This document shows positions 1 through 64,000 of a stretch of DNA of 64,000 nucleotides, in pieces; positions within the stretch are counted from its first letter, which is position 1; the number at the start of each line of letters is the position of its first letter. The stretch comes from an uncultured Flavobacteriaceae bacterium. Its GTDB lineage: Bacteria; Bacteroidota; Bacteroidia; Flavobacteriales; Flavobacteriaceae. The notes under the pieces were generated by a model, which searched no databases, was not told the origin of the DNA, and saw nothing but the letters and a program-made list of their open reading frames with translations. The stretch covers positions 1 through 64,000 of the forward strand of contig CANLCJ010000011.1 in assembly GCA_947489085.1 (NCBI GenBank), read 5' to 3'. Made by a program: the position numbers and the translations under genes.

Positions 1-25
1 GATTTCACTTTTTCTAAGTGAAATC
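1..25. terminator. hairpin at window edge
   Basis: A perfect 10-bp stem (GATTTCACTT with AAGTGAAATC, 5-base loop) starts at base 1 and runs on into CCCTTTATTTT. It looks like the right-hand part of a longer terminator hairpin cut by the window start, serving a gene to the left. Confidence 0.4.
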
Positions 26-71
26 CCTTTATTTTAAATTTAAATCTCTAAATTTTAACTACTTTTTCAGT

Positions 72-98
72 AGCCTCGTTAAAAGAGGCTTATTTTTA
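72..98 (+). terminator. rho-independent terminator
   Basis: The stem AGCCTC / GAGGCT with a 7-base loop is followed by TATTTTT on the + strand. No + strand gene precedes it inside the window, so it would end a gene to the left. On the - strand the hairpin lacks a T tract, so it is a weaker terminator for the Lrp-type gene. Confidence 0.5.
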
Positions 99-119
99 CT
101 ATTTATTTTTTCTAAACAC

Positions 120-599
120 TTACAACTCATTGAATATAGAGTGCATAAGTCGTTTTTTATCATTTATACTTTCTTCAAGAGAAATCATTGTTTCTGTTCT
201 ATAAACACCTTCAATTTCATCTAGCTTAAAGATAACTTCTTTAGCATGCTCTGTGTTACGACCTCTAATTTTACAAAATATATTAAACTTTCCAGTTGTG
301 ATGTGCGCTACAGTTACAAAAGGAATTTCGTTAATGCGTTCTAAAACAAATTGAGTTTGAGAAGTGTTGTTTAAATAAACCCCAACATACGCAATAAAAG
401 AATACCCTAGCTTTTTATAATCTAAAGTTAATGAAGATCCTTTTATAATACCAGATTCTTCCATTTTTTTAACTCTAACGTGTACTGTACCAGCAGATAT
501 TAATAATTTTTTAGCTATATCTGTAAATGGTATTCTCGTATTGTCAATCAACATGTCGAGAATTTGATGATCTATTTCGTCTAATTTTATTTTTCCCAT
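120..599 (-). CDS. Lrp/AsnC family transcriptional regulator
   Basis: A DNA-binding regulator of about 159 residues, the usual Lrp/AsnC size. Residues 1-60 form the winged HTH with the family signature (LDEIDHQILDMLIDNTRIPFTDIAKKL, here in two parts, then VHVRVKKMEESGIIKG). The rest is the RAM/AsnC effector-binding and oligomerisation domain (VGVYL near residue 72, V-AHITTGKFNIFCKI in the middle). Members sense amino acids or related metabolites and control their metabolism. The start is the ATG giving MGKIKLDE; an in-frame TTG three codons upstream is less likely. Being alone on its strand gives no hint of its target. Family call is firm, ligand unknown. Confidence 0.9.
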   Translation of the reverse strand: MGKIKLDEIDHQILDMLIDNTRIPFTDIAKKLLISAGTVHVRVKKMEESGIIKGSSLTLDYKKLGYSFIAYVGVYLNNTSQTQFVLERINEIPFVTVAHITTGKFNIFCKIRGRNTEHAKEVIFKLDEIEGVYRTETMISLEESINDKKRLMHSIFNEL

Positions 600-669
600 A
601 ATGAACAATTCTTAATATATAGGCAAAATTAACATAATACTTTTAAAGATTAGCCATTTTTAATGCACT

Positions 670-1824
670 TTATTTTAAAAATAACATCAATTTTTCGTTG
701 CCAACGTTTACGAAAACGTTTTCGCTTTCTAAAATTAATGCATTACCATCTTCTCCTGTAACCAGTGCGCCTTTAGCGTCGTATTCTTTATGGCCATGAT
801 TTAACGGTAAGCGCTCTATTTTTTTTACAATAGGCACAAAGTGAACAGCTCCTGCTTCTAATCGTTCTAGGTATTGAATTGCTACATCACTAAGGGCAGT
901 ACTCGTTTTAGTAACTCTAGCATTTCTAAGAATAATATCGAAAAATAATTTTCCGTTTTCGGGAATTTCAAAATAACCTTTGCTATTTTCTCCAGTAACC
1001 TCTACCCGACTCAAATAATTTAGCGAGGTTAGGTACGATATAAATATAAGTTCGCGTGTTTTTTCTCTAGCATAGTCTTTAGGATAATGGCCTGCTTCAA
1101 ATAAAATGGTAGGTACATTTTCGGTTTGAAACGTATCTCCAACACAGTTTATATTAAAAGCATCATCATAAACACCTACACTTTCAGGTATTATTTTTTG
1201 CAAATACCTATTCATTTCAGCGATAACTTCCATTGCTTTTTTACGCGTTGGGGTAACTGTACAGGCTTTATCCTGAGCTGGAGATAAAAAGGATACTATA
1301 GCAGATTTATTTGTCTGATCTACACTAAAAATAGTGCGTTGCCCATGTAAATTATAGCAAAAATCAGGCTTAAAAGATTCGAACACCGCTCTTAGTACCT
1401 TGCTTTCTGGCTGACTCAGGTCTTGAGCATCGCGATTTAAATCGACTTTATTAGCATTTATTCGTGTGTAAGCTTTCGCACCATCTGGATTTAATATAGG
1501 TATAATGCATAACGTACACTTATTTAAAATACCATTAGTTAGTGCATTGTTAGATATGCATAAATTTAAAAAATCGAAAAGAGCTTTAGTGGTTGTAGAC
1601 TCGTTACCGTGCATTTGAGACCACATAAGGATGCGTTTTTTACCGTTACCTATAGTTATAGTATGTATATCGTCATTTAGAACAGACTTACCAACAGTTT
1701 CAACAACCGCATGCGTTTGCAATGCGTTTAATAAAGGCTTAATATCTGTATTTGTTATATATCGATGTTTAAGTGTTGTTTCGTGATGTGTTTCGAAAAG
1801 CAAATTCAAGTAATCTAATTCCAT
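670..1824 (-). CDS. M14 family zinc carboxypeptidase
   Basis: A peptidase of the M14 (carboxypeptidase A-like) superfamily, about 384 residues. The zinc site HGNE is at about residues 72-75, followed by NPDGA, the substrate-binding segment with VDLNRD, a third zinc His in CYNLHGQ, and the catalytic Glu probably in FEAGHYP. There is no signal peptide, so it is probably cytoplasmic and may trim peptides or deacylate small substrates (succinylglutamate desuccinylase/AspA-like members share this fold). The start is the ATG giving MELDYLN. It lies about 11 bases after the predicted transcription start of the -7 box at 1842-1849, which rules out an 18-codon longer form. It is divergent from an XRE regulator and shares its TGTTTAC motif, so it is likely that regulator's target. 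Confidence 0.8.
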   Translation of the reverse strand: MELDYLNLLFETHHETTLKHRYITNTDIKPLLNALQTHAVVETVGKSVLNDDIHTITIGNGKKRILMWSQMHGNESTTTKALFDFLNLCISNNALTNGILNKCTLCIIPILNPDGAKAYTRINANKVDLNRDAQDLSQPESKVLRAVFESFKPDFCYNLHGQRTIFSVDQTNKSAIVSFLSPAQDKACTVTPTRKKAMEVIAEMNRYLQKIIPESVGVYDDAFNINCVGDTFQTENVPTILFEAGHYPKDYAREKTRELIFISYLTSLNYLSRVEVTGENSKGYFEIPENGKLFFDIILRNARVTKTSTALSDVAIQYLERLEAGAVHFVPIVKKIERLPLNHGHKEYDAKGALVTGEDGNALILESENVFVNVGNEKLMLFLK

Positions 1825-1841
1825 GTGGTTTAATTTGTATA

Positions 1842-1912
1842 CAAAAGTAAACAATTGATATTTTACAATTGTAAACAAGTAAAATACCTCTTTTGGTACA
1901 CAAAAGTAAACA
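1842..1912 (-). promoter_or_regulatory. tandem -7 boxes and TGTTTAC motifs upstream of M14 gene
   Basis: Two copies of the 13-mer ACAAAAGTAAACA (1841-1853 and 1900-1912) read on the - strand as TGTTTACTTTTGT, each holding a Bacteroidota -7 box TACTTTTG. Between them lies a perfect 14-bp palindrome, TTTACAATTGTAAA (1862-1875), over the expected -33 region of the nearer promoter. It overlaps a third GTAAACA (1871-1877). The layout suggests two overlapping promoters under control of a TGTTTAC-binding protein. Confidence 0.55.
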
Positions 1913-2081
1913 GCCTGTAGCTGTTAAAAACTTCTATTGAGCTTATAAATCACTGTAGTTAATAGATTATTATTTTAATAAATTAAAATATTTGTAATCA
2001 GCACTTTATGTGTATTTAATTAAAGTTTTATTTTAACAATACAGAGCTCAAAACACTGACATATCATACAAATTAAACATA

Positions 2082-2103
2082 TTTGATTACATTTGTAATC
2101 AAA
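2082..2103. promoter_or_regulatory. perfect 10-2-10 inverted repeat over the XRE gene -7 box
   Basis: Arms TTTGATTACA and TGTAATCAAA are separated by TT and are perfect complements. The -7 box TACATTTG (2088-2095) is inside, so a bound protein would block initiation. A half site, TTTGTAATCA, also occurs at 1991-2000. This motif differs from TGTTTAC, so two regulators may act here. Confidence 0.55.
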
Positions 2104-2116
2104 ACAACCAATCTAT

Positions 2117-2135
2117 TTGTTTACAATGATAAACA
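2117..2135. promoter_or_regulatory. inverted repeat operator over XRE start codon
   Basis: TGTTTA at 2118-2123 and TAAACA at 2130-2135 form an inverted repeat around the ATG at 2126. The 17-mer starting at 2117 (TTGTTTACAATGATAAA) matches the - strand of 1862-1878 upstream of the M14 gene at 15 of 17 positions. This points to one protein, most simply the XRE regulator itself, binding both sites. Confidence 0.5.
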
Positions 2136-2521
2136 GTGACGCATTTACTAAAAGACTACAACAAGTCATTGAATACTATGGAGAATCAGCCTCTTCTTTT
2201 GCGGAAAAAATTGGGGTGCAGCGCTCCAGCATATCGCATATTTTATCTGGAAGAAATAAGCCTAGTTTAGAATTTGTACTTAAAATTCTATCGGCGTTCC
2301 CGGAAGTTGAGCTTTACTGGCTTTTAAAAGGCAAAGGCATATTCCCTAAAATGAAACAGACCCCACCTATTCAAACAACAAATGAATTGCCTAAGGATTT
2401 GTTTTCTACTGAAGAAAGCGACAAAGAAACACCTCCTGACCACGTCGGTACACCTAATAAACAAATAGAGCGTATTGTTGTTTTTTATTCTGATGGAAGT
2501 TTTAAAAACTATGAAAACTAA
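2126..2521 (+). CDS. XRE-family HTH transcriptional regulator
   Basis: A small DNA-binding protein of 131 residues. Residues 4-60 are a Cro/C1-type HTH (SASSFAEKIGVQRSSISHILSGRNKPSLEFVLKI, here read as one helix-turn-helix; the recognition helix is near VQRSSISHIL). The middle (about 75-110) is polar and probably disordered, and the end (RIVVFYSDGSFKNYEN) looks like a short conserved beta hairpin. The start is the ATG at 2126; an in-frame TTG at 2117 lies within the proposed operator and is less likely. It is divergent from the M14 peptidase. The inverted repeats over its -7 box and start codon suggest autoregulation. No prophage or toxin context is seen. Confidence 0.85.
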   Translation: MINSDAFTKRLQQVIEYYGESASSFAEKIGVQRSSISHILSGRNKPSLEFVLKILSAFPEVELYWLLKGKGIFPKMKQTPPIQTTNELPKDLFSTEESDKETPPDHVGTPNKQIERIVVFYSDGSFKNYEN

Positions 2522-2557
2522 CGTTTAGTTTAATAGCTTTGCAAAAAATATTTTGCG

Positions 2558-2932
2558 ATGAAAATTATTGGACTATTGCTTATCTTAATTGCATCTGTAT
2601 CTTGTTATGATAGCGAACGAAAGTGCGCAGATTATAAGACGGGTAGTTATTACAGTGAAACCGTAATAGACGATATTATGTATACCTCCAAATTTACAAG
2701 ATCAGACACACTTCAAATTGAAACATATAAAGACCATGTGGATTCTACTAAAGTAAGATGGATTAACGACTGTGAGGTTATTTTTAAAACCATAAACCCC
2801 AAAAATATGGCAGAGCGAAAAGATATACATCTAAAAATTTTAACCACCACAGATACGTCTTACACCTTCGAGTATTCTTATGTTGGAAAAGTTATTAAAC
2901 AAAAAGGGACTGCTTATAGATTAAGCCACTAA
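2558..2932 (+). CDS. small predicted lipoprotein of unknown function
   Basis: A 124-residue protein starting with a lipoprotein signal (MKIIGLLLILIASVSC, lipobox cysteine at residue 16), so probably anchored in the inner or outer membrane facing the periplasm. The mature part holds SYYSETVIDDIMYTSKFTRSD and WINDCEVIF, a pattern I recall from a widespread flavobacterial family sometimes misnamed DNA topoisomerase IV; nothing in it resembles a topoisomerase. It follows the XRE gene by 36 bases and may be cotranscribed. Its 3' end overlaps the convergent gene's stop by 4 bases. Function unknown. Confidence 0.7.
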   Translation: MKIIGLLLILIASVSCYDSERKCADYKTGSYYSETVIDDIMYTSKFTRSDTLQIETYKDHVDSTKVRWINDCEVIFKTINPKNMAERKDIHLKILTTTDTSYTFEYSYVGKVIKQKGTAYRLSH

Positions 2933-3429
2933 TCAAAAGGATAAAGAAAAGATTCTACAAGATTAAATTCTATTTTACCATTTTCTAAAATTCTGTACGT
3001 TAAGAAAACCTCTCCCCAAAATTCACCATCAGAAAAATCGGCTATAATCCATTTGTGGTTCAGTAATTTTACGGTATTTATTAAAATTTTTCTGCCTTCA
3101 GAAGAAGCATAAGGCACAATAGGGTGCTGTCCTTTAGTCTCGTTAGTGCTATAAATAGCATCTTTAACAGTGCTCATAACATCTTTAGCAGAGTAACCAT
3201 CGCGTTCAAAATAACTTATAGCATCTTCATTGTTTTCAAACTTAAAATGCGAACTATACAATACCTTATCTTCCAATGTTTTTATAGAATCTGTTAAACG
3301 TTCAATTTTAGCGTTTGCAGAAGTTAATCTTTTATTTTGATCTCCAAAAATACGTTTAGCATTGGCATATTGAAATATAATTAACAATACAGCAAACACA
3401 AACAAGTACATAAAAATACGTTGTTTCAT
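2929..3429 (-). CDS. membrane-anchored hypothetical protein
   Basis: A 166-residue protein with one N-terminal membrane segment (residues 6-23, FMYLFVFAVLLIIFQYA), then a short coiled-coil-like stretch (DQNKRLTSANAKIERLTDSIKTLEDKV; about 29-57). A soluble domain follows with WIIADFSDGEFWGEVFLTYRI, probably outside the cytoplasm. I do not recognise the family. Its start lies 6 bases after the stop of the MBL-fold gene, so the two are probably one transcription unit, MBL hydrolase first. It overlaps the convergent lipoprotein gene by 4 bases. Confidence 0.6.
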   Translation of the reverse strand: MKQRIFMYLFVFAVLLIIFQYANAKRIFGDQNKRLTSANAKIERLTDSIKTLEDKVLYSSHFKFENNEDAISYFERDGYSAKDVMSTVKDAIYSTNETKGQHPIVPYASSEGRKILINTVKLLNHKWIIADFSDGEFWGEVFLTYRILENGKIEFNLVESFLYPFD

Positions 3430-3435
3430 AATTTT

Positions 3436-4197
3436 TTAAATTGTAATCTTTAAGTTATCATAAGCTAAGTAAACATGCTCTGGTAATTGCGCTTCAACCG
3501 TTTCATGAAAGCCTAGTAAGTGACTAATGTGTGTTAAGTAAGCGCGCTTGGGCTTTATTTGTGCTATAAAAGCAAGCGCTTCTTCTAGATTAAAATGAGA
3601 ATAATGCGGCTCAATACGTAATGCATTTACAACCAAAACATCTACATTTCTTATTTTATCCATTTCTTCTGCGCTCATAGACTTAATGTCTGTAAGATAG
3701 CAAAAGGCATCAAATCTAAAACCGAAAACTTTTAGCTTACCATGTAATCCCTTTATTGGAATAATAGTTTTGCCTCCTAAACTAAATGGCTTATTTTTTA
3801 AACGGAAAATGTTTACAGAGGGAGCTCCAGGGTAGCGGTTATGCGTTTTAAACACGTAATCAAAACGTTTTTTTAAAGCTTTTAATACCCTTTTATGCGC
3901 ATAAATAGAAATATCCCCTTGTTTAAAGTAAAACGGTCTAATATCATCTAGTCCAACTACGTGATCGGAGTGTTCGTGCGTATACAAAATACCATCAATG
4001 TTTTCGCAACCGCAACGCAGCATTTGCTGCCTAAAATCTGGACCACAATCTATTACAAAGCTAAACGCATCCCACTGCACAAGTGCAGATGTTCTAAGAC
4101 GCTTGTCTCTAGCATCGATACTTAAGCATACAGGATGTTTGCTCCCTATAACGGGTATACCTTGAGATGTTCCTGTGCCTAAAAATGTAACCTCCAA
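3436..4197 (-). CDS. MBL-fold metallo-hydrolase, PhnP/RNase Z-like
   Basis: A 253-residue metallo-beta-lactamase-fold hydrolase. It opens with FLGTGTSQGIP, the start typical of the PhnP/RNase Z branch, then the metal motif THEHSDHVVGLDDIR (about residues 74-88). Later come a metal Asp probably in YLTDIK and a final His in LTHIS-HLLG. PhnP hydrolyses cyclic phosphodiesters and LipB-associated relatives have other roles; no phosphonate or lipoate genes are nearby, so the substrate is open. There is no signal peptide, so it is cytoplasmic. Upstream of the coiled-coil membrane protein and probably cotranscribed. Confidence 0.8.
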   Translation of the reverse strand: MEVTFLGTGTSQGIPVIGSKHPVCLSIDARDKRLRTSALVQWDAFSFVIDCGPDFRQQMLRCGCENIDGILYTHEHSDHVVGLDDIRPFYFKQGDISIYAHKRVLKALKKRFDYVFKTHNRYPGAPSVNIFRLKNKPFSLGGKTIIPIKGLHGKLKVFGFRFDAFCYLTDIKSMSAEEMDKIRNVDVLVVNALRIEPHYSHFNLEEALAFIAQIKPKRAYLTHISHLLGFHETVEAQLPEHVYLAYDNLKITI

Positions 4198-4236
4198 AAC
4201 TGCATGTGTTTTGATAACAAAAATAGAATTATTTTT

Positions 4237-4266
4237 TTTGTAACCTATGCTTATTTGGTATCTTTA
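4237..4266 (+). promoter_or_regulatory. promoter of the 4296 gene
   Basis: TTTG (4237-4240) and TATCTTTA (4259-4266), 18 bases apart, fit the Bacteroidota -33/-7 layout with one mismatch in the -7 box (A for G). The ATG is 29 bases further on. Confidence 0.4.
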
Positions 4267-4295
4267 CATATAAATGACATTAACCCATACTGCTT

Positions 4296-5780
4296 ATGAA
4301 AATTACTATAGATGGTGATAAAGAATTTGATGACATTCCTTCATTAAAGTCTAAAGCTCTACGCATAAATCTCAATAAAAACATTTACGGCACATTTGCC
4401 GAAATCGGTGCTGGACAAGAAACAGCAAGACAGTTTTTTAGAGCTGGAGGGGCTTCAGGTACTATTGCAAAAGCAATGTCTGCCTACGATAAAGACTTTA
4501 GTGATGCCATTTATGGTATTGAAGGCGACAGACGTTACGTTACAGAGTCGCGATTACGTAAAATGCTGTCGCATGAAATGTCTCTTATGGAAGAGCGTAT
4601 TACAAGAGATAAAAATCCGAATAAAATATTTTTTACGTACGCCAACACTGTAGCTACTATAGATTTTGCAAAGCAATTTAAAGGCCATGGTTGGGTTGGT
4701 ATAAAATATCAAGTTGAAGCAGGAGCAGATTATAATGAGATTATTTTACATGTGCGTTTTAAAGAAACAGATGCCAGACTGCAACAAGAAACTTTAGGAG
4801 TACTTGGTACTAATCTTATATATGGCGCATTTTACAAATATAATGAGCCTAAAAAATTGCTTCGCTACCTTTACGATCATTTAGATAAAGACCAACTAGA
4901 AATAGATACCATTAATTTTTCTGGTCCTGTATTTAAGCTGGTAGATAACCGCTTAATGAGCTTGCAATTGGTTAAAAACGGTATGACAGATGCTGTAGTT
5001 TTTGGTCCTGATGGTAATAACGTACTCCCTGCCCGTATTTTTTACAAGAAAAATATATTAGCGCTTCGCGGAAGTTTTAGGCCAGTAACTAAAGTAAATG
5101 TAGCCATGTATGAGAAATCATACGAAATGTTTGTGCAAGAAAATAAGGTCGACGAAGATAAAACTGTTGTTGTTTTCGAGATTACACTGTCTAATTTACG
5201 TGCAGAAGGCAAGATAGACGAGCAAGATTTTATTGATCGTGCAGATTTGCTATGCGCTCTAGGACACTCTGTTATGATATCTAATTTCCAAGAATACTTT
5301 AAGGTTGTAGAGTATTTCTCTAACTACACCAAAGCCCGTATGGGACTTGCTATGGGAGTTAGTAATTTGGTAGATATCTTTGACGAGAAATATTACAGAC
5401 ATATTAGTGGCGGTATTTTAGAAGCATTTGGGAAATTATTCTTTAAAGACTTAAAGGTGTACTTATACCCTATGTTCGACCCAGAAACTGGCGAACTTAT
5501 AAATAGTGAAAATCTTAAAGTATACCCACGTATGAAAGAATTGTACAAATTCTTTAAATACAATGGTAAAGTTATTGATATTGAAGACTACGACGAGAGT
5601 ATAATGAATATTTTCTCTCGAGAAGCTTTAAGCCTTATAGAAAAAGGAGACAGTGGTTGGGAAGACATGCTTCCTGAAGGTACTGCAGATCTTATAAAAG
5701 ATTTCAGGCTGTTTGGCTACACTAGGCGCACCTTAAAACCTCTTACTTTAAAACATCGCACGATAACAAAAGATAAATAA
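4296..5780 (+). CDS. conserved protein of unknown function, 494 residues
   Basis: A soluble-looking 494-residue protein without signal peptide or membrane segments. The N-terminal part (IYGTFAEIGAGQETARQFFRAGGASGTIAKAMSAYDKDFSDAIYG, around residues 31-75, here a single conserved block) is very glycine- and alanine-rich and reads like a binding loop. I recall close relatives in many Bacteroidota and other bacteria, sometimes labelled TonB-dependent receptor or nicotinate-nucleotide adenylyltransferase. Neither fits: there is no barrel, plug or HxGH nucleotidyltransferase motif. It is monocistronic, with its own promoter and a strong terminator at 5785-5810. High conservation suggests a housekeeping role; I assign none. 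Confidence 0.75.
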   Translation: MKITIDGDKEFDDIPSLKSKALRINLNKNIYGTFAEIGAGQETARQFFRAGGASGTIAKAMSAYDKDFSDAIYGIEGDRRYVTESRLRKMLSHEMSLMEERITRDKNPNKIFFTYANTVATIDFAKQFKGHGWVGIKYQVEAGADYNEIILHVRFKETDARLQQETLGVLGTNLIYGAFYKYNEPKKLLRYLYDHLDKDQLEIDTINFSGPVFKLVDNRLMSLQLVKNGMTDAVVFGPDGNNVLPARIFYKKNILALRGSFRPVTKVNVAMYEKSYEMFVQENKVDEDKTVVVFEITLSNLRAEGKIDEQDFIDRADLLCALGHSVMISNFQEYFKVVEYFSNYTKARMGLAMGVSNLVDIFDEKYYRHISGGILEAFGKLFFKDLKVYLYPMFDPETGELINSENLKVYPRMKELYKFFKYNGKVIDIEDYDESIMNIFSREALSLIEKGDSGWEDMLPEGTADLIKDFRLFGYTRRTLKPLTLKHRTITKDK

Positions 5781-5784
5781 AATT

Positions 5785-5810
5785 AAAAAAGCCCTCAACG
5801 GGCTTTTTTT
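5785..5810 (+). terminator. rho-independent terminator
   Basis: Stem AAAAAAGCCC / GGGCTTTTTT with loop TCAAC and a T7 run, directly after the stop of the 494-residue protein gene. The A run on the left lets it work weakly in the other direction too. Confidence 0.85.
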
Positions 5811-5886
5811 ATACAAAAGTGATTCAAACTTTTTTCAATTCGTTATAAAAAACCTAGAATTTTCGCTAGAATCAAAAAAGCTTAAA

Positions 5887-6345
5887 TCACTTCGCGTCTA
5901 AAATTTGTGCAGCGTGTGCTTTAGTTTTTACTTTAGTAATTACATTTTCTATAATGCCATCCTCATTAATAATAAAGGTGGTTCTATGTATCCCATCATA
6001 TTCCTTACCCATAAATTTTTTAGGTCCCCAAACTCCAAAAGCTTCTATAACAGACTTGTCTTCATCTGCTAGTAAAGGATATTTAAAACTGTATTTGGTC
6101 TTGAAATTAGACTGGCGTTTTGCACTGTCTGCGCTAACGCCTAATATTTCATAACCTAAAGATTGAAAACGCTCAAAATTAGTATTTAAATCGCAAGCCT
6201 CAGCGGTGCAGCCAGGTGTACTCGCTTTAGGATAGAAAAAAACCACTAATTTTTTCCCTTTATAATCACTCAAAGTAACTGTATTACCTTGTTCGTCTAA
6301 AGCTTTAAATTCGGGAGCTTTATCCCCTACGCTTAACATGTTCAT
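5887..6345 (-). CDS. bcp: thioredoxin-dependent peroxiredoxin (Bcp/PrxQ type)
   Basis: Reduces hydroperoxides with electrons from thioredoxin in the cytoplasm. The 152 residues match the usual Bcp length of about 155. The PrxQ motif is FYPKASTPGCTAEACDLN: the peroxidatic Cys is in PGCTAE and the resolving Cys five residues later, as in the PrxQ subgroup with both cysteines in one helix. The distal GVWGPKKFMGKEYDGIHRTTFII segment is also typical. Starting at MNM or at the second ATG (6339) differs by two residues. It faces convergently the 494-residue protein gene and stands alone. Confidence 0.92.
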   Translation of the reverse strand: MNMLSVGDKAPEFKALDEQGNTVTLSDYKGKKLVVFFYPKASTPGCTAEACDLNTNFERFQSLGYEILGVSADSAKRQSNFKTKYSFKYPLLADEDKSVIEAFGVWGPKKFMGKEYDGIHRTTFIINEDGIIENVITKVKTKAHAAQILDAK

Positions 6346-6609
6346 AAACTAATGTGTTTTTTAACAAAGTTAACTTACAAGCGTAGAACAACCAAAATTA
6401 TAGTTAAAAACAAACATCATCACAATCAATTTACGATTACACGCCACAAGAAAACGCATTTTCAAAATCTTACGATTATAAAAATTTTGTATACCGACTG
6501 ATCTTAGTGATAACCATACGCCATCTGGTTTCTAAAAACAATGCACGTAAAATTGTAAATCGTGAAGTTTTCCCTTAAATTCTTATTATTTTTGATAAAA
6601 ACTAAGCGA

Positions 6610-7269
6610 ATGACAAAAAAAGAAAGTATTGCTTTTGTAATAGAAACTTTAAATAAATTTTACCCTCACATCCCTATTCCTTTAGATCATAAAGATCCTT
6701 ACACATTGCTTATTGCCGTGCTGCTGTCTGCCCAAAGTACAGATGTTCGCGTAAATAAAATAACGCCGCTTCTCTTCGAGATAGCCGATAATCCATACGA
6801 TATGGTAAAATTATCTGTAGAAGAAATTAGAGATATTATAAAACCCGTAGGCCTATCCCCTATGAAAAGCAAAGGTATACACGGGCTTTCTAAAATATTA
6901 ATTGAAAAGCACGATGGTAAAGTACCTCAAAGTTTCGAGGCTTTAGAAGAATTGCCTGCGGTTGGACATAAAACAGCCAGTGTTGTAATGTCTCAGGCAT
7001 TTGGTGTGCCTGCTTTTCCTGTAGACACGCATATACATCGTTTAATGTACCGCTGGAATTTAACAAATGGTAAAAATGTAGTGCAAACAGAAAAAGACGC
7101 AAAACGTTTATTCCCCAGAGAATTGTGGAACGATTTACATTTGCAAATAATTTGGTATGGTCGCGAGTATTCTCCAGCTAGAGGCTGGGATTTAGATAAG
7201 GATTTAATTACTAAAACTATTGGTCGAAAATCTGTAATTACAGAATATTACAAAAAGAAAACCTCCTGA
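6610..7269 (+). CDS. nth: endonuclease III-like DNA glycosylase lacking the Fe-S cluster
   Basis: Base-excision repair glycosylase/AP lyase for oxidised pyrimidines, 219 residues from the ATG giving MTKKES (Nth of E. coli has 211). The HhH motif is ELPAVGHKTASVV with the catalytic Lys. The catalytic Asp is in PVDTHIHRLMYR. The family normally ends in a Cys-x6-Cys-x2-Cys-x5-Cys motif holding a [4Fe-4S] cluster. Here the C-terminus (WYGREYSPARGWDLDKD and on) has no cysteine at all, so the cluster is absent. An upstream in-frame GTG at 6562 would add 16 hydrophobic/basic residues unlike the family. Monocistronic; a terminator overlaps the stop codon. Confidence 0.9.
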   Translation: MTKKESIAFVIETLNKFYPHIPIPLDHKDPYTLLIAVLLSAQSTDVRVNKITPLLFEIADNPYDMVKLSVEEIRDIIKPVGLSPMKSKGIHGLSKILIEKHDGKVPQSFEALEELPAVGHKTASVVMSQAFGVPAFPVDTHIHRLMYRWNLTNGKNVVQTEKDAKRLFPRELWNDLHLQIIWYGREYSPARGWDLDKDLITKTIGRKSVITEYYKKKTS

Positions 7270-7292
7270 TAGAGTCAGAAGGTTTTCTTTTT
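7252..7292. terminator. bidirectional terminator after nth
   Basis: An 18-bp stem (7252-7269 with 7275-7292, one mismatch, loop TAGAG) overlaps the last codons of nth. T tracts face both ways, so it can also stop transcription from the sigma factor/48-residue gene on the - strand. Confidence 0.85.
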
Positions 7293-7308
7293 AGTTCGCG
7301 TTTTGTTT

Positions 7309-7455
7309 TTAATTAAGAAAAAACTCGAAGTTTTTCCCACCAGAAACTAAAGCGTTATATGATTTTGAAAAATTTAAAATAAAATCAATAGTTTCTTTAG
7401 AAGGTTTTAAATTTTTGGAATTACCAAAATGATTGTTAGTGTAAAGTTTTGCCAT
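7309..7455 (-). CDS. 48-residue conserved small protein
   Basis: A small gene reading MAKLYTNNHFGNSKN at the start and ending in FEFFLN, with TAA stop. I recall similar 45-50 residue proteins next to the same sigma factor in other flavobacteria, though I cannot run a search. It is soluble, with a likely helix in the second half (SKETIDFILNFSKSYNALV). It lies 119 bases downstream of the ECF sigma factor on the same strand and before a shared terminator, so cotranscription is likely. It could be a regulator or partner of that sigma factor; this is inference from position only. Confidence 0.6.
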   Translation of the reverse strand: MAKLYTNNHFGNSKNLKPSKETIDFILNFSKSYNALVSGGKNFEFFLN

Positions 7456-7574
7456 AATTAAAGGTTTAAATATTGTTTTAAGTAAAACGACATTAAAAAC
7501 ACTTTATTGTGTAAATAAATACACACTAAAATAATTCTTTACCAAACCTAAGGCATTCACTTTAAGTCACCGAA

Positions 7575-8159
7575 CTAGTCCATAAGTACAATATTATGTT
7601 TTTCGATAATCTTTCTTAAATTTATTAAAGCATATCGCATTCTACCAAGAGCCGTATTTATACTTACACCAGTTCTTTCAGATATTTCTTTAAAACTCAT
7701 ATCATTGTAAATTCGCATTACTAACACCTCTTTCTGGTCGTCGGCAAGCTCTTCAACCAAACGCCTTACATCTGTTTGCACCTGCTCTTTAATAATGCTT
7801 TTTTCCGCATTTAACGTGCTATCACTTAACACCGAAAAAATGCTAAACTCACCAGTATTATCAAACTTGGGCATTCTGTTGTTTTTTCTAAAAAAATCAA
7901 TAACCAAGTTGTGCGCAATACGCATTACCCAAGGCAAAAACTTTCCTTCTTCATTATAAGCACCTTTCTTAAGTGTCTTTATAATTTTTATAAATGTATC
8001 TTGAAAAATATCTTCTGCAACATCTTTATCATAGACCTTAGAATATATAAAACTATAAATTTTATACTTGTGTCTATTAATTAAAATTTCTAGGGCTTGT
8101 TCTTGACCTCTTATATAACTACTCACTAAAGTAGCATCGGATATGTTTTCGTTACGCAT
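7575..8159 (-). CDS. ECF-type RNA polymerase sigma factor
   Basis: A 194-residue sigma-70 family factor with only regions 2 and 4, as in the ECF group. Region 2 (about residues 25-95) holds YDKDVAEDIFQDTFIKI and FLPWVMRIAHNLVIDFFRKN. Region 4 (about 130-185) holds ELADDQKEVLVMRIYNDMSF and an HTH ending in INTALGRMRYALINLRK. No anti-sigma factor gene is adjacent, which is unusual for stress-type ECF factors; the only neighbour downstream is a 48-residue protein. It may be constitutive or controlled at the level of expression. Confidence 0.9.
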   Translation of the reverse strand: MRNENISDATLVSSYIRGQEQALEILINRHKYKIYSFIYSKVYDKDVAEDIFQDTFIKIIKTLKKGAYNEEGKFLPWVMRIAHNLVIDFFRKNNRMPKFDNTGEFSIFSVLSDSTLNAEKSIIKEQVQTDVRRLVEELADDQKEVLVMRIYNDMSFKEISERTGVSINTALGRMRYALINLRKIIEKHNIVLMD

Positions 8160-8363
8160 AGCAATTACTTTTAATAAACGAAGAGAGACTTCGATTTCTG
8201 GGGTTATCTTAAAATTAAAAGTAATATTGTGCTATAGGCTATGGATTTTAAATAGTAATGCTCCAAATATAACAACAAAATACACTAATAAACAAAACAT
8301 TAACATCTTTTTTTCAAAATAAAAGACGCTGTAGGTGCATTTTCATGGCTAATATAGTTATAG

Positions 8364-8371
8364 TATCTTTG
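8364..8371 (+). promoter_or_regulatory. -7 box of uvrA
   Basis: TATCTTTG fits TAnnTTTG and lies 24 bases before the uvrA ATG. No clear -33 TTG is seen at the usual distance. No LexA-like palindrome is evident in the upstream 200 bases. Confidence 0.45.
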
Positions 8372-8395
8372 TAATATTACACGTTTAAAAAGCCT

Positions 8396-11179
8396 ATGAA
8401 TACAGCAATTTCAGAAGTAAATCCTAAAGAAAATATTATAATAAAAGGAGCCAAACTACACAATCTAAAAAATATTGATGTCGTTATTCCTAGAAACAAA
8501 TTAGTAGTTATTACAGGGTTGTCTGGTTCAGGAAAATCAAGCTTGGCATTCGACACGTTGTATGCTGAGGGACAGAGACGTTACGTGGAAAGTTTGTCGA
8601 GTTATGCTAGGCAATTTTTAGGGCGATTACACAAGCCAAAAGTAGATTATATTAAAGGTATAGCACCTGCTATAGCTATAGAACAAAAGGTAAATTCTAC
8701 CAACCCAAGATCTACAGTTGGTACAACAACCGAGATCTACGACTACCTCAAGCTGTTATTTGCCAGAATAGGCCGCACCTACTCCCCTGTTTCTGGAGAT
8801 GAAGTAAAAAAGAACACTGTTAGCGATGTGGTTAACTATATCAAATCATTTGATGAAAGAGAAAAATTACTCTTATTAGCCCCCATTCACTTAGAGAAAG
8901 GAAGAAGTATAGAAGACAAGCTTAAAGTATTACAACAGCAAGGGTATGCCAGAATAAAAGTTAACAACGCCGTCTCTAGAATAGATGAGGCTTTAACTAT
9001 TGGCAAAAAAGACACTGTAGCACTTGTTGTAGATCGTATTATCACTAAGCACGATGAGGATTTTTACAACAGACTGGCAGATGCTGTGCAAACTGCTTAT
9101 TTTGAAGGAAAAGGCGAATGCTATATTGAGCAACTAAAAGACAGTACCTCTAGACATTTTAGTAATAAATTCGAATTGGATAATATCACGTTTTTAGAGC
9201 CTAACGTACATCTGTTTAGTTTTAACAATCCTTACGGTGCTTGCCCGAAATGCGAGGGATACGGAGATATAATTGGTATAGACGAAGATCTTGTAATACC
9301 AAATACGGGACTTTCGGTTTATCAAAACGCCATATTTCCTTGGCGTGGTGAAAGTATGAGCTGGTATAAAGAACAACTGGTTAACAATTCGCATAAATTC
9401 GATTTTCCTATACACAAACCCTACTTTGAGTTAACTGCTGCGCAACAAAAACTTTTGTGGACAGGGAATAAATATTTCGAGGGCTTAAATTCTTTTTTTG
9501 CAGAATTAGAAGCCAAGGCTTATAAAATACAAAATCGCGTAATGTTATCGCGTTACCGCGGAAAAACAACTTGTAAAACTTGCGAAGGTAAACGCCTGCG
9601 TCCTGAAACTAATTATGTTAAAATAAACAACACAACGCTATCAGATTTAGTAGAAATGCCTATTGTTAAACTTGTGGCATTTTTTAAGGATTTAAAATTA
9701 GAGGCACACGACGAGACTATTGCCAGAAGACTTTTAACTGAAATAAACAGCAGACTATCTTTTCTTACCAACGTAGGTTTAGATTATTTAACGCTTAACA
9801 GGAAATCGAACACCCTATCTGGAGGAGAAAGTCAGCGTATTAACCTGGCCACATCTCTAGGCAGTAGTCTTGTTGGGTCTATGTATATTTTAGATGAACC
9901 CAGTATAGGCTTACACCCCAAGGATACAGAACGTTTGATATCCGTTTTAAAAGCGCTAAGAGATTTAGGCAATACTGTTATTGTTGTGGAACATGACGAA
10001 GATATTATGATGGCCTCTGATAATATTATTGATATAGGTCCTGAAGCGGGCACTTTGGGTGGAAATGTAGTCGCCGTAGGAGATTATGATGAGATATTAA
10101 AAAGCACATCGCTTACCGCCCAATATTTAAGCGAGCGGTTAAAAATTGAAGTACCACAAACCAGAAGAACCTCCAAGTATTATATTGATATTCTTGGTGC
10201 AAGAGAAAACAATCTAAAAAACATCGATGTGCGTTTCCCTTTAGAAATGCTTACTGTAGTTACAGGCGTTTCTGGTAGCGGGAAAAGTACCTTAGTTAAA
10301 AAGATTTTGCATCCCGCCATGCAAAAACACCTAACCGATTTTAGTGATAAAGCAGGGCAATTTTCCGAACTTGATGGTAATTTTAAGATCATAAAACATA
10401 TTGAGTTTGTAGATCAAAATCCAATAGGTCGTTCATCAAGATCGAACCCTGTAACATACATTAAAGCTTACGATGATATAAGAGCTTTGTTCTCTAAACA
10501 AAAGCTAAGCACCATTAGAAATTACCAAGCCAAACACTTTTCGTTTAATGTCGATGGTGGGCGTTGCGAAACTTGCAAAGGCGAAGGCGAAGTTACTATT
10601 GAGATGCAATTTATGGCAGATGTGCATTTGGAGTGTGAAACTTGCAAAGGCAAACGTTTTAAGAAAGAAGTCCTGGAAGTTACTTTTGCCAATAAAAGCA
10701 TAGACGATATTTTAAACCTAACTATAGACGATGCTATCGCTTTTTTTGAATCTAACGATCAATTTAAAATAAAAAACAAGCTGCAACCACTACAAGATGT
10801 TGGTTTAGGCTATGTTACATTAGGACAAAGCTCTTCTACCCTTTCTGGCGGCGAAGCTCAACGTATTAAATTAGCTTCCTTTTTGGGTAAAGGCAATACA
10901 AAGGATAAAAACTTGTTTATTTTCGACGAGCCTACTACTGGTTTGCATTTTCACGACATACAAAAACTCCTAAAATCGTTTAACGCACTTATAAAAAAGG
11001 GACACTCTGTAATTGTAGTAGAACACAATATTGAACTTATAAAATGCGCAGATCATATTATAGACCTAGGGCCTGTTGGAGGAGAAAATGGCGGATATCT
11101 TGTAGCCTGTGGCACTCCTGAAGCGATTGTAAAAGTAAAAGATTCTCAAATAGGCTATTATTTAAAAGAAAAAATCTAA
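8396..11179 (+). CDS. uvrA: UvrA, excinuclease ABC subunit A
   Basis: Damage-recognition ATPase of nucleotide excision repair, 927 residues (E. coli 940). It has two ABC ATPase modules. The first Walker A is GLSGSGKSSLAFDT (about residue 40), with signature LSGGESQRINLA and Walker B MYILDEPSIGLHP. The second Walker A is GVSGSGKSTLVKKI, with signature LSGGEAQRIKLAS and Walker B LFIFDEPTTGLHF. Zinc fingers are present: CPKCEGYG with later CKTCEGKR in the first half, and CETCKGEGEVTIEMQF then CETCKGKR in the second. RRYVESLSSYARQFLG is the usual UvrB-contact region start. Complete and ordinary; monocistronic with its own terminator. Confidence 0.98.
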   Translation: MNTAISEVNPKENIIIKGAKLHNLKNIDVVIPRNKLVVITGLSGSGKSSLAFDTLYAEGQRRYVESLSSYARQFLGRLHKPKVDYIKGIAPAIAIEQKVNSTNPRSTVGTTTEIYDYLKLLFARIGRTYSPVSGDEVKKNTVSDVVNYIKSFDEREKLLLLAPIHLEKGRSIEDKLKVLQQQGYARIKVNNAVSRIDEALTIGKKDTVALVVDRIITKHDEDFYNRLADAVQTAYFEGKGECYIEQLKDSTSRHFSNKFELDNITFLEPNVHLFSFNNPYGACPKCEGYGDIIGIDEDLVIPNTGLSVYQNAIFPWRGESMSWYKEQLVNNSHKFDFPIHKPYFELTAAQQKLLWTGNKYFEGLNSFFAELEAKAYKIQNRVMLSRYRGKTTCKTCEGKRLRPETNYVKINNTTLSDLVEMPIVKLVAFFKDLKLEAHDETIARRLLTEINSRLSFLTNVGLDYLTLNRKSNTLSGGESQRINLATSLGSSLVGSMYILDEPSIGLHPKDTERLISVLKALRDLGNTVIVVEHDEDIMMASDNIIDIGPEAGTLGGNVVAVGDYDEILKSTSLTAQYLSERLKIEVPQTRRTSKYYIDILGARENNLKNIDVRFPLEMLTVVTGVSGSGKSTLVKKILHPAMQKHLTDFSDKAGQFSELDGNFKIIKHIEFVDQNPIGRSSRSNPVTYIKAYDDIRALFSKQKLSTIRNYQAKHFSFNVDGGRCETCKGEGEVTIEMQFMADVHLECETCKGKRFKKEVLEVTFANKSIDDILNLTIDDAIAFFESNDQFKIKNKLQPLQDVGLGYVTLGQSSSTLSGGEAQRIKLASFLGKGNTKDKNLFIFDEPTTGLHFHDIQKLLKSFNALIKKGHSVIVVEHNIELIKCADHIIDLGPVGGENGGYLVACGTPEAIVKVKDSQIGYYLKEKI

Positions 11180-11192
11180 ACGCGCATGTAAA

Positions 11193-11226
11193 AAAAACGA
11201 GATGCTTTTAAAGGCGTCTCGTTTTT
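11193..11226. terminator. terminator between uvrA and convergent gene
   Basis: Stem AAAAACGAGATGC with GCGTCTCGTTTTT (one G-T pair), 8-base loop. It has A and T runs on both sides and sits between two convergent genes, so it probably acts in both directions. Confidence 0.85.
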
Positions 11227-11240
11227 GTTATATAATCTCT

Positions 11241-12206
11241 TTACTTTTTTTTAGATTTTTTAGTCTTTTTCTTTTTTGGTTTCGACAGCAGTTCCATTGT
11301 AACCCCATCAATATAATAAAGACCAGAGTCTAAATACTGAAACGCTACTTCCATATTATTTTCTTTTGCAGAGAATACATATTCATAAGCTTGCCAATCT
11401 GATGTAATTGTAAAGTCCTTTGGAGAATATGTTGTTTTTTGAATCTGGGCTTTTAACCGATTTCCTGCTGAACTGGATTTGGCATAAAACTTAAGTTTGT
11501 ATTTCTTGTATTTAACTGCTGGAAATGGCACTATAGAAGCGATGCTCCACGTGTTTTTACCAGGTAATAACACTAAGGTTGTTAAGGATTTTGTGCCATC
11601 TTTAGCATCGCTATCCAAAACGGTAAACTTAGCATTAGCCCCATCGTTAGCCATGGTAACCCAGCCTTGGGTATCTTTTTCGAAACTACCATTAGTTATA
11701 AGAGCCTTTACTGGTTTTTCTTTTACAACAACTTGTAAATTATCAAGGTAAAAAACACCTTTTTGAAAAAACTGAAATACCAATTGCAAATTATCTTCTT
11801 TTGCTGTTATAGGAAATTTGTATGCTTTCCACGCCTTAGTTAAGCTAATATCTGTAGCAGTGTATGTTGTATTTTGAAATTGAGGCCTTATTTTAACACC
11901 CTCAACTTCTGCTTTTGCAAAAAAACTAAGCTCGTAATGCTCGCCTTTTATAGTTTCAAGATCTTGCATTAACATAATATCCCAAGGGTTTGCTCCTAAC
12001 TCTTTTACATTTGCTTGAAAGCTGTATGCGCCTTCATAGGCGCTTGAGGAAACATCGAAGGTTGCATCTACGGTTGAATTTGTATCCAAATTTCTATTCC
12101 AATTTGCCATTTCTGCTTCAAAACCAGGATTGCTAACCAGATTTTGTGCTTCAGAGGTAAAAGCGAGTGCCACACTAAATAAAGCTAAAATTAATTTCTT
12201 CTTCAT
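11241..12206 (-). CDS. secreted protein with two carbohydrate-binding-like domains
   Basis: A 321-residue exported protein. A signal peptide (residues 1-20, ending SEAQN) precedes two similar jelly-roll-like repeats (about 22-160 and 168-305). Each starts with an NLVSNPGFE or ITNGSFE block and closes with FQFFQKGVFYLDNLQVV or FQYLDSGLYYIDGVTMEL. This is the pattern of CBM4/9-type carbohydrate-binding modules. The C-terminus is a lysine tail (PKKKKTKKSKKK), odd for a secreted protein and perhaps a contact with anionic surface polymers. No catalytic domain and no sorting domain are present. Ligand unknown. Confidence 0.75.
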   Translation of the reverse strand: MKKKLILALFSVALAFTSEAQNLVSNPGFEAEMANWNRNLDTNSTVDATFDVSSSAYEGAYSFQANVKELGANPWDIMLMQDLETIKGEHYELSFFAKAEVEGVKIRPQFQNTTYTATDISLTKAWKAYKFPITAKEDNLQLVFQFFQKGVFYLDNLQVVVKEKPVKALITNGSFEKDTQGWVTMANDGANAKFTVLDSDAKDGTKSLTTLVLLPGKNTWSIASIVPFPAVKYKKYKLKFYAKSSSAGNRLKAQIQKTTYSPKDFTITSDWQAYEYVFSAKENNMEVAFQYLDSGLYYIDGVTMELLSKPKKKKTKKSKKK

Positions 12207-12662
12207 GTTATAAATATCTAAATCTTTAATATTGATTAGATGTAAAACTATTACAAGTTTTTAAGTTTCACTGAAAATTAAGGCTCATAAATTAATACGC
12301 ATGTCGCATTTCGCATTAAAACAATGGCTATTCGAAGAAAAAGCTTACGGTTTGGTTTTTAATATTTACATCTAAAAACACACAAATAATAAGATGCACA
12401 TATTTTTTCAGGCATTAATTCTGTCTCTACTTTACAGTTTTACACTCCATCAAGCTATTACTACTATTTCAATTAATGTTTAGTTTTGAGAGCCAACATA
12501 GACTTACTATACTGGTTATCATTTTATTGAAACAAATAACAATAAGCTAATCTTATAAACACATTAGGCTTTTTATTGCAATAAAAAATTATGGCACGCT
12601 GTTTGCAATTTAGAAAGCAAGAACCTCATACTGATGTATTTCAGTATCTAAATTTTACAATT
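12207..12662. other. 456-base intergenic region between divergent genes
   Basis: It holds the promoters of the binding-module gene and of the Arg/Tyr-rich protein gene. I see no convincing small gene, RNA or repeat in it. No clear TAnnTTTG box stands out. Confidence 0.5.
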
Positions 12663-13733
12663 ATGAAGAAGGCGATTTTTTTATTAGCAAGTTTGTTTTT
12701 TGCGGGGCTGCATCTAAATGCAAGCAACACATCTATATATAACGGGAGTTACAACAACTCATTTATTTTTGTTGAAAATGGCGTAGAATTTTCTGTGTTT
12801 AAAGATGGACAATTTGATTTTAACGTTTTAGGTAACAGAGGAGGTATTAATATCGATTTAAACACTCCAAATGCCAACTTTAGCTTTAACTCTGGGTATA
12901 ACTATAACAATTTTATTCAGTATGACGAATTTGGTGCCGTAATTCAAATTGAAAATATTCCTATTTATTACGATTATTACGGTCGCATCTCAAGAGCTGG
13001 TAATGTAAACATCCATTACAACAACTTTGGTTATGTTAATAGAATCGGAGGCTTATATGTACACTATAACAGATACAATAGATTCTCTCACTACACCGGT
13101 TTTATTAATCACTACAACAGAAGTTATGTGCAGAGACCTTGGCACAGATACTACACTGTTCCTGCTCAAAACTACTGTGTAGTTTATAACAGACCGTACA
13201 GACGCTATTATACACCTAAAAGATACCGTTACAACACACCGTATTACAACAACCGTAGGCCAGTTACTGCTATTGCAAACAGAAGAGGTACAGTAATTTC
13301 GAGAAACAGAGGTTATGCGAATAGATACGGAAGATCTAATAACAGTTATTACAAAAAACAAGTAACTCCTAGAAACAAATATTACAAGCAAAATAATTCT
13401 AGACGTGTAATAACAAGAAACAGTGGTAACACACGTACACGTGTACAAACAAACAGAAATTTTAACACTAATAGAGCGAGAGTTAGTAATAACAATTCTA
13501 ACACTAGATCTAGAGTAACCAGAAGCGTAACACAAACTCCTAGAACTACCAATAGAACTGTTCAAAGAACAACTGTTACTAGAAGACAACCCGCAAACAC
13601 TAATGCACGTGTGTCAAACAGAAATACAGTAACCAGAAGATCTAATTCTGTTAGCACGAACAGAAGTTCTCAAAACAGAAATTACAAAAGAAACTCCAGA
13701 AGCGTTGCTTCTACTTCTATAAGAAGACGATAA
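12663..13733 (+). CDS. secreted Arg/Tyr/Asn-rich low-complexity protein
   Basis: A 356-residue exported protein. The signal peptide is MKKAIFLLASLFFAGLHLNA. Residues about 20-150 have a regular Asn/Tyr/Gly pattern (FDFNVLGNRGGINIDLN; YNNFIQYDEFGAVIQIE; IPIYYDYYGRISRAGNVNI). From about residue 160 the chain is almost all Arg, Asn, Thr, Ser and Tyr (RPYRRYYTPKRYRYN; NTRSRVTRSVTQTPRTTNR). The second half is very basic and probably disordered, so it may bind nucleic acid, phosphate-rich polymer or the cell surface. The start is the ATG at the signal peptide; the frame is open 24 codons further up without a good start. No family recognised. Confidence 0.65.
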   Translation: MKKAIFLLASLFFAGLHLNASNTSIYNGSYNNSFIFVENGVEFSVFKDGQFDFNVLGNRGGINIDLNTPNANFSFNSGYNYNNFIQYDEFGAVIQIENIPIYYDYYGRISRAGNVNIHYNNFGYVNRIGGLYVHYNRYNRFSHYTGFINHYNRSYVQRPWHRYYTVPAQNYCVVYNRPYRRYYTPKRYRYNTPYYNNRRPVTAIANRRGTVISRNRGYANRYGRSNNSYYKKQVTPRNKYYKQNNSRRVITRNSGNTRTRVQTNRNFNTNRARVSNNNSNTRSRVTRSVTQTPRTTNRTVQRTTVTRRQPANTNARVSNRNTVTRRSNSVSTNRSSQNRNYKRNSRSVASTSIRRR

Positions 13734-13757
13734 TATAATATTTGGTTAGTTAGTTTT

Positions 13758-13794
13758 CACCCCTGCAATGTTTATAAAATGCATCGTAGGGGTG
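13758..13794. terminator. terminator between convergent genes
   Basis: CACCCCTGCAATG pairs with GCATCGTAGGGGTG (one bulge), followed by TTTTATTTT. It lies between the stop codons of the Arg/Tyr-rich protein gene and the convergent flippase gene. Confidence 0.8.
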
Positions 13795-13801
13795 TTTTAT
13801 T

Positions 13802-15292
13802 TTAATGGATTCCTCTTTTGCTTTTAAAGAAATGCCTCAATGCACATAATTTCTGCATTAAAACAGTTATATCATCAGAAAGTTTAAACCAATAAATAGC
13901 GCAAACAAATACAAGTGTTATTATACAGGACTTGAGTAAAATATTAATTAGAGGAAGGAAACTAAAATCCCAAAAGTACATGCTAAGTGCAACAGCCAAT
14001 AACAGCACGCCTACCTTAAAGGTGTTAAAACTAAACGGTGTTATTTTAAAAGCTTTATACACAAAAAACAGTTTCACTGTATTGTAGATAAAAACAGCGA
14101 TAAAAGTAGCTAAAGCTGCTCCATTAAGACCGTAGAGCGGTATTAACAAAGTATTTAATACAATCATTAGAATAGCCAAAAACACCCCAAGTGCAAGCAC
14201 AATTCTATAATAATCGCTATTAAAGAGTATAGCGTTGTTACTGCCTAATAAGGAGTCGTACAATTTAGATACACTAATAAGTAATACAACATACAGACCA
14301 ATACTGTAATCTTTGTCTATACAAAGATACAGTTGGTTAATATTAGAGACTATGAGTAAAAAAATTAACCCTCCTACAATAAATAGATTTAAAGAACTTC
14401 TCTTGTATAGCGTTTCTAAATCTTTTAGTTTTTTAGAATTTAAATATTCCGCTGTTAACGGCATGAGAATTTGATGCATTGCCCTTTGCGGAACTGCAAT
14501 TACGGCTGCAATAAAAATAGCTACATTGTAATAAGCGATGTTATCTATTAATAGATACTTTCCCAACATCATTTTATCCACATCCAATAACAGTGTGGCC
14601 ACGGAACCCGCTATAATAATCAATGTTGAGTATTTTAAAACAGGTATTATAGTTTCTATTTTTTTAAAAACAATAACAGGTAATCTACATCGAAATGCAT
14701 ACACCATCATTGTTAACATACGTAATAGGTAAACCAGAACCAAACCTATCATGAATTGTTCTAAGCTTATGGTTTTTAAACTTAAAAGAAGCAATAAGAC
14801 CATAGTGCCTACCCTATGAAACACCTCTTTCATGAAATTTCCAAAAACTGTTTGCATTTGCACCTTAACCCAAGCATAAAACACTTCGAAATAAGCCAGA
14901 GCTATAGCTGTAAAAACAATGTGCCATAAGTAATTCCCTATTATGTCATTTGCTGTAGAAAAATAAGCTCCTATCGTATTGTAAGCAAAATATGTAACCC
15001 CTATTACAGGCACAATTATAAATAAAGGCATAACAAGCATCAATGTTAAAAAACTGTTTTGTGCCTTCTCTGTTTTAAACAAGGAATAGAACTTTATAAT
15101 AGTATTATATGTACCAAATGCCATTAAAGGCATCATAACATAAGCTGTAGACAGCATAAAACCTACCATTCCATAGTAAGTCTTACTCATAAAGTTTGTG
15201 TAGAGAAACAATGTATTTATTGCACCTATTAAAAATCCTGTATACGTAGATATTATGTTTTTAAAGGATTGCAAAGCAACAATGCCCATCAT
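13802..15292 (-). CDS. polysaccharide flippase-like membrane protein (MOP superfamily)
   Basis: A 496-residue integral membrane protein with about 12-14 hydrophobic segments along its whole length and short charged loops. This is the layout of Wzx/RfbX oligosaccharide flippases of the MOP superfamily. It would flip lipid-linked sugars across the inner membrane. The start (MMGIVALQ) overlaps the stop of the upstream glycosyltransferase gene by 4 bases, so the two are translationally coupled. It is the last gene of the DUF4834-YfhO-GT4-flippase operon, which supports a role in surface glycan or lipid-linked sugar traffic. Substrate unknown. Confidence 0.8.
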   Translation of the reverse strand: MMGIVALQSFKNIISTYTGFLIGAINTLFLYTNFMSKTYYGMVGFMLSTAYVMMPLMAFGTYNTIIKFYSLFKTEKAQNSFLTLMLVMPLFIIVPVIGVTYFAYNTIGAYFSTANDIIGNYLWHIVFTAIALAYFEVFYAWVKVQMQTVFGNFMKEVFHRVGTMVLLLLLSLKTISLEQFMIGLVLVYLLRMLTMMVYAFRCRLPVIVFKKIETIIPVLKYSTLIIIAGSVATLLLDVDKMMLGKYLLIDNIAYYNVAIFIAAVIAVPQRAMHQILMPLTAEYLNSKKLKDLETLYKRSSLNLFIVGGLIFLLIVSNINQLYLCIDKDYSIGLYVVLLISVSKLYDSLLGSNNAILFNSDYYRIVLALGVFLAILMIVLNTLLIPLYGLNGAALATFIAVFIYNTVKLFFVYKAFKITPFSFNTFKVGVLLLAVALSMYFWDFSFLPLINILLKSCIITLVFVCAIYWFKLSDDITVLMQKLCALRHFFKSKRGIH

Positions 15293-16566
15293 AGGATTTG
15301 AGATAAAGTCTTAGTAAGTTCTTTTCTGTGATATTTGTGTAAATTTAAAGCTTCTGTCTCTAAACTCCCATTTTTATATACGTTATAATACTCTAAAATG
15401 GTCTTTTTTAAAGCAATTTTAGCCTTATAATTAAAATAACTACCCGTCTGTGTTTCTTTTAAAATCCCCTCCACGTCTGAGCCCTCTGGACCGATAGCCA
15501 AAATAGGTCTTTGCGCTATCATGTATTCAAATAATTTTCCAGGAATAATACATCTTGTGTCTTCAGAATCTATCTCAATTAAAAGTAATACCTGAGATTT
15601 ATTTTGACACGTAATAGCTTCTTTATGTGAAATATAACCTATATCATTTATATAATCACTTAAACCTAAGTGTATCAGATTATTTTTGATGTCCTCACTA
15701 ACAAAACCTACCAAATTCAATTGAAAATCTGCTTTAAAGGTCTTATTACTAGAAGTTAATTCTAACAACACTTCCCATAAAATTTCAGGATTTCTTTTGG
15801 ACAGCAAAGAGCCTATATGAGAAATAGTAAATTTTTTGTCTCGCTCAACATTTGCAACACTCTCAGTATCAAAACCATTAGTTATAACGTGAATTGGTGT
15901 TTTAGTTAGCTTCTCGAACTCTAGTTTTGTAACGCGAGATGTAACAATAATACCATCTGCTGTTTCAAGTACTTTAGCTTCCAGTCTCTTGTGCTTATTT
16001 TGAGCGGCTTGGGTTAGTTTTAATTGTTTATGATACCCTATAGTCGTCCAAGGGTCCCTAAAATCTGCCAACCATCTTAAATTAAAGTTTTGCTTTAAAT
16101 TTAAGCCTATAAGATGCAAGCTATGAGGAGGTCCCGTGGTTACTATATTTTCAATATTATGTTTCGTTATAAACTCAGATAGAAATAATGTCGATGGTTT
16201 AACCCAACCCACTCTAGCATCTGGAATAAAAAAATTACCTCTAACAAAAAGCATTAATCGCTCTAGTAAAGATTGTTTTTTAGACGCTGGTATAATACCC
16301 TTACTAATAGTAGCGGTGTTTTTTTTAGAAAATAATTTAGCAAATTTATAAGGCTCTTTAATGGGGAGTCTTAGAATTTTCACGTCTTCAGGCACTTCCT
16401 TAACCAAAGAATGATCTGTTATCGGATAGCTAGGGTTGTCTGGAACAAAAACTATAGGCTCTATATCGAAATCTGGTAAGTATTTTACAAATTTTAGCCA
16501 GCGTTGCACACCAGGTCCTCCTGCTGGAGGCCAATAGTAAGCTATAATCAGTACCTTTTTACGCAC
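15289..16566 (-). CDS. GT4-family glycosyltransferase
   Basis: A 425-residue cytoplasmic glycosyltransferase of GT-B fold. The N-terminal domain begins VLIIAYYWPPAGGPGVQRWLKF, the usual donor/acceptor glycine loop of this flavobacterial group. The middle has GPPHSLHLIGLNLK, WLADFRDPWT and a second Rossmann domain starting at about residue 230 (FTISHIGSLLSKRNPEILW). It ends in the nucleotide-sugar site IIPGKLFEYMIAQRPILAIGPEGSDVEGIL, with the family Glu pair. It overlaps the YfhO gene upstream by 8 bases and the flippase downstream by 4. It probably adds a sugar to the lipid-linked glycan carried by the flippase. Confidence 0.88.
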   Translation of the reverse strand: MRKKVLIIAYYWPPAGGPGVQRWLKFVKYLPDFDIEPIVFVPDNPSYPITDHSLVKEVPEDVKILRLPIKEPYKFAKLFSKKNTATISKGIIPASKKQSLLERLMLFVRGNFFIPDARVGWVKPSTLFLSEFITKHNIENIVTTGPPHSLHLIGLNLKQNFNLRWLADFRDPWTTIGYHKQLKLTQAAQNKHKRLEAKVLETADGIIVTSRVTKLEFEKLTKTPIHVITNGFDTESVANVERDKKFTISHIGSLLSKRNPEILWEVLLELTSSNKTFKADFQLNLVGFVSEDIKNNLIHLGLSDYINDIGYISHKEAITCQNKSQVLLLIEIDSEDTRCIIPGKLFEYMIAQRPILAIGPEGSDVEGILKETQTGSYFNYKAKIALKKTILEYYNVYKNGSLETEALNLHKYHRKELTKTLSQIL

Positions 16567-18979
16567 TTTCTTGTCGTTTCTTGTAAGCGTAAAATAGCCC
16601 TAACAAAATTAAAACACCCAACACACCAGAACTCGCCAAAGCTATACTACTCCCTAATTTAACGACCTCTGGATCGAATTTAAACTCTATGGTATGTGTG
16701 CCTGCTGGCAAAGCCATACCTCTTAAAACATAATTTACTCGAGTAAATTCCGCAGGCTTACCATCTACAAAGGCTTGCCACCCGTGCGGATAATATATTT
16801 CAGAGAATACCGCAAAACCATCAAAATTGTTTTGAGATTTGTATTTTATATAATTTGGCTTGTACTCTACTACTTTTATCTGTGCTAAACTATCTGTTTC
16901 AAAACGTTTTGCATTTGTATCCGCTTTATTTTCTTGTACAGCAACACGCTTAGTATTTAAATCTTCTAAAGCCTTAATGGTTTCGTTAGCAGACGGCAAC
17001 GGTTTTAAAGTTTCTATAAACCAAGCATTACCATTAGCCTCTTCGTTTACAAACGGAACTATTTTTCCTTTTTCATCTTTAATAATAATGTACTTTGCAT
17101 TTAACATACTTAGCACATTAATTTGGTTTTTAGAAACGTACCAATCGAAAACTTCACGATAGCGTTTTAACTCTGCTGCATTGTAGCCATTTAACGAATT
17201 GTGAAAATAGGATGGTTTGGATGGGCCAGATAACAAATCGTAAACTCTAAAGTGTGCAGTGTCTTTTAATATTTGCTTGTCTACAGCATTAGCACTAAAA
17301 GGCTTATGCATCGCGATAGCTGGTACAAAATCATCTTCGTTTACATACCTTCTATTTACCCCAACCAAGTCGAAAATAATTAATACTGCAAAGACCAAAA
17401 TTGCACCTACAGGCTTTAACTTTTCCTTTAAATACGCTAAAACAACACCTGCGGTAAGCACCACTAAAATTAAGGTTCTTAAAGCATCTGCTTTAAATAA
17501 GCTAACTCTATCTTGCCTAACAGCTCTTATAAAATCGTTACCCAATGCCTCTGCATACCTCCCATCGTTAACACCAACAAAATCAAACAAGCTTGTGCCT
17601 GCCAATACAAACACTAATGCCAAGCCACCTGTTATGCTTACAGCATAAATTACTGCTTTTAACTTCTCTGAAGACGTATAGTTTGGATCAAATAATTTTA
17701 CAAGCCCAAAAATACCTAGCACTGGGATACAAAGTTCTAAAATAACCTGTATTGATGTTACTGCTCTAAATTTATTATACAAAGGGACATAGTCGATAAA
17801 GAAATTCGTGATGAATCCTAAATTTTTACCGTAAGAGAGTAATAAGGAAAAAATAACAGCGCTGACCACCCACCATTTTAAGCGCCCTTTAACTAAAAAC
17901 AAAGCAAAAACAAATAAAAATAGTATAGCAGCACCTACATAAGCAGGAGCCTCCACAATAGGTTGTTTACCCCAATACATGGGGGCATGAGTAGCTCGAT
18001 CTAGTGCCTGCGTATGTGTTGCCCCTAGTTTTCGTACAGCTTTATAGACTTGAGAATCCTTATCTAATTTCTCGGCATTACCACCCCCCATAAAACGAGG
18101 TATGAATAAATTAAACGTTTCTGCAAAACCATAACTAAATTGTGTAATGTAATCTTTATCTAAACCATTGGTTACAGGTTTTGGCGTACCATCTGGATGT
18201 ATGGTTAAAGCACTTTTACCACGAGTACTTTCCTTTACGTACTCTTTAGTTGCTAAAACATTGGTAGCATTTAAACCTATCGATAGAATTACAGCAACAA
18301 GAAGCACACCAACAGACTTAAAAAAATGAGGTAAGTTTTTCTTTTTGTAAGCATCTATAAAATAAACAATCCCTAAAATAACAACAAGCAACATTAAATA
18401 ATAGGTCATTTGAAAATGATTAGAAACCAATTCCAAGCCCATAGCAATTGCTGTTAAAAGGAAACCGTATATGTAATGTTTGCGAAACGTTAATACAATA
18501 CCGCTGAGTACCAAAGGCATGTAAGCAATAGCATGTGCTTTACTATTATGGCCTACACCTAATATAATAATAAGGTATGTAGAAAACCCAAATGCGAGAG
18601 CGCCTAGCGCAGCCAGTTTAAAGTCTACTTTTAGCACTAAAAGTAATATGTAGAAGCATAAGAAATATAAAAACAAATAATCTGCAGGTCTGGGTAGAAA
18701 GCGCAATACACTGTCTAGCTTTTTAATGTAATTATGCGGGTATCTTGCACCTAATTGATAGGTGGGCATGCCTCCAAAGGCACTATTGGTCCAGTACGTC
18801 TCCTGCCCTGTTGCCGCCTTAAAGTCTTTTTGCTGTTTAGACATGCCTATGTATTGCACAATATCGCTCTGGTAGATTTGCTTACCTTGCAATACCGGAC
18901 TAAAATAAGCTAGAGCTACAAATACAAACCCTATTAATATTAAAAAATGAAAAACTATTTTTTGTAATTGAAGTTTCAT
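16559..18979 (-). CDS. YfhO-family membrane protein, predicted GT-C glycosyltransferase
   Basis: An 806-residue membrane protein. It has 12 or more hydrophobic segments from about residue 10 to 530 and a last one near 780. A periplasmic soluble domain of about 230 residues comes before it (HFRVYDLLSGPSKPSYFHNSLNGYNAAEL region, then VVEYKPNYIKYKSQNNFDGFAVFSEIYYPHGWQAFVDG; both typical of YfhO). YfhO of Bacillus glycosylates lipoteichoic acid using a lipid-linked donor; in Bacteroidota the acceptor is not known to me. The N-terminal segment has QSDIVQYIGMSKQ, with the acidic residue expected of GT-C enzymes in the first external loop. Second gene of the four-gene operon. Confidence 0.85.
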   Translation of the reverse strand: MKLQLQKIVFHFLILIGFVFVALAYFSPVLQGKQIYQSDIVQYIGMSKQQKDFKAATGQETYWTNSAFGGMPTYQLGARYPHNYIKKLDSVLRFLPRPADYLFLYFLCFYILLLVLKVDFKLAALGALAFGFSTYLIIILGVGHNSKAHAIAYMPLVLSGIVLTFRKHYIYGFLLTAIAMGLELVSNHFQMTYYLMLLVVILGIVYFIDAYKKKNLPHFFKSVGVLLVAVILSIGLNATNVLATKEYVKESTRGKSALTIHPDGTPKPVTNGLDKDYITQFSYGFAETFNLFIPRFMGGGNAEKLDKDSQVYKAVRKLGATHTQALDRATHAPMYWGKQPIVEAPAYVGAAILFLFVFALFLVKGRLKWWVVSAVIFSLLLSYGKNLGFITNFFIDYVPLYNKFRAVTSIQVILELCIPVLGIFGLVKLFDPNYTSSEKLKAVIYAVSITGGLALVFVLAGTSLFDFVGVNDGRYAEALGNDFIRAVRQDRVSLFKADALRTLILVVLTAGVVLAYLKEKLKPVGAILVFAVLIIFDLVGVNRRYVNEDDFVPAIAMHKPFSANAVDKQILKDTAHFRVYDLLSGPSKPSYFHNSLNGYNAAELKRYREVFDWYVSKNQINVLSMLNAKYIIIKDEKGKIVPFVNEEANGNAWFIETLKPLPSANETIKALEDLNTKRVAVQENKADTNAKRFETDSLAQIKVVEYKPNYIKYKSQNNFDGFAVFSEIYYPHGWQAFVDGKPAEFTRVNYVLRGMALPAGTHTIEFKFDPEVVKLGSSIALASSGVLGVLILLGLFYAYKKRQESA

Positions 18980-19009
18980 GAAAGTATGTTAAATGCCTAG
19001 TACGTAAAA

Positions 19010-19282
19010 TTAATCAATCTCTTCAAAGTCCACATAATCGCCAACATTATCGTTAGACGATTTACGTTTGGGAATCTTATCTATTGATACCTCTCCTTCT
19101 TTTTGTTTTGGTGCTTGTGTTTTTTGATTGAAAGCTTGACCAAATTTTTGCTCCACTTTTTTTGCGAAAAATTTAAGTATTACTGGTGCAAATAATCTTG
19201 AAAGAATCTTAATGCCGAAGTATATCAATAAAATGATTAAAATCACTCTTAACGTACCTACTAAAGACGCCTCTTGTAACAT
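19010..19282 (-). CDS. DUF4834-family small membrane protein
   Basis: A 90-residue protein with one membrane helix (about residues 9-30, TLRVILIILLIYFGIKIL) and a polar C-terminal tail ending in VGDYVDFEEID. This ending is the hallmark of DUF4834 proteins in Flavobacteriaceae. The start is the ATG giving MLQEASLV; a TTG nine codons upstream is less likely. It precedes the YfhO gene by 30 bases, the usual order, and may be a small partner of that enzyme. Function unknown. Confidence 0.75.
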   Translation of the reverse strand: MLQEASLVGTLRVILIILLIYFGIKILSRLFAPVILKFFAKKVEQKFGQAFNQKTQAPKQKEGEVSIDKIPKRKSSNDNVGDYVDFEEID

Positions 19283-19425
19283 AATTAAAAATTTGTGGTA
19301 AAAATACAATTCTAAAAATTTAAAAAACGTTGAAAGAACATAAAAAAAAGATAAAATATCTATATTTGGAGTTAGTGAAATAACAAACTTGCGTCCTGTA
19401 AAACAAGCTGCCCTAAATCATTAGT

Positions 19426-20472
19426 ATGAAAATTTTAAAATCCGTTTACACCATAATCCTATTAGTTTGCTGTAATTTATCCTACGCCCAATACACCGAT
19501 GTTATAAATTCCAACAGACCAGGTAAGTCTCAAAGTGCTTTTTCGGTAGGCACAAAAGTATTACAGTTCGAAGCTGGCCCCTCTTTTATTAGAGAAGAAC
19601 GCACGCCTGCACCTAGAAACGAGACCTCTGGTTTTAGTGTAGATTTTGCTGTACGTTATGGTTTTTTTCTAGAGCAATTGGAATTTATTACCGAAGGCAG
19701 TTATAGAAGCGATACAAGAACTACTTTTACAGGATTTACTACAGAAGAAAAACGCTCCAATTTTTCTGCCTTAGCTTTTGGTGCTAAATACTTGGTTTTC
19801 GATCCTTACAAAAAAGCAGCAGACGAAAAGCCAAATTTAAGAAGTTGGAAGGCCAACCATTCTTTTAGATGGAAATCGCTTATCCCAGCTGTTTCAGTCT
19901 ATTTAGGAGCAAATTTCGACACGTCAGACAATCCGTTTACCGATGCTGGTATTGAAGGTATAAGCCCTAGAGTAGCTATTGCAACTCAGCATAATTTTAA
20001 TGGAGGTTGGGTTTTTGTTACAAACATTATAACAGATAGAATTGGTACAGATCAATCTGGCTTTTCTTATATCCTAACGCTTACCCATTCCTTTAATCCG
20101 CAATGGGTTATATTTGGCGAAACACAAGGTGTTAAAAGCGATTTTTATGCCGATAATCTCATTCGGTTTGGAGGCGCTTATCTTTGGGGTAAAAATTTAC
20201 AGTTAGACACTGCTTTAACTTTTAATACAAAAGACACGCCGTCTGTATTAAATATTACGCTTGGCGCTTCTTACAGATTAGATTTCCATAAAGATAAATT
20301 GAAAAAAGAAGCTGATATTGATAACGGACAAAGTGTAGAAAATACTAAAAAGCGAAAAGATAGAGAAGATAACCCAAAACGAAAAAAACGAAAGAATAAG
20401 AATGATGATACCGATGAGGAGGACGCCAAACCAAAAAAACAACAACGAGAAAGTGAAGATTTCGACAATTAA
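19426..20472 (+). CDS. outer-membrane beta-barrel protein (phenol MetA-like transporter family)
   Basis: A 348-residue exported protein. The signal peptide is residues 1-21 (ending LSYAQ). Residues 22-285 alternate in the manner of a beta barrel and open with the conserved INSNRPGKSQSAFSVGTKVLQFE block of the MetA-pathway/transporter-like barrel family. It ends with TLGASYRLDF. The last 60 residues are a highly charged Lys/Asp/Glu/Arg tail (KRKDREDNPKRKKRKNKN), unlike a normal barrel end and probably periplasmic. A TATATTTG box lies at 19361-19368. The GNAT gene begins soon after, likely in the same transcript. Cargo unknown. Confidence 0.7.
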   Translation: MKILKSVYTIILLVCCNLSYAQYTDVINSNRPGKSQSAFSVGTKVLQFEAGPSFIREERTPAPRNETSGFSVDFAVRYGFFLEQLEFITEGSYRSDTRTTFTGFTTEEKRSNFSALAFGAKYLVFDPYKKAADEKPNLRSWKANHSFRWKSLIPAVSVYLGANFDTSDNPFTDAGIEGISPRVAIATQHNFNGGWVFVTNIITDRIGTDQSGFSYILTLTHSFNPQWVIFGETQGVKSDFYADNLIRFGGAYLWGKNLQLDTALTFNTKDTPSVLNITLGASYRLDFHKDKLKKEADIDNGQSVENTKKRKDREDNPKRKKRKNKNDDTDEEDAKPKKQQRESEDFDN

Positions 20473-20490
20473 AACTTCATGCTAAGCGGA

Positions 20491-21609
20491 ATGATTACAG
20501 TAAAAGAAGTTAGTTCTAAAAAAGACTTAAAGGCTTTTGTTAAATTTCCTTTTAAAATTTACAAAGATGCGCCTTACTGGACGCCCCCAATTATAGCAGA
20601 AGAGTTAAAAACGTTTAACACCAAAGAGAACCCTGTATTTAATGATGCTGAAGCTAAATTATTTCTAGCTTATAAAAACAATGAAGTTGTAGGGCGAATA
20701 GCCGCCATAATTAATTGGTTGGAAGTTAAAAACCAAAAGCAGCTTAAAATGCGTTTTGGTTGGTTCGATTTTATCGATGATACTGAGGTTTCGCAAGCAT
20801 TATTAGAAAAGGTTTACGCTATTGGCAAGGCTAATAATTTAGAATATGCTGAAGGTCCTGTTGGTTTTTCTAATCTCGATAAGGTAGGTTGCATCTATGA
20901 AGGGTTTGAGGATGTAACACCTATGATTACGTGGTACAACTACCCTTACTACGTTAAGCATTATGAGGTTGCAGGTTTTAAAATAGAAAAAAAGTATGTA
21001 GAGAACAGATTTCCTTTTGAAAACGTAAAACCCGAATTCTTTTTCAAAGCTCAAGAGCTTATAAAGCGTCGTTATCAGATTAACGCTTTAAAATTTACCA
21101 AAACAGAAGAGGTTATGCCTTATGCAGACAAGATGTTCGATCTATTTAATGCATCTTACGCTTCTTTATCTAGTTTTGTTGAGATAACTGATGTTCAAAA
21201 AGAGTATTTCAAAAAAAAATTCATCAGTTTTATAAACCCGGAATACATAAAATTTGTTACCGACAAAAACGATGAACTCATTGGATTTGCTATTGTAATG
21301 CCTGCTTATGCTAAAGCATTAAAGAAAATAAATGGCAAACTATTTCCTTTTGGTTTCACACAAATTTTAAAAGCCAAAAAGCATAGTAAAGATGTTATAT
21401 TTTACCTTATAGGCATACATCCCGATTATCAAAACAAAGGTATACATGCCGTAATTTTTAATGAATATTACAATACGTTTACAGAAAAAAACATCGAAAC
21501 ATGCTACCGCACACCAGAGCTTGAAGACAATATTGCCATTCATCAAATTTGGAAGCATTTTAAGCCAGAAATTTACAGGCGAAGATGTACTTATAGAAAG
21601 GATTTATAA
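20491..21609 (+). CDS. GNAT-like N-acetyltransferase family protein
   Basis: A 372-residue cytoplasmic protein of a GNAT-like group common in Bacteroidota. The N-terminal region has FPFKIYKDAPYWTPPIIAEE and ends an acyl-CoA-like core with NNEVVGRIAAIIN. The second half has a second GNAT-like module (GFAIVMPAYAKAL; YLIGIHPDYQNKGIHAVIF; the NKGIHA segment resembles the Q/R-x-x-G-x-G/A CoA loop). It ends IWKHFKPEIYRRRCTYRKDL. The start is chosen at MITVKEV; an ATG four codons earlier (20479) is possible. Substrate unknown. Confidence 0.75.
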   Translation: MITVKEVSSKKDLKAFVKFPFKIYKDAPYWTPPIIAEELKTFNTKENPVFNDAEAKLFLAYKNNEVVGRIAAIINWLEVKNQKQLKMRFGWFDFIDDTEVSQALLEKVYAIGKANNLEYAEGPVGFSNLDKVGCIYEGFEDVTPMITWYNYPYYVKHYEVAGFKIEKKYVENRFPFENVKPEFFFKAQELIKRRYQINALKFTKTEEVMPYADKMFDLFNASYASLSSFVEITDVQKEYFKKKFISFINPEYIKFVTDKNDELIGFAIVMPAYAKALKKINGKLFPFGFTQILKAKKHSKDVIFYLIGIHPDYQNKGIHAVIFNEYYNTFTEKNIETCYRTPELEDNIAIHQIWKHFKPEIYRRRCTYRKDL

Positions 21610-21643
21610 AAAAATGAGACTCGGAATCGAGTCTCATTTTTTT
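21608..21643. terminator. bidirectional terminator
   Basis: A perfect 16-bp stem (AAAAAAATGAGACTCG with its complement, loop GAAT) between the convergent GNAT and Hsp20 genes, with A and T runs on both flanks. Confidence 0.9.
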
Positions 21644-21648
21644 ATAGA

Positions 21649-22125
21649 TTAAGATATCTCTATGGTTCTTGGTGGCTTCTCTTTTGCCTCTTCGCGTTTA
21701 GGAAGTTGTACTGTGAGTATTCCTCTTTTATAGGTGGCTTCAATTTTGCTTTCGTCTACAGTATCTGGCAAAGAAAAAGTACGTTTAAATCCTTTAAAAT
21801 TAAATTCCTTTCGCGTGTAATTTTCTTCTTCTTTAACAGCTTCCTCTGTATGCTCTAAAGCGATTACCAAGCTTTTATTTTCTAAATCTATCTTAAAATC
21901 AGATTTATCGAACCCTGGAACAGCAACATATACAAAATAACCGTCTTTAGTTTCTTTGATGTTTACCTTAGGCAAATCTACACTAGCATCTAATCGAGAA
22001 GCCAACTGCGGCGCAAAATAGTTAGTTGGAAATAAATCGTCTATCCAATTGGACCATACATTGTGTGTTAAACCTGATTTGTTTTCTAATTTTCCGTTTT
22101 TTGGAATATGCATTAATGAACTCAT
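21649..22125 (-). CDS. Hsp20/alpha-crystallin small heat shock protein
   Basis: A 158-residue ATP-independent chaperone that holds unfolding proteins in the cytoplasm. The variable N-terminal arm (about 1-50, with WIDDLFP) is followed by the alpha-crystallin domain from VNIKETKDGYFVYVAVPGF to YKRGILTVQLPKRE, with the A-x-x-x-G-I-L-type motif. The C-terminus ends in TIEIS, an I-x-I anchor. The size is normal. Short inverted repeats lie upstream (CATGT-TG-ACATG at 22253 and GACA-TTT-TGTC at 22283). Whether they are heat-shock control sites is unknown; no CIRCE element is present. Confidence 0.93.
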   Translation of the reverse strand: MSSLMHIPKNGKLENKSGLTHNVWSNWIDDLFPTNYFAPQLASRLDASVDLPKVNIKETKDGYFVYVAVPGFDKSDFKIDLENKSLVIALEHTEEAVKEEENYTRKEFNFKGFKRTFSLPDTVDESKIEATYKRGILTVQLPKREEAKEKPPRTIEIS

Positions 22126-22252
22126 AACTAAATTATTTTTTTATTTGAATTTATAGTTTCTAATAATTGTTTAGCTATAGTCAAATTAAATGCCAAGGAC
22201 TTATATGTGCTGATTTTGGTAAAAAACCAACTAATACAATAAAAAATGCAGT

Positions 22253-22293
22253 CATGTTGACATGTTTTACAAAAGAAACAATGACATTTTGTC
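22253..22293. promoter_or_regulatory. short inverted repeats upstream of hsp20 gene
   Basis: CATGT-TG-ACATG (22253-22264) and GACA-TTT-TGTC (22283-22293) lie 128-168 bases before the Hsp20 start. They share TGACAT/ACAATGAC-like half sites. Chance cannot be excluded in such AT-rich sequence. Confidence 0.25.
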
Positions 22294-22396
22294 TTTTAAA
22301 TAATGAAAATGAGGAATAACACCGTACATTATAATATCAATACACGAGGCACTAAACGGAATTAAGGGGTTAAATAGGGCTATTTTAGCTAAAAGA

Positions 22397-22948
22397 TTAA
22401 GTGTTTAGATCTGTTTGGCCGAGCGGCTTTACGGCTCCGCTGTATCTTATAGGTCTTCTGGAAGGACTATCAAGAACAACTTCTGTGGTAAGGTTAGAAA
22501 AAATGCGAATAAAGACATCTATTTGTTCAGATTCGTAGTCTGCAGAAAACTCAAATATCTTACTATTATCTTTATGTGTTTTTACCTTTAAATTCTGTAT
22601 TGTAGTATTTAATTTTATAGCGCCTCTGTCTCCAAACCCCACTTGCAATTGTCTTTGTCCATAATAAGGCAAATGTGTAGTAACACTATCGCCTTTTATT
22701 CTTATAAAATTCCCGTTACCAATAAGGCTTATGGCACTTGGGGTATTGCCTGGTTGTAACAATCTGGATGTTAAAGCCTGAGATAAGGCATTGGTTAATT
22801 GAGGGTAAGCCCAATCTGAATCTATATAAAATGTTTTAGAATTAGCAATACGTTCCAAAGCTTCTATTTCTGCTGGTGTTGCAGTTTGTCTCGTAGCACT
22901 GCAAGAATATAAAGTAATAACAATAAGCGTGTAAAGAAACGTCTTCAT
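22397..22948 (-). CDS. DUF4251-type lipoprotein
   Basis: A 183-residue predicted lipoprotein (MKTFLYTLIVITLYSC, lipobox Cys at residue 16). The mature part carries a conserved order I associate with DUF4251: SKTFYIDSDWAYP, LIGNGNFIRIKGDSVTTHLPYYG, then DVFIRIFSNLTTEVVLDSPSRRPIRYSGAV. Probably a periplasm-facing beta-rich domain; no enzyme motif seen. It stands alone, with a long upstream region. Function unknown. Confidence 0.7.
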   Translation of the reverse strand: MKTFLYTLIVITLYSCSATRQTATPAEIEALERIANSKTFYIDSDWAYPQLTNALSQALTSRLLQPGNTPSAISLIGNGNFIRIKGDSVTTHLPYYGQRQLQVGFGDRGAIKLNTTIQNLKVKTHKDNSKIFEFSADYESEQIDVFIRIFSNLTTEVVLDSPSRRPIRYSGAVKPLGQTDLNT

Positions 22949-23079
22949 AACTAAAAAAAGTTTATATCATAAAGTTAACGAATAAACATCTAATTTAAAT
23001 TAAAACTCTGTTAAATAGTAGCTTATGCGCTATTGTAATACGTTATTTTAGTCTAAAATAAGTAAATACTTATAGCATT

Positions 23080-24393
23080 TTAAAATTGCTGAGGATTTTT
23101 AACGCGGAGTGCACCAATGCACAAAAAGACTAAAAATGTTGTTGTTAGATAGCTAATATTAGCATAAGACCCTAGAATCGTGTAACAATAACTAAATAAA
23201 CTAGGTGCTATGGCACTCGCTATTACCAAAAAACTCATTACTTTACCTGTTATGGCACCTAGGTGTTTACGCCCAAAGTATTTTGGCCACGTTACCGCAT
23301 TTACTACTGCAAATAAGCCGCTAAAAACACCTAAACCAATAATCAACATGTATACAGCTATACCGTTACCTAAGAAATACAAACCAGCCGAAGCTAACAA
23401 CCCGGCTGCCAGCATAATGTATAAGTAGATTTTATGGTGTACATAGTCGCTTAACACATTACCTAATGTAGATATGGTTATTGCAATTATAGATACTGGT
23501 AAAAACACCGCTATAGCCTCTTGTTTTGTGTAATCTTGACTGCTAAATATAGAAACCACGTGAAACGTAAAACCTGTTGAAAAGAAACTGTTAAACGCTA
23601 ATGCCAAACCAATCATCCAGAATGCTCGCGTGGCTTTCGCTTCTTTAAGTGTAAAATTTTTTTCTGTTTTAAGTTTCGCTTTTTTATCGGTCTTAACATT
23701 ATGATTTCTTCCATCTGGGCGTAAATTAAAATCTTCTGGCTTATTTCTGTAAAACTGAATGATAATAAAACTAAACCCCAGCAAACACATGGCTAATATA
23801 AGCCACGACATTTCCCAACCATGGGTATCTATTAAGTAGTTTATAAAAATTGGTGCACTAGAAAATCCTAGAGAAACTGTAATGCTACTAATAGCATTTA
23901 CCTTGCCTCTATTTTCATTAAACCACATCATAATCATGTTTCTCGAAGACATTGTTAAAACACCTTGACCAAAAAAACGTATGGCAAAAAATAGCAACGA
24001 CATGAGTACAAATGGCACAAGCCAAGAGGTAATGCTTAATATATTTTGAATATTATGGCTTAACCAAACCGACTGCGAACATAATAACAATGCTAATGCT
24101 AAAAAGAAAGCTGAAAAAAAAGCAATATACCTTGCACCAAATCTATCGAATAACACACCTGCTCTGGCTACAAAAAAAGCGCTGAGCAATGTACCTATCA
24201 TGTATGCATTACTAAACTCGTTTCTAGACAATCCTAAAGCGTCTTTTACTGGGTCTGTAAATACAGATACGCCTACGGTTTGCCCTGGTATACTCGCTAA
24301 AACCCCTATACTACCTACAATTAAAACAATATAGCCGTAGAAAAATGGGAAACGCTTAGGGTTTATAAAGGAAAATCTATTGGGATGCTTCAT
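23080..24393 (-). CDS. MFS transporter
   Basis: A 437-residue major facilitator with about 12 membrane segments. It opens with FSFINPKRFPFFYGYIVLIVGSIGVL and carries the loop 2-3 motif AGVLFDRFGARYIAFF (the G-x-x-x-D-R-x-G-x-R signature). It has a cytoplasmic middle loop with KTDKKAKLKTEKNFTLKEAKATRAFW. The closest pattern I know is the oxalate/formate antiporter-like branch. The start is the ATG that overlaps the TGA of the EamA gene by 4 bases, showing translational coupling. Substrate unknown. Confidence 0.8.
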   Translation of the reverse strand: MKHPNRFSFINPKRFPFFYGYIVLIVGSIGVLASIPGQTVGVSVFTDPVKDALGLSRNEFSNAYMIGTLLSAFFVARAGVLFDRFGARYIAFFSAFFLALALLLCSQSVWLSHNIQNILSITSWLVPFVLMSLLFFAIRFFGQGVLTMSSRNMIMMWFNENRGKVNAISSITVSLGFSSAPIFINYLIDTHGWEMSWLILAMCLLGFSFIIIQFYRNKPEDFNLRPDGRNHNVKTDKKAKLKTEKNFTLKEAKATRAFWMIGLALAFNSFFSTGFTFHVVSIFSSQDYTKQEAIAVFLPVSIIAITISTLGNVLSDYVHHKIYLYIMLAAGLLASAGLYFLGNGIAVYMLIIGLGVFSGLFAVVNAVTWPKYFGRKHLGAITGKVMSFLVIASAIAPSLFSYCYTILGSYANISYLTTTFLVFLCIGALRVKNPQQF

Positions 24394-25244
24394 TTGGGTT
24401 TGCTTTGATAGGATTTGTACATTAGGTTTAATAGCAAGCCTAAAATAATGAGAGCTATACCAAACAAACTCCATATGGAATACGCGTCGTTAAAGAAAAA
24501 CACACCTAGCAATATGGTAAATATAACTTCTACGTATTTCATTGGTGCCACTTGATGTGTTGACGCTATTTGAAAGGCTTTCGTCATAAAAATTTGACCT
24601 ATATATCCAAAGACACCCAAAAATGAGAGGTACAACCAATCTATCCCTTTTGGTGTAACCCAAGAATATATGCTTAATACACCACCTGTTAATGTGGCTA
24701 TTACCATAAAGTAATTTACAATAACTAATGGATGTTCTTTTTCTCCTATTTTACTGATAATAACATAAACTAGACCTGTTAACACGGCTGATATTAATAC
24801 AAGAATTAGCCCATAGCTATGTAATGAAGTTTCTATCCCTTTTAAAACAACCACTCCAAAAAAAGCAATTGCAAAAAACAGCCATTGCAAAGGTTTAACA
24901 CGCTCTTTTAGAAAAAACACTGCGAAAATTGCTGCAAATACTGGTGCTAAGTATCGTAAAGAAATGGCAGTACCTACAGAGAGGTACTTTACAGCACTAA
25001 AAAACAACACCATAGACGTTACACCTACCACACCTCGGGCGACTAAAAGCGTACGTTGCTGCCCAAGTATTGGTATGTTCCGTTTTAAAAGTAAAGGCAA
25101 CGTAAATACTAAAGACCCTAGTGCTCTAAAAAATACGATTTGATACACCCCTACGCTATCGTGTAAATGTTTAACAGCGGCATTCATACATGCAAATGCA
25201 AAAGTGCTTAATAGCATGTATTTAATAGCTTGTTTTGTATCCAA
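24390..25244 (-). CDS. EamA/DMT-family transporter
   Basis: A 284-residue drug/metabolite transporter with ten membrane helices made of two EamA repeats (about 1-135 and 145-280). The first repeat has YQIVFFRALGSLVFTLPLLL and SLRYLAPVFAAIFAVFFLKERV; the second has ASTHQVAPMKYVEVIFTILLGVFFFNDAYS. These are the conserved ends of both repeats. It overlaps the downstream MFS gene by 4 bases, so both carriers are made together and may handle related substrates. No substrate can be named. Confidence 0.85.
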   Translation of the reverse strand: MDTKQAIKYMLLSTFAFACMNAAVKHLHDSVGVYQIVFFRALGSLVFTLPLLLKRNIPILGQQRTLLVARGVVGVTSMVLFFSAVKYLSVGTAISLRYLAPVFAAIFAVFFLKERVKPLQWLFFAIAFFGVVVLKGIETSLHSYGLILVLISAVLTGLVYVIISKIGEKEHPLVIVNYFMVIATLTGGVLSIYSWVTPKGIDWLYLSFLGVFGYIGQIFMTKAFQIASTHQVAPMKYVEVIFTILLGVFFFNDAYSIWSLFGIALIILGLLLNLMYKSYQSKPK

Positions 25245-25296
25245 ATAGCTTTAGGTTAACAGTGCTTAATGGCAATTAATATGTTTAGAGTTGTAA

Positions 25297-26850
25297 TTAA
25301 TCTTCTGGCGCGTACCCATGTATTTCTTCAAAAACTTCATCGAAATTAACTCTAATGTAAGAATTGAGTTTTTTGCGGTATTCACCTCTAAGCCATTCTA
25401 CAAAATTATAAGTACTCTTGCTTATGCATTTTGTGTAACGCTTTATTCTAAAGTCTATATCGTCTCCGAGCTTTTTAGCAAGTGCCAGAGCATCGTAAAC
25501 GTCTTCACTATTCTCAATACAAATTCTACCATGTTGTGCAATAGAGCGCTCTAAAACCACTTTAGAGGATTCTCCTGCTCTTATAGATTCTACATAAGTA
25601 CGTTGTATATCAAAATGCACATCTTCAGATTTTCCAAATTCTTCTCTCAAAGCATCTGGCATTTCGTATCTAAAGCTACTTTCTAATTCTTCGTCTGTTA
25701 ATAAGGAATCTAAATAGTAATTAGGCGATTTAAAAATACGCTGCCAATCTAAATTATCTCCCCATGGCCCAAACCTATGGAAATTGTTTCCTAAATCGAT
25801 AACAGAAAATTTTTCTTTATTTTGAAGTACACGAGATCCTCTACCTATCATCTGGTAATATAGTGTTAACGATTTTGTAGCTCGGTTAAGGATAATGCTC
25901 TCTACAGTTGGCTCATCGAAACCAGTAGTAAGGATACTTACAGAGGTTAATACTGCATCTGGCGTTTCTTTAAACCATTTTAAAATCATGGCACGCTCTT
26001 TTTTGGTATTTGTATTATCGAGGTGTGCTACAGGATATCCTGCTCTTCTAAAGGTATCGTACACATGCAAAGACGTATTAATACCGTTATTAAATATTAG
26101 TGTTTTTTTACCTTTTGCACGTTCTTCGTAAGCTCTTAAAAGCTTTCCTAACATGTTATCGTCTGTATACAAATCTTCAGACGATTTTACCGTGTAATCG
26201 CCATTTGCACCAACAACAAGAGACGTTAAACCTACGTTGTAACTAAACATTTCTGCTCGGGCTAAGAAACCACGTTTTATGAGAGACTCTATCGATTCTC
26301 CAACAATAAGCTCATCGTAATTATCCGTCATTGGCAACTCCATACTAGAACTTAATGGCGTTGCTGTTACACCTAAGATAAAAGATTGACTAAAAAATTT
26401 AAACAGTTTTGTAAAAGAGTTGTAGTGTGCCTCATCAATAATAACTAACCCAATATCAGATATATCAAGTTTATTATCGTTAAGTCTGTTGTTTAAGGTT
26501 TCTACCATAGCAACAAAACAGCTAAAATCTGCTTGATCGCTTAAATCTGCCTTACTATCTACTACTTTATTAACAACACCAAACTCTGTTAGTACATTAG
26601 AGGTTTGTTTGCACAATTCTATCCTGTGCGTCATTACAAGTACCTTCTTTTTGTGTATTTTCAGGTATTGTCTTACAATTTCAGAAAATATAACAGTTTT
26701 ACCACCACCAGTAGGCAACTGGTATAACAAATGGTAATCTACAGGAGATTCTTCAAAGCTTTTAAAAATTTTGTCTATGGCGCCTTTTTGGTAGCTATAG
26801 AGATCTTTTCCTGTTTTTCGTTCTTGTAGTTCAGTATTAGTTATCGACAT
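25297..26850 (-). CDS. DEAD/DEAH-box helicase, SF2 (restriction-helicase-like)
   Basis: A 517-residue ATP-dependent nucleic acid translocase. Motif I is LPTGGGKTVIFSEI (about residue 45), motif II VIIDEAHYN (DEAH), motif III GVTATPL, and the helicase C-terminal motifs SILTTGFDEPTVESII and QMIGRGSRVL (motif VI). The order and the N-terminal LYSYQKGAIDKIFKSF match the UvrB/ResIII-related group (YejH/RadD-like). The C-terminal 130 residues have no recognised domain. No methylase or specificity gene is nearby, so it is not an evident restriction system. A -7 box TACTTTTG (26871-26878 reversed) lies 21 bases upstream. Confidence 0.88.
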   Translation of the reverse strand: MSITNTELQERKTGKDLYSYQKGAIDKIFKSFEESPVDYHLLYQLPTGGGKTVIFSEIVRQYLKIHKKKVLVMTHRIELCKQTSNVLTEFGVVNKVVDSKADLSDQADFSCFVAMVETLNNRLNDNKLDISDIGLVIIDEAHYNSFTKLFKFFSQSFILGVTATPLSSSMELPMTDNYDELIVGESIESLIKRGFLARAEMFSYNVGLTSLVVGANGDYTVKSSEDLYTDDNMLGKLLRAYEERAKGKKTLIFNNGINTSLHVYDTFRRAGYPVAHLDNTNTKKERAMILKWFKETPDAVLTSVSILTTGFDEPTVESIILNRATKSLTLYYQMIGRGSRVLQNKEKFSVIDLGNNFHRFGPWGDNLDWQRIFKSPNYYLDSLLTDEELESSFRYEMPDALREEFGKSEDVHFDIQRTYVESIRAGESSKVVLERSIAQHGRICIENSEDVYDALALAKKLGDDIDFRIKRYTKCISKSTYNFVEWLRGEYRKKLNSYIRVNFDEVFEEIHGYAPED

Positions 26851-26878
26851 AAATACACTTTAATAAAATGCAAAAGTA

Positions 26879-27375
26879 ATATCTTTCTCTTGTATTTTAT
26901 AGATTTTCTCTTAAAGTTTCTTAGGTAGGAGGGTTAAAAATATAAAAATAAGATCAGATTATTTTAGCGCCTAAAGAAACTAATTATTTCTTAAAACAGA
27001 CGCATATCACGACATATTTAACACAAACCGGAATACATTACCAAACACTTTGATGCTGTGCGTCTTTAGAATGAATTTGCCTTTAATTTACCCTAATATC
27101 AATAATTAATAATGTGAAATTTTATTTAAATGAAGCTTTAGTCTGTTAATCATCTATGTTTATAACATTATAAAATCTCGGGTTTATTGCTCCTTAAAAA
27201 GATAATTTTCTTCACTTTTAGCTATATTTACAAAAAGCGGTATTAGTTGTTAAGTGTTTTTAACACCTTAAAATGAAAAAGCTGTACTAGGGTAAAAAAT
27301 ATTTTTTTCGTACTAAAAATAGCTAAATTTCTTTAATTAGCAATTACAAATACGCTATACTAAACTGAAATTATT
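26879..27375. other. intergenic region without a recognised gene
   Basis: About 500 bases between divergent genes. I see no ORF with coding character and no strong hairpin. A short inverted repeat TTAG-CGC-CTAA lies near 26960. It must hold the aldo/keto reductase promoter near its right end, but no good TAnnTTTG box is seen there. Confidence 0.5.
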
Positions 27376-28398
27376 ATGCAAATTAATGATAAATCCAATA
27401 GCACAATTTACATTCCAAATAAAGACAGGTACGATTATATGTCTTACAACAGGTCTGGTAAAAGTGGTGTGCTATTACCTGCAATAGCTTTAGGCTTATG
27501 GCATAATTTTGGATTTGTAGACGCTTTGAAAAACGGTCGCTCCATTTTAAGAACAGCTTTCGATTTGGGTATTACTCATTTTGATTTGGCAAATAATTAT
27601 GGACCTCCGTATGGATCTGCTGAAACTAATTTTGGGACGATTTTTAAACAAGATTTTAAGGCTTATAGAGACGAATTATTTATTGCCACTAAAGCGGGAT
27701 ACGACATGTGGCCAGGTCCTTACGGCAATTGGGGGTCTAGAAAGTATTTAACTGCCAGTTTAAATCAATCTTTAAAACGTATGGAGCTGGATTATGTAGA
27801 TGTTTTTTACCACCACAGGCCAGACCCTAATACCCCTTTAGAAGAAACTATGGGGGCTTTAACAGACCTTGTACGTCAAGGAAAAGCACTCTATGTAGGT
27901 ATTTCCAATTACAATGCCGAAGACACTCTTAAGGCTTCTAAAATATTAAAAGCAAGCAACACACCTTTTATAATAAACCAAGTAAACTACTCAATGTTAG
28001 ACCGCTGGATAGAAGCTAAGCTTTTAAAGGCTTTAAGCACAACTGATTTAGGCTGCATTGTATTTTCGCCATTAGCTCAAGGTATGTTAACCAACCGCTA
28101 TCTAGATGGCATACCAAAAGACTCTAGAGCGGCTAAGACGGCAACATATTTAGAAGTAGATAAGGTAAAGGCAAACCACGATAAAATATTAAAACTAAAC
28201 AAAATAGCTAAAAAGCGCGACCAGACCTTGTCGCAAATGGCTATAGCTTGGATTTTAAGATTACCCGAAATAACATCTGTACTTGTAGGTGCTAGCTCTT
28301 CTAATCAGCTTATAGAGAACGTTAAAGCCTTAGATAATTTGCATTTTGAGCAAAAAGAGTTGAATGCTATAGAAAAGATTTTAAAAGAAAACAGTTAA
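27376..28398 (+). CDS. aldo/keto reductase, YghZ-like
   Basis: A 340-residue NADPH-dependent (beta/alpha)8-barrel reductase. It has catalytic Asp in THFDLANNYGPPYGSAE, with Tyr in NNYGP, Lys in FIATKAGYDMWPGPYG and His in DVFYHHRPDPNTPLEE. The coenzyme-binding C-terminal part is CIVFSPLAQGMLTNRY through LPEITSVLVGASSSNQLIEN. The WPGPYGNWGSRKYL stretch is the mark of the YghZ/L-glyceraldehyde-3-phosphate reductase branch, which detoxifies small aldehydes. The last 16 codons are duplicated 861 bases downstream as part of a tandem repeat. Its stop overlaps the stop of the convergent gene. Confidence 0.9.
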   Translation: MQINDKSNSTIYIPNKDRYDYMSYNRSGKSGVLLPAIALGLWHNFGFVDALKNGRSILRTAFDLGITHFDLANNYGPPYGSAETNFGTIFKQDFKAYRDELFIATKAGYDMWPGPYGNWGSRKYLTASLNQSLKRMELDYVDVFYHHRPDPNTPLEETMGALTDLVRQGKALYVGISNYNAEDTLKASKILKASNTPFIINQVNYSMLDRWIEAKLLKALSTTDLGCIVFSPLAQGMLTNRYLDGIPKDSRAAKTATYLEVDKVKANHDKILKLNKIAKKRDQTLSQMAIAWILRLPEITSVLVGASSSNQLIENVKALDNLHFEQKELNAIEKILKENS

Positions 28399-29180
28399 TT
28401 TTTTACTAGTTTCTTGTTGTATACAGAAACACCATTTGTCGTTAATTTAGCAAAATACATTCCACTTGGCAGGTGTTTTACATCAACTTTAGCTTTAAAT
28501 GCCGTATTAATATCTTTAGTTAGCATTATTTTTCCTGTAGCATCATAAATAGTAAATTTATAACTCTTTCCATTAACTGTACTGATATTCAAAACATTAT
28601 TTAATGGATTAGGGTAAAGAGAAAATGCACTCTTAGTTTTAAAATCTCCAGTACTCAACACTCTATTAGAAAATACAGCAGTATCACCGTTAGAATTTGT
28701 TATCGTTAATACAACTTCCTCTCCATCTTCAACAATCGTGTAAGACAATGGAAAACCACTAATAATATTAAAATAAATTCTTTCTGCTTCCATATCATTT
28801 ATAGAACCACACAAAGCTAAAGTTGTAGTGCAACCAAATCCTCTTGTTACAATTGAGGTTGCGTCAACTGTAACCTCACAGGAGTTTGTATTACAAGCAT
28901 TTGCAATCATATTTTCGTCTTGAAAGAAAAGTGATAAGCTAGAACCTCGAACCGTTGGATTAACCAACGTGTTGTCTCCTTCGTTAAGTTCTGTAACATA
29001 CCATTCATTTTGAAATAACCTTTCATCTTGGCTAAAACATAAAATAGAGCCTAAACTAAACAGGGCTAAAATTGTATTTTTAATGTAAGACATGTTAATT
29101 GGATTAGAGATTTATAGTTATACCATAAGCACAGTAAATTGCAAAGCTAGAAATTATAACACCTTAATTTACAGTGTATT
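28351..29180. repeat. tandem duplication, unit 1
   Basis: It matches 29212-30044 closely, with an offset of 861-864 bases. The unit runs from the last 48 bases of the aldo/keto reductase gene, through a complete sorting-domain protein gene, to about 87 bases upstream of it. The two copies have diverged mostly in the middle of the protein. Confidence 0.9.
28395..29093 (-). CDS. secreted protein with type IX sorting domain, copy 1
   Basis: A 232-residue exported protein. The signal peptide is residues 1-22 (LGSILCFSQDERL). The middle domain (about 25-145) starts FQNEWYVTELNEGDN and contains two cysteine pairs (NACNTNSCEV, CTTTLALCGS) and the end GDTAVFSNRVLS. It resembles a META/lipocalin-like beta domain, but I am not sure. 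The C-terminal 75 residues are a type A Por sorting domain (FSLYPNPLNNVLNIS, ATGKIMLTK, LPSGMYFAKL, ending KKLVKN) that sends it through the type IX system to the cell surface. Paralogue of the gene at 29256-29957. Confidence 0.85.
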   Translation of the reverse strand: MSYIKNTILALFSLGSILCFSQDERLFQNEWYVTELNEGDNTLVNPTVRGSSLSLFFQDENMIANACNTNSCEVTVDATSIVTRGFGCTTTLALCGSINDMEAERIYFNIISGFPLSYTIVEDGEEVVLTITNSNGDTAVFSNRVLSTGDFKTKSAFSLYPNPLNNVLNISTVNGKSYKFTIYDATGKIMLTKDINTAFKAKVDVKHLPSGMYFAKLTTNGVSVYNKKLVKN

Positions 29181-29211
29181 TTTTGTTAAAAAATTATATT
29201 TGTGCCTCAAA

Positions 29212-30044
29212 CAAAAAGAGTTGAATACTATAGAAAAGGGGTTAAAAGAAAATCATTAATTTTTCACTAGTTTCTTGTTGTATACAGAAACACCATTTGT
29301 CGTTAATTTAGAAAAATACATTCCACTTGGCAGGTGTTTTACATCAACTTTAGCTTTAAATGCCGTATTAATTTCTTTGGTTAGCATTATTTTTCCTGTA
29401 GCATCATAAATAGCAAATTCATAACTCTTTCCATTAATTGCATTGATATTCAAAACATTACCTAATGGATTAGGGTAAAGAGAAAATGCACTCTTAGTTT
29501 TAAAATCTCCAGTACTCAACACTCTATTAGAAAATACAGCTGTATCACCGTTAGAATTTGTTATCGTTAATACAGCTTCCTCCCCATCTTCAACAATCGT
29601 GTAAGATAATGGAAAACCACTAATAATATTAAAATAAGTTCTTTCTGCTATCATATCACTTGCAGAACCACAAAAAACTAAGGGTGGAGAGCAACCAAAT
29701 CCTCTTGCTGCAATTGAGGTCGCATCAATTGTAACTTCACAATTATTAGTTAGACAAGCTGTTGCTAACATATTTTCATTTTGAAACTCAATTGTAAAAC
29801 TAGAACCTACTTCTAGCGTTGGGTTAATCAGCGTGTTATCTCCTTCGTTAAGTTCTGTAACATACCATTCATTTTGAAATAACCTTTCGTCTTGGCTAAA
29901 ACATAAAATAGAGCCTAAACTAAACAGGGCTAAAATTGTATTTTTAATGTAAGACATGTTAATTGGATTAGAGATTTATAGTTATACCACAAGCACAGTA
30001 AATTGCAAAGCCAGAAACTATAGCTCCGTAATTTATAGCGTATT
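29212..30044. repeat. tandem duplication, unit 2
   Basis: Second copy of the 830-base unit. Its first 48 bases (29212-29259) are a remnant of the end of the aldo/keto reductase gene, still readable as KQKELNTIEKGLKENH with a stop. This shows the direction of copying: unit 1 keeps the intact reductase gene, unit 2 only its tail. Confidence 0.9.
29256..29957 (-). CDS. secreted protein with type IX sorting domain, copy 2
   Basis: A 233-residue paralogue of the previous gene, with the same signal peptide and a near-identical sorting domain (FSLYPNPLGNVLNIN to KKLVKN). The middle part differs most (INPTLEVGSSFTIEFQNENML; CLTNNCEV; CSPPLVFCGS), including changes around both cysteine pairs that keep all four cysteines. 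That pattern hints at a disulfide-bonded surface domain under variation. The upstream 85 bases are also duplicated, so both copies should share promoter elements. Confidence 0.85.
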   Translation of the reverse strand: MSYIKNTILALFSLGSILCFSQDERLFQNEWYVTELNEGDNTLINPTLEVGSSFTIEFQNENMLATACLTNNCEVTIDATSIAARGFGCSPPLVFCGSASDMIAERTYFNIISGFPLSYTIVEDGEEAVLTITNSNGDTAVFSNRVLSTGDFKTKSAFSLYPNPLGNVLNINAINGKSYEFAIYDATGKIMLTKEINTAFKAKVDVKHLPSGMYFSKLTTNGVSVYNKKLVKN

Positions 30045-30310
30045 GTTTAGGTAAGTAAAAACTATAAGTGTTATTAAAGGAGGATGTAAATAGTATTGAA
30101 AAGTTGCTAAATATGGAACTAAAAAGCATTCTACTAGTTACAGTTAAGTACTCTGCATGCTTATTGACAAGTTTTATACTCGAAGTAGCATTACATAAAG
30201 TAGCCCCTAATTTGGATTGAGCAGAAAAAAATCGCATTAATTTGGTATAGTATTAGTACAACCAAATATAAATTAAATAATTACACTGCGCTAAAAAACA
30301 GCGTTTTAAT

Positions 30311-30979
30311 TTAGTCTTTTACAATTGTTATAGACACCTTTACTCCTGCTTCGAGCCCCCAAACACGCCTGGCTATTACCGTATTGTTTTCGTCTACAAT
30401 TTTGTATTCGGCTGTATTTGGCCCAGAAGCACCAGTATTAACTGCAAAAAAATCTATTTTGTTATTCCCTTTTTTTAAATCTAACTTAAAACCTTTATAA
30501 GTAGTTACTAAATACTCTCTGGATCTTAAAATATCTCCATCAACAAAAACACTAAGTAAATCTCCATCTATGGCCGAATGGTCTCTGTATAAAATGCGAA
30601 TAGAATTAGATTGCGTATGGTAATCTCCCCAATATGCATCTTCTTTAAGGCCTGCATTTAAACCATGACCTTCTGGAAGTAATGTTTTTTCTATTTTATT
30701 TAAACGTTTAGAATACAGTTGGCCAGGATTAACAAATTGCTCTTGTGGAAACATAGAGAATGTTTTCTCGGGTACGTCCAGTTCATCTTCAACTTCTGGT
30801 GTAGCCGCACTAGGCACATTAGCTTCAGGTTCCTCTGGTGCTATTTTCTTGTTGGCTTCTGGTACTTCTGGCGTAACAATGGCTGGTATAAACCTGCCAG
30901 ACCTTTTTCTAGAATCTATTTGAGCATTAGCAAACGTAATACAAACAAAACATAATAAACATAGTATTGTGCCTTTCAT
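30311..30979 (-). CDS. secreted protein of unknown function with Glu/Pro-rich linker
   Basis: A 222-residue exported protein from the ATG giving MKGTILCLL. The signal peptide ends in ITFANAQ. A linker rich in Pro, Glu and Ala with repeated PE-V-PEAN-like units spans about 30-70. The C-terminal part (85-222) contains YSKRLNKIEKTLLPEGHGLNAGLKEDAYWGDYHTQSNSIRILYRD, here a single block, then DGDLLSVFVDGDILRSREYL and ARRVWGLEAGVKVSITIVKD. I remember it as conserved in flavobacteria but without a named function. No sorting domain, so probably periplasmic. Confidence 0.6.
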   Translation of the reverse strand: MKGTILCLLCFVCITFANAQIDSRKRSGRFIPAIVTPEVPEANKKIAPEEPEANVPSAATPEVEDELDVPEKTFSMFPQEQFVNPGQLYSKRLNKIEKTLLPEGHGLNAGLKEDAYWGDYHTQSNSIRILYRDHSAIDGDLLSVFVDGDILRSREYLVTTYKGFKLDLKKGNNKIDFFAVNTGASGPNTAEYKIVDENNTVIARRVWGLEAGVKVSITIVKD

Positions 30980-31195
30980 ACTGTGGTTTTTATTGGGCTT
31001 AAAAGTGATACTATACATTTCAAAGATATTTTATTATCTGAAATTGACCGTAAGGATTCACATTATTATAACAATTAAACAAGAATCGTACCTAAATAGT
31101 CCTTAAAATAGCGCACTCCTATCAAAAAATAAAAAACTATTGCTATGTGGTATCGTTTTTGTATTTCAACAGTCATTAACACAAACAAAAACATC

Positions 31196-31750
31196 ATGAG
31201 ACGAACAAAATCAAGCCCAGAAGTAAATGCAGGGTCTATGGCAGACATTGCATTTTTATTACTAATCTTTTTTCTTGTTACCGCAGCGATACCTAAAAAC
31301 AAAGGCATTTACAGAAAATTGCCAGAAAAATGTGTAGATGGTACTTGTAACACCGAGCTTAAGAATCGGAATGTTTTAAAATTAACGATAAACTCAAAAA
31401 ATGAAATTATGGTTAACGATGAAATTATTAGCCTAAAAGATTTAAAATCTAAAACTAAAGCCTTTATAGATAATAATGGAGACGGCAACTGTATATATTG
31501 CAATGGCGCTAAAGACAAAAAGCTTTCTGAAAACCCTAATAAAGCTATTATTTCTATAAAAACAGATAGAAACGCTAATTATAACCAATTTATACAGGTA
31601 CAAGACGAATTAACAAAAGCGTATTTTGAGTTGAGAAAAGCTTACAGTGAAGATATACTAAAAAAATCTATTGAAAATTTGAATGCTCAAGAACTTAAAG
31701 ACATTAAAAAAGCATATCCTTTAATTTTGTCTGAAGCTGAAATTGAATAG
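31196..31750 (+). CDS. ExbD/TolR-family protein, ExbD1-like, orphan
   Basis: A 184-residue inner-membrane protein of proton-driven energy transduction complexes. It opens with the ExbD block SPEVNAGSMADIAFLLLIFFLVTAAIP (residues about 6-32, one membrane helix with the proton-channel Asp in MADIAF). A periplasmic domain follows with the flavobacterial insert GDGNCIYCNGAKDKK and a second cysteine pair, CVDGTC. ExbD1 normally sits with ExbB, a middle protein and ExbD2; here no partner gene is adjacent. The start is the ATG giving MRRTKSS. A weak hairpin follows the stop near 31787-31818. Confidence 0.85.
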   Translation: MRRTKSSPEVNAGSMADIAFLLLIFFLVTAAIPKNKGIYRKLPEKCVDGTCNTELKNRNVLKLTINSKNEIMVNDEIISLKDLKSKTKAFIDNNGDGNCIYCNGAKDKKLSENPNKAIISIKTDRNANYNQFIQVQDELTKAYFELRKAYSEDILKKSIENLNAQELKDIKKAYPLILSEAEIE

Positions 31751-31895
31751 AAGTGATTTAAATAGTCTTTTACAAAAGGATTATTGTTTAAAAGCGTTAC
31801 AATATAAAGTGGCGCTTTCTTAATTTGCCTCCTACCCTAGCCTTAAAATATTCCAATTTTTCCTCAAGCTTATTTCAAAACAGAATACAAATAAA

Positions 31896-31922
31896 ATATA
31901 CGTATATGTTTTTGTACATTTG
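31896..31922 (+). promoter_or_regulatory. promoter with 12-bp palindrome before oxygenase operon
   Basis: The palindrome ATATACGTATAT (31896-31907) lies just before the -7 box TACATTTG (31915-31922), 27 bases from the ATG. Its position suits an operator that blocks or recruits polymerase. Confidence 0.45.
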
Positions 31923-31948
31923 TTTTTAATAGCATTAACATATCCTTT

Positions 31949-32899
31949 ATGAATAGTATTCCAAGTGTAGATTTAAACGATTTTACATCTAAAGACCCTT
32001 TAAAAAAGCAACAATTTGTAAAAGCATTAGGAGAAGCTTACGAAACTATAGGTTTTGTAGCCGTAAGAGGACATTTCTTAGATCGAAATCTAATAGAAAA
32101 ATTATACACTGAAATAGAAGCTTTTTTTAACTTACCTCTGGAGACCAAACAAAAGTATGAGGTTCCAGAAATAGCAGGACAACGTGGTTATGTTTCCTTT
32201 GGTAAGGAAAGTGCTAAAGGAAAAAAAGAGGGCGATTTAAAAGAGTTTTGGCATTTTGGACAATACGTTAATGCTACACAAGCCAAAGACTATGGTTACC
32301 CAGACAACTTGTATGTAGAAGAACTACCAGAGTTTAATACCGTAGGTAAACAGGCGTTTAAAATGTTGGAAAAAACAGCAAAATACATATTACAAGCTCT
32401 GGCAATACACATAGGGCTCGAAGCAACTTATTTTGATGATTATATACATAATGGCAATTCAATTTTAAGACCCATACACTACCCTCCAATAACTCAAGAA
32501 CCTAATAACGCTGTTCGTGCTGCCGCTCACGGAGATATTAATTTAATTACATTACTAATGGGAGCGCAAGGTAAAGGCCTGCAAGTACAAAATAACAAAG
32601 GCGAATGGTTAGATGCTATAGCTACAGAGGATGAGTTAATGATAAATGTGGGAGATATGCTATCTAGACACACCAATAATAAATTAAAGTCTACAATACA
32701 TCGGGTTGTTAACCCACCCAAAACAGAATGGGGCACTTCCAGATATTCTATACCATTTTTTATGCACCCTGTAAGCAGTATGAAATTGAATGTACTAAAG
32801 ACTTGCATTGATAGCGAAAACCCAAAACAATTTGAAGATATTACTGCTGGCGAGTTTTTAACAGAACGTTTAATAGAATTAGGACTTATAAAAGCTTAA
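31949..32899 (+). CDS. isopenicillin N synthase-like 2OG/Fe(II) oxygenase
   Basis: A 316-residue non-heme iron oxygenase. The iron triad is His194 and Asp196 (AAHGDINLITLL) and His251 (STIHRVVNPP), with the 2-oxoglutarate-binding Arg/Ser in SRYSIPFFMHP (about residue 265). The N-terminal half has the DIOX_N pattern (IPSVDLNDFTSKDPLK; YETIGFVAVRGHFLD; GYVSFGKESAKGK). Length and motifs match the IPNS/GA20-oxidase-like group. The substrate cannot be told; no biosynthetic cluster is present. First gene of a five-gene + strand run with its own promoter. Confidence 0.88.
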   Translation: MNSIPSVDLNDFTSKDPLKKQQFVKALGEAYETIGFVAVRGHFLDRNLIEKLYTEIEAFFNLPLETKQKYEVPEIAGQRGYVSFGKESAKGKKEGDLKEFWHFGQYVNATQAKDYGYPDNLYVEELPEFNTVGKQAFKMLEKTAKYILQALAIHIGLEATYFDDYIHNGNSILRPIHYPPITQEPNNAVRAAAHGDINLITLLMGAQGKGLQVQNNKGEWLDAIATEDELMINVGDMLSRHTNNKLKSTIHRVVNPPKTEWGTSRYSIPFFMHPVSSMKLNVLKTCIDSENPKQFEDITAGEFLTERLIELGLIKA

Positions 32900-32938
32900 G
32901 CACTACTTAAACCCGTTCTAATTTTTGTACAATAAAAT

Positions 32939-33268
32939 ATGGATTTAAAAGATCAACTTAAAAACCTGTTTCCAGATCATAACGAAGAAACACCAATAGA
33001 AGACCATTCTAAAACGCCAGACATTTGGCTCCAAGACGACCCTATTATTTGTAAATATGAAAAACGCAAAGGGAAACCCATCACGATACTGGAAGGCTAT
33101 ACAGGTGCAACAGAAGATTTTAAAACACTGGCAAAACAAATAAAAAAAACACTAAGCGTTGGAGGCAGTTTCAAAGACGATAAAATTATAATACAAGGCG
33201 ATTACCGTGATAAAATAATGACCATTTTAAAAGATAAGGGCTTTAAAGTAAAACGCGTTGGGGGTTAA
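32939..33268 (+). CDS. SUI1/eIF1-like translation factor (YciH family)
   Basis: A 109-residue protein. The last 80 residues are the SUI1 fold: KYEKRKGKPITILEGYTG, LAKQIKKTLSVGGSFKDDKIIIQGDYRDKI and ILKDKGFKVKRVGG, the exact block order of eIF1/YciH. The first 25 residues are acidic. It probably binds the ribosomal 30S P site and monitors start selection, as inferred for bacterial YciH. It lies 39 bases after the oxygenase gene. Confidence 0.9.
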   Translation: MDLKDQLKNLFPDHNEETPIEDHSKTPDIWLQDDPIICKYEKRKGKPITILEGYTGATEDFKTLAKQIKKTLSVGGSFKDDKIIIQGDYRDKIMTILKDKGFKVKRVGG

Positions 33269-33295
33269 TTTTCTTAGGCAAACCTATACTTATAG

Positions 33296-34159
33296 ATGGC
33301 GATACAAACATCAGAATTAATTATAAATCCAGACGGTAGCATATACCACCTTAACCTAAAGCCCGAACATGTTGCAGATACTGTAATTTTTGTTGGAGAT
33401 CCCGATCGCGTAGAACGGGTTACTCAGCATTTTGACCGTATTGAGTTTAGCATACAGAAAAGAGAGTTTAAAACCCAAACAGGCTATCTCAATAAAAAAC
33501 GAATAACAGTTATTTCTACGGGCATCGGAACAGACAATATTGATATTGTAGTTAACGAACTAGATGCTTTGGTAAATATTGATTTTAAGACAAGACAAAT
33601 TAAACCTAAACTAAAACAATTAGATATTGTTAGGATAGGCACCTCTGGAACAGTACAACCACATATTAATTTAGATTCCTATATCATAAACACCCATGGC
33701 TTAGACTTAAGTGGAACACTACAAGCTTACAATACCCAAGAAATTAACAATTCTAATATAGTAAACGCATTTATAGCACAAACAAGCTGGTCTGCCTCTA
33801 AAAGCAACCCATTAATTATACAGGGGAATACAGAATTAATTTCTAAATTTGAAAGTTCGTTAACACTTAAAGGACTAACAGCAACAGCTAATGGATTCTA
33901 TGGCCCGCAAGGCCGTAAACTAAGGCTGGCATTAGAAGACCCTTTACTAAACAAAAAAATGGCTGATTTTAGTTATAAAGGATTACAGATTACAAATATA
34001 GAAATGGAAACCTCTGGCATATATGGCTTAGCAAAGCTTTTAGGGCATCGTGCCGTTTCTTTAAATGCTATATTAGCAAACAGAGCCAATGGTACGTTTA
34101 GCAAAACACCTAAGCAAACCATAGAAAATTTAATTACCTATACACTAGAACGTATATAA
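33296..34159 (+). CDS. nucleoside phosphorylase
   Basis: A 287-residue PNP/UDP-phosphorylase-fold enzyme that splits nucleosides or related glycosides with phosphate. Motifs: VIFVGDPDRVERV (phosphate-binding Gly-Asp-Arg at about 29-35), ITVISTGIGTDNIDIVVNEL, VRIGTSGTVQP and ITNIEMETSGIYGLAKLLGH. The E-M-E-T-S-G ribose/base motif is that of uridine phosphorylase-like members. No gap separates it from the next gene: the binding protein starts on the base after its stop codon. Base specificity uncertain. Confidence 0.88.
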   Translation: MAIQTSELIINPDGSIYHLNLKPEHVADTVIFVGDPDRVERVTQHFDRIEFSIQKREFKTQTGYLNKKRITVISTGIGTDNIDIVVNELDALVNIDFKTRQIKPKLKQLDIVRIGTSGTVQPHINLDSYIINTHGLDLSGTLQAYNTQEINNSNIVNAFIAQTSWSASKSNPLIIQGNTELISKFESSLTLKGLTATANGFYGPQGRKLRLALEDPLLNKKMADFSYKGLQITNIEMETSGIYGLAKLLGHRAVSLNAILANRANGTFSKTPKQTIENLITYTLERI

Positions 34160-35017
34160 ATGAAAAAAGTAAATATTGGCGGTGTACCAGAACATTTTAA
34201 CCTCGCCTGGTACCTTACCCTAAAAGATGGAGAATACAAAAAAGAAGGCATAAATTTAAGATGGCAGGATTATCCTGGTGGCACTGGTGCTATGTGTAAG
34301 GCCTTACGAGACGGAGATATAGATATTGCCGTAATACTAACCGAGGGCATCACTAAAGATATTATTGCTGGTAATCCCAGTAAAATAGTGCAAACTTTTG
34401 TAGAGAGTCCTTTAATTTGGGGCGTTCATGTGGCACACCATGCGCCTTACTCCTCTAACAACGATTTAAAAGGCACAAAAGCCGCCATAAGCAGATACGG
34501 TTCTGGATCTCACCTAATGGCGTACATCAATGCCCAAAATAGTGGCTGGAATTTAAATACAGATTTGCATTTTGAGGTTATAAAAAACTTAGATGGTGCT
34601 ATAGAGGGGCTTACCAATAATGTAGCCGATTATTTTATGTGGGAGAAATACACCACAAAACCACTTGTAGACAACAAAACATTTAGGCGCGTTGCAGATT
34701 GCCCTTCGCCTTGGCCTTGCTTTGTTATTGCTGTTAGAGAAGAATTTATTACAGAAAATAAAGATACTCTTAAAACAGTTTTAGATATAATAAATAATAC
34801 AACGTCCGATTTTAAAGACATACCGAGCATAGATAAAACCATAGCTAATAGGTACGAACAAAAAATAGAAGACGTCCAAGATTGGTTGGCCATAACAGAG
34901 TGGTCTCAAGAACTTATAGACGAAAACACACTTATGAATGTGCAACAACAATTAAAAGCTCTGGATATTATACCAGAAATTGTAGCTTACGATAAGCTTA
35001 CGTATAACTTAAAATAA
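34160..35017 (+). CDS. NMT1/SsuA-type substrate-binding protein without signal peptide
   Basis: A 285-residue class II periplasmic-binding-protein fold. It opens MKKVNIGGVPEHFNLAWYLTLKDGEYKKEGINLRWQDYPGGTGAM (here shown only as the family start block VPEHFNLAWYL and WQDYPGGTGAM), then GDIDIAVILTEGITKDIIAG and ISRYGSGSHLMAYINAQ. It looks like NMT1/ThiY/SsuA proteins, which bind pyrimidine precursors, nitrate or sulfonates. There is no signal peptide or lipobox, so it should be cytoplasmic, which is unusual for this fold. It is directly joined to the nucleoside phosphorylase gene, so the ligand may be a base or nucleoside. No ABC permease or ATPase is nearby. Confidence 0.75.
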   Translation: MKKVNIGGVPEHFNLAWYLTLKDGEYKKEGINLRWQDYPGGTGAMCKALRDGDIDIAVILTEGITKDIIAGNPSKIVQTFVESPLIWGVHVAHHAPYSSNNDLKGTKAAISRYGSGSHLMAYINAQNSGWNLNTDLHFEVIKNLDGAIEGLTNNVADYFMWEKYTTKPLVDNKTFRRVADCPSPWPCFVIAVREEFITENKDTLKTVLDIINNTTSDFKDIPSIDKTIANRYEQKIEDVQDWLAITEWSQELIDENTLMNVQQQLKALDIIPEIVAYDKLTYNLK

Positions 35018-35036
35018 ACTTATACCTTTACAATAC

Positions 35037-36098
35037 ATGAAATTTTATTTAAACGCCGTTACAAAAAACATATTTAGTGTACTACTCGTACTTTTAGTTT
35101 TTACCTGTAAAGATGCACCAAAAGATTATGCAACGTTATCTGGTAAATTAAGTAATAAGGGCGACATAGAAGAACTTATTGTCTTTAATAAAGATAACGA
35201 ATATCGAAAAAAAATACAGCTTAACGAAGACGGTACATTTAGCGACACATTAAAAATAGTAGGTGGCAAATACACGTTTCAACTTGGAAAAAATTTCGGC
35301 TTTATCTATTTGAAAAACGATACTGAAACACAGCTAAATGCAGATCTTTCTAATTTATATGAAACACTACAGTTTTCTGGAGAAGGTGCAGAAAAATCAA
35401 ATTTTAATACCGAAAACATCAAGATCCATAAACAGCATTTAAAACCAACCTTAATGTCTAAATCTGAAGAAGATTTCACCGCTGCTTTAGATATATTAAG
35501 TACTGACTATAATGCGCTTAAAGAAAAATACGAGAATTTAGATTCTGAGTTTTTTAAAACTACCGATGAAGATTTAGAAAAACTAAAAACATCTTTAACC
35601 ACTTTTTACAATAAAAATAAAGCATCTACAGTTGGATTAACAGCAGGTACAGTATCTCCTGTATTTAGCAATTACGAGAATTACGATGGCTCTAAAACGT
35701 CCTTAAGCGATTTTAAAGGCAAATATGTTTATATAGATGTTTGGGCTACTTGGTGTGCGCCATGTACGGCTGAAATTCCAGCATTAAAGCGCTTGGAAAA
35801 GGCCTACCACAACAAAAATATAGCATTTGTAAGCTTATCTGTAGACGATGCGCGTTCTAATGGAGGCTCTATGGATAATGCCAGAAAAAAGTGGCGTAAC
35901 CTTGTTAAAGCTAAAGACTTAAGTGGTGTACAACTTTTAGCACCACAAGGATGGCAATCTCAATTTGTTCAAGATTATGGTATTAGAGGTATTCCTAGAT
36001 TTATTTTAATCGATCCTCAAGGAAAAATAGTCAATGCTAATGCACCCAGACCTTCAAACCCAGAAATTAAAGCACTTTTCGATGAATTAAAAATATAG
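35037..36098 (+). CDS. TlpA-like thiol-disulfide oxidoreductase lipoprotein
   Basis: A 353-residue exported protein. It has a lipoprotein-like leader (residues 8-26, LLVLLVFTC with Cys at 26), so membrane-anchored facing the periplasm. Residues about 30-200 are a DUF4369-like N-terminal domain (TLSGKLSNKGDIEELIVFN; GGKYTFQLGKN). Residues 210-350 are a thioredoxin fold with active site WATWCAPCTAEIP and cis-Pro in YGIRGIPRFILID. It follows the binding-protein gene by 19 bases and closes the operon. Likely reduces or isomerises disulfides of exported proteins. Confidence 0.88.
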   Translation: MKFYLNAVTKNIFSVLLVLLVFTCKDAPKDYATLSGKLSNKGDIEELIVFNKDNEYRKKIQLNEDGTFSDTLKIVGGKYTFQLGKNFGFIYLKNDTETQLNADLSNLYETLQFSGEGAEKSNFNTENIKIHKQHLKPTLMSKSEEDFTAALDILSTDYNALKEKYENLDSEFFKTTDEDLEKLKTSLTTFYNKNKASTVGLTAGTVSPVFSNYENYDGSKTSLSDFKGKYVYIDVWATWCAPCTAEIPALKRLEKAYHNKNIAFVSLSVDDARSNGGSMDNARKKWRNLVKAKDLSGVQLLAPQGWQSQFVQDYGIRGIPRFILIDPQGKIVNANAPRPSNPEIKALFDELKI

Positions 36099-36116
36099 AG
36101 AACGTAAAATTGCTTT

Positions 36117-36153
36117 AAAAAGGAGAAGTAACGTTCGGTTACTTCTCCTTTTT
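36117..36153. terminator. bidirectional terminator
   Basis: A perfect 16-bp stem (AAAAAGGAGAAGTAAC and its complement, loop GTTCG) with flanking A and T runs, between the TlpA-like gene and the convergent nnr. Confidence 0.9.
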
Positions 36154-36201
36154 TAGTTTTAAACCTATCCCATTCAGATATTGAATATAAGTAGCTTCAA
36201 A

Positions 36202-37752
36202 TTAAGCTTCTTCCTTAGTTTCAGAAACTTGCTGAGGCTCTGGTTGCTTAAATAAATCTATAAAAGCTTCGCCTAAATAATCTATAACATGACTTGCCAT
36301 TAAGCTTTGGTAGCCAAAACTTTCAACAGCTATATCTGCAGATTTACCATGTAAATACACCCCGAAAATTGCTGCAACAGAAGGATGGTACCCTTGAGCT
36401 AAAAGCCCCGTAATTATACCTGTTAACACGTCTCCACTTCCAGCAGTAGCCAAGCCGGGATTCCCTGTAGTATTTACAAATAATTTTTCATCGAAAATAG
36501 TTATTGTATTAGCCCCTTTAATTACTAAAATTACTTCATATGTTTTAGAGAACAGCTTGGCTTTTTCTAATTTATCGAAATCATTGTCCCACTTCCCTAT
36601 TAAACGTTCAAGCTCTTTAGCATGAGGAGTTAGTATGCTAAATTTAGGGAGCAAATCCAGAAACGTCTTATTTGTAGCCAGTATATTTAAGGCATCGGCA
36701 TCGATAACTAATGGGGTCGAATTTTGTTTTAGAAATAATTCGAATGCATTTACTGTAGCCTCATGTGTTCCCATACCAACACCAAACCCAACAACAGTAG
36801 GCGTAAAATCTAAATTAATAGCTGTAATATGGGCATCGTTACCATCTGTAAGCACCATAGCTTCAGGTAAGGCTGTTTGTAAAGGGATGTAACCACATTT
36901 AGGCACATACGCTGTTACTAAACCAGCACCTACAGCCAATGCTGCCTTACTGCATAAATTTACAGCACCAATTTTCCCATAACTTCCACCAACAATTACA
37001 GCATGTCCAAATTCCCCCTTATGAGAAAATTTATCTCTAGCTCTGTAATTAGGCAAAACATCATGCTTTCCAATAAGGTTAGCCTCTGTTGTCGTACTTT
37101 GTAAAAATTCAGGATCTAAACCAATATCTATAACTTCCCACTGCGTTGTAAATTTTGCTGTTTCAGGTAAAAAGAATACTAATTTAGGAGACGCAAAACT
37201 TAAGGTATACCCCGCCCATACAACGCCATCTTCATCTTTAACAGCACTATCTGTAGGTAAGCCAGATGGTATATCGATAGACAACGTAAAAGCTTTAGAA
37301 GCTCTAAATTTTTGAAATAGAGTTTTTACCCAATTGTCAATAGATTTATTTAAACCAATACCAAATACAGCATCTACAATAACATCTTGTTGTTCTATCT
37401 CTGGAAATTGAGAAGTCTCGTTAAGTAACGTTGGCCAGTTTTTAGTAATATTTTTTATTTTATCGTAATTAATTAAGAAATCCTTAGAGCGTTTGTCGCT
37501 ACAATTTACAACATAAGTGTGCACGTTATACCCATGAGTTACCAAGTGTCTGGCTAGAACTAAACCGTTACCACCATTATTACCTATACCGCAAAACACA
37601 TGTATAGGCACCTGCGCGCCCTGCATACGTAAATGTATCCAATTAAAAATTTGTGTCCCTACACGCTCCATTAATTCTGTAGAAGATATATTTTGGCGTT
37701 CTGCCGTAGTTTTATCACCCAAATACACCTGGGCTTTGGTAAATATTTTCAT
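36202..37752 (-). CDS. nnr: bifunctional NAD(P)H-hydrate repair enzyme Nnr
   Basis: A 516-residue two-domain enzyme that repairs damaged NADH/NADPH hydrates. Residues about 1-215 are the YjeF-N epimerase: VFCGIGNNGGNGLVLARHL, the Asp in IVDAVFGIGLNK and SIDIPSGLPTD. Residues 230-500 are the ADP-dependent dehydratase of the carbohydrate kinase fold: HKGEFGHAVIVGGSYGKIGAVNLCSKAAL, DADALNIL, LTPHAKELERLIG and the nucleotide loop NTTGNPGLATAGSGDVLTGIITGLL (each given in part). The order is as in E. coli YjeF/Nnr. A 20-residue C-terminal tail rich in Glu/Gln is extra. Divergent from the threonine operon. Confidence 0.95.
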   Translation of the reverse strand: MKIFTKAQVYLGDKTTAERQNISSTELMERVGTQIFNWIHLRMQGAQVPIHVFCGIGNNGGNGLVLARHLVTHGYNVHTYVVNCSDKRSKDFLINYDKIKNITKNWPTLLNETSQFPEIEQQDVIVDAVFGIGLNKSIDNWVKTLFQKFRASKAFTLSIDIPSGLPTDSAVKDEDGVVWAGYTLSFASPKLVFFLPETAKFTTQWEVIDIGLDPEFLQSTTTEANLIGKHDVLPNYRARDKFSHKGEFGHAVIVGGSYGKIGAVNLCSKAALAVGAGLVTAYVPKCGYIPLQTALPEAMVLTDGNDAHITAINLDFTPTVVGFGVGMGTHEATVNAFELFLKQNSTPLVIDADALNILATNKTFLDLLPKFSILTPHAKELERLIGKWDNDFDKLEKAKLFSKTYEVILVIKGANTITIFDEKLFVNTTGNPGLATAGSGDVLTGIITGLLAQGYHPSVAAIFGVYLHGKSADIAVESFGYQSLMASHVIDYLGEAFIDLFKQPEPQQVSETKEEA

Positions 37753-37848
37753 AAATAAAGCAATTATTGATTTTTCAGTTCTAAATAAGAATGTTTATTT
37801 TTTTTGAACGATTTTTTTATCGAATATAAGAATATTGTAAAAAAAAAG

Positions 37849-37885
37849 TTTTTGTTTTTTTATTAGGCTAAAAGTAATACTTTTG
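37849..37885 (+). promoter_or_regulatory. promoter of the threonine operon
   Basis: TTTTTG (37849-37854) and TACTTTTG (37878-37885), 23 bases apart, match the Bacteroidota -33/-7 consensus. The expected transcription start, about 7 bases on, leaves about 14 bases before the leader peptide ATG. Transcripts would therefore always contain the leader. Confidence 0.7.
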
Positions 37886-37905
37886 AGGTTGTATATATAA
37901 CGAAA

Positions 37906-38013
37906 ATGAATCATTTAAGCCGAAATAAAATTACGTTAAACGTTTTCTCTCCAGGAAACTCTTCTACTATTTTAGCTACAACTACAAATACAACAACCCT
38001 TTGGGGTTACTAG
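37906..38013 (+). CDS. thrL: threonine operon leader peptide
   Basis: A 35-codon ORF between the promoter and thrA, starting MNHLSRNK and ending ILATTTNTTTLWGY, then TAG. Six of eight codons at 37975-37998 are Thr (ACA, ACT, ACA, then ACA, ACA, ACC), preceded by an Ile codon. Such runs mark attenuation leaders, where ribosome stalling at scarce charged tRNA decides the RNA fold. Downstream, TTACTAGTT (38007-38015) and TTACAAT (38045-38051) can both pair with AACTATTGTAA (38031-38041), giving exclusive antiterminator and terminator shapes. The product itself probably has no function of its own. Confidence 0.8.
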   Translation: MNHLSRNKITLNVFSPGNSSTILATTTNTTTLWGY

Positions 38014-38067
38014 TTATATATTATTCCGGCAACTATTGTAATTTTTACAATTACATTCATTTTTTTT
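38007..38067 (+). promoter_or_regulatory. predicted threonine attenuator hairpins
   Basis: Terminator form: ATTGTAA (38035-38041) pairs with TTACAAT (38045-38051), or TGTAAT with ATTACA, followed by T8 (38060-38067). Antiterminator form: TTACTAGTT, which contains the leader stop codon, pairs with AACTA-tt-GTAA. A ribosome at the stop codon would mask the first strand and allow termination. The stems are AU-rich and short, so this needs a folding calculation. Confidence 0.55.
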
Positions 38068-38094
38068 CACATCTAAATTTCAATTCATTATAAA

Positions 38095-40539
38095 ATGAAG
38101 GTTTTAAAATTCGGAGGAACTTCTGTAGGTTCTTCAAAAAATATAAATAAAGTTATATCCATTTTAGAGGCTTACTCTAAAAAAAGTTCAGTTGTTTGTG
38201 TGGTATCGGCAGTTGGTGGTATAACAGATAAATTACTACTTGCAGGGCGTCAAGCACAAAGTAAAGACTTAGCATTTAAAGACACCTATGCATTTATTAA
38301 AGACAAGCACTTAAGCATTATAAAGGAATTAAATCCAGAGCATAACGCTGCAATATCTAAGTATGTTGAAGACAAGCTTTTGCAATTAAAAAGTTTGCTG
38401 GAAGGCATTTTTCTTATTAATGAAATCTCTCCAAAAACGTCTGATAAATTAGTGAGTTTTGGGGAATTACTATCATCTTATATCATTGCAGAAACAATGG
38501 TTAATAGAACGATTTCTGCAAAGCGTAAAAACACTCAGGAATTAATTGTTACAAATTCTAATTTCACAAAAGCTGAAGTAGATTACAAAATAACTAATGC
38601 TAATATTAAATCTTATTTTAATCAAGCCGAAGAACGTATTACTATACTTCCAGGTTTTATATCGAAATCTGCTTTAGGAGAACAAACAACTTTAGGGCGT
38701 GGTGGTTCCGATTTTACAGCCGCCATAGTAGCAGCAGCATTAAATGTAGAGCAACTGGAAATTTGGACAGACGTTAGCGGTATGTTTACCACCAACCCAA
38801 AATTGGTAAAGCAGGCCTACCCTATTAAAACAATTTCGTACCAAGAGGCTATGGAATTATCGCATTTTGGAGCTAAGGTACTTTACCCACCAACAGTGCA
38901 ACCTGTATTAGATTTAGAAATTCCTATACATATAAAAAATACTATGGCACCAGAGGAAGTTGGTACCATAATTTCTAATACCCCAGATGCTACCAGTACA
39001 CCTGTTAGAGGCATTAGCAATATTTCTAATATAGCCTTACTTACATTACAAGGCAGCGGTATGGTAGGTATTCCCGGTTTTTCCAAACGTTTATTTGAAA
39101 CCCTATCAAACGAGAAAATAAACATAATACTAATTACCCAGGCATCCTCAGAACATTCTATATGCTTAGGTATTGAAGAAAAAGATGTAGAAATAGCAAA
39201 AACAGCTATAGATATAACGTTCGAAAACGAAATAGCACTACATAAAATAGATCCTATAATTGTAGAAACAAATCTTTCTATAGTAGCTCTGGTTGGCGAT
39301 AATATGAAGAACCACCAAGGCATTAGCGGTAAAATGTTTTCCACTTTAGGTCGTAATAACATAAACATTAGAGCAATAGCTCAGGGCGCATCAGAAAAAA
39401 ATATCTCTATTGTAATTGAAGAAAACCAAGTTAAAAAAGCGCTTAATACATTACATGAAGTGTTTTTTGAAACAATTACTAAACAATTAAACGTATTTAT
39501 CACAGGAGTAGGTAATGTTGGCGAGCGTTTAGTAGAGCAAATAAACCAACAACACGATTACTTAAAAAAACACCTGAAAATAAATTTACGCGTTGCAGGT
39601 TTATCCAATTCTCGCACTATGGTTTTTGCAGAGAACGGTCTTAAATTAGACGCTTGGAAAACGCTTCTGGCAGATGGCGAAAAGGCTTCTTTAGAAGGCT
39701 TTTTTACTAACGCTAAAGCTTTAAATTTACGTAATAGTATTTTTGTAGATGTAACTGCAAATAAAGATGTTGCAAACCTTTATGCCAAATACTTAAAAGA
39801 AAGTATAGCTGTAGTGGCCTGTAATAAAATTGCATGCTCTAGTGCTTACGAAAATTACAAAGAGTTAAAAGAATTATCTTTAAAGTATAATGCACCACTT
39901 CTATTCGAAACTAATGTAGGTGCAGGCTTACCAGTTATAGATACCCTAAGCAATCTTATAGCCTCAGGAGATAAAGTAAACTCTATACAAGCTGTGCTCT
40001 CTGGCAGTTTAAACTTTGTATTTAATAACTTTAACGATACTACAAAATTTTACGATGTTGTTAAACAAGCAGGAGAAGAAGGCTATACAGAGCCAGACCC
40101 TAGAATAGATTTAAGTGGCGTAGATGTTGCACGTAAAATTTTAATCTTGGCTAGAGAAAGTGGTGTTGAAATGAATTTGGAAGACATAGAAAATATTCCA
40201 TTTTTATCTCCATCTGGATTACAAAGTGATACTGTAGAAGATTTTTATAAAACTTTAATTGCAGACGAAGCACATTACCAAAGTTTATACGCATCAGCAA
40301 AAGCTAATAATTGCCAGTTAAAATACGTTGCTAAATTCGATAACGGTAAAGCCAGCGTAAGTTTACAAGAAATTCCAGAAGGCCATCCTTTTTACAATTT
40401 AGAAGGCAGTGATAATATAGTAATGTTTTACACAGAACGTTACGCACAACAACCTATGATTATTAAAGGCGCAGGTGCTGGAGCAGACGTTACAGCCTCT
40501 GGTTTATTTGCCGATATTATTAGATTAGGTAATAATTAA
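38095..40539 (+). CDS. thrA: bifunctional aspartokinase/homoserine dehydrogenase I
   Basis: An 814-residue fused enzyme (E. coli ThrA 820) for the first and third steps of the threonine pathway. Residues 1-285 are aspartokinase: KFGGTSVGSS at the start, ILPGFISKSALGEQTTLGRGGSDFTAAI (given in part) for ATP and Asp. Two ACT domains span about 305-460. Homoserine dehydrogenase covers about 465-814: FITGVGNVGERLVEQI (NAD(P) loop), VVACNKIACSS, FETNVGAGLPVID and the substrate loop GYTEPDPRIDLSGVDVARK. ACT domains suggest feedback inhibition by threonine. First gene of thrABC behind the leader peptide. Confidence 0.97.
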   Translation: MKVLKFGGTSVGSSKNINKVISILEAYSKKSSVVCVVSAVGGITDKLLLAGRQAQSKDLAFKDTYAFIKDKHLSIIKELNPEHNAAISKYVEDKLLQLKSLLEGIFLINEISPKTSDKLVSFGELLSSYIIAETMVNRTISAKRKNTQELIVTNSNFTKAEVDYKITNANIKSYFNQAEERITILPGFISKSALGEQTTLGRGGSDFTAAIVAAALNVEQLEIWTDVSGMFTTNPKLVKQAYPIKTISYQEAMELSHFGAKVLYPPTVQPVLDLEIPIHIKNTMAPEEVGTIISNTPDATSTPVRGISNISNIALLTLQGSGMVGIPGFSKRLFETLSNEKINIILITQASSEHSICLGIEEKDVEIAKTAIDITFENEIALHKIDPIIVETNLSIVALVGDNMKNHQGISGKMFSTLGRNNINIRAIAQGASEKNISIVIEENQVKKALNTLHEVFFETITKQLNVFITGVGNVGERLVEQINQQHDYLKKHLKINLRVAGLSNSRTMVFAENGLKLDAWKTLLADGEKASLEGFFTNAKALNLRNSIFVDVTANKDVANLYAKYLKESIAVVACNKIACSSAYENYKELKELSLKYNAPLLFETNVGAGLPVIDTLSNLIASGDKVNSIQAVLSGSLNFVFNNFNDTTKFYDVVKQAGEEGYTEPDPRIDLSGVDVARKILILARESGVEMNLEDIENIPFLSPSGLQSDTVEDFYKTLIADEAHYQSLYASAKANNCQLKYVAKFDNGKASVSLQEIPEGHPFYNLEGSDNIVMFYTERYAQQPMIIKGAGAGADVTASGLFADIIRLGNN

Positions 40540-40570
40540 AACAGAATCTCCAACCACTAATCTTTATAAA

Positions 40571-41497
40571 ATGCGAGATGAAATAAAATTATTTGCACCA
40601 GCAACAGTTGCTAACGTATCCTGTGGTTTCGATGTTATGGGACTTTGTTTAGATACCGTTGGAGACGAAATGGTAGTGCGTAAAATACCCAAAAAAGGGA
40701 TTTATATAAGCCACATAAGCGGTTTCGATCTGCCTACCGAACCAGAATTAAACGTAGCTGGAGTTTCTGCCCTAGCCATGTATGATACACTAGATGTAGA
40801 TTTTGGATTTGAAATAGAAATCTATAAAAACATAAAACCAGGCAGCGGTATTGGAAGCAGTGCTGCCAGTGCTGTTGGAAGTGTTTTTGGCATGAACGCC
40901 CTATTAGGAAACCCCTACAATGCTACACAACTTACTGCATTTGCTATAAAAGGCGAAGCCTTAGCCAGTAAAACAGAACATGCCGATAATATCGCACCAG
41001 CACTCTTTGGTGGATTCACACTTGTTAAAAGCTTAAAACCTTTGCAAATCTTAGAGTTACCAACACCAGAAGATTTGTACGTTACAATAATACATCCACA
41101 AATAGAGGTAAAAACATCTGAATCTAGAGGCTTATTGCCAAAAGAAGTGAAATTGAACGACGCGATTGCGCAATGGGCTAACTTAGGTAGCCTTGTGCAT
41201 GCTTTGCATACCAGCGACTATGGGCTTATGAAAGACGCCTTGCATGATGTTATTGTAGAGCCACACCGCAGTAAACTTATTCCTTTATTTGGAGATGTTA
41301 AAAAAGCTGCATTATCTGCAGGCGCTTTAGGTACAGGAATTTCTGGCTCAGGCCCCTCTGTGTTCTCTATTTGTAAGGGTATAGATACAGCTACCAAAGT
41401 TAAAAACACCATAGAACATGTTTATATGGATCTTGGTATAGATTTTGATATGCATATTTCTAAAATAAACACTACTGGTGTAAAAATAATTGAATAG
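40571..41497 (+). CDS. thrB: homoserine kinase
   Basis: A 308-residue GHMP-family kinase that phosphorylates homoserine. It opens with FAPATVANVSCGFDVMGLC. The ATP loop is KPGSGIGSSAASAVG (about residues 90-104), and the C-terminal GHMP motif is GALGTGISGSGPSVFSIC. Length fits the family (E. coli 310). It lies 31 bases after thrA and 73 bases before thrC. Confidence 0.97.
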   Translation: MRDEIKLFAPATVANVSCGFDVMGLCLDTVGDEMVVRKIPKKGIYISHISGFDLPTEPELNVAGVSALAMYDTLDVDFGFEIEIYKNIKPGSGIGSSAASAVGSVFGMNALLGNPYNATQLTAFAIKGEALASKTEHADNIAPALFGGFTLVKSLKPLQILELPTPEDLYVTIIHPQIEVKTSESRGLLPKEVKLNDAIAQWANLGSLVHALHTSDYGLMKDALHDVIVEPHRSKLIPLFGDVKKAALSAGALGTGISGSGPSVFSICKGIDTATKVKNTIEHVYMDLGIDFDMHISKINTTGVKIIE

Positions 41498-41570
41498 TAT
41501 ATTGGTTTCATAAAAACGACATATAGTATATTAAACACAAAATAAATTCTTGCAATAAGAATAAATACAC

Positions 41571-42863
41571 ATGAAGTATTACTCTCTAAATAAACAAGCA
41601 CCAGATTCTACGTTTAAAAATGCCGTTATAAAAGGATTAGCTCCAGATAAAGGCTTGTATTTTCCAGAAAACATAGCGCCATTATCTCAAGAATTTTTCG
41701 ATAGTTTCGATACCCTGTCCTACTCAGAGATTGCATACGAAGCTATAAAACAATTTGTAACTCCCGAAATACCAGAGGCTACACTTAAAACCATAGTTGA
41801 AGACACGCTTTCTTTCGATTTTCCAGTAGTTAAACTTAATGAAAACATTTCTACATTAGAGTTGTTCCATGGGCCTACAATGGCTTTTAAGGATGTTGGT
41901 GCCAGATTTATGGCACGTTGTTTAGGATATTTTAATAAAGACAATACCAACGAAGTTACTGTTTTAGTAGCCACTTCTGGAGATACAGGAGGTGCTGTAG
42001 CAAATGGGTTTTTGGGCGTAAAGGGGGTAAAAGTCGTTATCTTATACCCTAGCGGTAAAGTAAGCGATATACAAGAAAAGCAACTTACCACCTTAGGACA
42101 AAATATAACAGCTCTAGAGGTAGACGGTACTTTCGATGATTGCCAAGCCATGGTTAAAACTGCTTTTTTAGACGAATCGCTTACCCGTGAGATGCAGCTC
42201 ACGTCTGCTAACTCTATAAACGTAGCACGTTGGTTACCACAGTTGTTTTATTTTATGTTTGCCTATAAGCAATTGCACAAAACTTATAAAAACATTGTGT
42301 TCTCCGTACCAAGTGGTAATTTTGGTAATGTATGTGCAGGTATGGTAGCCCAGCAATTAGGCTTGCCTATCAAACATTTTATCGCTTCCAATAATTTAAA
42401 TAATGTTGTAACACGTTATTTACAATCTGCTTTATACGATCCTAAACCTTCTATACAAACCATAAGTAACGCTATGGATGTAGGTGCGCCAAGTAACTTT
42501 ATACGCATACAAGAAATTTACAAAAATAATTTTGAGCATTTAAAAGATAATCTTTCGTCGTATTCGTTTACAGATGAAGAAACACGTAATGCTTTGCTAG
42601 AGATTTACGATAACTATAACTATGTTGCAGATCCACATGGTGCTGTAGGGTATTTAGGTTGTAAATCTTATTTAGAAAACAATCCAGATGCTCATTGTGT
42701 GTTTTTAGAAACAGCACATCCTACAAAATTTTTAGATGTTGTAGAAGATGTTATCAACGAAAAACAAAAATTACCAGAGCAGATACAAGCTGTAATGGGC
42801 AAGACCAAAGCAGCAACACGTATTGCGACATACACCGATTTAAAACAATTTTTACTTAAATAA
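41571..42863 (+). CDS. thrC: threonine synthase
   Basis: A 430-residue PLP enzyme that converts phosphohomoserine to threonine. The PLP lysine is in HGPTMAFKDVGARFMA (about residue 109), preceded by the usual MKYYSLNKQAPDSTFKNAV start. The phosphate-binding loop is VATSGDTGGAVANGF, and SVPSGNFGNVCAGMVA and ADPHGAVGYLG are further family blocks. The long form of ThrC as in E. coli and Bacteroidota. Last gene of thrABC. No strong terminator follows, only a weak AT stem, so some read-through into the next gene is possible. Confidence 0.97.
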   Translation: MKYYSLNKQAPDSTFKNAVIKGLAPDKGLYFPENIAPLSQEFFDSFDTLSYSEIAYEAIKQFVTPEIPEATLKTIVEDTLSFDFPVVKLNENISTLELFHGPTMAFKDVGARFMARCLGYFNKDNTNEVTVLVATSGDTGGAVANGFLGVKGVKVVILYPSGKVSDIQEKQLTTLGQNITALEVDGTFDDCQAMVKTAFLDESLTREMQLTSANSINVARWLPQLFYFMFAYKQLHKTYKNIVFSVPSGNFGNVCAGMVAQQLGLPIKHFIASNNLNNVVTRYLQSALYDPKPSIQTISNAMDVGAPSNFIRIQEIYKNNFEHLKDNLSSYSFTDEETRNALLEIYDNYNYVADPHGAVGYLGCKSYLENNPDAHCVFLETAHPTKFLDVVEDVINEKQKLPEQIQAVMGKTKAATRIATYTDLKQFLLK

Positions 42864-42934
42864 ATTAGAAATTTATAAACAACCAACTAAATTTTATAAA
42901 ATTTAAATAACGTATTTTTACAAAAAATTTAATT

Positions 42935-43975
42935 ATGAAACAAAGTTTTACTCAAATCGCAAAATTAATACTACTAAGCATGTTCGCGATGCCCGTATTT
43001 GCGCAAACTACAGTTTGTGAGGGTATTTTTGAAGAACAAAATGGATTATTAGTAATTGAAATGGAATCTGTTGATAGATCATTTGATTCTCGTTGGCAAC
43101 TCGCTAGCGAACCAGATCCAGATTTAGAAGGATCTACCATCAACTATATCTTCTGGAATGGGCCGCAATCTTTTAATGATTTATCTAATGCTATCCTAAG
43201 ATATAACATAAGAATTAATACTCCTGGTACTTATAGGTTTTTAGTAAGAGGACGTATAGGCATGGGAGATGAAAGAGATCTTCATAACGATTATTGGCTG
43301 AATATTGAAGCTGATGATTTTTTTGCTGAAAGATTTGTAGATGGTCAACTAGTAAGTACTTTAGGGGCTACACCAGAATGTAATGCTAACCCAGATAGAG
43401 GGTGTTCTGATAGTGCAAGAGATGAAGATGGTTTTATAAAAACATTTATGAATGTAACACCAACTAATGGTGAAGGCGTACCTAGAGTGTGGCGATTTGT
43501 TTCTAATGCGAACAATACTAGAGATGGTAATGATGTCACTAGAGGAGCACATTTACTTATAAGAGCTGTATTTAATGAACCTGGTAATTATGCTGTGAAT
43601 ATAGACGCGAGATCAAGCTATTTTTTCATGGATAAAATGATTTTATTTAGAGATGGTGTAGCCAGATCTACTGCCCAAGACTTGAATAACCCAGAATCTA
43701 CGTGTAATGAAGATGCTTTATCAACCGAAGATGTTGAATTAAACAGTAATGTTACTATCTACCCAAATCCTGCAAAAAACTCAATTGAATTTAATAATAC
43801 ATCAAATACAACTATCGAAAAATTAGTTTTAAGAAATGTGTTAGGTGCTACAATTCGTGAAATTGAAATAAAAAACTCTAAGCAAACTATAGATGTAAGC
43901 GACTTAAAAAGTGGTGTGTACTTTTTGTCTAGTACAGAAGGCGTAAATTTCACAAAACGTTTTATTAAATTATAA
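42935..43975 (+). CDS. secreted protein with type IX sorting domain
   Basis: A 346-residue exported protein: signal peptide 1-24 (MFAMPVFAQ), a beta-rich domain of about 230 residues, and a type A Por sorting domain at about 265-346 (VTIYPNPAKNSIEFNN; LRNVLGATIREIEI; LKSGVYFLSS; ending TKRFIKL). The main domain (LVIEMESVDRSFDSRWQ; PGTYRFLVRGRIGMGDERD; HLLIRAVFNEPGNYAVNIDARS) has the look of a carbohydrate-binding jelly roll as found in CBM6/35-like or malectin-type modules, but I am unsure. Sent to the cell surface by the type IX system. Confidence 0.8.
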   Translation: MKQSFTQIAKLILLSMFAMPVFAQTTVCEGIFEEQNGLLVIEMESVDRSFDSRWQLASEPDPDLEGSTINYIFWNGPQSFNDLSNAILRYNIRINTPGTYRFLVRGRIGMGDERDLHNDYWLNIEADDFFAERFVDGQLVSTLGATPECNANPDRGCSDSARDEDGFIKTFMNVTPTNGEGVPRVWRFVSNANNTRDGNDVTRGAHLLIRAVFNEPGNYAVNIDARSSYFFMDKMILFRDGVARSTAQDLNNPESTCNEDALSTEDVELNSNVTIYPNPAKNSIEFNNTSNTTIEKLVLRNVLGATIREIEIKNSKQTIDVSDLKSGVYFLSSTEGVNFTKRFIKL

Positions 43976-43999
43976 AATAAACACGTTTAATTAAATAAA

Positions 44000-44033
44000 A
44001 TCCAGTGGTAACTTTAACAGGAAACCACTGGAT
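44000..44033 (+). terminator. rho-independent terminator
   Basis: ATCCAGTGGT (44000-44009) pairs with ACCACTGGAT (44024-44033), then TCTTTTA. It ends the sorting-domain gene transcript. Confidence 0.8.
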
Positions 44034-44138
44034 TCTTTTATGTTATAAAGATGTTATGTTAAACAAATTCTAATTAACACCTTTAATTTTTTAGTACTGT
44101 TCTATAATATTATCTTTAATGCCGCTTTGAATCATCTT

Positions 44139-44756
44139 ATGAAGGAAAAACAAAAATCTAAAACAGGTAAATCAAAATTACAATTACTACACCAGTATTA
44201 CACTTATACTGGGTTTTATACTTTTGTGTGGCAAGCCGTTAAAAAAGCACTGCCTTATATTATTATTGCAGTTATTGCTATATATATTATCAACTATTTC
44301 TTTAATATAGAAGCTGCATTAATTAAACTAACAGAAACATTACCTTCTTATGGTGTATTGAGCTTCTTTTTTGTTTCTGAAACCTTACTTGGACTTATAC
44401 CACCAGAAATTTTTATTGCTTGGTCTGGTAAAATGCATGCGCCTTGGTTTTATTTGAGCCTCTTAGGCATTTTATCTTATCTTGGTGGGCTGGTCTCTTA
44501 TTGGATGGGACGCACAATTACAAAAATACCTTCTGTACGTACTTATCTTGAAGTAAAAATGGAAAAGCAATTGAGAAACTCAAAAAAATGGGGTGGTTTT
44601 CTAATAGTAGTTGGAGCATTGCTACCTCTCCCCTTTTCAATATCTTGTGTTGCGGCAGGTATTATACATTTCCCATTTAAAAATGTAGTGCTTTATGGTT
44701 CGCTTCGCTTACTGCGTTTTGCTATTTATGGCCTATTAATATTCAATATCTTATAA
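44139..44756 (+). CDS. DedA/VTT-like small membrane protein
   Basis: A 205-residue inner-membrane protein with four to five hydrophobic segments. The order VLSFFFVSETLLGLIPPEIFIAWSGKM (given in part), GGLVSYWMGRTI and a late VGALLPLPFSISCVAAG block resembles the VTT/DedA fold (E/G-rich loop, a glycine-rich reentrant segment, and P-F-x-x-G near the end). The start is the ATG giving MKEKQKSK; a TTG four codons earlier is less likely. Such proteins take part in lipid scrambling or proton-dependent transport. Function here not known. Confidence 0.6.
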   Translation: MKEKQKSKTGKSKLQLLHQYYTYTGFYTFVWQAVKKALPYIIIAVIAIYIINYFFNIEAALIKLTETLPSYGVLSFFFVSETLLGLIPPEIFIAWSGKMHAPWFYLSLLGILSYLGGLVSYWMGRTITKIPSVRTYLEVKMEKQLRNSKKWGGFLIVVGALLPLPFSISCVAAGIIHFPFKNVVLYGSLRLLRFAIYGLLIFNIL

Positions 44757-44820
44757 AAAGAGTTTAAAACACAAGGTTTACTGCTACTTCTATTTTAAAT
44801 TTGCAGAAAATTAGTCTTTT

Positions 44821-45105
44821 ATGTTTTCTCTGCTTAATAGTTTTAAAATTGTTGCTTTCTTAGAAGGTTTATCGTATTTACTGTTACTTTTTGTAGCTGT
44901 ACCCATAAAGTATATTGCTGGAGATCCGCAGTATGTCAAGTTACTAGGCATGCCACACGGTGTTTTGTTTGTGGCTTATATAGCCATTGCGTTTCTAATT
45001 AAGAGCGACTTTAAATGGCCTTTAAAAACATTTGTAATAGTACTCTTAGCATCGGTAATTCCTTTTGGTACATTCTATGTAGACAGAACTTATTTAAAGC
45101 GTTAG
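44821..45105 (+). CDS. DUF3817-family membrane protein
   Basis: A 94-residue protein with three membrane helices (about 8-26, 46-63, 70-88). It follows the DUF3817 order: FLEGLSYLLLLFVAVPIKY, then the conserved GMPHGVLFVAYI and a final IPFGTFYVDRTYL. Family members are small integral membrane proteins of unknown role. It sits between the DedA-like gene and the MscS gene on the same strand, 4 bases before the latter, so cotranscription is likely. Confidence 0.8.
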   Translation: MFSLLNSFKIVAFLEGLSYLLLLFVAVPIKYIAGDPQYVKLLGMPHGVLFVAYIAIAFLIKSDFKWPLKTFVIVLLASVIPFGTFYVDRTYLKR

Positions 45106-45109
45106 TAGT

Positions 45110-46381
45110 ATGTTATTTTTAAATACGCTAAGCGCAATAGGTCAATTTTACAAATTACGTCCAAACACTATAGTTAAGTACCTAATGCAGTTGGGAGTTT
45201 CCAGAGATGTAGCCAATTATTTAAGGATGATACTATTGCTTATTGGTTTGCTCGTCATTATCTTTATTGTAGACTTAATTATTAGAAAATTACTTATTGG
45301 TGCGTTCACACAATTTGCAAAGAAATCGAAAACACGTTTTGACGATTTGTTGATATCTAATGGTGTACCTAGAAACGTTGCCCACATTGTACCGCTTTTA
45401 ATTGCCATAGAGTTTGTTCCCGATGTGTTTTCGGGGTTTACTAATTTCGAGATTATTATCGAGAAATTGCTTAAGGTATTTGCAATTGTATTAACCCTAT
45501 GGATTGCGAGAAGCCTGCTTAATACATTAAAGGCTTTTTTAAAGACCTTACCACGCTTAAAAGATAAGCCCATAGACAGTTACATACAAGTGTTTATGAT
45601 TTTTGCCTGGCTAGGAGGCCTAATGTCTGCTATAGCTATAGTAACAGAAATTCCATTTCTAAAATTTTTAACAGGATTAGGCGCAATATCTGCTGTTATC
45701 CTTTTAGTATTTAAAGACACTATTTTAGGTTTTGTAGCCAGCATACAGGTTTCTATTAACGATATGGTTCGCATTGGAGATTGGATTACGTTCGATAAAT
45801 ATGGAGCAGATGGCGATGTTACAGAAATTACACTAGCTACAGTTAAAGTGCAAAATTTTGATAAAACAATAACTACTATTCCAACATACGCCCTAATATC
45901 AGATTCGTTTAAAAACTGGAGAGGTATGACTAATGCTGGTGGAAGACGTATAAAACGTGCGCTTTTTATTAAACAACATAGCATTAAATGTCTTACCGAT
46001 ACTGAAATTGAGGCCTTAAAGCAGATTGAACGTATTGCCAACTATATAACGACCAAACAAACCGATATAAACAAATACAACACCACGCACAATACCAACA
46101 AAGCATTGCCTATTAATGGTAGAAACCTAACTAATATAGGGCTTTTTAGAAAATACATTCAAACGTATATAGAGCAGCACTCTGGTATAAATAAGGATAT
46201 GACAATAATGGTAAGGCAGTTGGCGCCAACAGTTCAAGGACTGCCTATTGAAGTTTATGCGTTTAGCAATGATAAACGCTGGAGCAATTATGAATATATA
46301 ATGGCCGACATTTTCGACCACATTCTCTCTGCTGTACCCTATTTTCACTTAGAAATATCTGAATTTAATTTGATACACTAA
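45110..46381 (+). CDS. MscS-family mechanosensitive channel
   Basis: A 423-residue inner-membrane channel that opens on membrane tension. Four to five hydrophobic segments lie in residues 30-210. The pore helix and beta domain follow: FLTGLGAISAVILLVFKDTILGFVASIQV (given in part), then the MscS signature RIGDWITFDKYGADGDVTEITLATVKVQNFDKTITTIPT in pieces. It ends with VEVYAF-like and a final cytoplasmic domain of about 130 residues (AFSNDKRWSNYEYIMADIFDHIL). It resembles the YbdG branch of longer MscS proteins. It is coupled to the DUF3817 gene. Confidence 0.9.
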   Translation: MLFLNTLSAIGQFYKLRPNTIVKYLMQLGVSRDVANYLRMILLLIGLLVIIFIVDLIIRKLLIGAFTQFAKKSKTRFDDLLISNGVPRNVAHIVPLLIAIEFVPDVFSGFTNFEIIIEKLLKVFAIVLTLWIARSLLNTLKAFLKTLPRLKDKPIDSYIQVFMIFAWLGGLMSAIAIVTEIPFLKFLTGLGAISAVILLVFKDTILGFVASIQVSINDMVRIGDWITFDKYGADGDVTEITLATVKVQNFDKTITTIPTYALISDSFKNWRGMTNAGGRRIKRALFIKQHSIKCLTDTEIEALKQIERIANYITTKQTDINKYNTTHNTNKALPINGRNLTNIGLFRKYIQTYIEQHSGINKDMTIMVRQLAPTVQGLPIEVYAFSNDKRWSNYEYIMADIFDHILSAVPYFHLEISEFNLIH

Positions 46382-46394
46382 GCCTAGAGTTACC

Positions 46395-46425
46395 AAAAGC
46401 AGGCAGCTTTTGGCCGTCTGCTTTT
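46395..46425. terminator. terminator between convergent genes
   Basis: AAAAGCAG (46395-46402) pairs with CTGCTTTT (46418-46425). It lies between mscS-like and the convergent DUF547 gene. Confidence 0.7.
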
Positions 46426-46451
46426 AGCATTACACTTTAAGATTGTACTAT

Positions 46452-47159
46452 CTATTTCGTAAATAGTTTCCAATCGAAATCTATATACGATATTTTTGTT
46501 TTGTCTATTGATATTTTTTGCCCTCCTAAATGAATATTGATAAAATTAATCATATCGTTAGCACTCGCAAAATCATCCTTATACCAATCGAATATTTTGG
46601 ACAATCTTGTTTCTTCAGGATCTATTTTGTTTTTTGCTGGATCGTTTAAAAAATCACTTGTAGCCATACCTAACTCCTTTTCTATCGTATCTGCCATATA
46701 AGCTTCGCGTTTTAGCATTGGAGAAGATACTGCTGTAGAATATAGTGCGAAATGAACTCTAGGATCGCCCAATTTTCTTAATATTTCATGTTCTATAGTA
46801 TCTAGAGATATTTTAGTGCCTACGTAATCTACAAGTTTTAAATCGAATGCATCCTTTATATAATTTATACTTTTAATAGGATAGTTTTCTGCTAAAATTC
46901 TAATAATATTAGCATTGTAAAAGTTAATCCAATAGGCTTTTTTCTCGCTAGGTGTCCAGCCAGCATTTGGAGATATTTTTGCAAAACTGCTTGTTATTTT
47001 TTTTAAATCGTCTATGTTCTTTAAAACTTTATCGTAATTCACAATTCCTTTAGAAGACACATGCTCTTTTAAAAACTTATTATAATCTGTTAAATCTACT
47101 GTTTGAGAGTAACCGTAATAGCTAATTAAAAAAATTAGTAAAAATTTGAAATTTTTCAT
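46452..47159 (-). CDS. DUF547-family secreted protein, cysteine-less variant
   Basis: A 235-residue exported protein: signal peptide 1-18 (ending YYGYSQ), then a DUF547 domain at about 60-200. The family blocks are AYWINFYNANIIRILAENYPI, ISLDTIEHEILRK and DPRVHFALYSTAVSSPML. In the members I know, the last block reads N-C-A-S-x-x-C-P, with conserved cysteines. Here both cysteines are replaced (Y-S-T-A-V-S-S-P) and no cysteine is left in the mature protein. So if the family acts through a cysteine, this member must differ. Function unknown. Confidence 0.8.
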   Translation of the reverse strand: MKNFKFLLIFLISYYGYSQTVDLTDYNKFLKEHVSSKGIVNYDKVLKNIDDLKKITSSFAKISPNAGWTPSEKKAYWINFYNANIIRILAENYPIKSINYIKDAFDLKLVDYVGTKISLDTIEHEILRKLGDPRVHFALYSTAVSSPMLKREAYMADTIEKELGMATSDFLNDPAKNKIDPEETRLSKIFDWYKDDFASANDMINFINIHLGGQKISIDKTKISYIDFDWKLFTK

Positions 47160-47485
47160 TTTAAAATTATTTGAGTTTTGTTAAATTTTGAGAGTAATAA
47201 ACCTGAACTAAAGATTTAATTACAACACAAAGGAACATGAGAACCGCAGTTATTACAATAAATACTACTTCAAAGGGAAAAAACAAGCCTGAAAAGGAAA
47301 AAACAACTTAAATTAGGACATAACGTTTAATATTACCAATTGATTGGTAAGCTATTAGACAAACCTGTACAGTGTTCTAGAAACACTTCTGGTAAAACAT
47401 TTGTACTTTTCGCAGCATACAAATAGGATGGTAAAATGAGTAATGCAAAGTTTTACTTGTAAAGTTCAAAATGTTACAAATACAA
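47160..47485. other. intergenic region with inverted repeat
   Basis: Holds the inverted repeat TTACCAAT-TG-ATTGGTAA (47333-47350, perfect 8-bp arms) and a 24-codon ORF at 47237-47311 (MRTAVITINTTSKG start, Lys-rich end) that I cannot support as a gene. Possibly the remains of a lost gene or an unidentified small RNA; nothing further can be said. Confidence 0.4.
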
Positions 47486-47515
47486 AAAGCGAAAACAGTA
47501 TACTGTTTTCGCTTT
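47486..47515 (-). terminator. terminator of the 58-residue protein gene
   Basis: A perfect 30-bp palindrome built of AAAGCGAAAACAGTA and its complement, followed on the - strand by further T's. It lies 26 bases after the stop of the small membrane protein gene. Confidence 0.85.
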
Positions 47516-47540
47516 CATATATTATAAATAATAGAGTATT

Positions 47541-47717
47541 TTAGCTTTGGGCGTTCTTTGCCTTTCTTTCTTCTCTTATTTCTTGTAATCTTTCAATTAA
47601 AGAACCTCCAATCCAATAAGGAATTACAAAAGTTAATAAAAAAATCATTAACCAAAATCCTATAGTTAAAATGGTTAAAAATGCTAAAAATCCTAAATAT
47701 TGGTCAAATTCGAACAT
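47541..47717 (-). CDS. 58-residue membrane protein
   Basis: A small gene starting MFEFDQYLGFLAFL and ending REERKAKNAQS. Residues 8-36 form one long hydrophobic stretch (one membrane helix or a hairpin), followed by a charged helix (LIERLQEIREERKAKN). The ATG is followed by coding-like sequence and the gene ends before a strong terminator, 94 bases downstream of the peroxiredoxin stop on the same strand. It may be the second gene of that transcript. Family not recognised. Confidence 0.6.
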   Translation of the reverse strand: MFEFDQYLGFLAFLTILTIGFWLMIFLLTFVIPYWIGGSLIERLQEIREERKAKNAQS

Positions 47718-47810
47718 AATTATATGTGTCTTTTTTAATATTTTACAAAGTTAACACAAAGTCTTTTGTTTTACAATACTAATATTAAAAATTATAACTA
47801 GTTTTTAATA

Positions 47811-48452
47811 TTAATCCAAATTAGGCTGTGGTGTGATGCGTAAATACGGTTTTACAACTTTATGCCCTTTAGGGAATAATTCTGGAATGTCTTCGGTAGC
47901 AATTGCAGGAGACACAACAACGTCTTCTCCATGTTTCCAATTAGCTGGCGTAGCTACTTTATGATAAGCTGTTAATTGTAGTGAATCTATAACACGTAAT
48001 AATTCATCGAAATTTCGTCCTGTAGATGCAGGGTAAGTAATTATCAATTTTACCTTTTTATCATTTCCAATAACAAATACTGAGCGCACTGTGAGTTTGC
48101 TATCTGCATTTGGATGGATCATGTCGTATAATTCAGATACGTTTCTATCTTCATCTGCTATAATAGGAAAATTAACTGTAGTATTTTGTGTTTCATTAAT
48201 ATCTCCTATCCATCCTTTATGAGAATCTACGCCATCTACGCTTAATGCTACAACTTTAACGTTACGCTTGTCAAATTCGTTTTTATATTTGGCTACAGTA
48301 CCCAATTCTGTTGTGCAAACTGGAGTATAATCTGCTGGATGCGAAAATAAAACACCCCAACTATCGCCTAACCAATCGTGAAAATTAATTTGTCCTTCTG
48401 TGGAATTTGCTGTGAAATTTGGAGCTGTGTCTCCTAATCTTAGTGTTGCCAT
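47811..48452 (-). CDS. 1-Cys peroxiredoxin (Prx6/AhpC-TSA family)
   Basis: A 213-residue peroxide reductase. The peroxidatic Cys is in HPADYTPVCTTELG (about residue 47), with the Prx6 signature of a longer C-terminal arm (KWKHGEDVVVSPAIATEDIPELFPKGHKVVKPYLRITPQP in part). No second cysteine is found in the resolving position, so it works by the 1-Cys mechanism. Cytoplasmic. Monocistronic or with the 58-residue gene. Confidence 0.93.
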   Translation of the reverse strand: MATLRLGDTAPNFTANSTEGQINFHDWLGDSWGVLFSHPADYTPVCTTELGTVAKYKNEFDKRNVKVVALSVDGVDSHKGWIGDINETQNTTVNFPIIADEDRNVSELYDMIHPNADSKLTVRSVFVIGNDKKVKLIITYPASTGRNFDELLRVIDSLQLTAYHKVATPANWKHGEDVVVSPAIATEDIPELFPKGHKVVKPYLRITPQPNLD

Positions 48453-48591
48453 GTTTCTGTTTTTAACTTTTTTTAGCTTACTAAATTAATAGATTTAAAA
48501 GTTCAGCATAAAAAAAATTAGTTATATAAATGTTAAAAAAAATACTGCAAAAACTCACAGGTAATTACTTATAAAAATACTTTAAAAAAAG

Positions 48592-48599
48592 TAACTTTG
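48592..48599 (+). promoter_or_regulatory. -7 box of fumC
   Basis: TAACTTTG fits TAnnTTTG, 27 bases before the fumC ATG. No clear -33 element. Confidence 0.45.
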
Positions 48600-48625
48600 T
48601 TTCTAGTTTATAATATCCAAACAAA

Positions 48626-50023
48626 ATGAGTTTTAGAATAGAAAAAGATACCATGGGCGAGGTAAAAGTACCTGCCGACAAACTTTGGGGTGCGCAAACA
48701 GAACGCTCTCGTAATAACTTCAAGATAGGCCCTAGTGGCTCAATGCCATTAGAGATTGTCTATGGCTTTGCGTATTTAAAAAAAGCTGCAGCTTATACAA
48801 ACTGTGAGTTGGGCGTTTTAGATATAGAGAAAAGAGATCTTATAGCTAAAGTCTGTGATGAAATTTTGGAAGGCAAACACGACGACCAGTTTCCTCTTGT
48901 GGTATGGCAAACAGGATCTGGCACACAAAGTAATATGAATGTTAACGAAGTAATTGCAAATAGAGCTCATCAAATTGCAGGATATGTTGTAGGCGAAGGC
49001 GAGAAAACAATACAACCTAATGATGATGTTAACAAGTCGCAATCTTCTAATGATACCTTCCCTACTGGGATGCATATTGCTGCTTATAAAAAAATAGTTG
49101 AGACAACGCTTCCTGGCATAAAAAAATTAAGAGATACCCTAAATAATAAAGCTATAGCTTTTAAAAATGTGGTAAAAATAGGAAGAACACATTTAATGGA
49201 CGCTACGCCTTTAACACTTGGGCAAGAGTTGTCTGGTTATGTTGCGCAATTAGACTATGGCATGAAAGCGCTTACAAATACTTTAGCACATTTAAGTGAA
49301 TTAGCACTTGGTGGTACTGCTGTTGGAACAGGTTTAAATACACCTAAAGGTTACAGCAAGCGTGTTTCTGAGTTTATTGCAGAATTTACAGGTCTACCTT
49401 TTGTTACGGCTCCAAATAAGTTTGAAGCTTTAGCAGCTCACGATGCTTTAGTAGAAACGCATGGTGCTTTAAAGCAAGTGGCTGTGTCTCTTAACAAAAT
49501 TGCTAATGATGTTAGAATGATGGCCTCTGGACCTCGTTCTGGAATAGGCGAAATTATAATACCTGCTAACGAACCTGGTAGCTCTATTATGCCCGGTAAA
49601 GTAAACCCAACACAATGTGAGGCTTTAACGATGGTTTGCGCTCAAGTTATTGGCAACGATGTTGCTGTTTCTGTTGGTGGTACGCAGGGACATTACGAAT
49701 TAAATGTTTTTAAACCAGTAATGGCGAAAAATGTTTTAGAGTCTGCGCAACTTATAGGTGACGCATGCGTAAGTTTTGAAGTAAATTGTGCTTCTGGAAT
49801 AGAACCAAACCACAAAGTAATTAAAGAGTTGTTAAATAACTCATTAATGCTTGTTACTGCTTTAAATACAAAAATTGGATATTACAAAGCTGCCGAAATA
49901 GCTAATACCGCTCATAAAAATGGTACTACCTTAAAAGAAGAAGCTGTAAATCTTGGCTATGTTAGCGCAGAAGATTATGATGCTTGGGTTAAACCAGAAG
50001 ATATGGTTGGAGCTTTAAAATAA
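48626..50023 (+). CDS. fumC: class II fumarate hydratase
   Basis: TCA-cycle enzyme interconverting fumarate and malate, 465 residues (E. coli FumC 467). It has [15 protein letters not shown] near the start, [35 protein letters not shown], the [16 protein letters not shown] block and the signature [16 protein letters not shown], which holds the catalytic Ser loop. Cytoplasmic tetramer, no iron cluster. Monocistronic with its own promoter and terminator. Confidence 0.98.
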
Positions 50024-50051
50024 AGTCTTATAAACCACATATACAACAATC

Positions 50052-50081
50052 AAAAAGCAGGTAAAAATACCTGCTTTTTTT
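50052..50081 (+). terminator. rho-independent terminator of fumC
   Basis: AAAAAGCAGGTA pairs with TACCTGCTTTTT around an AAAA loop, then further T's. Confidence 0.9.
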
Positions 50082-50180
50082 GGTTAGTTGGTTAAAATAA
50101 GTCTTCACATAAAACGGTTTAAAGACATGAAAACAAATATATAACTAACAGCCCTTAAAATGGTTAACATTTGTTAATAC

Positions 50181-50744
50181 CTATAATTTCAAAGCTCTTT
50201 TTATTCTACTTAATTGTACAGGAGTTATATTTAAATAAGAAGCTATATGGTATTGAGGAATTAACTTGCCTATATCTGGCATGTCTTGAATTAACTTTAA
50301 ATAGCGTTGAGACGAACTTAGTGTTATCAAATCTAAGTGCCGCTTTTCGTAATCCATAAAGACAAACTCTAAAGCTTTTGCGTAAAAATTACTAATGTAA
50401 ATATTTGTTTCGCATAAGGTTTTAAAATCTTTAAAATTTACTTCGTAAATTGTACAGTTCGTTAGCGTTTCATAAACAAAACTAGAAGTTTCTTTTTTAA
50501 CTAACGCAGTAAGTGCCCCTGCAAAATCCATTGGAAAAAAAAAGCGTTTATTATATTCTTTTCCTTTTTCTGAAGTTAAATAACTTCGCATAATACCTGA
50601 AACTAATAGGTATAATTTTGTAGGTTTTTTGCCTTGCTTTACTAATTGGGTACGTGCTTTAACCTCTTTGAGCTTTGCTATACTCTTCAATTTTAAAAAC
50701 ACATCTTTAGGGACATTATCTAGAATGTCTTTATTATTCTGCAT
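50181..50744 (-). CDS. Crp/Fnr-family transcriptional regulator
   Basis: A 187-residue regulator. Residues about 15-130 are a cyclic-nucleotide-binding fold (GKKPTKLYLLVSGIMRSYL; FFFPMDFAGALTALV; LTNCTIYEVNFKDF). Residues 140-187 are a winged HTH (LIPQYHIASYLNITPVQLSRIKRAL). It has a single cysteine pair spread out (TNCTIYE, TLCETNI) but no Fnr-type N-terminal cluster motif, so no oxygen-sensing cluster is suggested. The type is common in Bacteroidota and often of unknown ligand. A TAATTTTG -7 box (reversed at 50776-50783) lies upstream. Its target is not evident. Confidence 0.88.
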   Translation of the reverse strand: MQNNKDILDNVPKDVFLKLKSIAKLKEVKARTQLVKQGKKPTKLYLLVSGIMRSYLTSEKGKEYNKRFFFPMDFAGALTALVKKETSSFVYETLTNCTIYEVNFKDFKTLCETNIYISNFYAKALEFVFMDYEKRHLDLITLSSSQRYLKLIQDMPDIGKLIPQYHIASYLNITPVQLSRIKRALKL

Positions 50745-50851
50745 TGTAGGTGGTTTAGTTGGTGTATGGTTTTTACAAAATTAGGATATATTTTTATTAT
50801 CTTAAAATAAAGAAGATCAGTTAACTTAAGTTTTAACACTAAAAAACAAAA

Positions 50852-50881
50852 AAACCCAGAAGTAAGGTTACCTCTGGGTTT
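50852..50881 (-). terminator. terminator of the coiled-coil gene
   Basis: AAACCCAGA (50852-50860) pairs with TCTGGGTTT (50873-50881), with an inner GTAA-GG-TTAC stem. On the - strand it is followed by T-rich sequence. Confidence 0.8.
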
Positions 50882-50903
50882 AAATTTATAATGTAAAAGT
50901 TTA

Positions 50904-51788
50904 CTACTTAAGTGAAAATTCTGATGTTGATATTAGGTTTTTTTTATTGAATACGTTAATAATATAACGTCCACTTTCAAATTTAGAATTTTGATTACTC
51001 GCAATAAATTCGCATATATTGAGATTTTTATTTTCATAATTAAATTTACTTACAACGCTGTAATCTAAAGTTTTATCTCCAAAAACAACTTGATCGTTAC
51101 TTCCTATTATATTATTTTTAGGGTCTATAACTTGTACAAATAACTCCTGGTCTCCTGCTTCTACCAATGTGTTCTTAGCTACTGTAAAACATACTCTAAT
51201 TTTATCTGCTCTTCGAGCACGTTCGGTTGGTATTAATTTACCAGATGTTCGCTCTATTACTCCAAAACCTTTAAGATCTACGGTATTTAAAATAGAAGCA
51301 TTTTCTACAACTTCTGCCAATGCTGTGTTTTGGACTAACAAAGAATCTGTAAATATGGTACGCTCTTCTAATTTAATTCTTGTACTATCTAAAGATGTCG
51401 CTAAATAAGAATTTTCTATTTTTAGCGAGTCGTTTTGTGCTAATAAAATATCCATCTCTTTTTGAAGGCTCTTGTAACGTGCTTTATACCTCCATAAACT
51501 TTTCACATTAGTTTCAGAGATACGTAAAGAATCTATTAGTCCTTGTATACGTTCTCTAGCTTCAATAAGGTCTCTGTTTGTAATTTCATTTTCTCCTATA
51601 GCTTCATCATACTGTTTGGCCATAGCATTTAAATCTTTCATTACTAACTCTTTCTCTACAGTTAGTTCTTTTTCTGTGCTTTTACTTTCTCTATACAAAT
51701 TCATGGCATAGAAACCTGTTGCGAGAAATAAAACTAAGGCTATCCCTAAAGCTACTTTTAAACCCGTATTATTTTTCAAATCTCCCAT
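50904..51788 (-). CDS. membrane-anchored coiled-coil protein of unknown function
   Basis: A 294-residue protein with one N-terminal membrane helix (about residues 8-28, VALGIALVLFLATGFYAMNLY). A long coiled coil follows (about 30-160; EKELTVEKELVMKDLNAMAKQYDEA, LQKEMDILLAQNDSLKIEN, each in part). The C-terminal beta-rich domain (165-294) holds RADKIRVCFTVAKNTLVEAGDQ and GRYIINVFNKKNLISTSEFS. I have the impression of a conserved flavobacterial envelope protein, but no named family. The start is the ATG giving MGDLKNN; a TTG three codons earlier is less likely. A striking 15-bp inverted repeat spans its promoter. Confidence 0.65.
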   Translation of the reverse strand: MGDLKNNTGLKVALGIALVLFLATGFYAMNLYRESKSTEKELTVEKELVMKDLNAMAKQYDEAIGENEITNRDLIEARERIQGLIDSLRISETNVKSLWRYKARYKSLQKEMDILLAQNDSLKIENSYLATSLDSTRIKLEERTIFTDSLLVQNTALAEVVENASILNTVDLKGFGVIERTSGKLIPTERARRADKIRVCFTVAKNTLVEAGDQELFVQVIDPKNNIIGSNDQVVFGDKTLDYSVVSKFNYENKNLNICEFIASNQNSKFESGRYIINVFNKKNLISTSEFSLK

Positions 51789-51853
51789 GTATTCCAATTT
51801 TTAATTTAGTGATTTTTTATGAGTGCAATTTACCTATTAATGTATATCAAATA

Positions 51854-51892
51854 CAAATCTATGTTTCGTTAACATATACGAAACATAGATTT
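51854..51892 (-). promoter_or_regulatory. 15-8-15 inverted repeat over promoter of coiled-coil gene
   Basis: AAATCTATGTTTCGT (51855-51869) and ACGAAACATAGATTT (51878-51892) are perfect complements with an 8-base spacer. On the - strand the left arm contains the -7 box TAGATTTG (51854-51861 reversed), and the right arm covers the expected -33 region. A bound dimer would control this promoter. It could also form an RNA hairpin, but no T tract follows. Confidence 0.6.
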
Positions 51893-52051
51893 AATTGGAT
51901 CTTTGTTCTAAAAAGCTTTTTAGTAATCGCTTAATAAGCAATAATTTAAAAGCTTAAATTAAACAGGTGTAAACATTACATTAATATTAATCTAAATTAT
52001 TAATTTAAAATTAAAAAACTGTAACCTTTACGGAAATACTTTAAAATAAAA

Positions 52052-52084
52052 TAGTGCCTAATGCTAAGATAATACAAGGCACTA
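52052..52084 (-). terminator. terminator at the end of the nitrate operon
   Basis: TAGTGCCT (52052-52059) pairs with AGGCACTA (52077-52084), 17-base loop, and is followed on the - strand by ATTTTATTTT. It is 21 bases after the stop of the rubredoxin-fusion gene. Confidence 0.65.
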
Positions 52085-52104
52085 CTCGATATTTTAAAAA
52101 AATT

Positions 52105-53541
52105 CTACAACAGTTGCTTAGTTACTGTTTTCTTTTTGAAACTATTTTTATCTGCCTCGCATAAAGAACAGGTGTATGTATCTGGTAAATCCTGAAAAGC
52201 TGTGTTTGGTGCAATGTTTTGGGTTTCGTCTCCGTACTTCTCATTGTAAACAGTTAAACACTCGCTACATTGGTACACCTCTTCTTCGACAGACTCTTTA
52301 GGCAATGCTTTGGGCTTCTCCTCTTCTCTTTCACTGCCTAATTGCTCAAAATAGAGTTGACTCAACTCCATTAAAAGCCCTGGTAATTCTACCTTATCTA
52401 CATCTTGTACGTGCATAACGTAATCTCGCGTATTAGGATCGAAATTTTTGGCGTAGAGTAAATTATAAGTATCTCGTATTTTAAAATTGCCTACAGATTC
52501 TGGTTGTCTGTTTTTTTCTACTACTATCGAGGTAAAATTATAGGTATCGCTATCAAAACTTGTAATACCAAAGGTTAAACCATAGGTGCTAATATCGTTT
52601 TGATCGAAATTTGTTACCAGATACTTTTTTAGATTTAGCGCTTCGTTATCGTTAACTGGTACATGCCAATTCATTTCTAGCATGGAGTGGCGAACGTTTA
52701 TACCAAACTTACCTAAAAACTTCTCCCATTGTAATTTAAAATGTTGTGGTATACCTTTCACTATAAAAGATTTCCAAGGCGTTATAGAAATTTTACCTAT
52801 TTTATTTTCTGCGCACAAATCGCACATGGCCTTTAAAAACTCTAAATCGTAGCGGTTATTTCTCCAATACAGCCCTAACCAGTAACGGTCTGGCCCTATC
52901 CTATTCATACCCTCGTAGTAAGGAAAAGGGTAAAAAGGAACTTCTAAAGGCTTATCTATTGTTCTATTGTTAGTATCTGTAGCGTCGCTTACCAATTCGA
53001 AAACAGTCTCTACAGTTTCGGGTTCTTCTTTAAGAATATTTTCTATGGCTAGTTCTATTTTATCCATATCCCAACTGTATATTAGTGCTGGGTACATTTG
53101 TGTTTCTGTCCAGCCAGGAAGCCTTAGATACAAATACCAATAATCGTCGTGATGGGAAGCTATAAAGTTTACGTTTCCTGTAAATAATGGTACCAAACGC
53201 TGCTTAGGATCGGTAACATTAATTCTAAGTTTTGGAGCGTGTTTAAATTGCTCTAATACATATAAATACCTATCGCTGGTTAACCAAGAGGTACTGGGTA
53301 AAATTTCAGCAGAAACATAAGAAGAAGCTATATTTTCAATACCATCTTGCTTAGGTTTTACGAACTTTATTTTATCAAATTTATCAAATTTACTTTCGTC
53401 TATTTCTTTTGGAAATATGATATCTTGTCTTGACCCAAAAGATATAGCATCTAGGCCTAGACCTTCAGCAGCCTCGCAAATGTATTTTAATTCACCTGGA
53501 GATAATACGCCTCCGTTAATCATTAATCTGTATGGTTCCAT
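52105..53541 (-). CDS. nitrite/sulfite-reductase-like protein with C-terminal rubredoxin
   Basis: A 478-residue cytoplasmic protein of two parts. Residues 1-400 resemble the ferredoxin-like half domains of nitrite/sulfite reductases (MINGGVLSPGELKYICEAAEGLG near the start; FGINVRHSMLEMNWHVP in the middle). However, the four cysteines that bind the [4Fe-4S]-siroheme centre (C-x5-C and C-x3-C) are missing; only an isolated C-x2-C (MCDLCAEN) is present. Residues 423-478 are a rubredoxin domain with C425, C428, C458 and C461. The gene starts on the last base of the nitrate reductase gene. Most likely an electron carrier or assembly partner of that enzyme, not a reductase. Similar flavobacterial proteins are simply annotated rubredoxin. 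Confidence 0.75.
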   Translation of the reverse strand: MEPYRLMINGGVLSPGELKYICEAAEGLGLDAISFGSRQDIIFPKEIDESKFDKFDKIKFVKPKQDGIENIASSYVSAEILPSTSWLTSDRYLYVLEQFKHAPKLRINVTDPKQRLVPLFTGNVNFIASHHDDYWYLYLRLPGWTETQMYPALIYSWDMDKIELAIENILKEEPETVETVFELVSDATDTNNRTIDKPLEVPFYPFPYYEGMNRIGPDRYWLGLYWRNNRYDLEFLKAMCDLCAENKIGKISITPWKSFIVKGIPQHFKLQWEKFLGKFGINVRHSMLEMNWHVPVNDNEALNLKKYLVTNFDQNDISTYGLTFGITSFDSDTYNFTSIVVEKNRQPESVGNFKIRDTYNLLYAKNFDPNTRDYVMHVQDVDKVELPGLLMELSQLYFEQLGSEREEEKPKALPKESVEEEVYQCSECLTVYNEKYGDETQNIAPNTAFQDLPDTYTCSLCEADKNSFKKKTVTKQLL

Positions 53542-56500
53542 TATGCTAATACTTTAGAATTTTGAAGTATCTCTCTTACCTCTGTTTTACAACTGCCACA
53601 ACCTAAACCTGCTCCTGTTTTGTTACACAACTCTGTAAAATCTGTACAGCCTTGGGCTATAGTTTCTTCTATATTGCCTGCGCCTACTTGGCTGCACGAA
53701 CAGACTAACTTGCCTAGTACAGGAGTATCGTTAGAAGCCCCTCTAAGCAATGTTTCGCGCTTATCGGCCATTTCTATTTTGCTTTCTATCATGGTTTTAA
53801 ATTCGGCAAACTCATTCTTATCGCCCATTAAAACAGCTCCTATAAGCAAATCGTCTTTGACAATGCATTTTTTGTAATAACGTTTTTTAATGTCTGTAAA
53901 AATAACTTCTTCATAGCTATTATCATTTTCAGGAACATTAATATCTCCTATACTACAGAGGTTTAAATCGTTAAACTTTAAAATATTCATCAATACAGAT
54001 CCGTTGTAGGCCTCACTTATGTCTCCTGCTATGTAATTCGCTAATATGGTGGCCTGCTCTTCTGCCGCAGATGTAATTCCGAACAGTTGATTGTTGTATT
54101 CTGCTATTTCTCCTATTGCAAAAATATCTGGATGAGAGGATTGCAAATGTTGATTTACAATAACGCCTCTTCGGCATGCAATACCATTAGATCTTGCTAT
54201 ATCTACATTAGGTATCGTTCCTATGGCATATACAATAGCATTGGCTGTAATTAATTTTCCACTCTTAAGTGTTATGTTTAATTCTTTAGTGTCTTCATCG
54301 TCAAACACGGTACTAACTTCATTATCAAAGTATATTTGAATGCCGCGTTCTTGAACGTCTAAAGCCAAGAGTTTACTAGAGATTCTATCCAACTGGCGTT
54401 CCATTAAACGGGATGCACGTTGCACTATAGTAATTTTAGCATTTTTATGCTTCATAGCAGCAGCAAGCTCTAAACCTAAAAGCCCACCTCCTACAATAAC
54501 AACATGTTGTTCTTCTGGTGGTAACCCTGTAGCATCTAAATAGGCTTTAAATTTATCGGCATCTATTTTATTACGCATGGTAAAGCGCCCTGGTAAGTCT
54601 ATTTGAACATCTTTTGGTACAAAAGCACGACTTCCTGTAGCTAGTATCAACTTATCGAAAGTATGGGTTTCGTTATTGCTATCTGTAACTACTTTTTTTG
54701 TTTTGTCTATGTTAGAAATTAATGTTTCTGGGTGCAAGTATATGTTTAATTTGCCCAGCTCAACTTTCTTTATTTTTAATAGTTGTTCCCAGGTTAGTTC
54801 TTCGGTTACGTATTCCGGTAGCAATACGCGGTTGTAGAATAAATTAGGCTCTTTAGAAAACACGTGAATTTCGTCTACCTGATTGTATTCTCTATAGTTT
54901 TGTACAAAACGGAAGGCTGCTGCTCCTGCGCCAACAATAATTATTTTCTCTACAGGTTTTTTGTATTTTGATATGGCAACACGCGTAAATTTAAAATCTG
55001 GCTCTTTAGAGGTTGGGTCTACGTGTGTATTTGTTAGATTATTGGTTCGGTTTAAATTGCTCTGCAATTGTTTTCCCCAGTGCATGGGTAAAAACACCAC
55101 GCCTTTCTTAATGGTTTCGGTAATTTTAGCTCTTACTCTTACTACTCCGTTTTCTCCTTTTATCTCTGTAATGTCGCCATCATTTATTTTATAAAGGTAA
55201 GCGTCTACGGGATGAACCTCTAAAACAGGTTTTGGGTAATGTGTTTTTAATCGGGAGACCTTACCTGTTTTGGTCATGGTATGCCACTGGTCTCTTACAC
55301 GCCCTGTAGTAAGTACTAAAGGAAATTGATCGTTGGTTAATACGGAAGTATTATGTAACTCGTTAGGTATATTAAATATAGCTTTTTTAGATGGTGTGTA
55401 AAACTGTTTATCTTCGAAGAGCCTTGGTGTCCCTTTATGTCTGTGTTCTGGTACAGGCCATTGAAAGGTGCCTTCGGTTTTTAAACGGTCGTAATTAAGG
55501 AAAGAGACATCTATATTTGTACCCTTGGTCATTTGTGCATATTCATCGTAAATTTCGCTTGCACTATTATAATTAAAGCCTCTAAAACCCATACGTCTTG
55601 CAAAATCGCAAAAAATCTCTACGTCTGGTCTTGCCTCACCAGGTGCTTCAATTTCTTTTGGTAAATAAGATACACGACGTTCTGAGTTTGTCATTGTACC
55701 TTCTTTTTCCAACCATGCTGCTGCTGGTAGTACTAAATCTGCAAAACCTACTGTATCAGACTTATGGGAAATGTCTTGAACAACCACGAACTTGGCATTT
55801 TTCATTGCCTTTTCAATTTGGTTAGAGTTAGGTAAGCTTACTAATGGATTTGTACAGGCTATCCAAACAGCTTTCATTTTTCCGCTTTCTAAAGCATCGA
55901 ACATTTCTGTTGCTGTTAGGCCTGGCTTGGGGTTAATTTCTTCTACGCCCCAAAATTGAGCCACTTCTCTACGGTGCTCTGGATTCATAAGGTCTTTATG
56001 AACCGCTAAAAGGTTTGCCATGCCTCCTACCTCACGTCCTCCCATAGCGTTGGGTTGTCCTGTAAGAGAAAATGGGCCTGCGCCTGGTTTACCTACTTGT
56101 CCTGTTATTAAGGATAAGTTTAAAAGCGCAACGTTTTTATCGGTACCTACCATACTCTGGTTAAGCCCCATGGCCCACATGCTAATAAAACCTTTAGAAA
56201 GGCCTATGTATTTTGCTGCTTTTTTAATATCGTCTATAGATACCCCACAAACTTTAGAAGCCTCCTTTAGTGAGGTGGCTAATATCATTTCTTTATACGC
56301 CGTGTAACCATCTGTGTGCTTTGCTATAAAGTCTTCGTCTATTAGGCCACTTTTATACAAACATCTTCCTATGGCGTTGTATAAAATAACATCTGTACCT
56401 GGAAATAATTGCAAATGTAAATCTGCATAATTGGCAGTATCTGTTTTTCTGGGGTCTACAACAATTAATTTTACGTTGGGATTTTCTTCTTTATGCTTTT

Positions 56501-57062
56501 CTAAGCGTCTAAATAAAATAGGATGACACCATGCGGGATTAGCACCCGTTATAAGAAACGTATCTGCTAACTCAATATCTGCATAAGCTATTGGTACACT
56601 ATCTTCTCCAAAAGTTTTTTTATAGCCTACAACAGCAGAACTCATACAAAGTCTGGAGTTGGTGTCTATATTATTGGTTCCTAAAAATCCTTTGGTAAGT
56701 TTATTGGCTATGTAATACTCTTCTGTTAAACTTTGCCCGGAAACGTAAAAGCCTACGCTGTCTGGCCCATAACGTTTAATTATAGATTTAAAAACGCTTG
56801 CTGCTCTATCTAGAGCATCGTCCCAACTTACACGTTCTCTAGGGTGAGAACGGCTCCATCGCATTTCTGGATATAGAATTCTGTCGGATGTATCGTTTGC
56901 TACGTAATGCAAATTCATACCTTTAGAACAAAGCATTCCTTTGTTTACAGGGTGGTCTTTGTCGCCTTCTACAAATACTTTATCATTTGCATCTTTTTTT
57001 ACTATAATGCCACAGCCTACACCACAGTACGAACAGGTTGTTTTTACTTCACTTTTAATCAT
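53541..57062 (-). CDS. single-chain assimilatory nitrate reductase (NasA-NasC type fusion)
   Basis: An 1173-residue cytoplasmic enzyme that reduces nitrate to nitrite with NAD(P)H. Residues 1-700 are the molybdopterin catalytic part: the [4Fe-4S] site C10, C13, C17, C45, DTNSRLCMSSAVVGYK, TGQPNAMGGREVGG and the final dinucleotide-binding LVLTTGRVRDQWHTMTKTGK. From about residue 706 a FAD/NAD(P) module begins (IIIVGAGAAAFRFVQNY; YNRVLLPEYV; HVVIVGGGLLGLELAAAM). From about 1118 there is a BFD-like [2Fe-2S] domain (LVCSCSQVGAGNIEE ending GLGCGSC). In Klebsiella the second half is a separate protein, NasC. The fusion makes one NADH-to-nitrate chain. It overlaps the rubredoxin-protein start by one base. 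Confidence 0.92.
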   Translation of the reverse strand: MIKSEVKTTCSYCGVGCGIIVKKDANDKVFVEGDKDHPVNKGMLCSKGMNLHYVANDTSDRILYPEMRWSRSHPRERVSWDDALDRAASVFKSIIKRYGPDSVGFYVSGQSLTEEYYIANKLTKGFLGTNNIDTNSRLCMSSAVVGYKKTFGEDSVPIAYADIELADTFLITGANPAWCHPILFRRLEKHKEENPNVKLIVVDPRKTDTANYADLHLQLFPGTDVILYNAIGRCLYKSGLIDEDFIAKHTDGYTAYKEMILATSLKEASKVCGVSIDDIKKAAKYIGLSKGFISMWAMGLNQSMVGTDKNVALLNLSLITGQVGKPGAGPFSLTGQPNAMGGREVGGMANLLAVHKDLMNPEHRREVAQFWGVEEINPKPGLTATEMFDALESGKMKAVWIACTNPLVSLPNSNQIEKAMKNAKFVVVQDISHKSDTVGFADLVLPAAAWLEKEGTMTNSERRVSYLPKEIEAPGEARPDVEIFCDFARRMGFRGFNYNSASEIYDEYAQMTKGTNIDVSFLNYDRLKTEGTFQWPVPEHRHKGTPRLFEDKQFYTPSKKAIFNIPNELHNTSVLTNDQFPLVLTTGRVRDQWHTMTKTGKVSRLKTHYPKPVLEVHPVDAYLYKINDGDITEIKGENGVVRVRAKITETIKKGVVFLPMHWGKQLQSNLNRTNNLTNTHVDPTSKEPDFKFTRVAISKYKKPVEKIIIVGAGAAAFRFVQNYREYNQVDEIHVFSKEPNLFYNRVLLPEYVTEELTWEQLLKIKKVELGKLNIYLHPETLISNIDKTKKVVTDSNNETHTFDKLILATGSRAFVPKDVQIDLPGRFTMRNKIDADKFKAYLDATGLPPEEQHVVIVGGGLLGLELAAAMKHKNAKITIVQRASRLMERQLDRISSKLLALDVQERGIQIYFDNEVSTVFDDEDTKELNITLKSGKLITANAIVYAIGTIPNVDIARSNGIACRRGVIVNQHLQSSHPDIFAIGEIAEYNNQLFGITSAAEEQATILANYIAGDISEAYNGSVLMNILKFNDLNLCSIGDINVPENDNSYEEVIFTDIKKRYYKKCIVKDDLLIGAVLMGDKNEFAEFKTMIESKIEMADKRETLLRGASNDTPVLGKLVCSCSQVGAGNIEETIAQGCTDFTELCNKTGAGLGCGSCKTEVREILQNSKVLA

Positions 57063-57191
57063 CCCAACTTACTTTTATACTAAATAATACAATTTAAACT
57101 CACTAAACAAATACGCTTTAAATTATTCTGAATCTCATAAAATATAAACTTCAAATCTTAAATATGATAAAAATCGGTATTTAAAACTGGG

Positions 57192-58616
57192 TTATTTTAG
57201 AGGTGCCAATTTTGGGCTTTCAGAATCTATATTTATATCTGCTTTTGCTACAGCTTCATCTTCTGCCGAAAAACGAATTGATAACGACACTAGTGCTGTT
57301 ATAATAACTACTATACCTATTATAAAATATCCTCCAGACACAGCGGTAGACGATGCTAAAGACTGTGCTGCGTTTATTACCGCTTCACTTTTACCTACAT
57401 TTTCTGCTATAGCTGCTTTTTCTGCTACGGCCGATTGCGATTTTAATAGCATTGCTGCTAAAAACGCACCTACATTTCCTCCTGCGCCAACAATACCAGA
57501 TACAGAGCCTATTGCCTTTTTATTTATAAATGGTACTACAGAAAATGTAGCGCCTTCTGCCATTTGCACAGATAAGCTAAACAAGATTAAAAACACAATA
57601 CCTACTACAATACTGGTTGCCATAGAAAAGGTCATTAGCATGGCACCCTGTAGTGCTAAAATGCCTACTAAAAATAGTACACGCCCTCTAAGCCCTTTTA
57701 ATTTGCCAAATTTATCGCCAAAGAACCCTCCTAGCGTTCTGGCAAAAATATTCATAAGTGCAAAGGATAACACTATATTACCTGCGGTTACACGCTCTAA
57801 TTGAAAGGTGTTTTGCAAGTAATCGTCCATTGTACCGTATACTGTAAGCTCTATTCCAAAACAAGAAGCATATACAAGAAATAAAATCCACGTTCTGTAA
57901 TCTTTAAGTACTGTTGCAAAACCAACTTGGTCTTTTTTCTTTTCAACTGCGATACCAGATGCTTTTAAATCTTTAAAATTTCCTTGTGGTGTATCTTGTG
58001 TAAAAAAGAAATATACTATGCCCATTAAAAAACATACAATTCCAGCAATTACCATAGAATAACGCCAAGCTTCTGCTTCTGCAACGCCAAAGCCTATTAC
58101 AGCTGCTGCTATTAATGGCATACCTAAACGGTTAGCACCTCCACCTAAGTTTCCCCATCCTGCCGATGTTGCGTTTGCCGTACCTACAATATTTGGTGCA
58201 AACATTAGTGAGGTGTGTACTTGGGTAATTACAAAAGACGCGCCTATAAAGCCTATAAACAACCTGCATACTAAAAATTGTGTTGGTGTTTGTACTAAAC
58301 CGCATAACACAACAGGAATAGCGCCTAGCATAAGTAACCAGGTATAACATAATCTTGGACCGTATTTATCGCATAATTTACCAATAAGTAAACGTGCAAA
58401 AACAGTTCCCGATACGGCTAAAATTATAGAGTTCCATTTCTGGTCTGGTGTTAAACCTAAATCTTTAACAACGTCTGGCATAAATGGTACAATGCCAAAC
58501 CATGAAAAGAAACATAAAAAAAAAGAAATTGCAGTGATCCAAAACGTGCGTATGGATATGTTTTTAAAATCGAATAATTTTAAAGTTGTTGATTTGGTCT
58601 GTGTTGTAGTGTTCAT
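57192..58616 (-). CDS. NarK/NasA-family nitrate transporter (MFS)
   Basis: A 474-residue major facilitator for nitrate uptake or nitrate/nitrite exchange. It has 12 membrane segments, the early FFLCFFSWFGIVPFMPDVVKD, the nitrate signature in helix 5 (GTANATSAGWGNLGGGANRLGMPL, seen in two parts) and in helix 11 (GSVSGIVGAGGNVGAFLAAML). Both glycine-rich signatures are the mark of the NNP family. The start is the ATG giving MNTTTQTK, because the transcription start implied by the -7 box at 58638-58645 lies about 15 bases upstream. Next on the strand is the nitrate reductase gene. Confidence 0.93.
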   Translation of the reverse strand: MNTTTQTKSTTLKLFDFKNISIRTFWITAISFFLCFFSWFGIVPFMPDVVKDLGLTPDQKWNSIILAVSGTVFARLLIGKLCDKYGPRLCYTWLLMLGAIPVVLCGLVQTPTQFLVCRLFIGFIGASFVITQVHTSLMFAPNIVGTANATSAGWGNLGGGANRLGMPLIAAAVIGFGVAEAEAWRYSMVIAGIVCFLMGIVYFFFTQDTPQGNFKDLKASGIAVEKKKDQVGFATVLKDYRTWILFLVYASCFGIELTVYGTMDDYLQNTFQLERVTAGNIVLSFALMNIFARTLGGFFGDKFGKLKGLRGRVLFLVGILALQGAMLMTFSMATSIVVGIVFLILFSLSVQMAEGATFSVVPFINKKAIGSVSGIVGAGGNVGAFLAAMLLKSQSAVAEKAAIAENVGKSEAVINAAQSLASSTAVSGGYFIIGIVVIITALVSLSIRFSAEDEAVAKADINIDSESPKLAPLK

Positions 58617-58637
58617 AATTAAGTATATTAATACGTA

Positions 58638-58673
58638 CAAATCTAAGTATTAATACTTAATTAAAAGTCAAAA
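58638..58673 (-). promoter_or_regulatory. narK promoter with 16-bp palindrome
   Basis: -7 box TAGATTTG (58638-58645 reversed) and TTTTG (58669-58673 reversed), 23 bases apart. The perfect palindrome TAAGTATTAATACTTA (58644-58659) sits between them and touches the -7 box. It contains two diverging heptamers close to the NarL consensus TACYYMT (TACTTAG and TACTTAA). An ATTAATAC half also recurs at 58628-58635. Confidence 0.5.
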
Positions 58674-58890
58674 CATGATGTTACACTAAAAAAAATACGA
58701 TTTCCGTATTAAAACATTATGTTTATTGAAGAATATAAAAAATGCTGTTAAAAATAAGGTTTTTATTTAAGTATTTTATTTAAAATAATGGGCTAAATCT
58801 CTTAGCTACTAGAAAATACTTATGTTGCTTAACCTAATCTATTTTATAATAAGCTATATGCCAAATAATGAGTAGAAAACGTGCTACGTC

Positions 58891-59556
58891 TTAAATAAGT
58901 CCGTATGCTTTAGCCTTATTGCTCAACTCCATAAGATTTTTTACGTCTAGCTTTTTCATTAAGTTGAAACGGTGCACTTCTGCGGTACGCTTGCTTATCT
59001 CAAGTTCTTCTGCGATGTCTTTATTGTTTTTTAATTGCAGTACGAGTCCTAAGATTTGTGTCTCTCGTTTGGTAAGCTTAAAGGGAACTTCTTTTAGTTC
59101 TGGCTTAGAAGATTTCATGGCACTAGGATTCCCGTTAACAAAATTATTCATAATAATAGAAGAAACGTCTCCTGTAAAATACTTACCCCCAGAGGCTATA
59201 CTGTTTAATGCTTTTAAAAATTCTTCTTTACTGGCGCCTTTAAGTAAATACCCATCTGCTCCTGCTTCTATGGCTTTTACAACATACTCTTCAGAGTCGT
59301 GCATGGATAAAACCAATGTTTTAACATCAATGTTGTTTTTAGTAATTTCACTAACAACATCAATACCATTCATTTCTGGCATTCTAATATCTACTATTAA
59401 AACATGAGGTTTATTTTTAGAAATAACTTCTAAGGCTTCTTTTCCGTTAGAGGCTTCATCTATAACTACTATTCCAGATTGGTCTTCTAAAAGTGCTTTA
59501 ATACCATCTCTCACCAAAACATGGTCGTCTGCTAATACAACATTAATTTTATCCAT
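58891..59556 (-). CDS. NarL/FixJ-family response regulator
   Basis: A 221-residue two-component response regulator. Residues 1-120 are the receiver domain: acidic pair in VLADDHVLVRDGIK, phosphoacceptor Asp in VDIRMPEMNGID and Lys/Tyr switch residues in LLKGASKEEF. Residues 150-221 are a LuxR-type HTH (FKLTKRETQILGLVLQLKNNKDIAEELEISKRTAEVHRFNLMKKLDVKN, in pieces). It is next to the NarX-like kinase, with a RidA gene between, and just upstream of narK, so it probably switches the nitrate genes on. A TACTTTTG -7 box (59576-59583 reversed) gives it its own promoter. Confidence 0.93.
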   Translation of the reverse strand: MDKINVVLADDHVLVRDGIKALLEDQSGIVVIDEASNGKEALEVISKNKPHVLIVDIRMPEMNGIDVVSEITKNNIDVKTLVLSMHDSEEYVVKAIEAGADGYLLKGASKEEFLKALNSIASGGKYFTGDVSSIIMNNFVNGNPSAMKSSKPELKEVPFKLTKRETQILGLVLQLKNNKDIAEELEISKRTAEVHRFNLMKKLDVKNLMELSNKAKAYGLI

Positions 59557-59642
59557 TCACACGGTGTTATGTTCACAAAAGTACTAATTTAAGTAATTTT
59601 ACGTATTGCTACAAAATATCAAAATTGAATAATTATGTAATG

Positions 59643-60023
59643 TTATTGCTTTAAAGCTGTTACTTGTATTTCAATTTTCATTTTATTATCCAAAAGTTTG
59701 CCTTCAAACGCCGTAGCTGCAGGTTTAACATTACCTAGGTATTTGCCAAGTACTGGCACACATTTTTCAAAATCGGCCACATCAGCTACAATGTACGTAA
59801 CGCGTACAATATCTGCCATGCTGGAATTTGCCTTTTCTAAAGTGGTTTTTATATTAAGCAAGCATTGTTCTGTTTGCGCAACAATATCGTCACTAATAGA
59901 CATATCGCTGTAATCGTAGCCTGTAGTTCCAGATACAAATACCCAATCGCCTTGTACAACGGCTCTAGAATAGCCCATTTTGTCTTCGAACTCAGATCCC
60001 GAGCTTATTAACTGTCTTTTCAT
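59643..60023 (-). CDS. RidA/YjgF family protein
   Basis: A 126-residue RidA-superfamily protein (trimeric enamine/imine deaminase fold). It starts MKRQLISSGSEFEDKMGYSRAVVQGDWVFVSG (in part) and ends PAATAFEGKLLDNKMKIEIQVTALK, where the usual R of the family signature (P-x-R-T/S) is replaced: PAATAFE lacks the arginine that binds the carboxylate. So it is probably not a classic RidA deaminase but one of the Rid subgroups. It lies between kinase and regulator genes of the two-component system, an unusual place. Confidence 0.85.
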   Translation of the reverse strand: MKRQLISSGSEFEDKMGYSRAVVQGDWVFVSGTTGYDYSDMSISDDIVAQTEQCLLNIKTTLEKANSSMADIVRVTYIVADVADFEKCVPVLGKYLGNVKPAATAFEGKLLDNKMKIEIQVTALKQ

Positions 60024-60110
60024 TATTTATATGTTATTCTGATTAATTTTTACGTTTCTTTTTGGATTGTTCCAAAATTGAAATGGCAAATTTAAAGTTT
60101 ATTAGTAGTA

Positions 60111-61922
60111 TTATAAAGGAATATTTAATGTTACTCTAGTGCCTTTTCCTTTTTCTGAAGTTAAAAACAGCCTCCCATTAATATAATTAATACGCTCTTT
60201 CATAAAGGTCATCCCCATACCGCCATCTCCTGTTTTTACACGTTTTATATTATTTGGATCGAAGCCTTTACCATTATCGTCTATGACGATACTAAGTATA
60301 TCTTTACTGTGCGACAGGGATACTATTATATGTGTTGACTCTGCATACTTTATCGCATTATTTATAGCTTCTTGTGTGATACGGTATATGTTTATCTCTG
60401 CTAAAGAGTCTAAGCGTAGGTTAAAATCTGTTTTGTTAAATAATATAATTTCTTTACCCATAAGCCTAGAGAGCTCTAGAGTAAGTTTTGTTAAGGCTGG
60501 CACTATGCCATGATCGCTTAATTCTGGTGGTGTTAAGTTGAAGGTGGCCGTTCTAACACCTTTAATAATATTGGTAGTAAGTGCTTTAAGGTGTGTTATT
60601 TTTTCATCGGTTTTTTCAATATTAGTAACATCTATACTTTCTAAATTGTATTTTAAACCTGTAAGCATTTGCCCAATACCGTCATGCACATCTTTAGCTA
60701 TACGGTTTTGTTCCTTTTCTTGATTCTCTATAATTTTACTAGAAATTACTTTTTGCTGATTCATTTTCTCTTCGAAACGGGCTTTGGTTAAAATATCAAT
60801 TTCTAACTGAGCCATTTTTCGTTCGGTAATATCTGAAGCTATAATGAGTAATTCTGATTTTTCTTCAGTGGGGTGGTAAGGTATTATGGCCATTTCTAAC
60901 CAGACTTTTTCGTCGTATTTATTTGTAGCTTTTACTTCGCCTTGCCAACCTGTCTTTTTATATTTTGCTACAATATCTTCTAAAACTTGCTGCTCGCTTT
61001 CTACAGGAGATAAAATTTCCCAAAAAAGCGGTTTATCATTAAATTTAGAGAAATAAAATAGTCTGGAAAATCTATTGCCTATGTGTACTAAAGTGCCATT
61101 TGGTAAAATTCTGGCAAATAGTAACGTGTCGTCCATAGCGTGGCTTAATGCACGCAGTTCTTTTATGGATTTTTCTTTGGCTTGGCTTAGCTTATCAGCA
61201 TCGTAAGCCATACGTTTTGCTTTTTTTTCGGCAGATAAGAGTTTAGCTAGTGTAACGCGTACCGATTTTGCTGCTGGCCAAAATATAAACAGCACTTCTC
61301 CTAGCAGTATAAATAGTGTTAATAGCGTTAACCACATTTCTAAACTGCGCAACCAGGATACTTTCTTTTCGGCTTCTAAATCGTACTGATTTACAATGGC
61401 ATCCATCTGCTGTAAAAAATTGGCTTCGTTAACTTTTACTATTTCTATACTACTGCTTAGTTCTTCCTTGGGGAGGTGAGAACTGGTATCTGTATTTTCT
61501 GCAATAGACTTAGAGGCTGTGGCTATAGTGTTAAACACAGGGTTTAAAACAGCAAACTGCTCTATAATGGCTTTACTGTTTTTTTTGGGTAAGCCTAAAC
61601 TATCGTTACCATTTTGCAAAGCATGGTGTGAGAACTCCCAAAGGTGCAGTGTTGCCTTTAAATCGTTTAGTGTGGCTTGCTTGTCCTCTGGCGCATCTAT
61701 TGTAGATAGGGATATAACATGTTTTGCCAGTTTTTGACTTAACATACGTTGTCTTCCTGCAATATTAATTACTGTAGAGTCACTTTGTTGGTCGCCCAAG
61801 TGCTTCCTAATTAGTAACTGACTTACAATTACCGAAAATGCTATGGTACTAAACCCAACAATATACAAACGGCGTAGCTTATCAAAAGTCCTTTGGTCTA
61901 ATGAGTTACCGTTTTCTGTCAT
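60111..61922 (-). CDS. NarX-like sensor histidine kinase
   Basis: A 603-residue membrane sensor. The first membrane helix is about residues 18-36. The periplasmic part has INIAGRQRMLSQKLAK (52-66), the PilJ/type IV pili methyl-accepting-like (NarX P-box-like) motif that binds nitrate in NarX. The second membrane helix is about 192-212. A PAS domain (about 265-375) ends in WLEMAIIPYHP and LIIASDITERK. The HisKA_3 segment is IAKDVHDGIGQMLTGLKYNLES with the phospho-His, then HATPase motifs NNAIKYAEST, VIDDNGKGFDP and GGMGMTFMKERI. With the NarL-type regulator nearby it forms a nitrate/nitrite two-component pair. It overlaps no gene; 16 bases separate it from DUF4202. Confidence 0.9.
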   Translation of the reverse strand: MTENGNSLDQRTFDKLRRLYIVGFSTIAFSVIVSQLLIRKHLGDQQSDSTVINIAGRQRMLSQKLAKHVISLSTIDAPEDKQATLNDLKATLHLWEFSHHALQNGNDSLGLPKKNSKAIIEQFAVLNPVFNTIATASKSIAENTDTSSHLPKEELSSSIEIVKVNEANFLQQMDAIVNQYDLEAEKKVSWLRSLEMWLTLLTLFILLGEVLFIFWPAAKSVRVTLAKLLSAEKKAKRMAYDADKLSQAKEKSIKELRALSHAMDDTLLFARILPNGTLVHIGNRFSRLFYFSKFNDKPLFWEILSPVESEQQVLEDIVAKYKKTGWQGEVKATNKYDEKVWLEMAIIPYHPTEEKSELLIIASDITERKMAQLEIDILTKARFEEKMNQQKVISSKIIENQEKEQNRIAKDVHDGIGQMLTGLKYNLESIDVTNIEKTDEKITHLKALTTNIIKGVRTATFNLTPPELSDHGIVPALTKLTLELSRLMGKEIILFNKTDFNLRLDSLAEINIYRITQEAINNAIKYAESTHIIVSLSHSKDILSIVIDDNGKGFDPNNIKRVKTGDGGMGMTFMKERINYINGRLFLTSEKGKGTRVTLNIPL

Positions 61923-61938
61923 TTATTAAGTTAATAAG

Positions 61939-62523
61939 TTATGCAATAGCCTGTTTTACAAGCGCTAAAGACGTTTCAGTAAAATCTAGTTTTAGTGCTG
62001 CTTCTTGGCCTTCTTTAGACATTTTTACCCAAGTTTTTTGTAGGATATCAATAACTTTTTCGTCAGGATGTTTTGCAGCGAACTCTTCGAAATAATAGTT
62101 TAAAAACACAAGACATATGGTGTCTTCCAAGGCTTGAGATTCTTCATTTTTCTTAATTTGCTTTTTAAGAATAATTTTTCGAATCCTGTCTACAAAAATG
62201 GTATCGTAACCTACTTGTTCTAAAATTTTACCAGTTTTATCGGCATGCATTTTCTTTAAAGTTTCGCGCCATTTTAAGTAGCCTACCCGATCCATGGGGT
62301 ATTCGTTTCGCGCTATTTCCCAACGGGAAATGTGGTGTGCTCTTGCCGCTATTTGTAGTGCTTTAGAGGCATCTGGATTAAATTGTAATAATGTACGAGA
62401 CATACGTTGCGAGTATAATAATTCTTTGGGGTAAGCTATACCCGCAACATTGTATGTGTTTATATCTTTGGAGTTTTCTCTATCTATTAATGCAATTGCG
62501 GTTTCAAAACGCGTTGGCTTCAT
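61939..62523 (-). CDS. DUF4202-family protein in nitrate locus
   Basis: A 194-residue soluble protein with the DUF4202 order: FETAIALIDRENSKD, ELLYSQRMSRTLLQF, AARAHHISRWEIARNEYPMDRVGYLKWR (in two parts) and ALEDTICLVFLNYYFEEFA. The AHHISRW stretch with later His/Asp is suggestive of an HD-like metal site, but this is inference. Genes of this family travel with nitrate/nitrite assimilation genes. It lies between nirD and the sensor kinase, on the same strand and closely spaced, so it is likely made with the pathway. Function not known. Confidence 0.8.
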   Translation of the reverse strand: MKPTRFETAIALIDRENSKDINTYNVAGIAYPKELLYSQRMSRTLLQFNPDASKALQIAARAHHISRWEIARNEYPMDRVGYLKWRETLKKMHADKTGKILEQVGYDTIFVDRIRKIILKKQIKKNEESQALEDTICLVFLNYYFEEFAAKHPDEKVIDILQKTWVKMSKEGQEAALKLDFTETSLALVKQAIA

Positions 62524-62623
62524 ATAATCTGTGTCTGTTTTAATTATAATGCTAAACGGGGCTGTTTATCTTAAACCAAAACTACAAACTACATGTTAAA
62601 ATTTGTAATTAAGTGTTTAATTG

Positions 62624-63001
62624 CTAATCCGAAAAGCCAATATACACATTTCCTTCTTCAATTTTAACTGGATATGTGGCAATTTTTAAATCTTCTCCTC
62701 CAAGATTAGAACCGTCTTCTAAAGAAAAGTTTTTCTTATGCATAGGGCAAGCTACTTTTGGTATGCCGTCTTTATCTCCTATCATACCTAAACTCAATAC
62801 CATTTCCATTTTATGGGGACATAAATTTTGAGTGGCATACCACTTGCCTGTTCTTACAAAATTGTATACCGCTATTTGTTTGGTTTTATATTTGATACAA
62901 GCGCCACTGTTCTCGGGAAAATCTTCTGTTTTACCTACCTTAAACCATTCTTTAACAGCTTCTTTTGAAACAGATTCGTATTGACTTAATATATCTTGCA
63001 T
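62624..63001 (-). CDS. nirD: nitrite reductase small subunit, Rieske type
   Basis: A 125-residue Rieske protein that partners NirB in reducing nitrite to ammonium. The [2Fe-2S] ligands are in NLCPHKMEM (Cys-x-His) and ACPMHKKNFSL (Cys-x2-His), about 17 residues apart, as in the NirD/HcaC-type Rieske. The 30 residues before them match NirD (GACIKYKTKQIAVYNFV). It follows nirB, 131 bases downstream. Confidence 0.92.
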   Translation of the reverse strand: MQDILSQYESVSKEAVKEWFKVGKTEDFPENSGACIKYKTKQIAVYNFVRTGKWYATQNLCPHKMEMVLSLGMIGDKDGIPKVACPMHKKNFSLEDGSNLGGEDLKIATYPVKIEEGNVYIGFSD

Positions 63002-63036
63002 AATTTTACTTCTATTTTTTTATTCTTGTTAGAGGG

Positions 63037-63068
63037 AGTTAGTATTATTTAAAGGTATTTTACTAACT
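63037..63068. repeat. inverted repeat between nirB and nirD
   Basis: AGTTAGTA (63037-63044) and TACTAACT (63061-63068) are perfect complements with 16 bases between. On the - strand no T tract follows closely, so it is more likely an RNA stability or processing element than a terminator. Confidence 0.4.
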
Positions 63069-63132
63069 AAAAAAACAAATTTATACTCTAACAACTATAC
63101 TTTAAAATGTTTTATACTTATTAAATTTAATA

Positions 63133-64000
63133 TTAAGCCCACTGCTTTGGCATTTTTTGTTCTCGCATTGGTACAAATACTAGGTTATCGTCTGTATCCT
63201 CAGAGTTTACAAAGTGTTTGAAACGTTTCATCATTTCTGGATTTTCGATGGCTTGTTTCCACTCGCATTCGTACTTATTTACAAGACCTTGCATTTCGTT
63301 CTCTAACTCTTCTGCAATGCCTAAAGTATCTTCGATAACGATCTTCTTTAAGTAATCGATACCACCATCTAACTTTTCTAACCAAGGTGCTGTTCTAACC
63401 AAAGGCCCTGCGGTACGTATGTAGTACATTAGGAATCTGTCTAAATACTTAATAACCGTTTTGTCATCCAACTGTTCTGCAAGCAATACCGCATGCTTTG
63501 GCGTAGCTCCTCCGTTTCCACAAACGTATAGGTTCCAACCGCCTTCTACAGCGATAAGTCCAAAATCTTTTCCTCTGGCTTCTGCACATTCTCTTATGCA
63601 TCCAGAAACCCCTCCTTTTAATTTATGTGGAGAACGTAATCCTCTATATCTATTTTCTACTTCTATTGCAAATGTTACACTTTCGTGCATACCGTAACGA
63701 CACCATGTGGATCCTACACAACTTTTAACTGTTCGAAGCGATTTACCATACGCATGTCCACTTTCGAAACCTGCATCGATAAGTTCTTTCCAAATTAGAG
63801 GTAACTCGTGTATTTGTGCTCCAAATAAATCAATACGCTGTCCTCCTGTAATTTTAGTGTATAAATCGTATTTTTTTGCAACTTCTCCAATTGTAATTAA
63901 TTGTTGTGGCGTTATCTCTCCTCCTGCTACTCTTGGTACTACAGAGTAAGTCCCATTACGTTGTATGTTTGCTAAAAATCTATCGTTTGTATCTTGTATT
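63133..64000 (-). CDS. nirB: nitrite reductase large subunit, 3' part only
   Basis: The C-terminal 288 or so residues of assimilatory NADH-nitrite reductase; the 5' part lies beyond the window edge. The frame stays open to base 64000. It contains the siroheme/[4Fe-4S] cysteines: C-x5-C in TVKSCVGSTWCRYG (about 63701-63730) and C-x3-C in KLKGGVSGCIRECAEARGKDFG (in part). It ends with EWKQAIENPEMMKRFKHFVNSE and QKMPKQWA. Unlike the rubredoxin-fusion protein in this locus, this subunit keeps all four cysteines and so is the real nitrite-reducing enzyme. Confidence 0.95.
   Translation of the reverse strand, partial: IQDTNDRFLANIQRNGTYSVVPRVAGGEITPQQLITIGEVAKKYDLYTKITGGQRIDLFGAQIHELPLIWKELIDAGFESGHAYGKSLRTVKSCVGSTWCRYGMHESVTFAIEVENRYRGLRSPHKLKGGVSGCIRECAEARGKDFGLIAVEGGWNLYVCGNGGATPKHAVLLAEQLDDKTVIKYLDRFLMYYIRTAGPLVRTAPWLEKLDGGIDYLKKIVIEDTLGIAEELENEMQGLVNKYECEWKQAIENPEMMKRFKHFVNSEDTDDNLVFVPMREQKMPKQWA

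Follow-up and report, generated by a model that had tools for sequence, protein, structure and literature searches.

The stretch of DNA analysed here (the window) comprises 64,000 nt, positions 1–64,000 of the forward strand of contig CANLCJ010000011.1. It carries thrA, thrB and thrC, in this order and on the forward strand, each scoring above the cut-off of an NCBIfam equivalog model: thrA (38095–40539; bifunctional aspartate kinase/homoserine dehydrogenase I) is matched by NF006959 (1019.9 bits, cut-off 726), thrB (40571–41497; homoserine kinase) by both TIGR00191 and NF002288, and thrC (41571–42863; threonine synthase) by TIGR00260. The original prediction had placed a TAnnTTTG promoter, a Thr-rich leader ORF of 35 codons and a T8 tract (38060–38067) ahead of thrABC, and all of these are found. 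The putative −7 promoter box is TACTTTTG (37878–37885, forward strand), which is kept in relatives; the 17-mer around it, TAAAAGTAATACTTTTG (37869–37885, same strand), has a likeness, judged by eye, in many relatives, and a degenerate form of this 17-mer occurs only once in the 3.65 Mb genome. The leader ORF lies 20 nt downstream of the box.

The leader ORF (37906–38013, forward strand; MNHLSRNKITLNVFSPGNSSTILATTTNTTTLWGY) starts with ATG, has its stop codon TAG at 38011–38013 and ends with ILATTTNTTTLWGY, i.e. six Thr in eight codons. Its regulatory codon run, ACA ACT ACA AAT ACA ACA ACC (37978–37998; six Thr), is not expected by chance, since among 61,370 stop-free 12-codon stretches of the window (six frames) just two have at least 7 Thr, and these two overlap each other within the leader. 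For comparison with relatives we used the best 80 of 373 relatives, picked by thrA protein similarity alone (72–90% identical); the unit of promoter, leader, Thr/Ile run and an end hairpin of the form ACCC..GGG was found in 78 of these 80 loci (79 of 81 with the window included), the exceptions being L059 and L070. When the reading frame is set by the hairpin, no stop interrupts the leader in any of the 79 loci (the other two frames are open in 4/79 and 40/79), and it starts with ATG in 77 and GTG in 2. The last 12 codons are 46% Thr and 17% Ile, with 5.6 Thr per leader. A run of cognate codons in a short ORF upstream of the operon, one mark of classical attenuators, is thus present. These observations support a real, conserved and correctly placed Thr/Ile-codon leader, which recurs in other families (see below), and an amino acid-sensing role for it appears likely.

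Three hairpins are predicted in the leader region, all on the forward strand. P1 lies inside the leader ORF, upstream of the Thr run, and pairs 37942–37948 with 37953–37959. P2 (37995–38008; AACCC-UUUG-GGGUU) covers the last codons and ends 2 nt before the leader stop; its 5' arm holds ACC, the last codon of the Thr run. P3 (38037–38055) is an A/U-rich hairpin (UGUAAUU / AAUUACA) between the leader stop and thrA, and was found in 74 of the 79 loci; the other five keep P2. P1 and P2 did not figure in the original prediction. Compared with shuffled sequences across the 79 loci, folding gave mean z values of −1.8 for P1, −3.7 for P2 and −3.4 for P3, with z below −1 in 60/79, 79/79 and 73/79 loci, respectively.

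Covariation at the level of single base pairs gave little (one P3 pair reached E 0.08, all others E of at least 1), and a helix-level test was therefore used. This test took an alignment of the 79 sequences ending at the thrA ATG, considered 5-pair helices that are at least 75% canonical, and compared them with 40 null alignments in which the inferred substitutions were re-placed on the tree. The best P3 helices score 93, 84 and 73 and the best P1 helix 73, as compared to 65 for the largest null maximum; every other helix, alternatives included, outscores at most about half of the nulls. The four core pairs of P2 (ACCC..GGGU) are canonical in all 79 loci and invariant in this close set, so covariation cannot show there. 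The residues encoded around P2 vary (TTLWG, TTRLG, TTLLG), and the codon inside its stem is Thr in all 79 close loci.

Wider thrA-based searches extended to the order, to the phylum and to another two families. We picked by eye 17 further P2-type leaders in three families: one in another genus of the window's own family (L151), five in family f5 of the same order (L156, L157, L158, L203, L204) and eleven in family f18 of the same class (L177, L231, L234, L236, L238, L240, L241, L247, L248, L249, L251). The codon inside the P2 stem is Thr in 16 of these 17 loci, and in 14 the leader stop falls within the P2 loop, 6 nt past the point where the hairpin begins (the exceptions are L151, L248 and L251). 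The outer pair of P2 shows compensatory changes, both of its bases being exchanged (A-U in 7, U-A in 6; canonical in 14/17), and L240, as read from its sequence, has AUCCGC/GCGGAU as its P2. Beyond the close clade the element is patchy. Among 51 loci searched up to 480 nt upstream for ORFs of 10–60 codons, 5 show it (L151, L156, L157, L158, L177). One of four other full-length loci of the same family (L148–L151) has it, namely L151, so it is not universal there. In f18, 11 of 27 full-length loci (L177, L181, L230–L254) are P2-type and 14 have no convincing leader by eye; L254 has a classical attenuator and L181 a terminator-like stem (by eye). Eleven full-length f5 loci (L156, L203–L212) include three of P2-type, two with classical attenuators (L211, L212) and six with neither.

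Between the leader stop and thrA lies a gap of 81 nt in the window (38014–38094, forward strand) and of about 82 nt from stop to thrA in most loci. This gap is G-poor: G content is 6.5% in 76 thr gaps (three thr regions with long insertions were left out) versus 13.0% in a control set of 165 upstream regions taken from these loci, and the C-G skew is 0.36 versus −0.01, a value reached by 2% of the controls. As the loci share ancestry, there are fewer independent cases of G-poverty than these counts suggest. The number of YC dinucleotides in the thr gaps is within the control range, and the gaps of the 17 distant loci average 10% G and 20% C. The low G content fits entry of Rho, or simply an open start region. 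Shortly after the stop codon the gap holds a motif, AUAUUAUUCCGGC (38018–38030, forward strand), recognised by eye, whose form in the window's clade is AUAUUAUUCCGGC or AUAUUCUUCRGGC; a similar motif, AUAUUAUCC..GGGC, is seen by eye about 20 nt past P2 in many of the 17 distant loci. Part of the motif is able to pair with the G-rich arm of P2.

We scanned the thr regions for intrinsic terminators, asking for 5 or more stem pairs without a mismatch, a stability of −5 kcal/mol or better and a T-rich tail; terminator-like sites were found in just 2 of the 79 thr regions. In related genomes the same scan was positive in 11/11 his, 11/11 phe and 1/3 ilv leader regions; the his and phe leaders were recognised by codon content, not by the terminator, among 19 and 20 loci, and the ilv loci, three in all, were chosen by eye. 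Both ilv misses have mismatched stems, so the scan gives a lower bound. Since these related genomes, including the window's own (L101, L123), have classical his and phe leaders before hisG and pheA, the missing thr terminator is not a general flavobacterial trait. Scan matches among the 17 distant P2-type leaders are limited to L249, where the site is upstream of P2, and L240, where the site is P2 itself with a T-rich tail behind it. Four thr attenuators in other Bacteroidota pass the scan and are of the classical type (L183, L211, L212, L254).

The original prediction read the locus as working by the logic of the enterobacterial attenuator, with the pairing TTACTAGTT/AACTATTGTAA over the leader stop as the alternative to a hairpin with downstream TTACAAT before T8, the terminator. 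That logic needs an intrinsic terminator and a competing antiterminator, and as neither was found in conserved form it is not supported. The hairpin itself (P3; −3.2 kcal/mol in the window) does exist and covaries; in most relatives the T content behind it is near background. The window, with 8 T in the 10 nt after P3, is the extreme of 74 loci with a mean of 3.7, and at least 7 T are seen in 8 of the 74 (7 T in each of the seven other than the window). Pairing of TTACTAGTT with AACTATTGTAA reaches −2.6 kcal/mol in the window, a stability matched by 128 of 200 shuffles. Over the 79 loci its mean is −2.4 kcal/mol versus −2.0 for shuffled partners; 7/79 loci (9%) are at or below −4 kcal/mol as compared to 12% of the shuffles, and in 14/79 loci, window included, it is as stable as in the window. 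The tree-based test on the 79 sequences gave no covariation for this alternative helix; the leader is borne out as conserved, the proposed switch is not.

From these results, a Thr-sensing leader switch whose output is something other than a normal intrinsic terminator is the most likely reading, with the output step being one that we infer. We consider it somewhat probable that the leader peptide senses charged tRNA-Thr, and perhaps tRNA-Ile, and controls thrABC through P2 with a non-intrinsic output; that P2 is the switch element is probable. With ample threonine, the ribosome would clear the Thr run, terminate and leave, P2 would close and expression would be low. When threonine is short, ribosomes would dwell on the last Thr codons, beside and inside the 5' arm of P2. 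We propose that P2 cannot close with a stalled ribosome sitting at this arm; this would release its G-rich 3' arm, which in many species could pair with the stretch after the stop codon, and expression would rise. Factor-dependent (Rho) termination in the G-poor gap would be a first guess for the output and is the most speculative step; Rho is only suggested by the base composition, as G-poverty would also suit an open start region.

We modelled this geometry by folding the leaders with a blocked ribosome footprint that reaches 15 nt upstream and 12 nt downstream of the A-site start, an extent that was our choice. The mean predicted probability of P2 is 0.91 when no ribosome is placed. When the A site is placed on codons −6 to −4 of the run, P2 stays mostly free to form, with means of 0.94–0.76 (0.97–1.00 in the window). 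With the A site at codons −3 to 0 or on the stop codon, its probability is 0.00, zeros which follow from the chosen footprint. For positions −3 and −2, pairing between the freed G arm and the post-stop stretch has mean probabilities of 0.45 and 0.44; this pairing is weak in the window (0.02 and 0.07 at the two positions, range 0.00–0.07). Judged by this geometry, P2 would be kept open by stalling at the end of the Thr run, but not by stalling at its earlier Thr codons. As many of the Thr codons occupy positions −6 to −4, at which P2 stays mostly free despite a stalled ribosome, the sign of the proposed switch is tentative. A ribosome standing on the stop codon likewise blocks P2.

Other ways in which such a leader could act were weighed against this reading. 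In classical transcription attenuation, P3 together with T8 would act as an intrinsic terminator, though a weak one, and TTACTAGTT/AACTATTGTAA would serve as antiterminator. The covariation of P3, the start of T8 only 4 nt past P3 in the window, the eight T-rich loci mentioned above and the classical thr attenuators of other Bacteroidota would suit this explanation, but P3 of the window is far less stable than the terminators of the phe and his leaders (means of −13.3 and −15.7 kcal/mol, respectively), the average T content after P3 is below that of the whole gap (43% T), the antiterminator pairing fails to beat shuffles in the window and barely does so across loci, and P3 was not found in five loci that keep P2; we regard it as quite unlikely. 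A pausing role is yet more improbable, to the point that we give it very little weight: here P2 would mainly pause RNA polymerase so as to synchronise it with the leader ribosome, as pause hairpins do in the trp and his leaders of E. coli, and termination would take place elsewhere or through an unknown factor. P2 is indeed a short hairpin that does not vary in the close set, and by eye its distance from the post-stop motif is nearly constant, but pausing alone gives no on/off output.

The absence of a conserved terminator from a leader that is structured and conserved also points towards control of translation or RNA decay, in which ribosomes on the leader would alter the folding or decay of the mRNA, and thereby thrA translation or the life of the message, with transcription unaffected. 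The spacing between leader stop and thrA in most loci agrees with this, and so does the thrA start region (−15 to +10), which in the predicted full leader transcript is on average 0.48 unpaired and below 0.5 in 55 of 78 loci (computed on the thr loci alone, without control genes); with the start only about half unpaired, translational control keeps some likelihood. A helix between the leader start (37904–37908) and the stretch before thrA (38086–38090) is canonical in 81% of alignment cells, but it lacks covariation and 40 of 40 nulls score higher. Local folding at the thrA start is also at the level of shuffles: mean z is 0.11 for the 40 nt upstream (79 loci) and 0.26 for −40 to +30. We consider this explanation unlikely, and retain the Thr-sensing switch acting through P2 with a non-intrinsic output as the preferred reading.

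Several other pairings and readings were tried and rejected. Pairing of the leader 5' UTR with the post-stop stretch was better in own than in swapped pairs (z −4.4, 0/5000), yet one of three control segments also reached z −2.8 (24/5000), and the tree-based test gives no support. Pairing of the P2 G arm with the post-stop CUUCRGG has a mean of −4.5 kcal/mol versus −2.3 and −2.5 in two control segments; swapping the partners costs nothing (z −0.3), and it is retained as a possible pairing. For pairing of the Thr codons with the 5' region of P3, z was −2.6 (17/2000), but in the tree-based test a helix of this kind was outscored by 39 of 40 nulls. A second ORF, or a −1 frameshift into thrA, was considered as in 61/79 loci no stop closes the −1 frame until 15 nt or less before the thrA ATG, or until some point past it; substitutions, analysed in 29 of the 79 loci, show no coding signature (synonymous z −0.7), by a test that is weak, since the true leader frame shows only fewer new stops (z −2.0) and a wrong frame gives a stray positive (z 2.3). 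The pattern ACCCNTTNGGGTT, tried as a marker of other leaders in the window's own genome, has 3 matches, one of which is the thr leader.

The closest known parallel is in enterobacteria, where a Thr/Ile-rich leader peptide, with the ribosome as sensor, stands directly upstream of thrABC; we take this leader to be Thr_leader of Rfam (RF00506). The likeness is in a Thr/Ile-rich leader directly before thrABC; the difference is that here no conserved intrinsic terminator/antiterminator was found and that P2, at the leader end, includes the last Thr codon. RF00506 has no match in the window stretch 30000–46000 up to E = 5, and Rfam covariance models have no match at gathering score in the window, L156 or L231; in a permissive scan, the sole overlapping match is Staphylococcus-1 (37927–38045; 22.8 bits versus a cut-off of 87.7, E 3.4). 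As for tnaC, its Rho-dependent attenuation senses free tryptophan through the nascent peptide. By analogy, tnaC may share with the leader described here a control point at the leader stop codon and possibly Rho as the output, whereas the peptide here is variable apart from Thr/Ile and the last residues. The classical his, phe and thr attenuators of Bacteroidota (L101, L123; L183, L211, L212, L254) likewise have a cognate-rich leader before a biosynthetic gene; theirs ends in a GC-rich terminator with a U tract, in contrast to the element here.

Within Bacteroidetes, the Bacteroid-trp RNA has been linked to trp genes. It appears as a predicted cis-regulatory RNA of this group (RF01692) in a table of Weinberg 2010 (PMC2864571). 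Both are cis-regulatory predictions in Bacteroidetes; the amino acid differs, and the Bacteroid-trp RNA does not match the window. For Flavobacterium psychrophilum, the accessible text of PMC9723704 reports strong clues that amino acid operons are preceded by leader-peptide attenuators, along with conserved 5' elements, lacking Rfam hits, ahead of pheA and hisG; these inferred attenuators are likewise of the leader-peptide type before amino acid genes. No thr element or terminator-less design is named there, and the word threonine is absent from its main text. The accessible part of PMC2965389 makes no mention of Bacteroidetes, Flavobacteria, threonine or thrA, and that of PMC4833913 leaves threonine and thrA unmentioned; sORFs reminiscent of leader peptides are mentioned in the accessible part of PMC7366714. 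Our literature search, mostly of papers outside subscription, found no description of this thr element. An amino acid-sensing leader peptide is of a known kind, known in flavobacteria generally, and it is the terminator-less thr form with a hairpin at the stop codon that looks new.

Attenuation of amino acid operons is the textbook case of communication between ribosome and RNA polymerase, and a conserved terminator-less version, in genomes with classical his and phe attenuators, would be a natural setting in which to ask what else is controlled by a stalled leader ribosome. For flavobacteria and related bacteria the element is also a specific candidate for threonine control, for which the Rfam scans found no model. 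The chances appear even that it represents a distinct class of Bacteroidia leader switches, defined by a sensing hairpin that encloses or abuts the leader stop, holds the last regulatory codon and has a non-intrinsic output. Such a class would take in leaders before thrA in three families and at least two orders, with other genomes using the classical type for the same gene.

Leaders of two types probably control one and the same gene, thrA, within the Bacteroidota group. Attenuators of the classical type, i.e. a leader peptide followed by a GC-rich intrinsic terminator with a U tract, are found in the window's own genome upstream of hisG (L101; His leader MIITQNHHHIHTCKQAR) and upstream of pheA (L123; Phe leader MRTTAFYTYFNFFYFFFSKRSETLYV), and thr attenuators of this type are found in four more distant loci from other Bacteroidota (L183, L211, L212 and L254).

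Among the close thrA relatives, the distance from the leader stop to thrA is 273 nt in L008, 170 nt in L031 and 147 nt in L035, as compared to the usual distance of about 82 nt, reflecting insertions between the leader and thrA. Two close thrA relatives, L059 and L070, have no leader; L070 seems to carry a promoter box of similar type immediately 5' of thrA. In 61 of the 79 leader-bearing loci (window included), the leader's -1 frame stays open between P2, the hairpin at the leader's end, and the thrA start region (window 38001-38093); in 30 loci among the 79 this open frame ends at an ATGA that overlaps the thrA start. A substitution test on 29 of the 79 leader loci found no coding signature in this stretch of the -1 frame.

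TAAAAGTAATACTTTTG, around the -7 box upstream of the leader (window 37869-37885), is similar in many relatives. The pattern TAAANRTAATACNTTTG has this site as its single match in the window's own genome; it may act as a strong promoter or bind a regulator. A divergent NAD(P)H-hydrate dehydratase/epimerase gene (36202-37752, minus strand) adjoins the thr promoter.

Other elements found at the loci include a SAM-II riboswitch match in L132 (164-224, minus strand; 48 bits versus a gathering score of 44), and a second bifunctional aspartokinase-like gene in L082 (G000:C32, 38375-40774), which shares 36% identity with thrA and sits within an open frame of 1133 codons.
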